Part shown: positions 1 to 64,000 of the stretch, piece by piece
Numbering within the stretch: position 1 is the stretch's first letter
Layout: each line of letters starts with the position of its first letter
NCBI GenBank assembly: GCA_963921825.1
Contig: OY997593.1
Coordinates: 63,720,039 to 63,784,038, forward strand
Length of the DNA stretch: 64,000 nt
From: Erodium maritimum
Lineage: Eukaryota; Streptophyta; Magnoliopsida; Geraniales; Geraniaceae
Direction of reading: 5' to 3'
Notes under the pieces: model-generated
Seen by the model: the letters and a program-made list of their open reading frames with translations, nothing else
Database searches by the model: none
Told to the model about the DNA's origin: nothing
Made by a program: the position numbers and the translations under genes

Positions 1-266
1 AACATTAGCCGATCGTGAGCAGCACTTCGATCTCTGAAAATATAATTTCTTTTCTGCTTCCCCCGGACGGGGGCTGACATACGTGCCTGTGCCTCCCTAA
101 ACTTTTCCCGTATAGACTCCAACATCTCTTCCTCTGCTTGTCGGGTCCTTACACGTAACGTTGCGTAGTCCATTTCAATGCCACCATACTCCTCACTACT
201 CGATGAATCTATAACGACAAGACCGTAACATAAAGTATACAGACAAAAGTTGTGTTGGAATACCAT
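1..266 (-). mobile_element. PIF/Harbinger transposase, N-terminal part, runs off the window
   Basis: Read on the minus strand from an ATG at 264-266, the frame stays open to the window edge. It encodes an acidic N-terminus (IDSSSSEEYGG), a charged helix rich in Glu and Arg (about residues 30-60) and then KQKRNYIFRDRSAAHDRLM. The last segment matches the stretch that opens plant Harbinger transposases, just before the helix-turn-helix-like region. A TATA-like run lies upstream, near 283-297. The catalytic DDE part would lie to the left of the window. This sequence differs from the transposases at 56-60 kb, so it is another subfamily. Family identity is fairly sure; whether the copy is intact cannot be seen. 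Confidence 0.6.
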
Positions 267-900
267 CTTCAAAAATGTAGTAAAGTATTTATATATATTT
301 TTCTTCTGACATTGTTAAAAATAATAATTTTGTCAACCGAATCTACTGACCCGGACACGTGGCAGAATCGTCGAGCAATGTCAGATGCTGCTCTCCGATA
401 CGTTTCCACGTGGCGTTCGTTTATTCGTTTGGTCAACACCGAATACGCGGAATAGACTCTACATCGAGTCGACAGTTCGTATACCGTCTAAACCGACTTC
501 CCCGATTCGACGTTACAATAGATACCGATTCAACTATTCGGCGGGAAAAACCAATTTTCTACCTGTTTAGACGATCGATTCTACGACGACGAGACGCCAT
601 TATGGCCGGTCTAAGGGATGGCTAATTCCAAAAGCAATCCTCTACAACGGATAACAAAATAGAAATCTGCTTCCCCCATATATAATTCAATCTCAACCGT
701 TCAGACAAATCAACCGATAATAAATCAGCCAATCACAACCGATCACGAGAATTTTCCCCTAGCCCAAATCGGCTTCCTATTATTTGCCTCCAACCAATTG
801 ACGTTCGGTACAGTAGTTCACACTGGATTTTACTCGGCAATTGCGGCGGCGGCTCATGTTAGCAAGCAATCCGCCTAATTTTGCTGAGCACAGTTTTAAT
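267..900. other. Flank of the Harbinger element and intergenic DNA
   Basis: The part up to about 650 is probably the 5' non-coding end of the minus-strand Harbinger element. I could not define its terminal inverted repeat or TAA/TTA target duplication with confidence. From about 650 to 900 the DNA looks like plain promoter-proximal intergenic sequence. The short ORFs here show no family features. Confidence 0.35.
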
Positions 901-2028
901 TAACGTTCACTCCTGCTACTATAAACCCCATTCTTAATCCCAATCTTTCCCGCTAATCTCACTCCGTTTCTCAATTTTTTTCTCGGGGAAATGAACCACA
1001 GAAGCCTGCAGAATCCGCCTTCGGTTCGTCGGCAATCGAATTCGCCGAGGTTCGCTCTCTCTGGAACTTGTGATTTCGTTTGGTTACTTCTTTGTGATGC
1101 TATAGGTGCTTTTTTTTTCTCTGTCTGGCGTAATTTTCTGTTTGGCTCCGAGAAAATGAGAATCAGAGTTCACCAGACCCATCCGTGAGATCTGTATATG
1201 TTATTTTGACCTGTAACTACTAAATTCTTAGTTGGATCAATGCCAAGTACTGTCTAATTGTTGAGTTTGCTTTTCAATTTTAGAAGTCTTTCATTCCCAA
1301 TGAATTTCACGTGCTCTTATGTATCGAAGAGCATCAATCTGCAAGCTTCTCAGTCGACATGTATGAAATAGAGGTGGGAAATAGTTGACTGGTAAAGAAA
1401 TTTAGTCCCCGTCTTTATATTCTTAACTTGATTGTTCTTGTCAGATTATTCGATCCGATTTTGTAGCTTAGTTTGAAATGCACTTTTCTCTTTCGTTTCC
1501 TCCAAAATTGTAATTGCTCGTTGCTAGAATTTGTTATGTTTTCAAGGATGGAAGGTTTCAGAATCTGAATCATATGGCAGGCACTTGTATTGCAACCAGA
1601 TCTAATTTTTATAAAATCTGGAACCTATTTCTCTGACTTCATTTGCAATTTTCGGCATCATTTTGGTAAGTGCTTTTGTAGTGATAACTCTTGGCCCGTA
1701 ACAAATCTCTAAAACTTCTAACAATTATTTCCTTAGCTCCAAAAAACTAAAATTTTAAGTTGACTGCTAGGTGCTCAACTTCTCCATTATGTAAGCCAGG
1801 TAAACTGCTTATGAAGTGTAGTCAGTGCTGTTCATCTTCTAATGTCAAACTTATCCATCACTTTTAGTTTGGTGGGCGGAATTAATTTCTATAGACTTAT
1901 TGCCTTCTTGACGGTTGTTGTTATTTGCATACAAGATAACTTAACTTGTTCTTCCTTGTTGCAGTTAGTGACATATCGAGATATTGTTCTCCGGCCTGCA
2001 TTTTCAAGGCAATAGTCGATTTGAGGAG
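901..2028 (+). promoter_or_regulatory. Promoter end, 5' leader exon and leader intron of the carrier gene
   Basis: A pyrimidine-rich start-like stretch (about 930-990) contains TTTCCCGC at about 946, an exact match to the plant E2F consensus TTTSSCGC. A leader exon probably follows and ends near 1049. A pyrimidine tract and CAG just before 1966 give a good acceptor, so about 900 bases look like an intron in the 5' untranslated region. An ATG at 991 opens an alternative first exon (begins MNHRSLQNPP). I could not tell whether it is an upstream ORF or a real alternative start. Confidence 0.4.
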
Positions 2029-3626
2029 ATGGCAGACAGTAAAAAGCAGTCTAGAACTAAAGGTCGTCATGCTTCCATCAAATACAGATTTAGTGCGGTT
2101 GGAGGTGCTTCCCCTGAGCTTGCTGATTTCGGTTGTAAAGAATATGCCCCTCCTATCTCTAATAAACATAAGCAAAACAGTGAGATAGCAGAACCCAAAT
2201 CAGTTGAGATACTGAGCACTGCTGAGCTCATATCCGCAGTTGGTCAGATATGGGATCATATGGACCCACTTTCTTTACTTAAAACTAATAGAGTCTCAAG
2301 TAGCTATAACAAGGGCCTCCCGAGAGAGGACATCTTGGGAAATCTTGGTCTGGAAGTAAATGGCAGAGCTCCTACTTCAGCTGATAGTAACAGCTTTCAT
2401 GTTGATTCAAAAGCTGGTGACCATTTTTCACATAAGGTGCAGCCAAGCTTACAGTCCCATAAGGTTAGTCAGAAAATGTCTGTCTTCGAATTGTGTAGAG
2501 AAAGCTACATACATTCAACCTTGCAGAGTTTTACCTACTTGCCTGATAACTATTGGAAGGGAAGGGGGGTTACAAGTCTGGGACTATCATATGAGTTGGA
2601 TAACATATATGGATGGATGAGTAATGTCATTCCAACAAGAATAAAATTCTTGGACAAAACCAGAAAAGTTGAGAACAAGAGAAATGGTGAAGAGTTAATT
2701 CCAGGAGATACAACCAGCCCTGTGGAAGGATGCCTTTCAGTAGATAAAACTCACTCTGTGAAGAACTTGGGCATTAGGAGTGACGAATTCCTGATTCCAG
2801 GAGATAGAAAACATTCTGCAAAGAACTTGGCTGCTGAGAAAGCTTACTGCCATCCTGATTTATTCAAAGCCAAAGATTCATCAACATTTGATAGTTCAAA
2901 GTTGTCAATGAATACAGAATCAACCACCAGTCTATGTTCAGATTATTTTCTCGGTGCCACCGAAAATCATAAGGGATTTGCTAGTGTTTTAAGCACTCCA
3001 AAGTCTGGCCTATATGCAGACTACCAAGTTAACCTTCTAGTTTCCGACAAGAGTGCCTTCGAAGATTGTCAACATGATAAGAATGATGTCGAGCTGCTTG
3101 AGAATGGAAGAAAACAATACGGGAAGTTTGTCATTGAGGAGGAACCAAGCACTAAAATCTGCTCAGTTGCACATGAAAAACCTCAGTATACCCTTGCTAA
3201 GCAAGAGCATGCCTTTGCAGGGGCATTGGCTGGTATATGTGTTAGCCTTTGTCTACATCCAGTTGATACAGTTAAGACAGTCATTCAATCCTGCCGGGCG
3301 GAACAGAAGTCCATCTGTTACATTGGAAGATCTATTGTGTCTGAAAGAGGTATGTTTTATAAGAACTGAAAATCTCAGTTTGGCAACAGGCTTGTCTTGG
3401 AAAATCAAACACTATGATGTTTTACCATGTGAACAGTGCCCTTCTGGGGATTAATTGACATGCTTTTTGCAGGTTTAACTGGCTTGTATCGTGGGCTTTC
3501 TAGTAATATTGCATCCTCAGCTCCAATTTCTGCAATTTACACTTTCACTTATGAATCAGTTAAAGGGGCTCTGCTTCCTCTTTTCCCTAAGGTAATTTTA
3601 TTCTCTTATTCTTTCCCTTGTTTAAC

Positions 3627-3685
<59 letters not shown>

Positions 3686-6326
3686 CTATTTTGTGGAGAG
3701 GGATAAAGGAAATAACCTGTTCTTAATTTCTTATCAGCTAGTCTGTAATTTATGATCATCTTCTTTTTTGCAGGAGTATTACTCTTTAGCTCATTGCATG
3801 GCAGGTGGTTGTGCAAGCATTGCTACTTCCTTTATTTTTACTCCCAGTGAGCGGATAAAGCAGCAGATGCAAGTTGGTTCTCACTATCAGAACTGTTGGT
3901 AAGCCTTTACTGCACTTGAGAGGGTCTTTCTAAATTGGAGTAACTTAATAAGTTCAATGTGGCTCACTTCACAATATGCATTATGTTTGGTGATGATTAC
4001 ATTTACTATTCAGTATTATCTGTGTTTAGTTTTGGTTTTGAGAGGTATTGTAATTTTTGTTTTAATTAAATAGTTGGGATAATTGTCCAAAACTACCCTA
4101 AAGTTTCGTCCACAAACGAGTTGATGCACAAAGTTTCGTCCACGCTGTGTGGCTACCCTGAAGTTTTGTCCACGACTTTTTTAGTTTTGACGTAATAGGG
4201 ATGTTCAGAATGATGGTCTAGGGCCTCTGGGCAGTGCTTCCCGGATTGAATAGAAGCGTGGACAAAACTTCAATGCACCCACAAAAGCGTGGGCAAAACT
4301 TCAATGCACCCACAAAAGTGTGGACAAAACTTCAGGGTAGCCACACAACGTGGACAAAACTTTGTGCATTAACTCATTTGTGGACGAAACTTTAGGGTAG
4401 TTTTGGACAATTATCCCTAAATAGTTTATGTAGCATGTTTGCCAATCTAGGCATCTATGCAAGATAAGAAAATTGATTCCATGTATGAGACATTGTTTAT
4501 TCCTGTGCTTCTTCCATGTTAATTTCTGAATTGCCTTTGTAGGAGCGCGTTGGTTGGGATTATTGGAAAAGGTGGTTTGCCTTCATTATATGCTGGCTGG
4601 GGAGCTGTACTTTGCAGGAATGTGCCACAGTCAATAATCAAGGTTAGTCCTTCTACATTGTGATGGGGTAAAATCTGAGTAGTTAAAAGTTCACTTGAGG
4701 TTTGACCCATACCAAACTTCTCAAAGAAGATATCCCAGACCAAAAGGTGTTTGGCCCTAAAATGATGATAGAAGTGTAAGTGTTCATGTTATAATGCCGG
4801 CAAGTTTGGATCTAAGTTCATAGTGTTCAACCAAAATTACCCCTTGCTTTATTGGAATTCTCCTGACTACTTAAGCATATGGTTTTGAAGCTATCTTTTC
4901 CATGTGTGCAGTTTTACATGTATGAAAGCCTAAAACAAGTAATGTTGGCTTCACAGCATTCCGCTGTTCAACCAAGTGCATTACAAACGGTTTGTTTGCA
5001 TCTCAACTCTATCCTCATTTATTCATTTCTAAGTATTGTTCCAATGATAATATAGTTTTCTGGAAACTGAGTGGAAACACTATAATTCTACTTTATTCTA
5101 GTCTCTCCTATACAATATGTGACCAGGTAATTTTCATGCATGCAGCTCTTGTGCGGAGGACTAGCTGGATCTAGTGCTGCTTTATGCACAACTCCTTTTG
5201 ATGTGGTGAAAACGAGATTGCAGACACAGGTTTGTAGATTTTTTTGTCTTTTAAACCTCAGAGTACGATCTATTGAGCTAAATGACCTTGTGAGTGGAAA
5301 GAGAAGGATTTACTTAATCAGCTTTGAATGAATATACCTCCAACCTTTGCTATATGATTTGCTTGTATCTTTTATCAAATTATCGTGCAGTCTGTCTAAA
5401 TTAGCTGGCCAAGGAGGTTTCATAGAGAAGCATAAATCTGAGATAAGAATTCCTTAGTTAATGTGATAGCCAAGTACAGTGCTGAGGCTATAAAACATCT
5501 CAAGAGACAGATCATTATGTGCATAGATTTCCATCCAATAAAAGTTGTACTTACATGGATGTCATAATACTAAATCCTTCTTCTCTCTACCTGTTGACTG
5601 TTGTGACCTGCCTAGACCTCAAGCAATTGTTGCCAAGAATTGGTGGATTTTAGCTTAATTCTGCAGCTAAGCTATTATTAGTTTCTCTTATCTTCATAAT
5701 TGTGAATAAGTGATGATCACAGACTAGGTTAAGTTTGCCTGTCTTATGAGGTGCATATGATGCAGATTCCTGGATCCAGAAGCCAATATAATAACGTGTT
5801 TCATGCCCTACAAGAAATAAGCAAGCAGGAAGGTCTGAAAGGTCTCTACAGGTATGTTTGTTTTATATCTTGTGCGTACAGTTGGGAAGATAATTTCTCA
5901 TATGGAACACTCGGGTTTATAAGACATCATTAGACATGGTGAACTTGTAAGGGGCTAGAATAGTCTTTCAGTAAGTCCATGTGATCGCTAGCATTATATA
6001 ATGGTGCCATTCCTATATGCTGTTTTCAACTGGGAAATATTTGTTTAGTTCAGCTGGTGTCCACAACTTGGTTTTGTGTAGAAATATGATCAGTGCTCTT
6101 TTGTGTGAACAGGGGGTTAGTCCCGAGACTGGTTATGTATATGTCCCAAGGAGCACTCTTCTTTTCATCCTATGAATTCTTCAAGAGTTTGTTTTCTGTG
6201 GGTGTGCAAGTGCAACAAAGTAATGACCAAACAATCCAAGGCCAACAAACCATGGTGAGTACTGCGGCCTCATCACAGTCATCATCCGATCCATCGCCAT
6301 CATCATCAAGGAAGCTGCACAGCTGA
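2029..6326 (+). CDS. Mitochondrial carrier family protein with a long N-terminal extension
   Basis: Eight coding exons: 2029-3349, 3473-3591, 3774-3898, 4543-4642, 4912-4989, 5146-5229, 5766-5851 and 6113-6326. They total 2127 nt (708 residues) and all borders are GT-AG. The last ~300 residues form three Mito_carr repeats with the signature P-x-D/E-x-x-K/R three times (HPVDTVKT, TPSERIKQ, TPFDVVKT), so this is a six-helix inner-membrane solute carrier. The closest general resemblance is to S-adenosylmethionine-carrier-like and related orphan plant carriers; the substrate cannot be read from sequence. The first ~400 residues are hydrophilic and Ser/Lys-rich, sit almost wholly in the first exon, and have no domain I recognise. 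Normal carriers have about 300 residues, so the extension is the odd part. The start was set at 2029 (MADSKKQSRTK); an in-frame ATG at 1984 is possible. The C-terminus is a Ser-rich tail. Confidence 0.88.
3627..3682. repeat. Compound (CT)10(CA)18 microsatellite
   Basis: Ten CT units (3627-3646) run straight into eighteen CA units (3647-3682) inside the second coding intron of the carrier gene. It is likely length-polymorphic. Confidence 0.95.
4076..4417. mobile_element. Mutator-like MITE with long inverted repeats
   Basis: This is a 342-bp element in a carrier-gene intron. Both ends begin GGGATAATTGTCCAAAACTA and stay inverted repeats for about 100 bp. Exact 9-bp target duplications (TAAATAGTT) lie at 4067-4075 and 4418-4426. 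The 9-bp duplication with long inverted ends is the Mutator/MULE hallmark. It holds no ORF and is non-autonomous. The near-perfect ends suggest a fairly young insertion. Confidence 0.9.
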
Positions 6327-6907
6327 CATTCTTCAACGTGTGATGGCATGAGAAAAGATTTGGAATCTCAAGGCAATCGAGCTAGTGTAAGCCTGCCCGA
6401 AACGAGGAAACTTGAGCTGAGCTCACCAATCTGCAGTTTCCAGTTGATGGTGCTTTGAGGGAGAGTGGCCGCGAGCAAAGAGTCTGCACTATATTATACT
6501 TGTTCTGGTCGTTGGCTGTGTCCGTACATAGTGACGTGAAGCCATTCCTTTTGATGGAACTATTTCTGTGCCATATGTATTCGATGTGATACGGAAATGA
6601 CTAGGCGATTTTCATGATACGGGAAGCTGCACAGCAATAGATGCAATGTGAGGGTAGCATATTTTTATGGGGTCATGAAAGGCCCATGAGTATTATTGAT
6701 GTAAAATAATATTATAAAAAAAACCTTTTACTCAATTTTATTAATTAGTGAAATATATTTTATTTTATTTTTTCAAAACAAATCAGATTATTTTGATAAA
6801 CATTTAAAAAGAAAAATAAATCAAAATCTGAATTTAATAATTAATAAAATTGACTTAAATATATATTTTTTTTAAAATCCAAATTATTTTTTAAACATTA
6901 CATTATA
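6327..6907 (+). other. 3' untranslated region of the carrier gene, then AT-rich spacer
   Basis: The transcript probably ends between about 6550 and 6720. A very AT-rich stretch (about 6700-6905) follows. No gene is seen. Confidence 0.5.
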
Positions 6908-7020
6908 GGTTTAATTGTTCAAAACTACATTAAAGTTTTGTCCACAAACAGATGCATGTATAAAGTTTTGCCCACACTTTGGGGGTATGATGAAATTTTG
7001 CCCACAGACTTTTTTTTAGA
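6908..7020. mobile_element. Single MULE end related to the 4076-4417 MITE
   Basis: This stretch aligns with the left ~100 bp of the intronic MITE: it has the same order of AAAACTACATTAAAGTTTTG, a GTCCACAAAC-like block and two GCCCAC blocks, with many changes. No matching right end was found before the next gene, so it is an older, truncated or split copy. Confidence 0.55.
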
Positions 7021-7024
7021 AAAA

Positions 7025-9180
7025 TCGGTGCCATAACCGAACCTTTACCGCCCCTCCCGAACACAGACCCTATTGATTGCACGGGACCTCCACACAGGTA
7101 CCCAAAGTTGCGCCAATTGTTTCTCCTGTCGACTTCGTCCGGACCAATGGAAGGAGATCATGGGCATGGACCCATAGCTGTAGAAGATCCAGGGCAGGAA
7201 GTTCCCTAGCCAACAAGTCAATATCCCTAAGGAGGAGAAGAAGATCATCAAAGCACCAAAGTTCATTGCTCCGAACCCATGTCCGAGCTTCAATCGATTC
7301 AAAGTGGAACCCAAAAACCCCTGGGCCTATGTCCTTAATTTTATCATATTCTTTTAATATTTGTTACTTTTCTTGCAAGAATATCTATAATATACACTTG
7401 TTATAATGATCCTCCCCATGCATTGGTGGTGATGCGCAGCAGGACTTCCTTTCGAGGAAGCCTAGGGGCCCAGAACTTGCCTACCATGCCAAATTGTTGG
7501 CGTGCCAACACATATGGATTAACCGATGAGTAGGGAACCAACGCATCTGTTTCATTTTCCTCTTCGAGAGAGCATGAGAAGAGACAGTCCTAGAGACTTG
7601 CCATGGTGGACGCAAGCAAGCCCGGTGGCACTGTGACTTCTGGTGCTAGAATTACGTATGGAGATAGCGTCGTTCCTCCTCATCGAACCATACTTGCACG
7701 AACAGTGAGTAAGGACGGGATCATCGGGATTCGATCATCATTGGGGAGGGAGAGATCAACATGTAGAGACACTTCCATCTCCTTTCTCCAACCCTCGTCG
7801 ACGAGCGCCTTCCCTTGACTAGGGTCCCTCCGTAATGGAGGTAGAGACTCAAGGCCGTCTTTAGTGATAGGAGGAGCAGTTGGTGGAGGTAGGGGTGTAA
7901 CCGGACCAGATACCCGGTCCGTAGCCCATTAAAATGTCCGGTCCGGATCATCCAGATCTCAAATATTGATGTCCATAACCAGTCCGGATTAAGTCTAAAA
8001 TTCCGGATTTTTAAGCTTTCGGATTCGGATCGGTCTGGACTGGGTCCGGATTTTATCCGGACCTCAATGGGCTCACTGTTTTGAGCCCATTTTTAGTGCA
8101 GTTAAAGGTTTTACAAGATTCTATCATCCAATTGCTACTTAATTTTTATACCAGTATATTTTAGTTATCATGTCAACACTTAAAACTTACATACATCTAG
8201 ACAATGTTATTTTCTTACATTTAAAATTAAAATACAATTATAAACATATCAATGGACATCCATTTCTTCTTATCTGACGTTCGGAATACCTTCATCTACA
8301 TGTCAAAAAATCAAAGTTGTAGAGAGGAGAACTTACTCTGATCTCTCCTTAATACGAAGTCCTTTGTGTGGCTCATGTTCGTGACCTCTCTATGGTTTGG
8401 ACATGGATCCTATTTGTGAGAGAGTAGAGAGGAAACAAGGGGAAATCTAAATAATAATGAGATGGAGCGAGAGAAAAAGGAAAAGTATCCCTAGAAAATC
8501 GGCGAAGAAGATTGGGGAAACGAAGAGGCGCGTTAGGTTTAAGGGTTGGCCATTCCACGATTTTAGTTTCTACGAATGGACTTGATGCAGTTGTTGGGCT
8601 TCACCAGTATAGATGAGACTGCTCTTGAATTGGACCGGTCCGGATTTTATCCGGAATCCGGCGGATTTCAAGTAATGGATCCATATCCGGATATCCGTAT
8701 TCCGACCGGATTTTGTCCGATTATTTTCGGATCGGTTAATTTCCGGACCGGATTTGTCCGGATTCGGTTATTTTTCAGGATTTTGGATTTTTCGACACAC
8801 CCCTAGGTGGAGGGTTGCATGAAACCAAAGGCACGGTTAGGTTTTTCACCGGATGACCCCTCCAAGGCTTCAATAGTGGCGACGTCGGCGGTGTGGAGAG
8901 CCCTGGAGAGAAAGCCACAATCATCATGGGCTATAGTGACGATAGAGGTATTCCAGTAGAGGTTGGCTTCGACTTCCTCCTACGCCGTGCCTTTAAGGGG
9001 CTCGAGACTTCAGATGAAAGACATGTGGGTGGGGCGATCAGCGATGCATATAATTTCATGGTAGGGGACGGCGATAGGACATGGCCAGACGCTTGCTCGA
9101 CATTGTCGGCGACGGTGGAAATGTAGGGAGCACCATAGATAGGACTAGGATTTACTCGGGAGAGACACACGACATAACGT
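7025..9180 (-). mobile_element. Degenerate LINE ORF1 (DUF4283) copy, interrupted by a hAT element
   Basis: Minus-strand reading near 7330-7090 gives segments like LLLLRDIDLLARELPALD, LQLWVHAHDL and IGATLGTCVEV. These follow the plant DUF4283 pattern (LLLL....FWVQ.H.LP....IG..LG..VEVD) found in LINE ORF1 proteins and At4g02000-like proteins. The frame is broken in several places. A related copy in opposite orientation lies at 30402-31960. The similarity continues past the coding part through 9180-9480 to the tRNA-Asp gene, so the two loci share more than the LINE itself. No reverse transcriptase is seen. Confidence 0.5.
7890..8805. mobile_element. Non-autonomous hAT-like element
   Basis: A 916-bp insertion. 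Its ends are short inverted repeats (TAGGGGTGT at the left, ACACCCCTA at the right) flanked by exact 8-bp target duplications GGTGGAGG (7882-7889 and 8806-8813), the hAT signature. Both sub-terminal regions (about 7900-8065 and 8625-8775) are packed with TCCGG/CCGGA motifs, about eight on the left and ten on the right, probably transposase-binding sites. No transposase is encoded. It sits inside the degenerate LINE copy and is therefore younger than it. Confidence 0.85.
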
Positions 9181-9483
9181 GAGAGAGAAGATATAGATAA
9201 TTTTCAATCAAGCGTTATTTTTGCCTTGAAAAATATGAAAAACATATTTTTCTAATTTTGGATTATACTAACATAGAAAATAAATTAATGTTATTATGAA
9301 ACGTATTTTATTAAATTTCTCAAACATAATTAATAAAAGTTAATTGAAAATTAGAACTTATTTAGTTAAGTGATGTTATTTTTATTTGAAAGGAGTTAAG
9401 TGTTGTTTGAATCCTTGAACGGTAAATACTTCGCGTCGTGTAAATAAATAATTATTAACTAACTGTTAAACTCAATCAACATG

Positions 9484-9555
9484 GTCGTTGTAGTATAGTG
9501 GTAAGTATTCCCGCCTGTCACGCGGGTGACCCGGGTTCGATCCCCGGCAACGGCG
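9484..9555 (+). tRNA. tRNA-Asp (GTC)
   Basis: A 72-nt cloverleaf. The acceptor stem pairs GTCGTTG with CAACGGC, with discriminator G at 9555. The D-arm region reads TAGTGGTAAGTA (A box), the anticodon loop is CTGTCAC with GTC, and the T arm is CCGGGTTCGATCCCCGG (B box). A run of T at 9557-9561 is a Pol III terminator. It matches the standard plant nuclear tRNA-Asp and looks functional. Confidence 0.97.
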
Positions 9556-10380
9556 CATTTTTAAAAAATGATAAATCCATTTTGAATCTCGTACGGATGA
9601 AAATGGGCCGTTTGGGTTTAATTGAATATGGGCCTTCCAAAAGGTACCTCCAACAAAGCACGTGGTTAGGTTTGGAATTCAGCAGTGGCCGGGCCCCATA
9701 CGATTCATAATCACACGTGATTTACTCTATCATTTTGGTCTATGGTTTAGTTCATGAGTCAATAAATACCATAAATAACAATCTTAACTCCAAATTTAAA
9801 TGACACAATGAATGAATAAAAATCAGTTTATTGTATTTATAAAATTTCATATTTTTTTAATGAAAATAAAATTAAAGTATATTGGTAATTTTAATTCATC
9901 AACTTCACTTGCTGGAGCAAGTAAAATATTATTCCGTTAATAAAGCAATACGGACAAATACATCACACCATTAATTTAATGAGTTGAAGACAAAAGAAGG
10001 TTCATCGAAACCTCACAAACTCGTACAAATTGCACCTTTCTCAAAATTAGGCATTGCACAAAAATCATGTATTCATGGAGGACACATATGCTAATAAAAT
10101 CTTTTCTCCTGCTTTTTCTTTTACCATCCCATATCAGCCAATCAGATGTTGACAGTTAAGCAACCGAGTCCTCCACGCGCTTCAAGTACGTGACATGCAA
10201 ATCCCAACAAGGCGGGAAGGCCACTCCAATACTACCGGAGGTCAAATCCGTAATTAATGAATACAATATACGTTTTTTCATATTAAATGAAAAATTAAAA
10301 TTTTACTGACCCAATACTCTCCGTTGATACATTTTCTCTGCATTTTAATTCTCCGAAGATTTCACGACACTGCACTTTCC
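9556..10380. other. Intergenic DNA and kinesin promoter
   Basis: AT-rich spacer with no coding signal. Near 10208 lies GGCGGGAA, an E2F-like site in reverse (its reverse complement TTCCCGCC is one base from TTTCCCGC). This could suit a cell-cycle-linked motor gene, but a single site is weak evidence. Confidence 0.35.
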
Positions 10381-11185
10381 CGGACGGAGGAGACGGCGGC
10401 GACGACGCCGTTTTGGGGGCAGATCGGCATTGCTTTCACATAGCTCTCATTGCTGCACTCTCAGTAACCCAGCTGATTCAGACTCAGAGGGGTCTTCAGC
10501 TAGGAGGTCTTCACGACTCTCTCTCCAGTTTCTTCAGGTCTGAGCATTTTCTGTCGTTTCGCCCCACATTTCTTCTTTAGTTTAAATCTAGGGTTTCGTT
10601 GTTGATCTGCTGCTTCAATTTGGGGTTGCTTTGAACTTTTTAGCTCCGAATTTTGTTATTTTTCCCACAAAGAGGATTCTATTGTGTTGAAATGGCGAGA
10701 TATTGGGGTTTTCGGCGCCTTTTGAATTTTGTTATGCTACCGCTTTGGCATCTGTTTGGCAGCTGGGAAAATGCGAACTTGAGTTAATTCAGAAAACCTG
10801 GTCTGCTAATCTTTGAGGCATGAGTGAGCAAGTTTGGAGTTCTGGCCTCTTCTTTATTTTAGCTACCAAATTCTGTTTCTCGCCTATTGTGAATCTTCTG
10901 AAGCACTGTAAATGAGTTGATTGAGCTCAAAATTTATAATTCTTGCATCTTTTGGAGATTCAAAGGGGATTAATTTCTAGCACTATCTGTGTAACAAAGC
11001 TCTGAGGTGGGACTGAAGTGGTATTGATGGCTCCCTGAATGTCTATAGATTCGTTTAACTTTATGAATTATGCATCCACCAGTTTTTTGTGTTTTGATGC
11101 GATTTAACACGAATGATATTGTGCTTTGATTTTTGTAGAGTTCATAAAAGATCAGGGGGATTAAGTTATTGCTTAGCATACCCTG
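10381..11185 (+). other. 5' leader exons and leader intron of the kinesin gene
   Basis: A GC-rich, CT-rich leader (about 10340-10535) ends at a likely donor (CAG|GTCTGAGC) near 10536. An acceptor TTTTTGTAG lies near 11137, and the ATG follows at 11186. The 5' untranslated region is therefore probably split by a ~600-bp intron. Exact ends are inferred. Confidence 0.5.
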
Positions 11186-14100
11186 ATGAATATCCACTCG
11201 GGATTGCACAGAAGTGAAAATGGAAGAGTTGACAGTGCAAATGGTGCTAGTAGCAGAGATGATAAACAAAAAGAAAATTTTAAAGAATTTGTAGAAGGTA
11301 AATTATTATCTCCCTGTCTGCTTCTTAGGCAGTTGCACTCTTGCGCAGATATGCTTATGTCGTTTTGTTTAGATTGTCTCATTATCATTTTTGCATCTTG
11401 AAACTGTGGTTTATATCATCAGGTAACCAGCTAGCTTATTTGGCTGAATGGTTTAACAGTATGCATCCTCGTTTTACTTTGCCTTTGGATGCGGAGGAGG
11501 AATTGAGGGCACACTTGCTTGATGGTAGTGTTTTATGTGCCATTTTGGACAGGCTAAGTCCTGGTTCAATTGCAATGGTTGGATTCTTTTCCATCTCTTT
11601 CTGTATGCCACTTCATTATTTTAAAATTCCAAGGCTTCTCTGTTTTTATCCTATTATTATTTTTTGTTATTCAAACATGGAAATTTGAACTTTCTTGTAG
11701 ATCAAAAATCATTTTTCTTTCCTATATATCCTACTCAGGTAGGCAGTTCTGAGCCCGGTATGGGAAATGTTGAAAGCTTTCTGGCAGTTATGGATGAAAT
11801 GGCATTGCCGAAGTTTGAGACTTCAGATCTGGAAAAGGTAACAAAAGAGTTATTGTGTTGTCTATACTGCAGTCTATTCTTAATGGTATCGGCTATACAA
11901 TTTGCATAGGCTAAAACTTAAACCATTTTTCTGATCTAGTATAATCTTAGGGATCTAAGATGAAACCTGACCTGGGGATAATTTTGGTCAGGGTCCATAC
12001 ATTAGGTAAATTTGATGAAATTAAGATACAGGCCCCAATGTTTCTGGTTTGTCATGCACCAAACTTAAAGGGAAACTCTAATTAATGGTTGGCAAGCCTC
12101 CCTTCAAGAATAAATTTTGACCTCCACTTGGCCCCAATAGTGTCATACATGATACTTTCAGTGCCAGGATAATTTCCTTTATTAGGTAATCCATCCACAA
12201 TTTAGATTTGTGCCGAACTGTCTGACTGAGCTGACTTGCTCCTATACTCGGTAAGTTGGCATGCACAAGTTGCAGCTATGGGCCATATAAATGTATAATA
12301 GTCAATTCCTATAATTTTCATCTCTATTTCTTTTGTCCTCATTTGACTGGTGGTTTGTTATACCTGCAGGGGTCGATGGTGCCAGTTTTGAAGTGTCTCA
12401 TGGCATTAAGAGCATGTTTCAATTTGAATGCTGAGGGTCAGAACATTCAAGATCACACAAGAAGGAGATGGAGCCTCACAAATGTAGAACATCTGGAGGG
12501 AACTGATAGGTACTTTGGGGATGTATCAACATGTGGAGGAGATAATCAAGGGAATTCAACGAACTTCAACTCACACAATAAGGAACAAGAGATGCTCCAG
12601 TCTAAGCAAGAATCTTATGATGATCTTTCTCATGCTAAGATATTGGAATCAATGAAAATAGAAAATTTAGATGTAAGTTTATTTAAAGGTTCTTAATTTC
12701 TCAAAACTTACATTAATTAGCCAAATTCAGCACTATTTTCCTCATGATCAGAAACAGGCAAATGGAAGAATTTCTGATGATTATTGCACTGAATTACAAC
12801 CCTTTCAGTGATAAATCTCTAATGCCTCTACATGCTTGACATATTTATCAAATATTAATCCTAACACATCACCTGTGGTTATTTTGATATTATTTTGTGC
12901 AGTCTGTCTCAACTCAATTACTTCTCAACATAGTCCATGAAATCTTCGAGGAATACCTTGAGAAAAAGAATGAGGCTGTTCCTAATGTATGGCAATGAGC
13001 TTAATCAAATAAATATTTATCATTACATTTCACTACTCTTTTGCTTAAAATTTCTAATTTGAGCATCTGTTACTTTATATTCAGCGCGTTGCACGTCTGT
13101 TGAGAAAAGTTGTGCAAATTATTGAGCGACGGTTAGCAACTCAAGCGGAAAACCTAAAAACTGTAAATTATTTGACGCGTATTTTTCTTAATACTATTGT
13201 CTTAAAGTCCCTCATGAACATTTGATGTTTAAATTGTTGTATTTCTGCAGCAAGGCAATCTCTATAAGGCTCGGGAGGAGAAGTATCAGTCAAAAATAAG
13301 ACTACTAGAAACCATTGCTGCTGGGACTAGTGATGAAAATGAGGTACTTTCAGTGACAGTTTTGGGTGTATGCTCCTTTTGGTTTATCATTGTTGTTCTA
13401 TAAAAATTTACCTGAACTGGTCTTGAATTGTTTTGAATAGGTTGTTCTGAACCAGCTTCAACTTGCTAAGGTATTATTGCAATCATTTATATCCATGTTT
13501 CTTATCATGGATCCTTTAGATTGTGTGCCTCTTACACTGCTCTGCTATTGTATGAATCTTTTGGTTTGCAGATTCAGAATACCAGACTAGAAGAAATTAA
13601 CAAGACTGAAGAACAGGATGTGGTTAGATTAAAGAAAGAGAAGGTCCAGAACGAAATAGAAATTTCAGCCCTAAAACAAGAACTAGAAATAACTAAAAAG
13701 AATCATGAAAGATTTCACTATGGACTAGAAGCACAATCTAAGGAAACCAAGATGGAGTTAGAGAAGAAGATCAATGAACTTGAGCTCCTTCTCACAGATT
13801 CAATTAACAAGGTGAAAGAACTAGAAGCACATTCTGAATCCAAATATCAGAGATGGCAAAAGAAGGAATGCACCTACCAAAGATTCTTAGGTCTTCAGTG
13901 TGGAGAGTTACAGGTTTGCCTTATTCTTTTGTTTATCATCACGTACTATTTTGATACTTAACTATGTAACACAAACTTCATGCTCTATAGGAATTGAGGG
14001 TGGTTTCTGAGTCCATCAAACATGAAGTTTTTAAGACAAAAAGGAGTTACGCGAAGGAATTTTATAACTTGGGTAGGACATATTTCTTGTTATTTGTTCT

Positions 14101-17100
14101 CATTAGTCTTTACGTATGCTTTGGTCTCCCATTGTTAAGAACTCTCTTGTGATGCAATACTCTACTAAACAGGAGTGAACCTTAAAGGTCTAGCAGATGC
14201 TGCAGAAAATTATCATCTGGTTCTTGCAGAAAATAGGAAACTCTACAATGAAGTTCAGGATTTGAAAGGTGTGTTTTCTTTTTTGCTTAGTGACACCAGG
14301 TTTGAACCCTGGGTTGCCTTTGGGCCAAGGACCAGATACTTAACCACTTGGCCAAGTAGACATTGGTAATGGCGTGCTGTTTGTGGTGGTTTGTAGGTTA
14401 TTTTGATTATATTGTCAAATTCCTTTTTCGGAACAGGAAATATTAGAGTTTACTGTCGGATAAGACCATTTCTTCCCGGGAAAAAAGGAAAACAGACCAC
14501 CATTGAATACATTGGTGAGGATGGTGAACTCGTTGTTGTGAATCCCTCAAAACAGGGGAAAGACAACCGCAGGCTATTCAAGTTCAACAAGGTTTTTGGT
14601 TCTACAACTACTCAAGGTTTGCTTTTCGTTTCCAGTCAAATAGAACGTTGTTTAAAGTTATTGATCTTCGTTAAATTACTTAAGTTTGCATGGTATTATA
14701 AGGAAACTTAATTCTGATATTGTACTTATGCTCCACAATATAATATTTTTGCAGAGGAGGTATTCCTAGATACCCAACCATTAATCCGGTCTGTTCTTGA
14801 TGGATACAATGTCTGTATCTTTGCTTATGGTCAAACTGGTTCAGGAAAGACATATACTATGGTACATAACTTATCTTCTATTCGTTTGATGTTTTGTTAG
14901 ATTTTGCAAACACGTCTTATGCTTTTCTTTACTTTGTATTAGAGTGGACCTAATATATCGTCGAAAGAGGATTGGGGTGTCAACTATCGAGCATTAAATG
15001 ACCTTTTCCAAATTTCTCAAAGTAGGAGAAGCTCCATCTTATACGAAATCGGAGTTCAAATGGTGGAGATATATAATGAACAAGTCCGAGACCTCCTGTC
15101 GAATGATATTTCTCAAAAAAGATATCCTTTATATTTTTTTGTGGTAACAATTTCTTCTGCTTATAATCTGGGTTAAATCCCCAGTTTGATATTACATTTT
15201 TCATTCCATATGCACATTACTTCTTTACATGTTGTCTTTGTATAAGAATGCTGCTATTTATATAAACTATAAGGAGTCTTCTGTTTCCTTTGACTTACAC
15301 ACACTTGGGATTTGGAATACCACCCAACCAAATGGGTTAGCTGTCCCTAATGCAAGCATGCACCCAGTTAATTCTACCTCCGATGTTCTAGAATTGATGC
15401 ATGTTGGCCTGATGAATAGAGCCGTTGGTGCCACTGCCCTGAATGATAGAAGCAGCCGATCACACAGGTTGTCCTTTTGGGTTATTTTTATTCATTATCC
15501 TTTCCTTTAATTAGTTCCATTAATTACACATTCTTATTGAATTTCATGTTGCAGTATTCTCACTGTTCATGTTCGTGGCGTGGACTTAAAGACTGATGCA
15601 GTGTTACGTGGCAGTCTACATTTGGTAGATCTTGCTGGGAGTGAAAGAGTAGATCGATCTGAAGCAACTGGAGACAGACTTAAGGAGGCACAACACATAA
15701 ACAAATCACTCTCAGCCCTAGGAGATGTCATCTTTGCTCTAGCACAGAAGAATCTGCATGTGCCATATAGGAATAGTAAATTGACTCAAGTCCTTCAGAG
15801 TTCTTTGGGTAATGTTCTATTTGTTTGCTGCAAGAATGTAACTGACTTAATCCCATGAGAGTTCTGATTTTGTCTGCTATAAAAGTGTGTCTGAATATGT
15901 ATCTTTAGGATTGACTCCACATGGTTTCTTTTCTTATGATCAGGTGGTCAAGCGAAGACCCTTATGTTTGTGCAGCTAAATCCTGATGTAGAGTCCTACT
16001 CTGAAACTATAAGCACTCTGAAATTTGCTGAGAGGGTCTCTGGTGTTGAGTTAGGTGCAGCAAGGAGCAATAAAGAGGGAAGAGATGTTAAAGAACTAAT
16101 GGAACAGGTCTATTTTATTTTTGCATGCCAATGAGTTCCTTTTGGTCTAGATCCAATCAAGTAAATATTGTAGCTTTGACTGAAATAGGCTCTCTTTTAG
16201 TGGTTTATACAATACTTGTGGACTTGACAGACCTCTAGTCTAGTACAGTAACTAGTAAGTAGTAATGTCACGAAGACAGAACATCCATTCCTTATTTCAC
16301 ACCCCGTGTTATGCTATAATTTATCCTAAATTAAGTGATTGTAGAAGCAATAGATTGTCAAAAAGAACAAGCTTGGCCAAATTAATTGAATCTGGTTTTA
16401 AAACGTGTTTTTGGGGATCTCGCAGGTGGCAGTGCTGAAAGAAGCAGTTGCAAAGAAAGATGAGAAGATAGAGCGGTTGCAGCAACCCAAGGGTAATGGT
16501 AATGGTGAGAAGCGTGGTATTGGTTCAGTGAGGTATGGGCCTTGTTCTCCCAGAAGACAATCTGTGGGGCTTCTTAGAGCAAGCCGAACACTGCCTGCAG
16601 GGAAAGTGTCAGGATTTGTGGAGAGAGCAGCTTCTGACATGGACAACTGTTCAGAACAGAGTGATAAGCGGTCTGAAGCTGGGTCTCAACAGTCAGTGGA
16701 TGATTATAGGAACCGACAGTCAAAGGTTGACGGTGGTCAATATATAAGTGAAGACAATGATCTGTTGGGGTTTGGAAATGGAGATTCTGAGGACAGATTG
16801 AGTGACATATCTGATGGTGTTCTTTCTATGGCAACAGAAACTGACTCCATAGGCAATGGTGCTGTGGAGTTCACTCTGTTCCCTGAAGTCAACAAACCAG
16901 CTTACAACACCAACAGCAACACGGATAAGTGAGTGTTTCCCTTTCCTTGAGGTTTTCAGCAGTAAATCCTATTAAGCCTGATATGTCATTGTATGGTGTA
17001 TGCAGATCCAACGGGACATCATCACCTTCTCTCAGACCATCAAACAGTATTGCACTGTCCATTGATCCATCAAAGATACCATCTAAACTTCCAAAGTTCC

Positions 17101-17308
17101 AACCAAAGCTAGAGCAAACCAAGCCTCGGTCATCAAATGTAGCATCAAGTAAGCGCATCTAATTCACAAACTCATTCACCCGTATGTCTCGTCATGTTCA
17201 TTGTGTCATATTTTTTGCTCAGGTGGTAGAAAGCCGGCCTTGGGAAGCAGCTCGGTGACCAGGACCTTGTCAAGTTCAACCAAGTCAGCAAGTCAGAGAC
17301 GACTGTAG
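11186..17308 (+). CDS. KIN14: Kinesin-14 with N-terminal calponin-homology domain (KIN14 type)
   Basis: Twenty coding exons, 3255 nt, 1084 residues. Exons: 11186-11297, 11423-11577, 11739-11837, 12370-12672, 12903-12986, 13085-13162, 13251-13343, 13441-13470, 13572-13913, 13991-14072, 14173-14268, 14437-14616, 14755-14861, 14943-15121, 15303-15467, 15555-15808, 15944-16107, 16426-16928, 17006-17148, 17223-17308. A calponin-homology fold (about residues 38-140, [14 protein letters not shown]) is followed by coiled coil (about 225-480) and a central motor (about 490-840). The motor is preceded by the minus-end-type neck ([20 protein letters not shown]). It has Walker A GQTGSGKT, switch I NDRSSRSH, switch II DLAGSE and [19 protein letters not shown]. 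The basic Ser-rich tail is about 240 residues. Plant CH-kinesins of this kind bind microtubules and actin. All introns are GT-AG except the AT-AC intron at 15122-15302. Confidence 0.93.
14278..14366 (-). mobile_element. tRNA-derived SINE head in a kinesin intron
   Basis: Minus-strand reading gives an A box (TGGCCAAGTGGTTAAG, about 14339-14353) and a B box (GGTTTGAACC read from the plus strand at 14299-14308), about 30 nt apart as in a tRNA. It lies wholly within the intron 14269-14436. Only the Pol III head seems to remain. A tRNA pseudogene is the alternative. Confidence 0.6.
15122..15302 (+). other. U12-type AT-AC intron in the kinesin motor
   Basis: The 5' end is ATATCCTTT, the U12 AT-AC consensus. 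The 3' end is AC, preceded by TCCTTTGAC at about 15286-15294, close to the U12 branch-site consensus TTCCTTRAY, with the likely branch A about 9 nt from the splice site. Splicing here joins AAA AG to A CTT GGG and restores the conserved KRLGIWN reading. No GT-AG choice keeps the frame. Confidence 0.88.
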
Positions 17309-19986
17309 ATTAAGGGCAATTTGGATGAGGGGAGGATTCATGTGCCCACTCTATTTTGCAAGTCTGATCCATTAGGTAACTGGAGACTTGCTCTGTAACA
17401 TAGCTAACAATTATAGTGTAAGGTGTTTCACCATTTTATTATTACACAGAACGAGCAGCAATGTTTTCGAGTAACTTCAAAATCTTAGTATTGGGTTAAT
17501 GTGACAACCAATTCTGCATGTGCATATAAGTATTTTGTTTTTGTTTTTGTTTTTAGGGGTAAGATTTGGGTGTAATGTAATTTTTTCATGAGCATCCTTG
17601 TAAGCATTAATAGATCAAAAGCACGTAAATATGCATAAGTTGGTTCTTAATCTTTTTGTTGCATGAACGATGGCTTTTACCTTCGGTGTATGAATTTTTT
17701 TTCTCCTATTTTCTGGAGAATATCAGATGCGAAAATCTTCATATGGCCAACTCATGTGTTCTAATTAACAATTGTCTGTCTTGATGTTTTGGTTAATCAT
17801 TTAACTCATGACAAGGTAGCTGCTTAAAGCACTTGTCATGAATTCATGCTATCTTTTAGCTATCTCTCTGTACAGCATTCTCTAATGTTGTGTGCTTATG
17901 TTCATATCATGGGCCATCCAAGTTAAAATAAAATGTAAACACGTTCATGATAATGATAGGAGTATGAAACAAACAAGATTAAAAAGGTTAGGTGGGTTTC
18001 TACAATCTTTGTATTTGGTAGGTGCTTGTTTGGTTGTGCTGTGTGAAAGCAACTTCAAATTGCTCAAGACCAGGAAAATTGAATGGTGAAAAACAAAGGA
18101 ATTAATTCAGCTATACTTTGAACCAACTAACTAGCCTTGATATTGAGAATGAGATCCATCTGGTATGTATCATTGCATTTTGAAGGGTAGTATTTTTATA
18201 TCGTAATTTGAATTTGACGCTCAGATCAAGGATTAAAACACTTAATCATTTGGCTGAGTAAGTTTTTAACCGGTATAATTAGTATTATTAATCAAGAATA
18301 ACTACAGCTATCATGTTTATTACATGAAGTCTCTGTCACATGAGTCATAAGAAGAAAAGGAAGAAAAGAAAAAAGGGTAGTGGAGTTGAAAGTTAGGTAG
18401 AGAATTGGATTTAGTGATGTCTGATTTGCAAGAGAAGTTGTAGACAATGATGAATGTAGACAATGATGTATATATAAGTGGTTGGTTGGGTATGGAATTG
18501 AATTGAGATATTGACATTGAATTCTGGCAGCTTCTCTGTATGCATACATATTAGTGGGTTTTTGACCAGTAGGTGCAGCATTAAAACCAGTTGGTAAGCT
18601 CTTGCCTTGACTCTACTCTCTATCAAACCTTTATATTTCACATATTTTTAAAAGGGTGATTTTTAAATCTTCTAGAAATTCTACAATCATATAAATAAAA
18701 AAGAAAAGAAATGTTTTATTATTATGCATGGGATTGGGAACGTGGTACACTACACGCTTGCTAGCTTGGGTATCATTGGGACACAATCATTTACTAATTT
18801 TCAGCAAAAGGCTGAAAGTCCCAGGCAAAGAACATGTTCATGGATTTGCTCAACACATGACTTGTGGATCGTTTTTGTTTTCAACAACCCATTCAGGGCT
18901 ACAGTGAAATAAGATCTCTGATGATACCAACAAGACGAATCATTCTTAATTTTTTTTTTGAAAGTAGAATCATTCTTAATTTGCAAAAACTAGCTTTCTT
19001 TTTATTTCTGCTCAAATATATTAACAAAAATTACCTGAGATCAAATTAGGCAAAGAAAGATGAGATAAAATACTAGTTGGCTAAAAGTAGCTCTGTTTTG
19101 CTCTCTTGTTTCTTTATCATAAGATATGGGACAAACCCCTCCAAGTGCTTCTTCATGGTTGGTGTGAATCCTTCTCTGTGGTACATTTTGTCCTCTTCTC
19201 TCTCTCAGCTGAGCTCTATGGTTCTATACATTAGGTCTGGTACCACCAGACATCATGAAACGACTGAATTAGTGATGCATTAATTTATGATTCTGGGGTT
19301 TTTTTTGTTACCACTATTTTGGAGCTCCTTTTACCTTTTATATGATATATCTTAAGTTGAGGCTAAAAAGCTGTGAAAGATTGGGTTTTGAGTTCAGAGC
19401 TGGTTTAGGGTGACTGAGCTGAGATTACCCAATTCAGCATTATTTCAGAGAAAGTGGTCTCTGCTGCTGCAGTTTATGGTGTAGTCCCACAAGTGTTTCA
19501 TTTTTCTGGGCCACATCTCTAATTGGTTCTTCATTTGGAGTTTATGTTTTAACAACTCCAAAAACAAGGGAAAATATTCTATATCAAGTGATTGTCCCAT
19601 ACCTCCATTAAAGGCTCTGTCTCTCTCATAGTCATAGGGTAATTTTTTCTTCAGATTTCTGTTTCACCTTAGCCTCAAGGACTTTTTCACTTTTATAGGA
19701 ACTTCAACAGCAGAGCATACTCTTTCTTTTCTTAGACAGAAGCTGAGGTAGTATTTGTTTCCTCCATTTTGTTTTTTCTTCATATTCATGACAGTGAGGG
19801 TTCTGATTCTGTTCACTACACAGGGATTCTAAACCAGTGCTCATATATATTTTGCACTCAGATATTGATGATTCGAAGCTGCTTCTCTTCCATTTAGCAC
19901 CTCTTCTCTAGGTAGAGCTCCAAATTAACCCACAAGGGGAAAAACTCATCTTGAGGTCTTTTTGGTATTGACATTAGGGAGGGACC
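17309..19986. other. Kinesin 3' untranslated region, intergenic DNA, bHLH promoter
   Basis: The kinesin transcript probably ends before about 17640. The rest is AT-rich with scattered short ORFs that show no codon bias or family match. From about 19400 the DNA becomes CT-rich and leader-like, as expected upstream of the bHLH gene. No other gene is recognised. Confidence 0.45.
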
Positions 19987-20007
19987 ATGGTTGGTTCTCA
20001 GCTATGA
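19987..20007 (+). other. Upstream ORF 1 in the bHLH leader (6 residues)
   Basis: ATG in a strong context (GGACCATGG) encodes MVGSQL and stops at 20005-20007. The stop overlaps the start of the next upstream ORF (ATGA). It lies about 250 nt before the main start, assuming the leader is unspliced here. Confidence 0.5.
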
Positions 20008-20093
20008 TTTTGTGGGAGCATATTCCTGAGACAGACCCATCTCATTCATTATTTTTCTGGAATTACCCAAGAACCAGGGGTTGGTCCTTCTAA
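20004..20093 (+). other. Upstream ORF 2 in the bHLH leader (29 residues)
   Basis: Encodes a 29-residue peptide starting MILWEHIPETDPSHS and ending in TRGWSF, rich in Trp, Phe and Pro. It starts inside the stop of upstream ORF 1 and ends 162 nt before the main ATG at 20256. The maize Lc gene of the same R/MYC-type bHLH class is known to be repressed by an upstream ORF, so a regulatory role is plausible but unproven. Confidence 0.5.
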
Positions 20094-20255
20094 CTAGCTT
20101 CTCTTGGAACTCTAGAAGGAAATCTGAATACCCAGAACCAAAAGTTGGGAACTTTTATTCTGGGTTGCTGTTTGGGCAATGCAAAATCAAGGATTGAAGG
20201 AAGAACCAGTTGTAGCTTTGAATTGAATCTCATCTACTTCTGAGCTTGCTGAGTT

Positions 20256-23055
20256 ATGGCTACTGGGCTGAGGAACCAGGAAAGGGTGCCAGAAAATCTG
20301 AAGAAACAGCTTGCTCTTGCTGTGAGAACCATTCAGTGGAGTTATGGAATCTTTTGGTCCATTTCAGAAAGGCAACCAGGGTAACACAATCTTTCCATCT
20401 CTGTTCTATTAGTCAATCTCATTTTCTTCAGATTTATAACTATTTAGTTAAAAAAATATACTCTTGGTTCAGTTTTCTTGATTTTACTACAATTGGGTCT
20501 CCTGAATATTCTGGCCTTCTTAACAGAATGGTATCATCTAGTTTGAGTTCTACAAAGGCATTTCATTCCTTTTCATATTAGTTTGGGAGCTCAAAATGTT
20601 TCACCCACTTCTGTAATATCTGGTGTTATCTGTAAACTGATTGATTATCTTAGTTAGAGTCATGGAGTGCAGCTAAGATAGATAAATAGTTCTTCTGGGC
20701 ACTGATCTATACCTCTTCATTCACATTTCAAATAGATTATTAGGATAAATATCTGATGATGCCTTTTTGCAAGCATGGCATTCCCTTTTGTCCGAGGAAG
20801 TTGTCTTTTCATTCTTAAACTCGAGTGATCTTATAGTCCTAACACAATCTTTCCTCTGTGATGGGCTGCAAATGTTAATTATATAGGGTGTTGGAATGGG
20901 GCGATGGGTACTATAATGGAGATATTAAGACAAGGAAGACAGTTCAATCTGTAGAATTCAATGCTGACCAAATGGATTTTCAGAGGAGTGAGCAACTGAA
21001 AGAACTTTACGAGTCTCTCTCTGCTGGTGAAGCCAATCCACAAGCTAGAAGGCCGTCAGCAGCATTATCCCCCGAAGATCTTACGGATTTGGAATGGTAT
21101 TACTTGGTTTGCATGTCGTTTGTGTTCAACATTGGACAAGGGTAAATTTTCACCCTTACACTCATCTTTTACGTAAAGTCATGAGTCTGCGATATCATTT
21201 ATACCCTAAAAACTTGTATTTCAGGTTGCCAGGACAGACTTTAGCAAGTGGTCAACCCATCTGGCTTCGCAATGCCCATTATGCTGATAGTAAAGTATTT
21301 AGTCGCTCTCTGTTGGCAAAGGTAAGTTAATGATTGTCAGTAGAGATCAAATGTATCCTTATCACAACTACCATGATCAAAACGAACTGAAACATTTCCT
21401 TCTTCAGAGTGTCTCCATTCAGACTGTGGTGTGCTTTCCATTCTTGGGAGGTGTGATTGAGCTTGGAGTCACTGAGATGGTACTTTTTTTTTCTTGTTCT
21501 CTATCAGTATATTTCACTTGAAAATTTAAATACTTTTAAATTCAGCTCCTCAGTCTTGCTGCTCTATTGTGATCTACTTCTGCAGGTTATGGAGGATCCC
21601 AGTCTCATTCAACTTGTGAAAAAGTATTGCTTGGACACTCCATACCTCACTGGTTCCATATCATCCAATACCCTAGATCTTGCTTGTGCTGCACTTGATC
21701 ATGATTCTTTTGGTGGACATATAGTTACAGTTGTAGGATGCGAAGAACTAGACATGGTTTCTCCCAATAACAGTTCAAGTCAATTTGATGCCAATCAACT
21801 CACCGAGGATTCATTTCTTGTTGAAGGGATCAACGTAGGAGCTTCTCAAGTACAAAGCTTGCTATTCATGGATGAAGAGTTGTGTGATTGTGTGCATAAC
21901 TCCATGAATTCAAGTGACTGCATATCACAAACTGTGGTGGATCCTGATAAGGTTGTTCCTCTTCCAAATGGTGGGAAGGTGAGTGACCCTTGCCCACCAG
22001 ATCTTCAAGAGGACTCACACTTCCAAAGTGTTCTCTCAACCCTCTTAAAAAGCTCTCACCAGTTGGTTTTAGGACCACATTTTGAGAACTCTAACACAGA
22101 ATCAAGTTTCATCAGATGGAAGAAAGTAGGATTGGTGAGTGGTCATAATCATAAATCAAGAAGTGGAGCCTCGCAGAAACTGTTGAAGAAGGTTTTGTTG
22201 GAAATTCCCAGAATGCACAATGGTAGCTTGGTTGAATCTCGAGAAGAAAATGGCCATAAAGATGGGTTATGCAGACCCAAGACAGATGAAATTGGAGTAA
22301 AATATCTTATATCAGAGAAGAAAAAGGAAAACCTTGATGAAAGGTTTTATATTCTCAAGTCATTGGTTCCTTCTATCAACAAGGTAAAAAAAGAAACTCT
22401 AGATACTGTTATGTGAACTCAAATGAAACATACATTAGTTATAGTTTGTTAAATGTTTTTAAGGTTTTGGATATGCAGGTTGATAAGGTATCTATACTAG
22501 ATAACACAATAGAGTACCTAAGAGAGCTAGAGAAAAGGGTTGAAGAGTTGGAACCGATCAGGGAGTTTGCAGATTCAGAGGGAAGAAGAAAAAGAAAGGT
22601 GCAAGATACAGTAGAGAGAATCTCAGACAACTATGATGATAACAAACGAGGAAGCAGCAGAAGAGCATTGGCCAACAAGAGAAAAGCTGGTGCTGTTGAG
22701 AGTGTGGAGCCAGAGATTAGTTATGTTTCACCAACTGATGATCTATGTATCAGCATAAATGACAAAGATGTTCTGATAGAGTTGAGGTGTGCTTGGAAGG
22801 AAGGGATCTTGCTTGAGGTTATGGATGCAGTGAGCAGTCTCCGCTTGGATTCTCACTCAGTTGAGTCAACGACCAATGATGGGATTCTTTCTATGACGAT
22901 AAAGTCCAAGGTTTAAACTCATATTTTGCCAAGGTTTTGTTTTAACTCTTGCTATCATCATTAACTAACTTGTGTTGAAACTGCAGGTGAAGGGATCAAC
23001 AAGCACATCAGCTGGGATGATCAGACAAGCTCTTCTTAGATTCGCTGTGAGATAA
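20256..23055 (+). CDS. GL3: GL3/EGL3-like bHLH transcription factor (subgroup IIIf)
   Basis: Seven coding exons: 20256-20380, 20887-21141, 21225-21321, 21408-21479, 21586-22383, 22479-22910 and 22987-23055; 1848 nt, 615 residues. The N-terminal bHLH-MYC_N region (about residues 10-190; [47 protein letters not shown]) is the MYB- and WD40-binding part in this family. An acidic middle follows. The helix-loop-helix is near residues 415-475, ending [20 protein letters not shown]. The C-terminal ACT-like dimerisation domain is at about 540-595. Family members act with R2R3-MYB and TTG1-type WD40 proteins on trichome, root-hair and anthocyanin genes. Odd: the basic region reads [16 protein letters not shown] where relatives have NHVLSERKRREKLNERF, so the His and several Arg/Lys contacts are changed. 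The gene start has the typical [13 protein letters not shown]. Confidence 0.92.
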
Positions 23056-23460
23056 TGGAACGAACACGTTGCTGCATCAATTCATTTATATGATTGAGCA
23101 TTGGTGTGGATCTTTGAGTGTAAAAGCTCTCTCTCCTGCCTCCTGGTGTAAGTAGTCTAATAAAACAGAGAGAAGCTTCTCTGAGATCTCTACTTCTGCT
23201 CTCTGCGTGATCTTAATAGAAACCAGTGATATGGTTTTCATGAGAGCTTTACATTCAGACAGGTTCGTTGGGGAAGAGCTTATGTGATGTGTAGAGCCAA
23301 ATCAAGTTTTGAGCATGGATTTGATTAGAGGGTGAATATCTGGTGTAATCATTATGCTGATCATACCATATATATGGTTGTAGATCAAAAGGAATTGTAC
23401 TGTAACATGTAAACCCCATCTCAGCTTCTACACTTCATGCAGCCAATTTGGACAAAAGAG
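23056..23460 (+). other. 3' untranslated region of the bHLH gene and spacer
   Basis: The sequence up to about 23420 resembles a transcribed 3' end (several AATAAA-like and TGTA-rich stretches). No ORF of interest is seen. Confidence 0.4.
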
Positions 23461-23904
23461 CTAATGAATCTCCTAACATTCATAGCTGACAATTTTTGTG
23501 ACAATTTTTTTCAGGAACGAAAATTACTTTTTCTTGAGCATTAAAATTTACACTTCAAAGATCAAAATGTATGCCATTTTGACAACCGAATAGAGATTTC
23601 GTCTCAAAAACAGATTCATTACTCCCATATTGCGTTGGAAAATTCGATATATCAAACTAACTAAAAACCCGCGCATCCTGGGGAGAAACAGAAAGTTGCA
23701 ATGCGGATAGAAAAGTAGCAACAAAAATAGAAATGCCAATTCATTCTAAAGTGATATTCCAGCGTCTATTTGTTATAGTGAATATGATCATCGGGGCAGT
23801 TGCAAGAAAACGAGAATTAAGGCTTGACCAGCCTTGTAAAACCAACCTTAATACGTTCAGCTGGGTTGTACAGACTCTACGAAACCAACTTCCATCCCTC
23901 CTCT
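23461..23904. repeat. Left copy of the repeat that marks the dioxygenase tandem duplication
   Basis: About 440 bp starting CTAATGAATCTCCTAACATT recur in the same orientation at 25264-25675 with point changes and a ~35-bp indel. The repeat is the 3' flank of dioxygenase gene A; the second copy is the 3' flank of gene B. Confidence 0.9.
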
Positions 23905-24053
23905 GATGTTTGTAAGGACAACTGAAGATATGTTAACTTCTGACCTAGAACACATAAAACATATCCCAAATGTGAATAGGCAAAACAGCAGAACAAAGAT
24001 AATGATACATTTTGCAACAATAGAACCGCAAGAGTGATCATAGAGCAGCAAAA

Positions 24054-25041
24054 TCATAGACTGTGGGTAATATTCTCATGGCTCTGTCTGAAGTTGAGAT
24101 AGTCCGAGCAAAGAAACGGCTTGTAAATCCTGGAATTACCTTCCCCCACGACCTCCTCCGGTGCCACTACCACCTTGTCCTTCTCAAAGCACCAAAAGAA
24201 GGCAACAGAGTGGCGGTTCACAGGTGTCCTCAAAGCAACTCGGTGGTGGGATGACCTTAGCCGACCATTGCTCCAAGCCTGCAACAAATCTCCAACGTTA
24301 ACAACCAGAGAACCCTCACGTGGTGGTATGTCCGTCCATACACCATCCTTGGACCTCACTTGAAGCCCACCGACCTCGTCTTGATACAGTATTGTTATAC
24401 AGCTCAAATCAGTGTGCATCCCCAGTCCCTCAACCTCCTCATCTTCATCTTCAGAACCTCGTCTTGAATACTTCACCGTCCTCAGATACCCATTACATTT
24501 ATCGAATTCGGATTCATACACCTTCCCATCTCCCAAACTCATCAATACAGCGTCTACGATTCTCTTAGCCAACTCCATCATTTTGCTTCCACATTCTTGC
24601 ATTATTTCCCTACACAAACACACATGTTGAAATCGAATAACATCTAATCTAACTGATAAGATATAAGTACAAATACAACATCAACATATGAAAAACAACT
24701 TGGATATCGTACTCGAATTCAGTATTCTGGTGGCCAAACAATTCAGCAGCGGAAATCTTTGCGGATGCAAGAAAATCTGGTCCTGAAAATCGGAGGCTTT
24801 CGAAGTAAGGAGATACTCTGAAGCGAGGTATGAAAAACTCAGGGCCGAGCTTGGAATGTAGAGGAAGGCTGAAGACATGATCCGACAGTGAGCACACTTG
24901 GGTGAACAAAGCCGTGGAGATGCCATGGTTGGTGACACAAAAGAATCCCCAATCTTGGCAGGCCCGAGAAAGGGTGTCGAAATCAATTGGAGTGGACAGA
25001 TCCAATACAGGAAGTTGCACGGAGACTCTGGCTTCAGACAT
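24054..25041 (-). CDS. 2-oxoglutarate/Fe(II) dioxygenase, gibberellin 20-oxidase-like (copy A)
   Basis: Two exons, 25041-24713 and 24609-24054 (intron 103 bp, GT-AG); 294 residues. The N-terminal DIOX_N part starts MSEARVSVQLPVLDLSTP and has WGFFCVTNHGIS. The C-terminal 2OG-Fe(II) domain has the iron triad HTD...H (GLGMHTDLSC; RLRSSHHRV) and the 2OG-binding R-x-S (NRHSVAFF). The family oxidises hormones and specialised metabolites in the cytosol; the substrate cannot be told. Compared with copy B, the last codons differ: a net loss of about 5 bases after SHEN shifts the frame, so the protein ends ITHSL instead of the conserved HTVYDFAGL tail. Catalytic residues are intact, so it may still work. 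A G-box-like CACGTG lies about 210 bp upstream (near 25247). Confidence 0.88.
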
Positions 25042-25263
25042 TACTTTTCAGTTGGACTATGGGTCTAGGAATACTGGGTTTGCTGGATTACATATATGGA
25101 GGAGAAGGGGAGCTGATTGAATTCATTTAACCTCCAATTAGAGCATGACACAGCAACGGCATCATAGACGGTGGGACCCCACCTCCACTTAGAAAACAAT
25201 ATATATTTTTTATAAAGGAGACTTTTACTGGCCAAACAAAACAGGCCACGTGTCCTCAAAGAA

Positions 25264-25675
25264 GCTAATGAATCTCCTAACATTCATAGCTGACAATTTT
25301 TGAGACTTTTTTCAGGAACGAAAATTATCCTTTCTCGAGGATTAAAATTTATACTTCAAAGATCTAAATGTATGTCATTTTGACAACTGAATGAAGATTT
25401 CGACTTAAAAACAGATTCATTAAGCCTATATTGCGTTGGAAAATTCGATATATCAAACTAACCAAAAATCCACACATCCTGGGGAGAAATAGAAAGTTGC
25501 AATGCAAATAAAAAAGTAACAACAAAAATAGAAATGCCAATTCATTCTAAAGTGATATTCCAACGTTGACATGTTATAGCGAATACGATCATCGGGGCAG
25601 TTGCAAGAAAACGAGAATTAAGGCTTGACCAGCCTTGCAGAACCAACCTTAATAACCAACTCCCATCCCTCCTCT
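25264..25675. repeat. Right copy of the dioxygenase-flank repeat
   Basis: Direct repeat of 23461-23904. It ends abruptly at CCCTCCTCT, after which unrelated transposon DNA begins. The homology to the 3' flank of gene A resumes near 35241. Confidence 0.9.
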
Positions 25676-25756
25676 AGTACTCATGCCCCAAACTTGGTGG
25701 AACCGGTCCAACCCAAAATCGATGGTATGGTAGTTTCTGCAGACCACCCCCCCTCG

Positions 25757-25780
25757 CCCCCCCCCCCCCCCCCCCCCCCC
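25757..25780. repeat. Homopolymer of 24 C
   Basis: An unbroken C run preceded by other C-rich bases. On the minus strand it is a G run able to form quadruplexes. Its exact length is prone to sequencing error. Confidence 0.9.
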
Positions 25781-25929
25781 AAAGTGTCGTCAGTGTTGTG
25801 GGCCAGAAAATCCATAACCGGTCGTTTACCAAGGTACGACCTTCAGTGGTGGCTAGGTTTCCACCCGCCTTGCTTAGCCCTTCAATTGCTTCACCCGTCT
25901 TGTGAGCCTTGTATGAGTGTGATCCCGCA

Positions 25930-26835
25930 AAGATGCACATAACCGTGTGGGATCTTGTGTAGCATGTACCTCTGTCGCTCTATGTGTGTCATCTCTTGAG
26001 AATGTTGAGAGGAGTGGGCACTCTTGTGCCTGCAATGTGAATTTTCTCCTGATAAATCTGAACGTAGGTTTTAGTACCCAGTTTGTCCTTTCCCCTTTTA
26101 TGGCGTGGCCCATATGGCATCCGACTCTTGATGGGATTTTCTATGTCTACCACAACTCCGATGGTGTTGTCCACAATTCTTTCATTCATACTTTTCTTCC
26201 TTCCGATGGCGTCTCGGGATATCCCCTAGGCTTCATCCGAAGTCATGGTCGGTCTTTCGCTTAATGTTTGAAATATTTGTTGTCCCGCGGCTTCACAATC
26301 GCCCTCATAGACACGTTTGGAAGCCGTCCCCGTCCTAAAGAAGCAAACAATCTTTGGCCAAATGGCCCAACACAATTGAAGCAATGTTCAGGGATATGTT
26401 CATAAAACAAGAAAAGTAACGACCGTATCTCATATTCTGAGACTCGAAATAGCGATCAACTCGTCCACCTTCAAACACCCACCTAACATTTTCGCAATCT
26501 AATAAAGCCGCTCCCTGGTTCCAAGCATTCACCCGGAGGTTCATCACTCTCATCCATGCCAAGATGCGAGTGAAAGGGAGGTCATGATGTCTCATCAAAT
26601 GACCAAGATCTGCCAAACCACCAGGGAGCGTCGGAAGGCCCACGATTGCTCCCTTAGTACCTTGTTTCGCAGTCCCGTCGACCGGAAAAAGAAATCCTCC
26701 AGTTTGTTGCTCAATGGTCTCGCCTCCATGATGTCAGATTTCATAAGACAAGAGAACCTAAACGATGTCGTAGAGAAGTCGTCATTTAATAAAGGAGCAA
26801 AGTTGGAGGCGACATGGTGGACAACTGGCGCCAGC
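25930..26835 (-). mobile_element. Degenerate LINE ORF1 / DUF4283 (At4g02000-like) fragment
   Basis: Read on the minus strand, broken segments give NKLEDFFFRSTGLRNKVLRE, SLVVWQ, DLPFTRILAWMRVMNLRVNAWNQGA, a valley matching DUF4283, then EHCFNC...GHLAKDC (a zinc-knuckle pattern across frames) and PYGPRHKRG. The order is that of plant LINE ORF1. Several frame changes and stops show it is long dead. Confidence 0.5.
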
Positions 26836-28518
26836 TGTTAGTTTTTTAGCATTCTTTTAGAAGTTTGTCAGGGTCATTGATTTATGTGATATGTCAAAAA
26901 ATGATAGGGAGGGTTTATAAATAGACCATATTCGTCGTCTTCTCATTTTCCATCTGAACATTTATGTAATTGAGAGAGAAGCATAATAGATCCTCTTGAG
27001 TACTAGTGTTGTAAGTGAGAAAATCAATAACAATTCATGTTGGTTAACAGAGATTGAAAAATTGGTATCAAAGCCTCTCCTTCACGGACATGACAAGAGC
27101 TTCCGACCTTAACGACGTAGCACACTGAGTAGTGGAGGCGGGCTTTCAGCAACTGAATATACTGGTACAAGACCTCACAGAACAGACGTATAACATCAAA
27201 CTAATCATTAAAGCCATGGTAGGAAGAACTAAGGGCCAATTCAACGAGATCCTAACGATTCTGAAGAAACTCACCGAAAGAGTAGAGAACATCAAACGTC
27301 GAGAAGGATCGACCGTAAGAGAGTCGCGAATGACACCAAAATATCCACAACGACAAGATCCAACACGAGGACCTGAATCTCTTGACGGATCTCGCTTCAA
27401 CGAAGACTCTCCCTGTGGACGCTAGAGGGAGAGAAAAAGAGAACATAAAGTGAGACGGGAAGCGGATTGTTAGAGAATTGCGAGTTAGAGATCAGGAGAG
27501 GCAGTCGCGAGTTCGAAACTGGTGATGACCGGTTCCGAGCTGACTAACCGATGAAGGAGGCCAGGCGAGAACACAACGCCTTGACCTTCTGAACGCAGGA
27601 GATCCAGTTCCCAGCCTTCAATGGTGAGGAGGTTCAGGCATAAATCCGGAAATGTATGAGCTACTTTTACCTCTACGCCGTATCGAAAGAACTGCGAGTT
27701 AGACTAGCAGCGATGCACTTCACCGGACGAGCCGAGGTGTGGTTTTAGGATTATCAGAGGGGACGAAGCACGATCAATTGGGACCAACTTGTACAAGACC
27801 TTGCCTGAAAATTTGATGAAGGAAGAAACAGTAATGTGATCTCCAAACAACTGATACATGAAGGAACTATACAAGAGTATGAAGACAAGTTTGAGGTAAT
27901 AAGAGGAATGATGATGGCCAAGAATCTGTCATTCACGTAAGAATCTTTCGCGGCCAATTTTATAAGCAGTCTCAAACCTCAATTGAGGACCGAAGTGCTC
28001 ATGATGGAGCCGGAATCCTTGGGAAGAGCCATGTTCTTGGCTCGCATAGAGGAGAAAGGAACTCGTCCAAGGCGGGGTGTCCAGAACACGCGACCCTCGG
28101 AGGAAAGTACCTCTAATACTCGTCCACATCCCAGATTATTCGAGCTCCCTTTCCACAAGTTCGAGAGTTCCAACCCACAACTCAAACAAACAATAATGTC
28201 AGAGTTTCTCTAGTGACAAACATCAACTCAGACTACTATAATGAAAGAAGACGACTCGGATTGTGTTACACATGTCTGGTAAGAAATTTTAGACCACATA
28301 ACTACCCAAACAAGCAACAAATGTTCCGACTAGTGAGAAAAGAAGGGGAACCAAGTGAGTCGATGGAAGAAGCAGTCGAAGTCGCCTGGAACAGAGAGGA
28401 AGAAGGTCCATTTGGATAGGAAGAAATGGATTGGGTGGGGGTTCGAGAAGAGACCATCAAGGTCGCAACCACCGACTCATCTATGTCGTTAAGGGTTGAA
28501 GACAAGGTGAAAAACAAG
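26836..28518 (+). mobile_element. LTR retrotransposon fossil: 5' LTR, primer site and gag
   Basis: A likely LTR runs from about 26836 (TGTTA) to 27049 (TAACA) with a TATA box (TTTATAAATAG, about 26914). A primer-binding site follows at about 27062, TTGGTATCAAAGCC, close to the complement of initiator tRNA-Met. Gag-like coding sequence extends from about 27130 to 28430 and includes the Retrotrans_gag region and a zinc-knuckle-like CYTC. It resembles Ty3/gypsy-type gag. The copy is broken, with several breaks. No pol and no second LTR are seen, so LTR dating is impossible. The amount of decay suggests an old insertion. Confidence 0.65.
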
Positions 28519-28558
28519 GCGTGACAGGAGGGAATACTTACCACTATACTACAACGAT
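28519..28558 (-). pseudogene. 5' half of a tRNA-Asp
   Basis: Forty bases on the minus strand match the first half of tRNA-Asp (9484-9523) up to the anticodon loop (CTGTCACGC). There are only two differences, at position 1 and in the anticodon stem. The 3' half is missing; the LTR-element fossil abuts the break. Upstream bases (CAATCAACA) also match those before the intact gene, so this is part of a duplicated segment. Confidence 0.85.
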
Positions 28559-28575
28559 CTTGTTGATTGATTATA

Positions 28576-30392
28576 GGGTTATTTACGATTGATGGTACCC
28601 AAATGTTTCATCCACGAATGATATGGTACCCATATGTTTCAAATGACCAATTGAGTACCCCAAATGATTTGTCCGCGGACGAAATTGGCATATTCCGTTA
28701 GAAGGTTAACAGAATATTCCATTAACGAAGTCATGTGACACCATGTGTAGTTAAGTGGAGTGTGAAATGACGATTTTGCACTTATCTAATTCATCCTTAT
28801 GAATTTTTAAGGGGGAATTACCATTCTGCCCTTATTTAAAAATAAATATAATTAAGAAATAATATATTATTAATATATAAAATTCATAAATAATATTAAA
28901 AAATAAAATGATTAATATAATAATTAAAAAAACAAATTAATCTAACTCAATCTAATTAGAACCTAATCTAACTTAATTAACATAATCTAATTAACCTAAT
29001 TAATCTAACATAACTACCCTACATATTCCGCTTCATCCTTCATCATTTACACATGGCCGAAATTTCTCTCGACCTCATCTTCTTCTCAAGCGAGCGGCGG
29101 CGACCAGTTCCTCCTCTTCTTCGATTTCTCCAGCGGCAAAGGCTCTTAACTCTGTAGATCTGGTCGGGCTGGAGGTGTCTTAGAAGCTCCGGTCTTCCTA
29201 TGCCTCAGATCTGTGAGATTCTGGATGACGGCGGCGGAGGTCTATCTCCGTCGATGCCCTCCTCGTCCACGGAAGCCACTCCTCCCGACGGCGGCGACGT
29301 TATAGATCTAGGAACTCGGAAGGTCGCTCCATCGCGATTTGGATTCGCTCCACCGTTCCCATGCGAGGAACACTGCCCGCGACATTCGTCTCCACCAACG
29401 GTGAGTCATGACAATGATTCATTTCCCCTTTCAAATTTGCTGGTTGGAGGAAGAGTTTGACCAAGACAACCATTTGGGTTTTTTTTCTTCAGATCTGAAA
29501 TCTGCTTAACGAGTGTTGTGAGTTTTGTTTAATGAATGTATTGAACTCAGAATGTATTGAACTCAGAATCAGAACTGATTTATGAGAAATGTTGATCTGT
29601 ATAGGTTTGTGTTTGAGTTGTGGTTGAATCCCGTGTCGATGTGTATAGATTTGTTCAAAGGGAGATGTGTGTTGATTGGTTGAATCTGGATTCATGGAAG
29701 AACATTCACGAAAAAAGACGAACAGTCAGGAAAAAATCGAATATGTGAAAACAGTAAAAATAATTTTCAATTTATTTTGTTACAATTGTAAGATAAATGA
29801 AATTTTTAACTACTGAAAAATAAAAACTAAATACATATTAATAAAAATATAAAAATGATATATATAAATTTTAAAAGTAATTATGAATAAAATTATTGAA
29901 ATAATATGATAATTTGGTTAACTAAATAATTTTTTTAAAATATATGATTTAATTTTTTAAAATTTAAAATAATTAGAAAATATAAATTAAAGAAAAATAA
30001 TAATAGTCAAAAATATAAAAGTAATTAAAATTGAAGAAATTAAGGAATATAAAAAATTAATAATATAAAATAATTAAATTTTATGAAATTAAGGAAAATA
30101 AAAATAAATAAGAATTATTAAAAAATTAATGATATTATTAATAATTAATTAAAATGATAATGAAATTAAATATAGTAAAAGGGTAAAACAGTCTTTTTAC
30201 ACTTAAGTCAAAAGTCAACTAAAATGATAAAGGGTAAAATGGACATTTCACTTTGGTCTGTTAGTTTTTTTAACCCCATCAGCTCAAAAGGTTCGTGGAT
30301 AGAACATTTGGGTACCAAATTGGAATAAAAATTCATAAGGGTACTTTATCGTTCGTGGACGAAATATTTGGGTACCAAATCGTAAATAACCC
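28576..30392. mobile_element. Mutator-like element carrying host-like sequence (Pack-MULE candidate)
   Basis: A 1817-bp element. Its inverted ends begin GGGTTATTTACGAT and continue for over 100 bp (repeated GGTACCCAAAT and CGTCCACGAA blocks). Exact 9-bp target duplications TTGATTATA lie at 28567-28575 and 30393-30401. The interior has a GC-rich part (29040-29400) that looks like a plant 5' untranslated region and first exon, with ORF 29200-29460 (MPQICEILDDGGGG) and a good donor (ACG|GTGAGT) at 29400. An AT-rich remainder follows. No transposase is seen. The end sequences differ from those of the 4076 MITE. Confidence 0.85.
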
Positions 30393-30401
30393 TTGATTAT
30401 A

Positions 30402-31960
30402 ACAGTTTACACTATTTAATAATTATTTATTTCCACAACCCGAAGTTGAAACCTTGCAAGGATTCAAACAATACTAAATTTGATAAAAATATGTTTCATA
30501 ATAACTTAAATTTATTTTCTATGTTAGTATAATCCAAAATTAGAAAAATATGTTTTTCATACTTTTCAAGGTAAAAATAATCTCCTAATTGAAAATTATC
30601 TATATCTTTTCTCTCACATGCTATGTCGTGTGCCTCTCCCGAGGAAACCCTAGTCCTATCTAGGATGCTCCTTATCCTTGTCACCGTCGCCGACAACACC
30701 GAGCTAGTGTCTGACCTATCCCACCACCGTCCCCTACCATACAATTCTCTGCATCGTTGATTTCCCCACCCTTATGTCCTTCATCTAAAGTCTCAAGCCC
30801 GTTAAAGGCACAATGTAGGAGGAAGCCGAGGAAGAAGAGGAAACGGAGGTGTTGGTTCCCTACTTACCGATTAATCCATCTGTGTTGGAACACCAATAAT
30901 TTGGCATAGTGGGTTAGCTCTGAGCCCCGAGGCTTCCCCAGAAGGAAGTTCTACTGTTCATCATCACCAATGCATGGGGATGATCAGCGGTGGGTTTAGT
31001 TATCAAGGACATAGGCCTGGGGGTCTTTGGGTTCTACTTTGAATCGGCGGAAGCTTAGGCATGAGTCTGGGGTAATGAACCTTTGTGCTTTGATCGTTGT
31101 CCTCTCCTCCTTAGGGACATTGACCCGTTGGCCAGGGAACTTCCTACCCTGAATCGTCTACAGCTATGGGTCACATGGAAGTTACTAGTAATGCCACTCG
31201 TAATCTCTCCCCTAGAGTGCCAAGAGAGACTCCATCGGGGGACGGTCCGTCATTTGGGTTCCTACAACAGATCGAGAGAGCTACTTGGTGGGATTGGTCC
31301 CGGGGTTGATCCAGGATCCTTGGCCAGCGCTGTTGTCATCCTCTTAGACCGGGAGTGCCTCAAAGGCTTACCACTGTTTGTGGCCACCGTCGTTGTTCCT
31401 GGTAGAAGGTTCACCGGGAATGGGAAGCATGGAGGCGTTCGGAGGTGTCATCGGTCCCTGTGGAGGGTAGGAGATTTTATGGAGCAACGATAATGCCACA
31501 GCTCCCAAACGAATGATCGTCGTGATCCCCATGGGTGGCACCACTAACGTTAGGGACGCATTCGAATAACGAGGGGATTTGGCTTGCCTAGGACACTGGT
31601 CACGGGCTAGATTCAGGGATGGGATAGAGAGCATTTCAGAGGGGGATCGGGGTCAAGCATTTGACCTTCTTCTTGTAGCGCAAAGGCTTTATATGCTTAC
31701 GTCTCGACGCCGATGACATGTATCGAGGAATATCCTCTGGTAGAGGCACGTGAGGAGTAGTCTCAGGGTCTACCCAAGGTTGCACGTGGTTGATTGTCAC
31801 CTAGGCAGGTTCCTCGAGGTGCGTTGGTGGTGTGGGGGGCATGAGAGCGGATGGAACAATAAGGTTGATGAGGTCAACGAGACATATCTTGGGCGGCGAG
31901 CAGCTGAGTGCATAGAGAGAAGAAGAAGCAGAAGCCTAGAAGCCAAAAATACATATTTTA
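30402..31960 (+). mobile_element. Degenerate LINE ORF1 (DUF4283), inverted relative to the 7-9 kb copy
   Basis: Aligns with the reverse complement of the 7.1-9.48 kb region without the hAT insert. Shared blocks include the AT-rich stretch (30480-30600), GGTTCCCTACTTACCGATTAATCC, and the DUF4283 segment LLLRDIDPLARELPTLNRLQLWV at about 31090-31170. Downstream (31200-31960) the reading is broken but still ORF1-like (HLGRFLEVRW near 31800). No reverse transcriptase is present. Confidence 0.5.
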
Positions 31961-32060
31961 TACCTAAATTAGTGTATTTATTAAAAAAATATAACATGTT
32001 GTGAATAATGACCTCTTTTAAGTTTTAAAGAAAAAAGAATAATAAAAAGTCTTCATCATC

Positions 32061-32225
32061 ATTTTTTTTATAAAAAAAGAAATACAAGGAAATCCTATTT
32101 CAGCCTAATCTAACCCACCACCTACACTTGCTCCCAAGAAAATGTGCCCACCAGGATTAGAAACTGTGACCTCAAGGAGAGATAATAAGTGAAGAGATAT
32201 TCACCACCAGACTAATCCAAGTGGG
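32061..32225 (-). mobile_element. SINE-like retroposon
   Basis: On the minus strand the head carries an A-box-like TAGTCTGGTGG and, about 40 nt on, a degenerate B-box (GAGGTCACAGTTTCTAATCC). It ends in TTGTATTTCTTTTTTT. Sixteen-bp flanking repeats (AAAAGTCTTCATCATC at 32045-32060; AAAAGTATTGATCATC at 32226-32241) differ at two positions, as expected of an old target duplication. Confidence 0.55.
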
Positions 32226-32289
32226 AAAAGTATTGATCATCCTAATGTGTTTCCTTTATCATTTTAGGATGTGTTTGACTAGTTTTTTT

Positions 32290-33650
32290 AGCGTATAGAC
32301 GAAATTTTATTGATATACAAATAGAAAGGTCACAGAGACCGTACAAGAATGGAAATTAGCTAACATGATGAGGTACAGTTTCGTGACAGCCGAAACACTA
32401 ATCTTATTCTAAAACTCCAGTAAATACTAGGGAGATATTAGGGGTAGTCCTCTATTCCAACAGTGTGGCATAATTTATCCATGATGATTTCCATGTCTCG
32501 ACTTGATCGGACTGTTATGTTGTAACAATCGATCAATGAGTATGCCAGGTAAAGGAGGAGGTTGGGAATCAATAGATTACTGATTCACGAGGGCCGAGAT
32601 GTAGCTCCTGAGGGGCATCCTGTGAGCCCCTGGCTAATTCATGGCAACCCACGAGTCAAGTCATCTTGCCTCGTTGCATTGCCATCAGGGTGAATCTCCT
32701 TCGTGTTGTCCGTGGAGTTCATGTGCTATGGGTGGAAGTATTGGATTCATCCGTCCCTAGGGAGGAGAAATACCACCGGGGCTCCTTACTGTTGTGGTCT
32801 AAGGGGTGGCGGGGTACCGGATTGGGCCTTTAGTCTGCATCCTATTGACCATCCGGCGAGAGGAAACGATCCTCTCCCAGGGGGTTCGTCATCTTGTAGA
32901 TGTCTACCGCTGCACGGATTTGCAGTAGTGTTGCAGCCCTTTATGGTGATTGAGTGGACCTCTTCTTTCCTGTTGGGCCATTCGAAATGGATCATGAAGA
33001 ATATGTTCGTGATGGTGGATCGGAGTCCATAGGTAGGCTTCGCTGGATCAGGACCATTAATCTGATGGGGGTCACGCTTGTGGGTTAGGGTTAAGGTTGC
33101 CCTCCCTATTCCCTATTGGACTCTTGGTTTCCTGGTCTCCTCGGGAGTCAGATGCGGTGGCTAGTCCTCGGTGGTAGGGGTGGGGCGGGATAAATACCAA
33201 CGGTCATACCCTAATAGGTCCCCGGATACCTTCCTCCATAAGCAGATCAAACGAGAGCCATTAAAGGGCAGGTTCAAGGTCATCACCTTCAGCCAGTTGC
33301 TTGCGTGAAGGTAGGAGGCGGGAGTCTGCCACGGTTGGTCGATCCCTAATCATGTTTGTGCATCATTTCATGTGGGAGCTTGTGGTGGTACTTGGTGGTG
33401 GGTTTGGGATCTTCCCTCGGAAGCATCTATGGTCTCTAGCGTATTGGGCTGATCGAGGACGGGCGGCGAATCAGTAGGCGGGAGGTAATAGGGGTCAGCG
33501 GGCCTTGTGGACGGGGTTCCATTGTGAGTTGCGGTGGATGGTGGAAGGATACGAGAAAGGTGACAAGGTCGATGGCAACAACACTCTGATTGACAGAATG
33601 GAGAAGAGAGTGGAGAGAAACCCTGGGTCTCAAAATGCTTTTTAAAGTTT
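32290..33650 (-). mobile_element. Short, internally deleted LINE-like copy
   Basis: Minus-strand layout: a leader (CCCAGGGTTTCTCTCC near 33625), an ORF1-like start (MEPRPQGPLTPITSRLL near 33522) and broken coding sequence. It ends in a LINE-type tail with AATAAAATTT at about 32310. About 1.36 kb is far too short for a full LINE. No reverse transcriptase is visible. Confidence 0.4.
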
Positions 33651-33954
33651 TTTTATATATAAGATATATGTGTTCGACCAGTTGATCGACTATAATTATG
33701 TTTGTACATAACCAAGATTATAAACTATCAAATCTTTTTTATCAAAATAGTTTTTTTTCGTCTAATTTTTGTATCTTATGAAAAAAAATGATTGTACATA
33801 CTAATCCATTTAAAACCGATTAATAATCAAATAAAATAAAATAATTTTACTAATTCGAATAGGTTAAAAAAGAATGAATTTGGTTATAAAACTTTTCGTT
33901 GTACTTTTTTTTTTAATTTATTTTTTCTTGAGTATTTTTTTTATCAACAATATT
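33651..33954. other. AT-rich spacer
   Basis: A very AT-rich stretch between two retroposon-like copies. Nothing recognisable is seen. Confidence 0.5.
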
Positions 33955-35070
33955 TTTTATTATAAATACCTCACCTTTGAAATATAGGTAGAGGCAAGGG
34001 GAAACCCCCAAACAGAATATTTAAAAACAAAAACAACCTTTAAGAAGGTTCCTAGAGTACAACAAGGTAAGTGACATTATCACGAACGGGTCTAAAACTC
34101 AGATATTACAACAATTAAGCAAATCAAACCATGGGTCTAATAAACTTATACCCGGATTGAATAACATTGAAGTACAACAAGTGAACAACCCAACAAGGGG
34201 CAAAACAAGCACAACAAATTAACAACCCAACAAGAGGTGAGACAAAAAAACAAAGAACACAAAGAAACAGAAAAGAGAGAAAAGTACTGAGCCAAGCAAG
34301 GTACCAAAACTCAGAGCAAACCTCTTGTTCAGTCCTCATTACCAGTAGGTAAATCAGTCACGACCAACACCAGGAAAAGGCCCCAAAGATGAGGACCAAC
34401 ATAAACAGGAATGTTGAGCAAGAAATCAGAGCCCCAACACAGAGGAGAACAAAGACCCGATCCATGGGATAAATCTAAACCCACTCCCCAAAAGCTCCCA
34501 AAATCGGACCACATAGCCGTCGGCAAACACCGAGATAAACGGCCAATCTGAAAACTCTAACACACAAACTCAACCAGGAGGAAGAGGAGAGGTAGACGAA
34601 CTGGAAATAGAGAGGAATACCTCAAACCAGAAGCAACACCAAGCGAACTGAGACGACCAGATCCGAAAATCTGACACCGATCAACACGATACTGATCCGC
34701 CAGTAGTCAACCAGTATAAACCTCCACAGGGATCAAGAAAGACGAGGAAACCGCCACCCACCACGAACTCTACCTTCAAACGAAGCCTACATGCTTAACC
34801 CACTAGCCGGAGGAAAGATGCCCTAACGAGCCTCGGACCACCATGATCACGAGAACGAAAGAAGAGTCGTGGATCTGATAGAAGCATCAACGCACCACCA
34901 AAGGAACCAAAAGTAGATCTGGAGGGGACCAAAAACCGTAAATCGAAGCCAGAAAGGAAAGGGAGAAGGAAGGAGAAAAAAAGGAGAACAATGAAAAGGC
35001 ATCATCGTCTTCTCTGGCATACGAAGTGGCATGAGACGACGTCGACGACTGAAAGGTGCACAATTAGGGT
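33955..35070 (-). mobile_element. Non-coding LINE-like retroposon, about 1.1 kb
   Basis: On the minus strand it begins AACCCTAATTGTGCACC, runs through T-rich sequence without a long ORF, and ends with GTATTTATAATAAAAAATATTG and an A-rich tail near 33955. This looks like a non-autonomous retroposon with a LINE-type 3' end. No clear target duplication was found. Confidence 0.4.
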
Positions 35071-35343
35071 TTGTAAAAAAAAGGAAGTATAGAGAGAGTT
35101 TTCTAAAAAGTTTGTTAATTACATCATTATTTCGGAATACATAACCAAAACAAGTTTAAAGTCACAACCTATAGATTAAAAACAAGGACATCACAAAATA
35201 TGGAGAGTACATATACATTTTCTTTTCTTTTGCAACTACTCATAAAATATATCCCAAATGTGAATAGGCGAAACAGTAGAACAAAGATAATAAAACTAAA
35301 AATACAGACATGGCTGGCAAGAATTGAACCGCAAGAGTGATAA

Positions 35344-36638
35344 TTAGTTCCCTAGCCCAAGACCAGCAAAATCATAGACAGTGTGGCCAAGATTATTCTC
35401 AAGGCTCTGTCTGAAGTTGAGATAGTCCGAGCAAAGAAACGGCTTGTAAATCCTGGAATTCCCTTCCCCCACGACCTCCTCCGGTGCCACTACCACCTTG
35501 TCCTTCTCAAAGCACCAATGGAACGCAACAGACTGGCGGTTCACAGAAGTCCTCAAAACAACTCGGTGGTGGGATGACCTTAGCCGACCATTGCTCCAAG
35601 CCTGCAACAAATCTCCAACGTTAACAACCAGAGAACCCTCACATGGTGGTATGTCCGTCCATACACCATCCTTGGACCTCACCTGAAGCCCACCGACCTC
35701 GTCTTGATACAATATTGTTATACAACTCAAATCAGTGTGCATCCCCAGTCCCTCAACCTCCTCATCTTCATCTTCAGAACCTCGTCTTGAATACTTCACC
35801 GTCCTCAGATACCCATCACATTTATCGAATTCGGATTCATACACCTTCCCATCTGATCCCAAACTCATCAATACTGCGTCTAAGATTCTCTTAGCCAACT
35901 CCATCATTTTGCTTCCACATTCTTGCATTATTTCCCTACACAAACATACATGTTGAAGTTGAACCCGCATCGAATATACACTTACTTATAAAAGTTAGGG
36001 TCATAAGATATAAGTACAGGCACAACATCAACATATGAAAAACAACCAGTTTTTTGTGCTGGAATTCGGATAGGGCGCAAGTAAGAAGGGCGGCAACTTG
36101 AGCTTCTTTTGTCACTTTCTTGATTGTGTGTTTTTGCTATCTGTTTTGTTCTGTTGTATTGGTTTGAGGAAAAAGGTATTTTTTGAGAATCGTTTTCTTG
36201 TTGTATTTCTACTTTCTTGTAAAACGCTTGCTTAATAAACTTTCGCTTATTAAAAAACACATGAAAAACAACTTGCATGTATAGTTGAAAAGTTAAGATA
36301 TCGTACTCGAATTCAGAATTCTGGTGGCCAAACAATTCAGCAGCAGAAGTCTTTGCGGATGCAAGAAAATCTGGTCCTGAAACTCGAAGGCTTTCGACGT
36401 AAGGAGATACTTTGAAAGGAGGTATGTAGATAGGGCCGAGCTTGAGCTTGGAATGTAGAGGAAGGCTAAAGGCGTGTTCCGACAGTGAGCACACTTGGGT
36501 GAACAAAGCCGTGGAGATGCCATGGTTGGTGACACGAAAGAATCCCCATTCTTGGCAGGCCCGAGAAAGGGAGTCTAAATCAATTGGAGTGGACAGATCC
36601 AATACAGGAAGTTGCACGGAAACTCTCGCTTCAGACAT
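35344..36638 (-). CDS. 2-oxoglutarate/Fe(II) dioxygenase, gibberellin 20-oxidase-like (copy B)
   Basis: Two exons, 36638-36307 and 35935-35344; 924 nt, 307 residues. It is nearly the same as copy A, with DIOX_N (WGFFRVTNHGIS), HTD (GLGMHTDLSC), the distal His (SSHHRV) and R-x-S (NRQSVAF), and an intact C-terminal tail (HTVYDFAGLGLGN). The start was placed at MSEARVSV as in the other copies; an in-frame ATG at 36713 would add 25 residues. Its 371-bp intron is longer than in copy A because of a ~214-bp retroposon insertion. Likely role is as for copy A: oxidation of a small hydrophobic substrate. Copies A and B arose by tandem duplication. Confidence 0.92.
36047..36260 (+). mobile_element. 5'-truncated LINE-type retroposon in the copy B intron
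   Basis: About 214 bp present in gene B but absent at the same place in gene A. It is flanked by 12-bp direct repeats ATGAAAAACAAC (36035-36046 and 36261-36272). It ends AATAAACTTTCGCTTATTAAAAA, a poly(A)-signal and A-tail pattern of a retroposon 3' end. The empty site in copy A confirms the insertion. Confidence 0.75.
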
Positions 36639-36884
36639 TAGATATGCAACCCTTTTCACTTGGACTATGGTTCTGGGAATATATGGAGGAGAAGGGGAGC
36701 TGATTAAATTCATTTAACAGTCCAATTAGAACATGACACAGCAACGGCATCATACACGGGGACCCCACCTCAACTTGAAAACAATATATATCTTTCATAG
36801 AGAAACTTTGACCGGCCAAACAAAATAGGCCACCAGTCTTCGAATATGCTTCGGATATTTTAAAATATAACATTATTTATTTTC

Positions 36885-37170
36885 TTGATTGATTTTATTG
36901 ATCACTGAGATACGTATTCATACAAAAAAAGCATAGGTCCAAAATAAGAAATATAAGATATGACTAATTATTATGATATCTACTATTGAGGAAATTGATC
37001 AATTTGGAATTCAGAATCTTGTGATTGAAATCACGAGATTACCGTCAATGCTCCCTTCAAGTTGGAGCATGGAGATTCGTAATGTCCAATTTGTGAAGAA
37101 GCTCATAAAAACGATCATGCTCCAAAGATTTGATGAAGATATCTTACAGAAACTAGACATTATATAGTTG
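36885..37170 (-). mobile_element. Ty1/copia fossil, C-terminal pol remnant
   Basis: On the minus strand near 37140-37060 a short stretch matches the end of copia RNase H (LEHDRFYELLHKLDITNLHAPT). A purine-rich site (GAAGGGAGC) follows, and then what may be the start of the 3' LTR. It is only a small, broken, old remnant between dioxygenase genes B and C. Confidence 0.5.
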
Positions 37171-37360
37171 ATACATTTTGCTTCTCAGTGAATAATAGAA
37201 AAGCAGAGATCATAAGCCTAGAATGAAGCCATGTTATGAAACAAATCTAATCATGCAGACTTTGCTGAAAAGGAACACTTGATACCTTACAGAAACTAGA
37301 CATTATAGTTGATACATTTTGCAAAGGGCATGACAAGCAACAATTGAACTGCAATACAGA

Positions 37361-38419
37361 TCATTCATTCCCAGGTTTAAGACCAGCAAAATCATTCCCA
37401 GTGTGCCTAATTTTCTCAAACTTACCTTCTTCATTGCTCTCTCTGAACTTGAGATAGTCCAAACAAACAAATGGCTTGTAAGCCCTTAAGTTCCCTTTCC
37501 CCACTATTTCTTCTGGTGCCAGTATCACCTTCTCGTTCTCAAAGCACCAAAAGAATGCCAGAGACAAGCGGTTCACAGATCTCCTCAAAACAACTCGGTG
37601 TTCAGATGACCTTAACCGACCATTGCTCCAAGCCTGCAACAAATCACCAATGTTAACAACCAGAGAGTCCTTACATGGTGGTATGTCCATCCATTCATCA
37701 TCTTTAGACCTCACTTGAAGTCCACCTGCCTGGTCCTGATACACTATTGTTATACAACTCATGTCAGTGTGCATTCCCAGTCCCTCAACCTCTTTTCCTT
37801 CCACATCCTCAGGTGGTGAATAGTTAACCATCCTCAGATACCGATTACATTTACTGAACTCAGATTCATAAAGCTTCCTCTCTGGGTCATCTCCCAAACT
37901 CATCAATACAATGTCTATGATTCTCTTTGACAACTCCATCATTTTGCTTCCATATTCTTGCATTATCTCCCTACAGTAACATGGAAAACGAAACAGTACA
38001 AGCGTTAAAGTCTTTGCGCTAAATGGTAATCTTGAAAATGAAACAAAAGAAAAGTACACTTACCCGAATTCAGAATTTTTCTCCCCAAATAATTCAGCAG
38101 CAGAAGTCTTTGCTGAGTCAAGAAAATCTGGTCCTGAAACTCGCAGGCTTTCGAAGTAAGGAGATGCTATAAAGCGAGGTGTGTATGTTTTAAGAGATGA
38201 CAAAGGGCCAAGCTTGAGCTTGGAGCCTGGAGGAAGACTAAAGACGAGCTCTGAAAGTGAACACACTTTACTGAACAAACTCCTAGAGATCCCATGGTTG
38301 GTGACATAAAAGAATCCCCATTCTTGGCAGGCTTGAGAAAGGGAATATAAAAATGAAGACTGAACTGGATTCGATAAATTCAATACAGGAAGTTGCACTG
38401 AAATTCTTGCTTCAGACAT
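37361..38419 (-). CDS. 2-oxoglutarate/Fe(II) dioxygenase, gibberellin 20-oxidase-like (copy C)
   Basis: Two exons, 38419-38064 and 37970-37361 (intron 93 bp); 966 nt, 321 residues. It has the same intron position and phase as copies A and B but is clearly more divergent, so the duplication is older. DIOX_N has WGFFYVTNHGIS. The iron triad is HTD (GLGMHTDMSC) plus His in SSEHRV, and R-x-S is NRLSLAFF. The tail RHTGNDFAGLKPGNE confirms the ancestral C-terminus. No breaks are seen. A start five codons upstream (38434) is possible but not conserved. Confidence 0.92.
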
Positions 38420-39355
38420 TATATAAGAAATCAAATGAGCCTTTTCAGTTGGAATACTGGGTTTGCTAGATATAGGTAAGTGTAGAGGGGTTGTTTAAAG
38501 TAAATTGAACTAGATTAACTATATAATTACAGCATGCCAGACACTACTTCAATCAAAAACAATAAACAACATTCAGCTATTTCATCATTGCATGCCCATT
38601 AAGAAGGCAATATTATGCATTTTGTGAAAAGACAGATTAAAATGCCACTATAATGAAGATGCTTGGACAGCCATAAAGAGCAAGAAAGAAAAAGCTGTGG
38701 ATAAATAAATTAACCCCTTTCAATGATACCTTTGCTTTTAATTTACTCAAACCTCACTAATACATGAGACCACATTACTTGAATCAGAATTTTACATGTA
38801 CTGTTTCCCGGAACTAAACAATAATGATAACAATGACTACAGCAATAGCAACTACTGTAATGGTTTCACTCATTGAATTGGTGAAACCCTGGGGATAATG
38901 ACAGACTCGCTCAAAAGCACCATGGCACAATTAACAAGGAAATAAAGATTGCAAGGGGTAAGGGAAATTTAACATCGCCAGCAGGCACATACTCACAAAA
39001 AGATAACATATATAAACCAAAATAAAGATTTTAGAGGTGCAATTTATAGCAGTTGACGGCTTGAAAAATCAAAACTGGTAGAAATTAGAATAATTACTTA
39101 TCATAAAGTATTCATGAGAGGTTTGATAGTTTCTTTTCAAAAAATTATTACCTTGTTAGGACCAGGTAATATAACTATCAGCAGAGACCTAAAAGATCTT
39201 ATAAATCACATTATCAAATCCCTTTTCAAGCTACACTTCCTTTCCCTCTGGGTCAACATCTCACCCATTTTGATGCAGCAGACTGGGCAAGACAGTCATT
39301 GCAACATGCACAGCTTAGTAGTTCTTTATTTAACCCATACGCGGCTACAATGGCA
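38420..39355. other. Intergenic DNA between dioxygenase C and GMP synthase
   Basis: AT-rich. The right part probably contains the GMP synthase 3' untranslated region. No gene or element is recognised. Confidence 0.45.
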
Positions 39356-42315
39356 TCACTCCCATTCAATTGTTGATGGAGGCTTAGATGTAATGTCTTG
39401 AACCACTCGGTTCACACCCCTAACACTATTGCAAATCTTTCGAGATACATCATCAAGAAACTTGTGTTCAAAATTGTACCTGGAATTTGAAATTACAATG
39501 AAGGAAGAAAAGAACAAATAGTGAGAAGAAACACATTTAAGCTGATTACACAGTAATGAAAAACAAAACTCAGAAGTAAGGGAAATTGCACCAAATAGAA
39601 AACAGAACATTGACTGCTTCCTTGGAAAGGAGTACTTTTGTGTTAGGTTTCTCAGTCAGTGCATACTACAACATCTAATTAGATGTTTGTTTTGCTTGGA
39701 TAAAATCTGAACCGAAGTGATGAACCATATTGTCATACCAACTAAGACATTTCCTTAAATGATTTGTCTCTACATCTTTCTTAGTATTTTCCTTCATCTC
39801 ACACATGCTTTTAGGCTTTGCTCATGTGACCGCTCATTAAGGTCGCATACTTACATGCATATGCATACTTTGACATATAATTTTTGTGGTAGATTAAACG
39901 ATGCGTCGTATAATGGGATGTAATGTTGAAGTACTCTGGCAGGTTAATTGACTATACAAAATATCTGACAATTATAGCTACATAAAGAACATAATGAGAT
40001 GTTGCAAATAACGACTACGAAGTCATTATATTTTCAACATCCACTATTAATGCTATTATGAATAATGACTAAGGTACATTTTGAAAATATAATGCTATTA
40101 TGCTAAATAAAGATATCTTACTGAAGGTGTAAACGGCAACAAGAAATAGCCTAAAGTGCTTACTAAAAGTCTTTAGTTTGTATGCTGATGCCAGTGATTT
40201 TCCAATTAGTAAGGCCAGTGATCCCAAAGATATATCCATCCCCAAGGAATGGCATTTGCAGACTTTGAAATATTATAGCACAGAAAAAGAATAAGTAAAG
40301 GCATACCAATCTGCTGTCATTCCATCTTGACTAGTGACAGCTCTCAAAGCAACAACATGAGAATGTGTTCTTTGATCACCTTGAACTCCAACAGATCTTA
40401 CTGGCAAAAAGACTGCAAAAGCTTGCCAAATGGAATCATAGAGACCAGCATCCCTGATAGATTGGATAAAAATCTCATCAACCTGACGGAAAATTCAAAT
40501 GAAAAAAATATAGTAAGGATTAGTCAATACATTTCAACAAATAAATAGGTTGAACTGCCAAACACAGTCATATACCTGACGGAGGACTTCCAAGGCATTG
40601 CCTTGAGTTACATCACCCAAAACTCGAACAGCAAGACCAGGTCCCGGAAAAGGGTGACGCTTTAGAAATCCTTCCGGAACATTTAAGATCTTCCCTATTG
40701 CACGAACCTTTATAAGGGGAAAGAAAATAAGTAAAAGAATATCAACACATAATAAATAAATAAATAAATAAGTGGACATGAGCAAATAGGAAGGTTGAGT
40801 TTAAAACCTCATCTTTGAATAAAAGTCTCAGGGGTTCAATGAGCTTTAATTTCATTTTCTCGGGAAGTCCCCCAACATTATGATGGCTCTTGATTGTGTG
40901 GGAATGAGTACTTCCGGTTCCAGGCGGTGGGCAAGATTCAATGACATCCGGGTACAGAGTTCCTTGGACCAAGAAAGTAGGTCTAGTCCCTAATTTATGC
41001 TCCAATTCTTGAGCAAAAGCATCAAATATACAGATGAATTCCTTTCCAATTATTTTCCTTTTCACCTCCGGATCTATTACACCTTTCAACTTACTGAGAA
41101 ATTGTTCGGTTGCATCAACACAAGTCACGGGTAAATGAAGATCCTTCTCAAAGGTTTCCATCACTCGTTCCCTCTCCTTGAACCTACATGAAATGAAACA
41201 ATCATGCTAAATAACTTAACACAAACAAACAAGGAGTTTATTCAGCAGCAAATGACCTCACATATATGCCTCACAATCTTACCTCAGTAAGCCATTGTCA
41301 ACAAAAACACAGTGAAGCCTATCTCCAATTGCCTTGTGAACAAGAGTGGCAGCAACTGTAGAATCCACACCCCCTGATAATGCACATATTACATGCTCTT
41401 CCGGCCCCACTTTGCGTTTGACCTCTTCAATTTGTTCATCTGCCACATCTTCCATCTTCCAGCCTGCAGTGACTCCGCAAACATCAAACAGAAAATACCT
41501 CAACGTATCCATCCCTTCAGGTGAATGAGTCACCTGCACAAAATTTCATCTGTCAGGCTGCAGAAGATAGTGCAACAGATATCAATACAAATGTAAGCAA
41601 TTACCTAAACAATAGTCATTACAAAGACCTAAATTAGCAAAATATAAGTTACTGCAGACAACCCAATTAGTCCAAAATGAAAGTTACAGCAATCACAAAC
41701 TTCAACCTCAGCTTCTAACCAATGCAACAGGGCAAAAAAAAAATCAAAACTTTCATGAATGAACTTGGTTACCTCAGGATGATACTGAAGCCCATAAAAC
41801 CTCCTACTACTGCTCCCTACGGCGGCCACCAGACCCTGCTGGCTCCGCGCCACCACCTCAAACCCATCAGGTAATTTTGCCACCTCGTCGCCATGGCTCA
41901 TCCACACAACCTGCTTATCACCGGCCTTCTTATTCCCAAACAAACCACAAACCTTCCCAACCTCAATCTCCATCCTCCCGTACTCTTGCTTCTCTCCAAC
42001 CTTGACTTCGCCCCCTAATTTCTGCACTATCAGTTGCAGACCGTAGCAAATGCCGAGCACGAAGACATTGTTGGACTCAGCCCACTCAACGAACCCTTCG
42101 GGAAAGCTTGGCGAGAAAGAAGAGTGGACCGAGTGGGGGCCGCCGGAGAGGATGACGACGCGCGGGTTGTGGGCGGTGATCGATTCGAGCGGCGAGGTGC
42201 CGGACATGCATTCGGATAAGATTGAGAGGCTCCGGATTCGACGAGTGATGAGGTGAGTGTACTGAGAACCGTAGTCAAGGATCAAGACCTTGTTCGATTT
42301 CGCGTCCATGGCCAT
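39356..42315 (-). CDS. GMPS: GMP synthase (glutamine-hydrolysing)
   Basis: Six exons: 42315-41773, 41533-41283, 41183-40808, 40707-40576, 40482-40307 and 39479-39356; 1602 nt, 533 residues, a normal length. The enzyme makes GMP from XMP, ATP and glutamine, the last step of guanine-nucleotide synthesis. The N-terminal glutamine amidotransferase class I domain has the nucleophile Cys90 in GICYGLQ and the His/Glu pair in GLQYHPE. The synthetase half has the PP-loop [11 protein letters not shown], then the GMP_synt_C part ([13 protein letters not shown], and the end [10 protein letters not shown]). No transit peptide is obvious, so it is probably cytosolic. Start MAMDAKS at 42315 was chosen by conservation; the frame is open upstream to an ATG at 42411. 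Confidence 0.96.
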
Positions 42316-43155
42316 GGTTTCTCTGGAAATGGGTATGTGGTCTATGTTTGGCTCACGAGAAAGATGCGATGCGGGGTTTAAGCAGAGGAAATTAGGGTTT
42401 TCGGAGGGCATGGCGGGAATTGGGCCTCATAAAGATCTTATCTTTATTTTATTCTCCTCCCTATTTCTGTCCGTACAACTGTCTATTTCCGTGATTAACG
42501 GAAATTTGCTATAAACTTGTTTTTTGTTAATGTTTTTTAAGGTCAAGTTTACGTCTTGGATATGACTCGGCTACAATATCATACTTGTAACTTGGATCTG
42601 ATCATCAGATTAAATGGTAATGCTGAAGAGGATATGCACATGCTACATAACCATGTGAGAGTCCGTTCATTTCAAGCTCATACAAGTACTTGAAACAACA
42701 CAGTCCACAGACTCAGCCATTACAAGATCATAGTATCTGATACCAGTTGGTGTAAGCTATACATTAACATTTTTGTTTCTCTATTGCTGCATGGCCACTC
42801 AGTCTTTGACAATTGGTGGAGACTCTTCTACTCCATCTTGTGCTCATACTTCTACATATGATTTTGCATTTTCAAACCCTTTTCAGTTTGGCATGAGTCT
42901 CTTCTCAGACCAGAATAGCAACCTTCATCCGAGGCTCTAGCTCCTTAACCACTTCCAAGACTGCATTAGTTCAGAAAAGGTCACAAATCTGCTGGTTTCA
43001 TAGCTCACTGGCTCCAAGCTTCCACAGCCTAACCTTCTTGTGAAAACCAGAGCCTGGGCAAGTTTTTTCTCCTGTCCAATTGGGCTAAAAGAAAGAACAT
43101 GGATGTCTGATGCTTTGTGAGCCTCTCAGCCAGAATCACTGCAATGTGTAATGGT
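42316..43155. other. GMP synthase promoter and 3' flank of the TRM-like gene
   Basis: About 840 bp. The left part is the GMP synthase leader and promoter; the right part probably holds the 3' untranslated region of the next minus-strand gene. No other coding sequence is seen. Confidence 0.45.
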
Positions 43156-46149
43156 TCAAACTTGCAGCTGGGACATAGTTTCCATTATTAGTTCTTCTAG
43201 AACACCTTCTGCCACATCAATGACAGTATCTTCAGCATCAATGCGAATATCCATCCACGAAATAGATTTAGCCAAGTCCGTCTCAGCTAGGTGCTCCAAT
43301 GTCCGTGGCATTGGCTGTGGGAGGAGGTAGCAGTCAAAACATTTCACAACCTCATGGACCACATGTTCTTCCACTGAAAAAAGCCGGATCTTCGGTTTCA
43401 TGGATGATACCCAAGGAGAGCATCTGAAATAATACTGATATACATGTACGAGGTTTTCATTAATACAATCAAAGAGGAGTCCGTGATCTGAGCAGGACAC
43501 CCCAAATTCATCGTATATGGATGGTTCGAGTAGTTGGTCTGACAAATTGCACTTCGACGAGAGTTCATCCCAATCCAAGCTCGCAGCTTGCACTACAGAC
43601 CTCACATACTCACTTAAGGATCCTTGCTCATTCATGGAAGTACTTAAAGTTCTTTGGCAATGGCTCAAAGGAGTAGAGCAGTGTTCTTCAAAAGTTATTT
43701 GTTCTGGTTGCACTGGCAGCTCATCAGCTATGGAGATTTAAATTGCATGTTAGTTTCAGATATATAAAGAACAATTGAGAAACAAGTTTATATGTTCCTC
43801 ATATTAGTAATGTGATGCCCTACCTGAATGGGATGTAATGTCTGCAGGGCTAGCGATATCTTCAATGCAGAATTGCTCAAGAACAGATACTGGACTTGGC
43901 TGCTCTGCTCCATCCTTAATATTTACATCTTCCATCTTCTCCATGCTTGATGAAGAAACCTCTAATGAAGATGTGGATGATTCACTCTCTGGTGGAGGAG
44001 AATCCTGAAAATGTTAAAGTTGGTGTAAGGACAGTGTCACACGGCATCACCTCAATTAAACAGGTGGTAGAGCAGGCTTACCAGTCTAGACAACCCCAAA
44101 GATTCATTTTCCATGCATGAGTTGGATGTAATGATGTTTTCATTAGCATAGGTGATGCCTCTGTCATTTACTTCAGAATGCAGTTCCAGAAGATTAATTT
44201 CTTCTGGGCGTTTAGAATTATTAGTTGCTACAATCCTCGGAGAACCTGTAGAAGTTTGATTATCAGCTACAATGATAACAAGAGTGAGTATAACAAATAT
44301 CATCAGGTAATAAACATTTACCTGTCGAACAAATGTTATCTGTATAGGAACATATGCTTTTGTGTGCTTTGGTCTTAGACAAAGGATTCTCTGAGCTATT
44401 TGGCTTCAATTCAGAACTTTGCATTTGATCAATGGGTTTCTTGCAATCAACCAACGATGGAACCTCCAGTTTTTCATCCGGGGAACTTAAGTTATTATCT
44501 TTCTTTTCATTCTGAAGCCTCTTGATTTCTCTTACAGAGTTTCTAAGATCACTGTCACTGACTGAAGCAGTTTCATATCTAATGCTTGATTCGAAACTCT
44601 TGGTCTTGCCTATCCTGTCTTTCCACTTCATAACACTCTCAGAACCAATCTCATACGGTGAACTTGTTCCAACCATCTCCATACCTATCCCTTTGCCACA
44701 CTCATCCATACTTTGGCAATCACTGGATGTTTTATATAACCTATTCCTGCTCACCCCAACAGCATGTCTCAACTTCTTTCTAATGCCCCCCAAAGTGAAA
44801 GATGTAGGTCTAGAGCTTTTCTCCTCAGTTTCTTCATAATGAGGTTTCAGAGAGGACCAGTGACTATCTTCATAGCTTTGTGTTATACGTGCGTTTGCTG
44901 GGCCGGGCTTCAAAACTACTATCTCATTTGATGATTGGGGATCTTCAACTCCTTTGGGAGGATAGCTCTCCTGAAACTTGATCTTTTTCAAGATACCAGC
45001 CCGCATGTTTTGCTTCCAAAACTTTTTAGCACATATAGGTTCTCCAGACTGCCTTGCATCAATGGCCTGATGTTCAGGCAACATGGCATCACATGTAACT
45101 TGTTTTGCCTGGGCATCCCGCAACTCTTCTATGTGTTTCACCAACAAAGAATTTGGGTCTTGTAACAGTTTCATAAACAATTCCTTGTTTGAGTTTAGAA
45201 TCTGCAATGCATCTAAGAACTGTTTAGACTGGGAATTTGGCCTGTCTCCACAGAGATATTTCCCATTGATAAGCTTCTGATTCACATATGCCTCGGACAA
45301 ATCATTCATTTGAATCACCTGCTTCAAGTCCAAACAATCCATATCTTTCTTGTCAAGACCCTTATCTCTACCTTGCTTATGGTGATTATGTAATGAGTCT
45401 GTCATTGCTGCAGAATCAAGTTTATGTAATAACTCATCCACTGATATTTGACGTGAAGGTTGCTTATGACCCAGAACTGAAGCATCCTTGCAGCCATTAA
45501 CAGATACACAACCAGGTTTTCTCTCTGCTTTATGCTTCTTGGACTTGTCTTTGTCTGTGACGCTCTTAACATTTTCCTTTGCATATTCAAGTAACAAAGT
45601 TTTGTTGTTCAGTCCATCCTGAAATGGTGAAGAGCTAACAAGTGAGCTTACTATTTAAACATATACTTCACATTGTATCCAGAAATCAGGATCTTCGGAC
45701 TTACATTACCAAACTGGCACTTCTCATCAACAACGGGAAGAACATTTTGCCTGTTCCTTGCATGTCTATGTCTATTGCCTGCAGAGGAAAATCAGAATTC
45801 CCATACTCAGTCAAACACAATTAAGCCTACAAATATGGGAATGGGTCCATTACCATCCATACAAAAGAAAGTGGTAAAAGTTCTAAATTAAGATATTCAC
45901 ACAGAACATGGCCCAGAGATCCTTACCAGTGTTATGTCTGTCCAAACCTCTTCTATCTGAAATCAGCTTCTTACTAGAAGGATCTTGGCGAAAGTTGAAG
46001 ATACTAATCAAACCCCAAGCACAGCCTGACTTATACTTTTCACAGAGCATAGGGCTCTTGGGAGATTTAGCTGCCATTATGTAAGGGCTCTTAGGTGATA
46101 TTCTTGTCATTATGTAAGGGCTTTTAGGCGATGGTGATCCTTTAGACAT
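43156..46149 (-). CDS. DUF3741/DUF4378 (TRM-like) protein
   Basis: Six exons: 46149-45927, 45778-45705, 45618-44322, 44245-44082, 44004-43824 and 43727-43156; 2511 nt, 836 residues. The N-terminus has repeats of SPKSPYIM. A DUF3741-like motif (PSRQISVDELLHKLD) and a helical stretch (QFLDALQILNSNKELFMKLLQDPNS) are typical of the LONGIFOLIA/TRM family. A long polar, Ser-rich middle follows. The C-terminal DUF4378 runs from SEYVRSVVQAASLDWDEL to SISWMDIRIDAEDTVIDVAEGVLEELIMETM. Members recruit TON1/TTP complexes to cortical microtubules or act in cell elongation; that role is inferred from the family only. A 5' leader intron probably ends near 46190. Confidence 0.88.
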
Positions 46150-47060
46150 GGTGTCCTCTAACTTCAGTAGCTAAATTTCAACCAACAGAACCTGAGATGG
46201 AAAAGGAAATAAGAACACACACACACACATGGCAATGCATAGATACTAGTTTCTTACACATCCTAGATAAGCAAAAACAGAAGAAGACAGTCATGAAAAA
46301 GCATAGTAACAGCACTCAAGCTACCCTATAAACATATGATCTTCAAAGTTAAAACCCAGAACAAGGTACCCATTTCAAGGAAAGGAACAAAGCTCATGTC
46401 CTCATTCAAATTTCAACAGCCATCAAAAGAAAACCCAGAACTCAACAGCATATCAAGTTCAGGCAGACAGGGAAGAGAAAGTTACCCAAAACAGTCAACA
46501 ACAGAGCAAAGCTACAGCCACAGCAACATCAACTTCACACCTTCAAGAGCATAACACGATACAATCACACAGACCTAAAGTGAAACAAACCCATGAAAAT
46601 CAAACCCTTGCACATCCACATTCCTCTCCAAAGCTCTCACCTTTCAACAACCCACATGGCCAAAACGGAGAAAGACTATTTTTTTCCCAGAGAACTGTGG
46701 CTTTGAAAGAGAAAGAAGCAGATGGGTAGCTAAGAATGAGGTGAAGAGTGAAAGAGAGAGAAAGAGGTGGAAAACGGAATTGAAAAGAAAGGGCATGAAA
46801 ATGGGAAACGGGTTTTATGGTGAAAGCGACGGCAGCTTAAATCACAAGAGTACAGTTGGCGAGGGCAAGAAGATGAGCAAGGATTGGGGATGAAACAGCC
46901 ATAGCTTTCAGCTGAAGCAATGCTAATTTGTTTACCAATTTTCCCCTCTGACTCTGCAACGTTTCCACATCCCGCCATCATCATCCTCTTTTCAACTCTC
47001 TCTTCCACGGAGGCTATACCTTTGATAGCTTCCAAGCCAATCGGACGATGTTTCATATAA
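46150..47060 (-). promoter_or_regulatory. 5' leader, leader intron and promoter of the TRM-like gene
   Basis: Minus-strand reading shows a good acceptor (CATCTCAG|GTTCTG) near 46190, so the leader is split. The first leader exon probably lies in the GA-rich stretch at about 46680-46760. A minus-strand ORF at 46730-47206 lies in this leader/promoter and shows no family features. Confidence 0.4.
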
Positions 47061-48669
47061 AATTTGAAAAGCAATGTCGTGTACCGATTTGGGTGTTTGT
47101 GGGGAGAAAGCGGTGTGGCTTTTTGGCTCTGCCCTCTTTTGGGGATTTTCGCACTCGATTCAACGCTGTCGTCTGAGGTTCCGAACATTGTTATCGCTGT
47201 TATCATCAGCTCTGTCGTTTTGTCTGTTCAATGTTTTGAATTTGGCTATCGTTTGTGTTAGTGTTTAATGTTCAATTTCAGAGCTTCAATTTTTGAACTT
47301 GCAGAGACATTCAATCGATCTTCATTTTCTGGCCTCTTGCATGTTGCGTTTCATTACCATGAAACTTGTAAATCACTCGTTTGAGCCAATACTCTATAGG
47401 ACTATATGTATGAAGTACGATTAGCATCAAGGAAAACCTAGGCTGTATAATTGTAAATATTAAATTTAACTATGTATCACAAAAAAATAAAACTACATTG
47501 AAAGTTGCCTTCAATGTATTTTTATCAGAAATTTATCGAGGTATCCAAATTCGACTTCTTAACCTTAAAAAATTGATTTTTATATCATGACTTTTTATAT
47601 TATAAAATTATTTAAATGAACATATTTTCATTACATTAAAAAAAACTAAAAATAAGAATTGAGTTCCCTCAATTTTATAATTATTTTATTTTTTGATATT
47701 ATTATTTGTTTTATTTTTGAAAGGGGAAACATTGTATAATAACTGCTCGTGGACTATGTAAACTAAATATGTAACACGTGTGTTATAGGCTAAGTAAACC
47801 AAATAATGTAATCGGGAAACAAATTGAAATGTTTTGCCAATAAAATTAAGAGATCAACCTTGGTATGAGCGTTGTCGGGGGAGTGACAACCACTTTTGGG
47901 ATACTCCCTGGTGATCATAACAAAAACTTACTTGTCGATCCTACGATACTTTAGTGATGTGTAGATGGACACTAATCCTGCCTTAGATTGCAATGTCTAT
48001 TATCCTCCATCAGATGAGTGGTGAGATCCCTAAAAAGTAGTGTGTTGCAATCCGACCAGTCTGACGAGAGTCAAAGAGATACTTGGTGGGGATGGTTTCA
48101 CCTTAGATGGGATGTTTGAGCAATATCCACCCCAACATCTATTACTCTAGTGATTACTCTATTACTCTAGTGATTACTTTAATAGGTGAGGGTGCTTTCT
48201 GCCCCTCGGTTGATGCTCCTCTTCATGGTTATGTCCTTGTTCTCTCCGGATGAGGTATCGATGTCTGCCTATAAAGGCTCCCAACCAGGGGCTTCCCAGT
48301 GGAGCGAGGTTTTCTTCCAAGGCTCATTTCCATTGCTTTCTCCCACCAAACCTAGTATACCCGATCGTGGGCTTCCAATGGAGGGGGTTTCGGCCCCGGG
48401 TTGCACGGTTCCAACTCGCCTACCTTTCCGCTCTAGGGTTTGGTCTGCACTTTCCGCAGTGACGTTGTTGATTGTCTCTTTGGAAGGTGATGTGAATTGA
48501 CGTTTGGGAGCCGATTGATGTGATAGTGGGGTAGCATTTGGATGCCTTGCCCCCTGATGTTGCAGATTGTTTCCTGGGGAGATTGTTTATGGATCGATTG
48601 TCGTCCTCGAATGGTCGCAACCTAGGGGATTTCCCCCTTATCTCGAGTCATCTACTGACACTCACTCGC
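47061..48669. other. Intergenic DNA with possible LINE ORF1 tail
   Basis: 47270-47850 is AT-rich and featureless. From about 47860 to 48660 composition changes (GC-richer) and minus-strand readings resemble the low-complexity C-terminal region of LINE ORF1 proteins, but without a firm domain. No host gene is supported. Confidence 0.3.
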
Positions 48670-49080
48670 CACTACAAGAAAAATTAGCTTATGTGACTCC
48701 AGTAAGGATTCGTAGATGCTTCTTATGTAGTTGTAGAGGTTCCTTAGTAACCTCTACGACGCCATAACATTGAGTCGCATCGTTTGGTCGTCGTCAATCA
48801 CCTCTACGACGACATTCATTGCAATCGTAGTAGTTAAAGCCTCTACGACGCCATATAAATTGTCGGAGAGGGGAATGACTCCTACGACGACATAAATAAC
48901 GTCAGAAAAGTATTATGTCATAACCTTTGCGACTGCATAAATGGAGTCGCAAAGGATATGACATACAATCCTCTACGACCCCATTTACGTAGTCGCAAAA
49001 AGTTGTATGGGATATCCTTTACGACTACATAGATGGGGTCGTAGCATTTTTTTATGGAATCGCTGAAGTTTAATACTACA
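48670..49080. mobile_element. CACTA (En/Spm) element, left end and sub-terminal repeats
   Basis: Starts CACTACAAGAAAAATTAG, the standard plant CACTA terminus. It is followed by about 350 bp of short direct and inverted sub-terminal repeats built on CCTCTACGACG and GTCGTAG. The right terminus (TTTTCTTGTAGTG) was not found in the window, so only the left end is certain. The MULE at 49191 may lie inside it. Confidence 0.8.
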
Positions 49081-49190
49081 TTAAAAAATATATATATATA
49101 TATTTTTAAAACGTGCACTCAAACATGCAAAACCTGTACAAAATGACAATTCAAATAATAATGAGAGAATAGTAATAGTATATCAGGCAG

Positions 49191-50562
49191 CGAGGAGAAA
49201 TCTGGTGAGAACCATGTTTTAACGTAGGAACCGCGAGAACCAATGTAAGCCATCCATTTTAGGAATGGATGGATGAGATTCAATTGAGTAGTTGACTTGT
49301 TGACTGCAAAAAACAGCATTTTTTAGTAAGTGGTAAGCGTTTTTTAGTAAAACTATCATATTACTTTTTTTAACCAATTCACTAATTTAATTTTTCCCGC
49401 TTCGATTGAACTCCGATTGGCTTCAAACTTGCGCCATTAGTTTTGTTTTTTTAAGGGCTTTCAATCAAGATCAGTCGTGAATATATTTTGAATCACGAAA
49501 AAAAATTATTTCGGGGTTGATTTTTTTAAAAAAAATCTGGGTAATTTTTATCAACACTTTGCTATGGATTTATCAACACTTTTACACAGGTTTTATCAAC
49601 ACTTTACACTGGTTTTATCACCTCATTTTCCAAAAATGATCATGATTTTATCACCTCATCGCGTGCTTTTTATGAACACTAGTTTTATCAACACTACACA
49701 CTAGGTTTATCATTCAAATTACGTGTGTTTTATCACCCCCATCACATGTTTTTTTGAAGCACAAAAAAATATATTTTAGGGCTGGTTTTTAAAGAAATTA
49801 TATATGGGGAATTTTTATCAACACTTTGCTCTGGGTTTATCAACACTTTACCCTGGTTTTATCAACATTTTACACTGGTTTTATCACCGCATTCTCCAAA
49901 ACTGATCATGATTTTTATCATCTCATCACATGTTTTTTTATGAACACCAGTTTTATCAACACTAAACACTAGATTTATCATTGAATTACGTGTTTTTATC
50001 ACCTCATCACAAGTTTTTTTATCAACGTTAAACTCTAGTGTATCACACTTATTATCAAAATTGAAAATGGTTTTTATCACCTCATTATTTGTTTCTTATC
50101 ACCTCATTACATGTTTTTTATCAACATTTAGCACTAGTTTGGTTTGGTACTCCGGTATAAAACATTTATTAGTGAAAATTTATCAACGCTCAACATTATT
50201 TTTATCACCTTGATATAAATTTTTATTTCTGTGCTTCAAAATATATTCATGACTGATCTTGATTTAAAGCCCTTGAAAAAAGAAAAATATTGGCGCAAGT
50301 TTGAAGTTAATCGGAGTTCAAACGAATCGGGAAATATTAAATTAGTGAATTGGTGAAGAAGAAAATTGACACTTGTCCACATGGCACCATGCTATTACAA
50401 TTATGCCCTTGCTTGTGTGAGAATGGATGAAAGTGGCGTGTATGTGGTTTGAATTGGGGTGATGATGTGGCATTTTGATGAGTGTTAGATCATATGTGAG
50501 AGTGGCTAGGATTGGTTCTCACAGTTCCTATGTTAAGAGTGGTTCTCAATAGATTTCTCCTC
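49191..50562. mobile_element. Long-TIR Mutator-like element with internal TTTATCAACAC repeats
   Basis: A 1372-bp element flanked by 9-bp duplications ATCAGGCAG (49182-49190; 50563-50571). The inverted ends begin GAGGAGAAATCT, then share GAGAACCA blocks and a second strong block (49380-49500 against 50235-50370). The centre (about 49540-50235) is an array of diverged units of TTTATCAACACTTT and TTTTATCACCTCAT. It has no ORF. Confidence 0.82.
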
Positions 50563-50629
50563 ATCAGGCAGTAGTAGTCTCAAACAAGCAAATATTAATA
50601 TCCACAACGAAACAAAATTCAAATCAATA

Positions 50630-51250
50630 AAACAAAATTAATTGTCATCACTACATAAGATCAGACAATGTTCATGAAGTTGCTCATACGAGAAATGGAC
50701 CATCACCTGTTTGATCCTTCCCGTGTCCTCCACCGCTAGTTGGAGCCTGCAATAGAAATAGTTAACTAGTTGGATTCTGAGTCGACCGCCCCTTTCCTGT
50801 CTCATAGTGTTTATATCTACTTTCAAGAACCTCCTTATCTTGTTGCCCAACCGTCAATCCACTGACTCGTTTCTAGCCCCCGGCTGGAGGTCATAGACAC
50901 AGACCCATAGTAAGGTATGGGTGAATGGGATCTATTTTGGAGACAGTCGTAGGTCTACTCGAGTTAGTGCCAACATCGAGTAATGAAAGTCCTAGGATTC
51001 CTTGTCAAGGAATCTTTACAGTTCCATTTCCGAACAGCGGAAGAATATGAGGATGCGAGCCCACATGTTTCGAACCTCCTCCGTCGGTAGATCCCATTAG
51101 GCTCGCATGACTCCACCCACTGCTTAGATATTTCCTTCTTTTTACCTAAGAACACGAATCCAATAAAAATGGATATCACCCCCTTTCTATCTCATCTTAT
51201 GGGATGATAAGTTCTGTAAGAGACATGTTGCCTAGGCCCTAGTAGATCCC
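50630..51250 (-). mobile_element. Degenerate LINE ORF1 / DUF4283 fragment
   Basis: Minus-strand reading gives WVCVYDLQPGARNESVD, RLGNKIRRFLKVDINTMRQERGGRLRI and VHFSYEQLHEHCL. This follows the DUF4283 to zinc-knuckle order of plant LINE ORF1. The frame is interrupted. It is a third DUF4283 locus, not closely like the 7-kb or 26-kb copies. Confidence 0.6.
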
Positions 51251-53700
51251 TGAGACCCTCTACTATGGGAGTTGTAGTTGTCGTCGATCTATATCTCCGA
51301 GGAACAACCTTGGGTCTAAAAGGAGCACCACCCCATACTGCCCTTCCATGGTTTGCCCAATCAAGAAATAATGTCTCTGAGGGAAGAAGTTTAGTACATG
51401 TGGGTGATTATTATTTTTCTTGTCGCCGCCGTCGCTCGAAGCGTGAAGTTTATTTGGTTGGGAGACCCTCTTGCATAATGGTCGTTTCGCAACCCAAATT
51501 GATTCTCTAAGATCACAGACATGATGAGCATAAAGGAGTGACATAATTAAAGAGTGACGTCGTTAAAAAAAGAGACAAACATAACGACGCGGATTATTTG
51601 GAAAGTGAAAACATTTAATGGAGGGTTTATACACCGCTATACATTATCATTTGTTTTGAATCCCTTACAAATATTTTTATTTCACAATTACTTACATGTG
51701 ACCAAAAACTACGTAACCTCAGAATTGACATGGTCAAACATGTTCGATTATTATTGTACATATATCATATATATGATATGGCATGTGTGGTTTGGAATAA
51801 AAGCAATGTAGCACAATACTTGAGCAACCGATGCTTAACTATATCTTCTGGTCACGTTAATTTTGTTGGAGGGTAATAAAAAACTCTCTCTGAAAATTTG
51901 ACTGTGCGTTCATGTTCTTCAAACCACAACTGTCACCATCGATAATCGATCGGGTTTCGGTGTGGGGGTTGCCAATAGAGGTTGGCTTTACTCGTCCGCC
52001 ACCGACCAACAGTCATCTCCTCCCCTTCCTTTCAACCTCAACCATGATTTACGCCAAGCTCCTTCCCAAAACCTGCGACGAGCTTCAAAGATTCCCCCCT
52101 CTCGTTGGTCATCGGCCTCTTTGATCCTTTGGAGGCCACTATGTCACCGGGTCAGGCTTCCTCTCTCGGGGTCCGACAATTGCAGATTTACTGATCTAGA
52201 TCTGAGCTTGACTCCCCCGAGACGAGCCTCGCTAAAGAGGGTTCAGTTCTAGCAGAAACGGTGTGCAACGGAGCCACTCTTCAAGGATGTGCTTGCCGCG
52301 TTCTTCTCTGACCGCGACTCGCTGGAGTTTTTTAGGCAGACTGGGCCCGCCACCCGTAAATCTCCTCGCAGCTTTACCAGAATCTACCGTCAGTAAGCTT
52401 CCCCCTCCTCCTTGTTTCAAACACCGAGTCTAAGAGACTACATCGAGCCTCCAAGATTACTCCAATATCGATCTCCACAACTTATGGCCTCGATTTATCG
52501 AGGTTTGATTCTGGTAAAGTATTGCCAACCGAACACCCACACAAGCAGGTTGGAGAAGATGTTGGAGCAGTACAGTCGATGGATTTAGGATCCGCGGGGA
52601 GGGACGATAGGATGATGTCTGTTTCCATTGCACCCAATGTCGGGTTATTCCGGCAATTCAAGACGTATCGACATTACGAGGATGCTCCACTACGAAAACT
52701 ATGAGCTTCAGGAGACTCGGCATCATAGACTTCTTAGTCTCGGTGTTTCGGTGTATTGTCTGCTTCATAATTATTGCACTTCTTGTTTATGCTTTTAGGA
52801 TTCAGATTCATTGTTTAGTTAAGTTTAGGGCATGTTGGATTCATAGTAATATTTTTCGTTTATTTGAAATGTTCGTAATGAGATGTCCTCGAGTCCATGA
52901 GCGTCAAACTAACTACAATCATTCCGAACATTATTCCGGAATCAAGAGTTTTTCAGTCATATAATGTATTGATTTCATTGTAAAATAATGCACTTCACTC
53001 GTTTTAAAAAAAAAAACTATATCTTCTCGTCCCTGTTTCGCTGCATTTCCTAAAATAACATGTCCGAAGGCAAAACATAAAAGTGGTGCCGAAAACACGG
53101 GGTTTTGTTTTTCAGAGTAATTTTGTATCCCATTCCCATGTGGCACTGCACTGCCATATACATAAATATTAAACGTTTCCCCAGTTTCTAGGTAACGTCT
53201 TGTCTTAAAATGCAATATTGGTCCATTATAACGGTCCAGTGCATGTATTTATGAGGCCCATCCATTAGTGAAGGTGATGGTAATGGTATATTATACTTAT
53301 ACATATAAACTAAATTTAATTTAATTGCTGGGTCATGTCGGCCAGTTCAACGACTCCACATGGAGTTGTTGAATAGGTAGGTCCGAAAAGAATCTAAAAC
53401 AATCGATGAGTTTTGTTAGACTGAATTTATTTTATCGTTATATTACATTCTTAGATAATCTTGTTTTAGATAATATATACTACTTTATGTGAATGGAAAA
53501 AAAATATTATTTGTATATCTAATGTTGTGTAGGATAGCCCCCTTTGTAATTGAATATAATTATTACTAGAGTTTTGACTTTGACGTTAGGCAATTTGTGT
53601 GGGTAAGCAATTAGGTGACCAAACCGGCAAAACCGCCTCCATGGCTGGATGTGCAGGAGCAGTTGGGTCCCGGGCCCACACGCGTGATCAAATCATGGAC
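51251..53700. other. Unrecognised intergenic DNA
   Basis: Short ORFs only. 51900-52450 is GC-richer and may be a dead repeat or captured sequence, but I cannot name it. 52960-53600 is AT-rich. No gene is supported. Confidence 0.35.
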
Positions 53701-53927
53701 CCACCTGTCGGCTGACCCGACTTCGAAACGAATCCCTGCTATATAAATGGGCTACGATGAGTCACAGGGCTTAACCCCCAAAGAAGCCCATTACTGCTTT
53801 GTTTCCAGCCCATCAATGACCACGACGTGGTTTACATAATTGTCACTGGATGTACTCAGCGGCTGTGAGGTTATCTGGTGAGTAGTGTATGTAGAGTGAC
53901 GAAGTGTTTGTAAAGGTACCGTTCTAA

Positions 53928-56175
53928 GAGCAAGCACAACAGAACGGCCCCGCTCCCGCGCCGTGGCGTTCGCTGGCCGGGCGCGCGGGCCGTTCCGCTG
54001 TGGAGGCGCTCCCCATTCTCGCGCTCCCGCTCCCCTCTCGTTGGTCGGGCGCGCTGGACGCGCCGGCGCGACTTCTGCTACGCTGGCAACGTGTGGCGCT
54101 GCCACGTGCCCCGACCGTTGGCACTAACGGCTAGTTTTTTTTTTTAAATTCAAAAATCAGCAAAAAAAACCCATATAAATACCCCTCTCCTCTCATTTTT
54201 TTCACACCACTTTCTACTTCAACTATCCAACTTCACTCTCTCCTTCCCAAATTCTCCTCTCTCGTTTCAATTATTCTCGTGAAAAATGTCGGGCGACGCT
54301 GGGTCTCGTGCACAGTCAGCTGCTGACGAAGTAGGATTCACCGAGGACGAACTGACACGAGGTTTCGGAGACATTCTAACGGGCAATCGCTCCAACTCCC
54401 CAAACTCGAACCCGGGGTCGAGTTCAGGTAAGTGCAAACTTATTATTTATGTAACGTAATTTTTTTACTTAATTTATTGTATTAATGCATTGTATTTATT
54501 TTTTAATTATTTTATTATATTAATACATTGTGTTACAATTTGCGCTTAATTTATTGTATTAAATTTTTTTATTAGGGCAATACCGTCCCCAACATTTCCA
54601 AATGGCGCCAGGGTTCCAAGTGCCATCACAATGGGGCATGCCCCCACAAGGTTTCCAGACGCCACTGTTCCAAGTGCCATCACAATGGGGCATGCCACCC
54701 CAATTATACAACTACGAGGGTCATCCACTACCCGACGTACAAACCCCCCAACCATCCATCCTCTGTCGAACCTTCCCAACGACGAGCCCGAGCCCCTGCC
54801 CGAGCCCGAGCCCAACCCGAAGAACCAGATCCGGAGGGTCGGACATTCAGCAAGGAGGAGGACCACCACCTCATAACTTGCTGGTTGAGCACTACAAAAG
54901 ACGCCGTCAAGGGCAACTCTCAAACCGACAACACATTCTGGTGCGAAGTGCAGAGGAAATACAACTCCAAGGGAGGTTACCCACATCGCCGCTAGGAAGC
55001 TATCAAGAAACGTTGGCTCAGAGGTTCCAGCCAGGCAAGGAGGATGCTCGGCTATTTGAAGAGGTCCAAGGCCGAGAATCCGAGCGGCGCAAACCCGGAA
55101 GAGCACTTGAGACGTGCGAAGAAAATATGGGAGGATGATGGGAAAGTGGTGAAAGACCATCCAATAAAGTTCGACCTGGATCATTGGGTCATGAGGCTCG
55201 AGGGAAATACGAAGTTCAGTGCCTAGGAGGGCACAATGGGAACTGTCCGCAGTTAGGTACACCAACAACGACAACGGTTGGATGAGGCTGGGGCTTACAA
55301 CTCAACCCCACCCACAAGCACATGGGAGAAGGGCACATATCTCAGTGGTGAGTCCCAACCACCAGAATGGGGAGGAAGCGAGAACTACGAGGGGACTCAG
55401 GTCCCTCTCAGCGACACACCCCCATCCCCTGAGGCCGCCCCAAGTCCCCCTCGCCGACCGCAAGGGAAGAAGGCAGCGAAGGCCGCAAAGAAGGGGACCG
55501 TCCTCACGACCCAAATGCTTGCCTTCGCCGAACTGGAACGTGCACGAATGGAGGCTGAACGTGCACGGTTGGAGGCTCAACGTTCACGTGGCGAACAACA
55601 TGCAGAAAAGTATCGCATGATACAGACATTAACCCAACAGTGGGAAGCAAACCTCGCCACCGACAAGTCCCTGGTGGGGACGGATACATCTTCATACGAC
55701 GAAGAGGCTATGGCAGACTATAAGTTTTGCAAGTCCCAACTGCGACAACTCATATCTACCCTTCAAGCCCAAATTGATGATCTTCGAAGACAACCCCCAC
55801 CACCGGATGTCGACCCAACAGAGGATGATTCTTAAACTTGTATTTTGTTTTGGGTTGTATTAAAAGGGGTTGAATAAAATTAGAAGTTCATTTATATTCG
55901 TGTTGAATTTATTAATTATTGATTGTCATTAATTATTTATTTCCATTTTTAAAAAAATTATGACTAAATTAAAAGGTTTCTGATAACGAATTAAATAAAA
56001 CAGGAAAATATCAAATAATAATCCAGTCAGCACTGTTCTGCACTCCCAGGACCTCAAGGTCCTTTCTGTTGCAAAACACCCACTTTTCTGCACTCCCACT
56101 CCCTCACTTTTGTCCAGTCAGCACAAGTTCTGCACTCTCACTCCCTGACCAAGGTCCTTTCTGTTGTTCATGCTC
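53928..56175 (+). mobile_element. PIF/Harbinger element 1, carrying only the MYB/SANT ORF1
   Basis: A 2248-bp element with inverted ends GAGCAAGCACAACAGAACGG (left) and GAGCATGAACAACAGAAAGG (right, read inward). It is flanked by TAA at 53925-53927 and 56176-56178. The left ~200 bp are very GC-rich, followed by a TATA box (CCATATAAATACC, about 54170). The right ~170 bp hold several TTCTGCACTCCCA repeats. The only gene is the SANT-type ORF1; no transposase is present. Confidence 0.85.
54286..55835 (+). pseudogene. Harbinger ORF1 (MYB/SANT-like DNA-binding protein), damaged
   Basis: Two exons, 54286-54427 and 54576-55835. Start MSGDAGSRAQSAADEVGF; a Gln/Pro-rich part with a duplicated FQVPSQWGMPPQ; a SANT/trihelix domain (FSKEEDHHLITCWLSTTKDAVKG, NTFWCEVQRKYNS, about 54832-55130); and a C-terminal charged coiled coil (LERARMEAERARLEAQRSR) ending PTEDDS. 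This is the partner that helps Harbinger transposase reach DNA and the nucleus. It is broken by a frame change before the SANT part and by in-frame stops at 54993, 55224 and 55254. Confidence 0.8.
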
Positions 56176-56178
56176 TAA

Positions 56179-58315
56179 GAGCATGTACAACGGGTCGCAC
56201 CCGCGCCCCACTCCGCGCGCGCCCGGACCGCGGCACGCAGGCCGACCCGCTGTGGAGGCCCAAAAATGCGCGCCCGTGCCCCAATTTCGCGCCCCCGCCC
56301 CCCGATACGCGTGCCCCGTCTCCTTCCCGCTGGCCGGTCCCGCTCCCTGCGCGCCGTCGCTGGCGTGGCAGCCTGTGGCTGCGCCACGTGGCCAGACCAT
56401 TGGCAACGGTCATGTTGCTAACGGCTTTTTTTTTAATTCAAAAATCAACTAAAAAACCCTATAAATACCCATCTTCACTCTCATTTTTTCCACACCACTC
56501 TATACTTTCACTCTTTCATAATCAATTCCTACTTGCTATTTTTGAAAATGTCCGACGACGAGGTTATGTCCGACGCTGAGGAGATGACGTACGAGGAGCT
56601 GGCTCCCCGGATGCCGACGCATGCGGAGATGGCAGCTCAACTGCCGACATATGAGGAGATGGCAGCCCAAATGCGGCAAGTTGCGCGACGATTCCGGCGG
56701 ATGATGGAGAGGCAGATGCAGAGAGTAATGCCAAGGGTCCAGAGGGCCATGCGTGGGGAACCAATGCGCCGAGAGATTAACAAAAATCGTGCGGAAGCCC
56801 ACATGCAGTTGATGGCGAACTATTTTGTCGAACAACCCCTATATGGCCCTGAAATGTTCAGGCGTCGGTTCCGTATGTGCAGACCACTTTTCCAACGGCT
56901 TATGAACGCGGTGAATGCTCACGACCCTTACTTCGTTTCATGGAGGCTCGACGCTGCCTCACGGTCGGGCTTATCAACGGAGCAGAAGTGCACCACCGCT
57001 ATACGGATGCTTGCGTATGGGTCCTCGGCCGATTCATTGGACGAAACTCTGCGCATTGGGGTAAGCACCATACTTGAATGTTTACGTAAGTTTTGCAAGG
57101 CCGTCATTCAGGTATTCGAAGCCGAGTACGAGCGTACTCCGACACCGGCGGACATGGACCACTTACTCCGAGAAGGGTACAGACGAGGGTTTCCCGGAAT
57201 GGCGGGGAGTCTTGACTGTATGCATTGGAAGTGGAAGAACTGCCCAACCGAAGAGCAGGGAGCCCATGGACGGGGAGATCACCACGGGGACAAGACGATT
57301 CTGCTTGAAGCTGTAGCGTCCCGTGATTTATGGATTTGGCATGCATTTTTCGGGATGGCTGGATCGAACAACGACATCAACGTCCTCAACCACAACCACC
57401 TATTCCTAGACGCTTACTACGGCCATGATCTAGCTGTGGAGTACGAGATCAACGGGCACCGGTACAACCGACCTTATTACTTGGTGGACAACATTTACCC
57501 ATCATACGCACGGTTCGTGAAGACTATTCGGCATCCCTTCGAGCCCAAAGAGAAGTTGTTTGCTAAATGTCAAGAAGGTGCTCGAAAAGATGTTGAAAGG
57601 GCTTTTGGAGTACTTCAAGCAAGGTGGCACATCATTTCCCGTCACGCTCGGTCTTGGAGCGCAGACTTTTTGGCTGATATCATGCACACTTGCATAATTC
57701 TACACAACATGATTGTAGAGGATGAGCGCGACCGGTACGAGTATGGGGAGGAGGGGTTGTTGTGGGCGCAACCTCAAGAAATGCCGAATTTGACACCACC
57801 GGAACGATGACACCACAGAGGGCCATTGGAATACCAGGGACTTGTGGATGCTCAACAAAGTGTCATAGATTCTGAGATCCACCATCAACTACAACAAGAT
57901 CTTATGGAGCACTTATGGGATCGATTTGGAGCTGGTTTCCATGACGACGAGTAGTCGTTTGTGCTCTTGGAGCTGGGTTTTTTGGTGTTGTATTAAAACA
58001 GGGTTGAATAAAATTAGAAGTTCATTTATATTCGTGTTGAATTTATTTATTCAGTATTGATTGTCAATGCTTATTTTTGTTCCAAAATTGTTTAAATTAT
58101 GACTAAATTAAACGGTTTCTGATAACGAATGAAATAAAACAGGAAAATATCAAATAATAATCCAGTCAGCACTGTTCTGCACTCCCAGGGCCTCAGGGGT
58201 CCTTTCTGTTGTAGAACACCCCCTTTTCTGCACTCCCACTCCCTGACTTTTGTCCAGTCAGCACAAGGGCCTCAGGGCCAGAGCCTCACGCAGGGCCGAC
58301 CCGTTGTACATGCTC
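56179..58315 (+). mobile_element. PIF/Harbinger element 2, carrying only the transposase
   Basis: A 2137-bp element with ends GAGCATGTACAACGGGTCG in both directions, with TAA on each side (56176-56178; 58316-58318). It has the same GC-rich left part, TATA box (CCTATAAATACCC, about 56457), right part with GTTGAATAAAATTAGAAG and TTCTGCACTCCCA repeats as element 1. The single gene is the transposase. It touches elements 1 and 3 with only TAA between. Confidence 0.88.
56548..57954 (+). pseudogene. PIF/Harbinger DDE transposase, one in-frame stop
   Basis: Starts MSDDEVMSDAEEM; a repeated MPTHAEMAAQLPTYEEMAAQ segment and an Arg-rich part follow. The DDE_Tnp_4 domain has catalytic Asp in GSLDCMHWKW, Asp in LVDNIYP and Glu in RKDVERAFGVLQARW. 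The reading is open to a TGA at 57808-57810 where element 3 has TGG (Trp). The same frame continues to the family end GAGFHDDE at 57954 (468 residues in all). The loss is only the last 48 residues, outside the DDE core. Confidence 0.9.
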
Positions 58316-58318
58316 TAA

Positions 58319-60464
58319 GAGCATGAACAACAGAAAGGACCTTGGTGAGGGAGTGGGAGTGCAGAACTTGTGCTGACTGGACAAAAGTGAGGTCCTGGGA
58401 GTGCAGAAAAGTGGGTGTTTTGCAACAGAAATGCCCTCTGAGGTCTTGGGAGTGCAGAACAGTGCTGACTGGATTATTAATTGATATTTTGCTGTTTTAT
58501 TTAATTCTTTATCAGAAACCGTTTAAATTATTTATAATTTAAACAATTTTGGAAAAAAATAATTAATGATGATAAATAATTCATAAATAAATTTAACACG
58601 AATATAATTGAACTTCTAATTTTATTCAACCCTTTTTAATACAACCCACAAAAAACCAGCTCCAAGAGCACAAACGACTACTCGTCATCATGGAAACCAG
58701 CTCCATATAGACCCCATAAGTGCTCCATAAGATCATATTGTAGTTGATGGCGGGTCTCAGGATTTAGGACACTTTGTTGACAATCAACTCGTTGCTGGTA
58801 TTCCAATGGCCCTCCGTGGTGCCATCGTTCCGGTGGTGTCCAATTCGTCATTTCTGGAGGTTGCGCGTACAACAACTCCTCATCCCTATACTCGTACCGG
58901 TCACGCTCATCCTCTACAATCATGTTGTGTAGAATTATGCAAGTGTGCATGATATCAGCCAAATTGTGGTTGCTCCAACTACGAGCGAGACGGGAAATGA
59001 TGTGCCACCTTGCTTGAAGTACTCCAAAAGCTCTTTCAATATCTTTCCGAACACCTTCTTGGCATTTATCAAAAAACTTCTCTTTTGGCTCGAAGGGATG
59101 CCGAATAGTCTTCACGAACCGTGCCCATATTGGGTAAATGTCGTCCACCAAGTAATAAGGTCGGTCGTACCGATGACCGTTGATCTCGTACTCCACAGCT
59201 AGCTCACGGCCGTAGTAAGCGTCTTGGAATATGTGGATGTTGTTGAGGACGTTGATGTCGTTGTTCGAGCCAGCCATCCCGAAAAATGCATGCCAAATCC
59301 AAAAATCATGGGACGCTACATCTTCAAGCATAATCGTCTTGTCCCCGTGGTGACCTCCCCGTCCATGGGTTCCCTAGTCTTCGGTTGGGCAGGTCTTCCA
59401 CTTTCAATGCATACAGTCAAGACTCCCCGCCATTCTGGGAAACCCTCGGCTGTACCCTTCTCGGAGTAAGCGCTCCATGTCAGTCGGTGTGGGTGTACGC
59501 TCATACTCGGCTCCGAAGACCTCAATGAAGGCCTTGCAAAACTTACATAAACATTCAAGTATGGTGCTTATACCAATGCGCAGAGTTTCGTCCAATGAAT
59601 CGGCCGAGGACCCATACGCAAGCATCCATATAGCGGCGGTGCACTTCTACTCCGTTGATAAGCCCGGCCGTGAGGCAGCGTCTCTCCTCTGTTTGAAGTA
59701 ACTGTCGTGAGCCTTCACCGCATCCATAATCCGTTGGAAAAGTGGTCTGCACATACAGAACCGACGCCTAAACATATCAGGGCCATATAGAGGTTGTTCG
59801 TCAAAATAGTTCCTCATCAATTGGATGTGGGCTTCCGAACGACCTCTGTTAATCTCTCGTCGCATTGGTTCCCCACGGATGGCCCTCTGGACCCTTAACA
59901 TTACTCTCTGCATGTGCCTCTCCATCATCCGCCGGAATCGTCGCTCAACTGGCCGCATTTGGGCTGCCATCTCTTCATATGTCGGCAGTTGGGCTGCCAT
60001 CTCCTCATACGTCGGCATCCGGGGAGCCAGCTCCTCGTACGTCTGAATCTCAACGTCGGACATAACCTCGTCGTCGGACATTTTCGAAAATAGCGAGTAG
60101 AAAGTGAGAATGAAAGAGTGAAAGTAGATAATGGTGTGGGAAAAATGAGGAATGGGGTTGGGTATTTATAGGGTTTCATTTATCTGATTTTTGAATTAAA
60201 AAAAATAGAGCCGTTAACCTGACCGTTGTCAAACGGTCGGATTTGACGACGACACGTGGCGGCACGGGAGAGGACCACGCCATCAGAGGGAGCGAGGAGC
60301 GCGGAGCGAGGCGCGGCCAGCAACCCGGGCGCGAGGAGCGAGGAGGGGACCCGCTGTTTCGGACGCGCGGACCGCGATTTTTCGTCTCCACAGCGGAACG
60401 GTCCGCGGTCCTCGGACCGGACGCGCGTGGATCGAGGAACGGGTACGTTCCGTTGTTCATGGTC
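58319..60464 (-). mobile_element. PIF/Harbinger element 3, transposase only, opposite orientation
   Basis: A 2146-bp element with ends GAGCATGAACAACAGAAAGG and, inward from the right, GACCATGAACAACGGAACG. TAA lies on both sides (58316-58318; 60465-60467). Its plus-strand left end is almost the same as the right end of element 1 in reverse. The GC-rich promoter side is at 60250-60450, about 320 bp from the start of the MurE gene. Confidence 0.87.
58678..60081 (-). pseudogene. PIF/Harbinger DDE transposase, three in-frame stops
   Basis: A single continuous frame of 467 codons from MSDDEVMSDVEIQTYEEL to GAGFHDDE, close to element 2 in sequence. Three stops lie at 59647-59649 (TAG for CAG), 59404-59406 (TGA for TGG) and 59374-59376 (TAG for CAG), with no frameshift. 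The DDE residues are otherwise present (GSLDCMH, VDDIYP, RKDIERAFGVLQARW). Confidence 0.88.
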
Positions 60465-60467
60465 TAA

Positions 60468-60784
60468 GCTACCTGTCCCCTATTTACACTTTATAATCGT
60501 GCACGTATAAACTAGCCTTATCAATAAGACGGTCACCTTTTCATGCTTCAAAAACAGAAGTTATTGAGAATAATAATTGGGTTTCAATGAGTCAAAGCCC
60601 AATACGGCTTGTCATCCTGGTTTCCAGCCCATCAGTGAATACGACGTCGTCTACGGGATAGCAATTTAGTTAGTGTCATCTTCCTCAAAACGCAGTGTGA
60701 AGATTTCAGACCCCTATCTCTTCTCTTACCAGGCATGGCTAAAACCTCGTAAACCCCTTTTGCTTCGAGCTCTTCCCCGCGACA
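60468..60784 (+). promoter_or_regulatory. MurE/PAP11 promoter and leader with site II-like motifs
   Basis: The short region left between Harbinger element 3 and the ATG. AGCCCAAT (about 60596) and AGCCCATCA (about 60627) match the TGGGCY site II motif common in promoters of growth-linked and organelle genes. An ACGACGTCGTC stretch (about 60640) is bZIP-like. The leader is CT-rich. Confidence 0.5.
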
Positions 60785-63700
60785 ATGGAGCTCACTTTCT
60801 TCTCCCTCCCGCCATTTTTATCTCCTAAGCCTCGCTTCTTCTCTCTCAAGCCTCAGCATTACCTTCTTCCCTCGAAGCCCTTCTCTCCTTACATTTCTGA
60901 CCCAATCCGCTCTCTCCGGCCACCGGCAGCAATTGGCCCGGACGGAAAGTTTTATCCGAACTCGTCAGACAACGACCCTCCGGAGGCCTCGGAGGATTCC
61001 GAGCACGGGGTGTCCAGATTCCAGCAAGTAGAGCGTCAGGCCGCTCGTGCACGGAAGCGGCAGGAGGAGGATTTCGAGAAACACAAGTCCACGTATCTCA
61101 CCGCCCTAGCTGATGTCGAGGACGCCCCCGACAATCCTGACGATATGGATGGTTCAGGGGACGATTTATACGGGGAAATCGACAAGGCCATAGCTATGAA
61201 GAGGAAGGAGTTCGTCAAGCAGGGGCTTCTGAAGCCGAATCCTAAGAAAAAAGACGCGGGCACTGAGAAAGAAGATAAGTTGCTGCCGGAGGAGGAGTCT
61301 GATCTGGAGGAAATCAAGAGGCTCGAGGAGCTAAAAGCCTTGTCCGAGGATTCGGAGGATGACGAGTCCAAGAGTTCAGACGACGAGGTAAAGAATCACG
61401 AGCCTTCTCCAAGCTCTGCATTTGATGTTGATTTTGATATTTATGGGACAACTAAGATTAGAGTTGTGGAGCCTAAGTTTAAAATCACTTTGGCTGAGCT
61501 GTTAGATGAGAGTAAGGTAGTGCCTGTGTCTGTTTATGGTAATTTAGAGGTGGAGATCACTGGAATTCAACATGACTCTAGGCTTGTTACTGCTGGAGAC
61601 TTGTTTGTGTGCCGAATTGGGAAGAACACCGATGGCCACTTGTATTTGACTGAGGCTGATAAGAGAGGGGCTGTTGCAGTGGTGGCTTGTAGAGAGATCG
61701 ATATAGAAGAGACTTTGGGGTGCAAGGCATTGGTTGTTGTGGAAGACACTGATGCTGTTCTTGGAGCATTGGCTGCATCTTTTTATAGGCACCCATCAAG
61801 AAATATGGCTGTGATTGGGATAACCGGGACATATGGGAAGACAACCACTGCTTATTTGGTAAGAGGCATGTATGAAGCTATGGGTCAGAGAACTGGAATG
61901 TTGAGCTCCGTTGCTCACTATCTACATGGGGGTAACAAAATTGAGTCACCTGACTCAGACTCGACCCCTGATGCTGTTTCAGTCCAGAACTTGATGGCCA
62001 AGATGCTCACTAATGGGACTGAAGCACTTGTCTTGGAGGCTTCTTCTCACACACTAGCTCTCGGGCGATGTGATGAAGTTGATTTTGATATTGCCATTTT
62101 CACAAACTTAAGAAAGGACCATCCTGATGTTCGTGGGACAGAGGAGGAATATAGAGATGCCATGGCAAAGCTATTTTCAAGGATGGTGGACCCTGAGCGC
62201 CATAGGAAGATTGTTAACATTGATGACCCACTAGCACCTTTCTTTGTTGAACAAGGAAACCCTGATGTGCCGGTTGTGACCTTTGCTATGGAGGACAAAA
62301 ATGCTGATGTTCATCCATTGAAGTTTGAACTATCTCTCTTTGAGACACTGGTTTTGGTTAATACACCTAATGGTATATTGGAGATCTCATCTGGCTTGCT
62401 CTTGAAGCATAATATATACAACATCCTTGCTGCTGTAGCAGTTGGGATTGCAGTAGGGGCACCATTGGAGGACATTGTTAGAGGGATAGAAGAGGTTGAT
62501 TCAGTTCCAGGTAGGTCTGAGCTCATTGATGAGGAGCAAGCATATGGAGTGATAGTTGACCGTTGCCAAACTCCTGAAGCTTTATCTAAATTACTCGACT
62601 CAGTAAAAGAGCTGGGACCTAAGAGGATAATTACTGGTATGGTTCTTGCATTTCTTTATTAATATGTTTTCCAAATAAATAAATGACTCCTTTTTTCAAT
62701 TAAATTTCTTGGTCATTTGTCATTGCATGAGGCATTTTATCATTTGCATAGCTTTAGTGTGAGAAGTAGTGCTAAAATCACTTAAGGCCCAAAGGTGCTC
62801 AGTCTTATTTTACTTCTTAAAGCTTTCTCACCTGTTTCTTTTGTTTCTCATTGATTGTATATGGATATTAAGTTCAGGTTTAGACATTGAATATAATACT
62901 CATTCAAGTTGTTGTAGCAATAGAGATTCATCTAGAATGGAAGCAACTTTCCTTGCTGACCCCAACTTTTTCATACTTTTATTGTGAAGTTGTTGGCTGC
63001 CCCGGGGAGTGTGATAGAGGAAAAAGACCCTTGATGACGAAAATCGCAACCGAGAAAAGTGATGTGACAATGCTTACTTGTGATGATCCAAGGAAAGAAG
63101 ATCCATGTATGTATATATAGCCAATACCTGTTTGAAGGATTTTATCTTTACTAACACTGATAAAATCTAAATATTCTTGGGAAAGCATTAATAGTGAGAA
63201 AGAAAAAATCTACATAACATAGATAGGTTCATTTTGCAATGTCATGTACTAAGAAGGTGGCTGGAGCCTAATGGTTATGCTAAATCTTTTATCTTTCATC
63301 CAGTGGACATCTTGGATGATATGCTGGCAGGTGTGGGAATGACGATGCAGGATTACTTGAAACAAGGAGAGAATGATTACTACCCGCCTCTACCAAATGG
63401 CCATAGGCTTTTTCTTCATGATGTTAGGCGGTTAGCTGTTCGTTGTGCCGTTGCCATGGGTGAGGAAGGTGATGTGGTTGTAAGTTCCTCAAACCTGCTT
63501 CTTTACTATTATCTTATCCTGCAAATTTGTAAACAATCATTTGAGAGTTGGATGAAAGGTTTCTCATTTGTGCTAACTCATTATATTGTAGACTATCAAC
63601 TATTAACTGTTCTAGCTTCTATTTCACATTAAAAACAAAGTCATTTCAAGAAACAACATTATTTGCTATTTCTCCACTAAGTTCCATACTATGTAGAAAT

Positions 63701-64000
63701 AGTGTGTCTTTTGTTAATATTTGAGTTAAAATGTAATGACAAGAGTGAATAAACTGTCCTTCAAATGCAGCTATAGGTGAAAGAATTGTTGGTAAATGTA
63801 ATAAGGAAATTAGATGAAGGTTCAGCTTCTCTATTTTTCTTTTGATCTGATCTGTTAATTTGTATTCCAGGTGGTTGCTGGCAAAGGACATGAATCTTAT
63901 CAGATTGAAGGTGACAAAAGGGAGTTCTTTGATGACCGGGATGAATGCCGTGAAGCATTGCAGTATGTTGACGAGCTCCATCTGTCTGGAATAGACACAA
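60785..64000 (+). CDS. MURE: Chloroplast MurE-like Mur ligase homologue (PAP11), 3' end outside the window
   Basis: Exons seen: 60785-62636, 62990-63106, 63304-63479 and 63871 to beyond 64000; more than 758 residues. The N-terminus is a Ser/Pro/Phe-rich transit peptide, then a plant-specific acidic Lys/Glu-rich region (about 60-215). The Mur ligase N-domain (about 235-335) is followed by the ATP-binding GITGTYGKTTTAYLV (about 344-358) and the central part (TNLRKDHPDVRGTEEEY). The C-terminal ligase domain has DDPRKEDPLDILDDML and VVAGKGHESYQIEG. In seed plants this protein is a subunit of the plastid-encoded RNA polymerase complex; in mosses it still serves peptidoglycan. The canonical GTNGKT loop reads GTYGKT here. 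The start is the first ATG of the long exon. Confidence 0.95.

Follow-up and report, generated by a model that had tools for sequence, protein, structure and literature searches.

Complementary one-gene elements with shared ends in Erodium maritimum: a probable bipartite system of Pong-like PIF/Harbinger transposons

Introduction

The closest described systems are Pong, Ping and mPing of rice, which combine a DDE transposase and a Myb-like ORF1 protein with terminal inverted repeats (TIRs) and TAA or TTA flanks (PMC11254759, PMC10288884). In the passages cited here, Pong/mPing movement requires both proteins (PMC11254759, PMC9921582, PMC2836001), mPing is moved in trans by the two (PMC11254759, PMC10288884), and in yeast, Pong elements show higher rates of excision and insertion when they are shorter (PMC10288884). 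A 2015 survey of PIF/Harbinger elements reports that most candidates for autonomy have two ORFs, requires both to be intact before counting a family as potentially active, and calls the role of extra ORFs unclear (PMC4482050).

Elements with only one of the two genes are also on record. MtPH-E and other orf1-less elements of Medicago (PMC2213677) and the PePIF1 remnants (PMC6327408) have a transposase (TPase) without ORF1 and PIF-type ends; however, they are low in copy number or remnants, two-gene elements occur in the same genomes, and the passages in question describe no matching ORF1-only family. HAL1, or half-L1, is a derivative that retains only ORF1 of a two-ORF element, but it derives from an L1 retrotransposon, and the passage on it mentions no complementary ORF2-only family (PMC5753468). 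In the Spy group of PHIS transposons, the transposase is the sole gene (PMC4482050). The elements described below differ from Spy in having an ORF1-only partner family with similar ends and in making TWA duplications. Spy elements are not known to make such duplications.

Here we analyze a window of 64,000 nucleotides from Erodium maritimum (contig OY997593.1, positions 63,720,039 to 63,784,038) together with the 763-Mb assembly of this species. Whereas a single Ping or Pong unit of about 5 kb includes both genes (5,341 bp in Ping16A; PMC10288884), each gene here has its own element of about 2.1-2.3 kb, and movement in trans, as reported for mPing, is proposed. A literature search limited to open-licence papers found no publication on complementary one-gene PIF/Harbinger elements.

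Results

Three abutting elements with one gene each

Three elements (E1, E2 and E3) abut in the window with TAA at four junction positions, so that neighbours share one TAA. Their features are as follows.

53928..56175, + strand, 2248 bp: Element 1 (E1), ORF1-only; borders and flanking TAA read directly
56179..58315, + strand, 2137 bp: Element 2 (E2), TPase-only; genome matches end to end
58319..60464, - strand, 2146 bp: Element 3 (E3), TPase-only, of a subfamily other than that of E2; alignment with E2 and TPase tree
53925-53927, 56176-56178, 58316-58318 and 60465-60467: TAA copies bounding E1, E2 and E3
56176..56178: TAA common to E1 and E2
58316..58318: TAA common to E2 and E3
54174..54181, + strand: TATAAATA box of E1; alignment with E2, E3 and the ORF1 element L057
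56460..56467, + strand: TATAAATA box of E2; sequence and alignment
60163..60170, - strand: TATAAATA box of E3; sequence and alignment
54286..54427, + strand: ORF1 exon 1 (MSGD...); the intron after it has a GTAAGT donor; limits by eye, other copies laid out similarly
54576..55835, + strand: ORF1 exon 2 of E1, broken and spread over several frames
56548..57954, + strand: TPase gene of E2 (MSDDEVMSD...), with an early stop at 57808-57810; end of frame as in open copies
58678..60081, - strand: TPase gene of E3, broken, with open pieces at 58678-59331 and 59647-60081
55844..56175, + strand: 3' non-coding region and 3' TIR of E1, common to TPase elements; 89-90% identity to E2/E3
57978..58315, + strand: 3' non-coding region and 3' TIR of E2; alignment
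58319..58656, - strand: 3' non-coding region and 3' TIR of E3, an E1-type tail; alignment

Borders, Pfam matches and alignments confirm an earlier note on this DNA, which had proposed three separate TAA-bounded elements, E1 with ORF1 only and E2 and E3 with the transposase only. E2 and E3 are 86% identical (85.9%) across their whole length, and E1 can be aligned to them solely outside the genes. The shared 5' and 3' non-coding parts that the note had described were recovered as well, at 74-77% identity in parts of the E1 5' region and at 89-90% in its terminal part (337 bases with E3, 288 with E2). The common MS-D protein start is correct but short, being MSGD in ORF1 and MSDD in the TPase, with the remainder unrelated by sequence. 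All three window genes are broken, and E1, E2 and E3 would be dead copies of the bipartite system proposed below.

The E2 TPase matches Plant_tran (E 8.7e-89), which we take to be the Pong-type Pfam family, and DDE_Tnp_4 (E 2.7e-10), and an E3 TPase piece matches the same two families (E 1.3e-62 and 1.3e-8), identifying a DDE transposase of the kind found in Pong-like PIF/Harbinger elements. For ORF1, the proteins of three open copies outside the window were scanned against Pfam, and their best Myb/SANT matches (L034, 20.0 bits; L043, 21.0 bits; L055, 15.3 bits) were all below the cut-off of 21.7. The L034 protein is collinear (24% identity, E 2e-10) with that of L082, another ORF1 of the genome, which is above the Pfam cut-offs for both Myb_DNA-binding and NAM-associated.

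ORF1-only and TPase-only elements form dispersed families

Probes of 24 bases, one per gene, located 706 TPase places and 290 ORF1 places in the assembly, with none for a reversed-pattern control. With E2 as query, 38 of the 48 matches listed (E2 and E3 included) cover at least query positions 6-2086 unbroken, and with E1 as query, 37 of the 50 matches listed (E1 included) cover at least positions 6-2209 unbroken. These end-to-end matches leave no room for a second gene. TPase-only and ORF1-only elements are thus dispersed, multicopy families and not products of chance. The earlier note had named abundant two-gene copies and a lack of repeated one-gene families as the outcome that would speak against it; the opposite was found, both one-gene families being repeated and dispersed.

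Target site duplications (TSDs) could be read on both sides in 25 of 30 TPase copies, and all 25 pairs agree (TAA or TTA); matching TWA flanks were seen in 10 of 10 ORF1 copies. Because the two TSDs agree, the copies of both classes are true insertions. The ends are of the GAGCATGTACAACGG type, and a joint solution for TIR and TSD was obtained at threshold in 65 of 83 entries, equal TSDs being a condition of the script. The 3-bp TWA duplications and terminal inverted repeats are those of Pong-like PIF/Harbinger elements. In the flanks of 64 elements, only a weak target preference was seen around the TAA.

A probe for the 3' tail found 786 places, a number not above the 706 and 290 gene-probe places together, so that no large extra class of elements with this tail is indicated. 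Among 73 exact 3'-tail places on contig 1, 45 are near a TPase, 4 near an ORF1, and 24 lie more than 600 bases from any exact gene-probe place; the last may be mutated, truncated or other elements.

Second families of TPase and of ORF1 elements also occur in the genome; their ends differ from those described above, and both are multicopy and have one gene in the copy that was read.

Open copies occur in both classes

Copies without stops, which the earlier note had proposed to look for, are present in both classes. The TPase is open in 15 of 42 copies from several subfamilies, and in 4 of 16 places not picked by similarity. Three acidic residues, presumably catalytic, are kept in 14 of the 15 open TPases. 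ORF1 exon 2 is open in 9 of 30 copies examined, again from several subfamilies, and in 4 of 19 places not picked by similarity. A search with the TPase protein matched all 42 TPase elements and none of the 30 ORF1 elements; one with the ORF1 protein matched all 30 ORF1 elements and none of the 42 TPase elements. With open genes in 15/42 and 9/30 copies and no match to the other gene's protein, the elements do not have the make-up of MITEs or plain deletion derivatives.

Clear purifying selection was not detected in either the ORF1 or the TPase genes. The ratio of non-synonymous to synonymous variants (N/S), compared between variants found in at least three copies and singletons, was 0.71 versus 0.90 for ORF1 (Fisher p 0.12) and 0.96 versus 0.71 for TPase (Fisher p 0.20). 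For fixed differences between subfamilies, where counts are small, N/S ranged from 0.37 to 1.32 in nine TPase comparisons; of eight ORF1 comparisons, seven gave 0.40-0.67 and one gave 6.0. Ten TPase stop variants are common to at least three copies, which implies that defective copies amplify too.

Ends are shared and exchanged between the classes

Comparison of the ends between classes, as the earlier note had suggested, reveals that they are not only shared but exchanged. The 3'-end tree (63 elements) needs six class changes, at least three of them forced by starred branches, and in the 5'-end tree (49 elements) the E2-type TPases are sister to the ORF1 element L057 (100/100). As the classes are intermixed in these trees, ends must have passed between ORF1 and TPase elements. 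In addition, ORF1-gene distances track the distances of the 3'-matched TPase genes (r 0.46, 16 ORF1 elements, 0 of 5000 shuffles), in a shuffle test that ignores relatedness and reuses partners. Alignments and trees thus agree on similar ends in both kinds, as expected of a bipartite transposon.

Search for two-gene copies

In 20 ORF1 and 20 TPase places drawn from the probe lists, the second gene was absent. The single unit with ORF1 and TPase that defines an autonomous two-gene PIF/Harbinger element was thus found in 0 of 40 sampled places, a bound compatible with up to about 7% two-gene copies. Chimeric ORF1+TPase queries, of limited sensitivity, gave 40 scored loci at the DNA level, none with both genes, and 68 at the protein level, one with both (C6:25290769-25293747). 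Neither search listed both genes for the E1-E2 pair of the window; the protein search listed this pair, in which ORF1 is broken, with the TPase alone. The DNA search also missed the C6 pair, and both searches would fail to detect a two-gene copy whose ORF1 is damaged or diverged.

The C6 locus was considered as a fused two-gene locus (same strand, reported open frame of 1095 aa) and rejected in favor of two neighbouring elements, because its middle 600 bases comprise a full ORF1 3' tail, 76 bases left over from a different 3' end, a new 5' end, and stops in all three frames. It does document that the protein search can detect both genes side by side.

The best 150 of 8911 Plant_tran and the best 150 of 1994 NAM-associated first-look candidates contained no pair closer than 14.5 kb, a spacing given little weight since the lists are small parts of the 8911 and 1994. 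As far as these samples and searches reach, the count of ORF1-only, transposase-only and two-gene elements proposed in the earlier note yields one-gene families of both kinds, with no two-gene element in the 40 places or the chimeric searches.

Discussion

Together, the above observations are probably best explained by a bipartite Pong-like PIF/Harbinger system, with ORF1 and the DDE transposase on separate mobile elements that are alike in their ends, promoter and 3' tail. Movement of either kind probably depends on the other; both the mobility and the mutual dependence are what we infer from the genomic pattern. The earlier view of complementary halves with the same promoter and termini is upheld for the repeated one-gene families, the open copies and the shared ends, while the mobilization of both halves by one protein pair is suggested by these observations.

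In the proposed mechanism, ORF1, as a Myb/SANT-like DNA-binding partner, and the TPase would be produced from different elements and would act jointly on the ends of either kind, moving both in trans, so that neither the ORF1-only nor the TPase-only kind would be autonomous. End swaps between the kinds, presumably by recombination, would keep both recognizable to the same protein pair. The system may have originated when an ancestor with ORF1 upstream of the TPase underwent reciprocal deletions, each of which left a single gene flanked by the original promoter and 3' tail. Being smaller would favor both deletion products, given the more frequent excision and insertion of shorter Pong elements in yeast.

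Alternatively, both kinds could be non-autonomous deletion products with bystander genes, both proteins having come from an autonomous element with the two genes that is rare, has been lost or is located elsewhere. Shared ends, promoter and 3' tail are the expected leftovers of reciprocal deletions, the N/S of shared variants does not differ from that of singletons, stops are shared between copies, and diverged two-gene copies could have escaped the chimeric searches. There is also a precedent, as an orchid and Medicago have both ORF1-less TPase elements and two-gene elements, according to passages of PMC6327408 and PMC2213677. We nevertheless consider this explanation unlikely: no such parent appeared in the 40 sampled places or the two chimeric searches, several subfamilies of either class still have open genes, and the one-gene layout holds throughout the examined subfamilies of each class, so that the split seems older than the subfamilies. 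It is very unlikely that the TPase-only element is autonomous, with the ORF1-only element a passenger using its transposase, since, despite the excess of TPase over ORF1 places (706 versus 290) and the reports of Spy elements with a transposase alone (PMC4482050), ORF1 is described as required for Pong-type movement (PMC11254759, PMC9921582, PMC2836001), is still open in several subfamilies here, and belongs to elements that have exchanged ends with the other class.

More tentatively, the bipartite system could be an obligate one, a DNA transposon resembling a multipartite virus, in which two essential genes multiply as separate, co-adapted elements whose ends are kept alike by swapping; we regard this as a serious possibility. 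The bipartite state may even be general for Pong-like elements in the E. maritimum genome, as the second TPase and second ORF1 families, whose ends differ, are likewise multicopy and have a single gene in the copy that was read.

Under the rule that both ORFs must be intact, as worded in the survey passages (PMC4482050), a family surviving with its two genes on different elements would be overlooked or called dead. If the bipartite reading is true, these elements would be a natural system for studying transposon survival when parts can be lost independently, and one could ask whether the split is favored by small size, by dose control or by an escape from silencing.

Three adjoining one-gene elements

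The earlier note had described three mobile elements with TAA duplications, one with an ORF1 gene and two with a transposase (TPase) gene, which share their 5' and 3' non-coding parts, and the analysis bears this out. Borders and TAA were read from the sequence:

53928-56175, + strand: E1, ORF1 element
56179-58315, + strand: E2, TPase element
58319-60464, - strand: E3, TPase element

The elements adjoin, with one TAA triplet at each junction. E2 and E3 are 86% identical along their entire length and encode a Plant_tran transposase. The gene of E1 is a Myb/SANT-like ORF1 with a single intron, and E1 resembles E2 and E3 only in the non-genic parts, namely a 5' region that contains TATAAATA and ends ~40-70 bases upstream of the start codon, and a 3' region that starts ~10-30 bases past the stop codon and runs to the element end. 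The ORF1 of E1 and the TPases of E2 and E3 are all broken.

Both inner junctions of the array (53925-60467) read CTC TAA GAG. An element-like end immediately beside the duplication was also seen in four stretches from elsewhere in the genome (L005, L029, L034, L067); such elements may insert next to one another oftener than expected. An ordinary host gene with a Mur ligase frame (625 aa, 60785-62662) lies beside the array. A 266-base unit is repeated in tandem (1.8 copies) at 49538-50020. At 35982-45597, the minus strand carries frames of host genes: dioxygenase pieces (DIOX_N, 2OG-FeII_Oxy), plus one frame for a class-I glutamine amidotransferase and one for a DUF3741 protein.

Both kinds are multicopy families

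We searched the assembly (763 Mb, 40 contigs), in which the window is C6:63720039-63784038; matches listed for the E1 and E2 queries were all on nine large contigs, C1-C9. With E1, 37 of the 50 listed matches, E1 counted, span the query unbroken from base 6 or earlier to at least 2209 (40 of 3307 first-look candidates scored). The E2 query, whose ends were set 3-4 bases away from the true borders, gave 48 listed matches, of which 38, E2 and E3 counted, run unbroken from base 6 or earlier to at least 2086 (40 of 4936 scored). Single 24-base probes, with at most one mismatch, found 706 genome places for the TPase gene and 290 for ORF1, and 0 in the reversed-pattern control. Target site duplications were readable on both sides in 25 of 30 fetched E2-type copies (E2 among them) and matched in 25/25; matching TWA was also present in 10/10 ORF1 copies fetched. 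Median end branches in the gene trees (0.022 for ORF1, 0.014 for TPase) indicate that the sampled copies of both kinds are broadly similar in age. The ORF1 and TPase kinds are both genuine families.

On contig 1, 24 of 73 exact 3'-tail probe places had no exact gene-probe place inside 600 bases; they could represent mutated or fragmentary copies, or elements of another kind.

Search for two-gene copies

In order to avoid selection by similarity, we sampled 40 places from the exact-match lists of the two gene probes. The 20 ORF1 places came from contig 1 (13) and contig 2 (7), and the 20 TPase places all from contig 1. Places already listed for the E1 query (ORF1) or the E2 query (TPase) were left out, and within the TPase span eight further listed places were skipped without rule. 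The second gene was absent from 40/40 sampled stretches, so that a two-gene share of up to about 7% is possible. Some sampled copies were partly deleted (L050, L056, L059, L060), and some had no clear border (for example, L068, L071, L078).

A chimeric ORF1+TPase DNA query scored 40 loci (39 TPase, 1 ORF1, 0 with both) and a chimeric protein query 68 (60 TPase, 7 ORF1, 1 with both), at a limited sensitivity: both genes of the window's own E1-E2 pair were shown by neither search, and the DNA query missed a pair of neighbouring elements elsewhere on C6. This pair (C6:25290769-25293747), the one scored locus with both genes, consists of two separate elements, head-to-tail. It was reported as a single 1095-aa open frame; an ORF1-TPase fusion is rejected, as the intervening stretch has stops in all frames.

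ORF1 protein matched 0/42 TPase elements and 30/30 of its own class, and TPase protein 0/30 ORF1 elements and 42/42 of its own. The earlier note had proposed counting ORF1-only, TPase-only and two-gene copies; both one-gene kinds are multicopy, and no two-gene element was found among the sampled places and scored loci.

State of the genes

Copies without stops, which the earlier note had suggested looking for, are present in both classes. The TPase frame is open to at least codon 440 in 15/42 copies and ORF1 exon 2 to at least codon 395 in 9/30, many of these copies having been chosen by similarity; among places not so chosen, the counts are 4/16 and 4/19. Open copies are spread over several subfamilies in each class. 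Acidic residues at 223, 276 and 350 are all kept in 14/15 open TPases, the exception (L002) lacking the second D and also the start codon. Judged by eye, exon 1 is open as well, and is followed by a GT donor, in about seven of the nine ORF1 copies whose exon 2 is open.

For both genes, amino-acid changes were not rarer in shared variants than in singletons, with no clear selection; fixed differences between subfamilies gave mixed amino-acid/silent ratios with small counts. Stops common to several TPase copies show that defective copies multiply too, as is expected for elements moved in trans.

Exchange of ends between the two kinds

In a tree of 3' ends (last 340 bases, 63 elements), six class changes are needed, at least three of them forced by well-supported branches, and the classes separate in 0/200 bootstrap trees. 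E1-type ORF1 elements cluster with TPases L062-L064, L066, L067, L075, L076 and L080 (99/97), ORF1 elements L041, L047 and L052 with E3 and L072 (92/93), and L057 with E2-type TPases, L061 and L065 (87/88); L043 and L046 are placed close to L074, at an open fork.

The tree of 5' ends (49 elements, 20 near-identical E2-type copies omitted) has at least two forced class changes. Here, E2-type TPases are sister to ORF1 element L057 (100/100) and, with it, join four further ORF1 elements (98/98); in the gene tree, their coding sequence clusters with other TPases. Judged from these placements, the 5' end and promoter have crossed between the kinds at least once, in one direction or the other.

Distances between ORF1 genes correlate with those between the TPase genes matched to them by 3' end (r 0.67, 28 ORF1 elements; r 0.46, 16 elements, after dropping twelve of the largest clade; 0/5000 shuffles each). 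The correlation is supportive only, as the elements share ancestry and some partners are used more than once.

Other one-gene families

A second TPase family (L081:936-2852, 1.9 kb) has TAA duplications and a terminal inverted repeat (TIR), GAGCAGCTCCAACGG, differing from that of E1-E3; 32 of 41 listed matches, L081 counted, run from base 1 to at least 1911. In L081, the single copy read, a TPase frame was seen and an ORF1 frame was not. The Plant_tran profile gave 8911 first-look candidates in the genome. A second ORF1 family (L082, about 707-3111, ~2.4 kb, TCA at both sides) has 31 further matches within the same borders among 44 listed. L082, again the single copy read, has an ORF1 frame and, downstream, a further frame with a weak, below-cut-off Myb/SANT-like match; a TPase frame was not seen. 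The two families suggest that one-gene Pong-like elements may be common in this genome.

Proposed mechanism and comparison with known systems

The genome holds two kinds of one-gene element that are flanked by TWA, include open genes and have exchanged ends. Pong ORF1 is described as binding TIRs, with both ORF1 and TPase required (PMC11254759, PMC9921582); a requirement for two element-encoded proteins is also stated in PMC2836001, and shorter Pong elements are reported to excise and insert more frequently (PMC10288884). Each kind would supply one protein in trans. They may have split by reciprocal deletion from an ancestor ordered ORF1-then-TPase, and small size and end exchange would sustain both. 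The shared 3' tail contains repeated blocks which, at a guess, are candidate binding sites.

According to one survey, most candidate autonomous PIF/Harbinger elements have two ORFs, and a family counts as potentially active only if both are present (PMC4482050). The Erodium kinds, with one gene per element, lack the two-gene make-up of autonomous members. TPase without ORF1, as in the TPase-only kind, is described for Medicago MtPH-E (PMC2213677) and for orchid remnants (PMC6327408); searches limited to open-licence papers turned up no earlier report of a matching ORF1-only family. The split family is therefore filed as a PIF/Harbinger variant, and would function as a two-component system.
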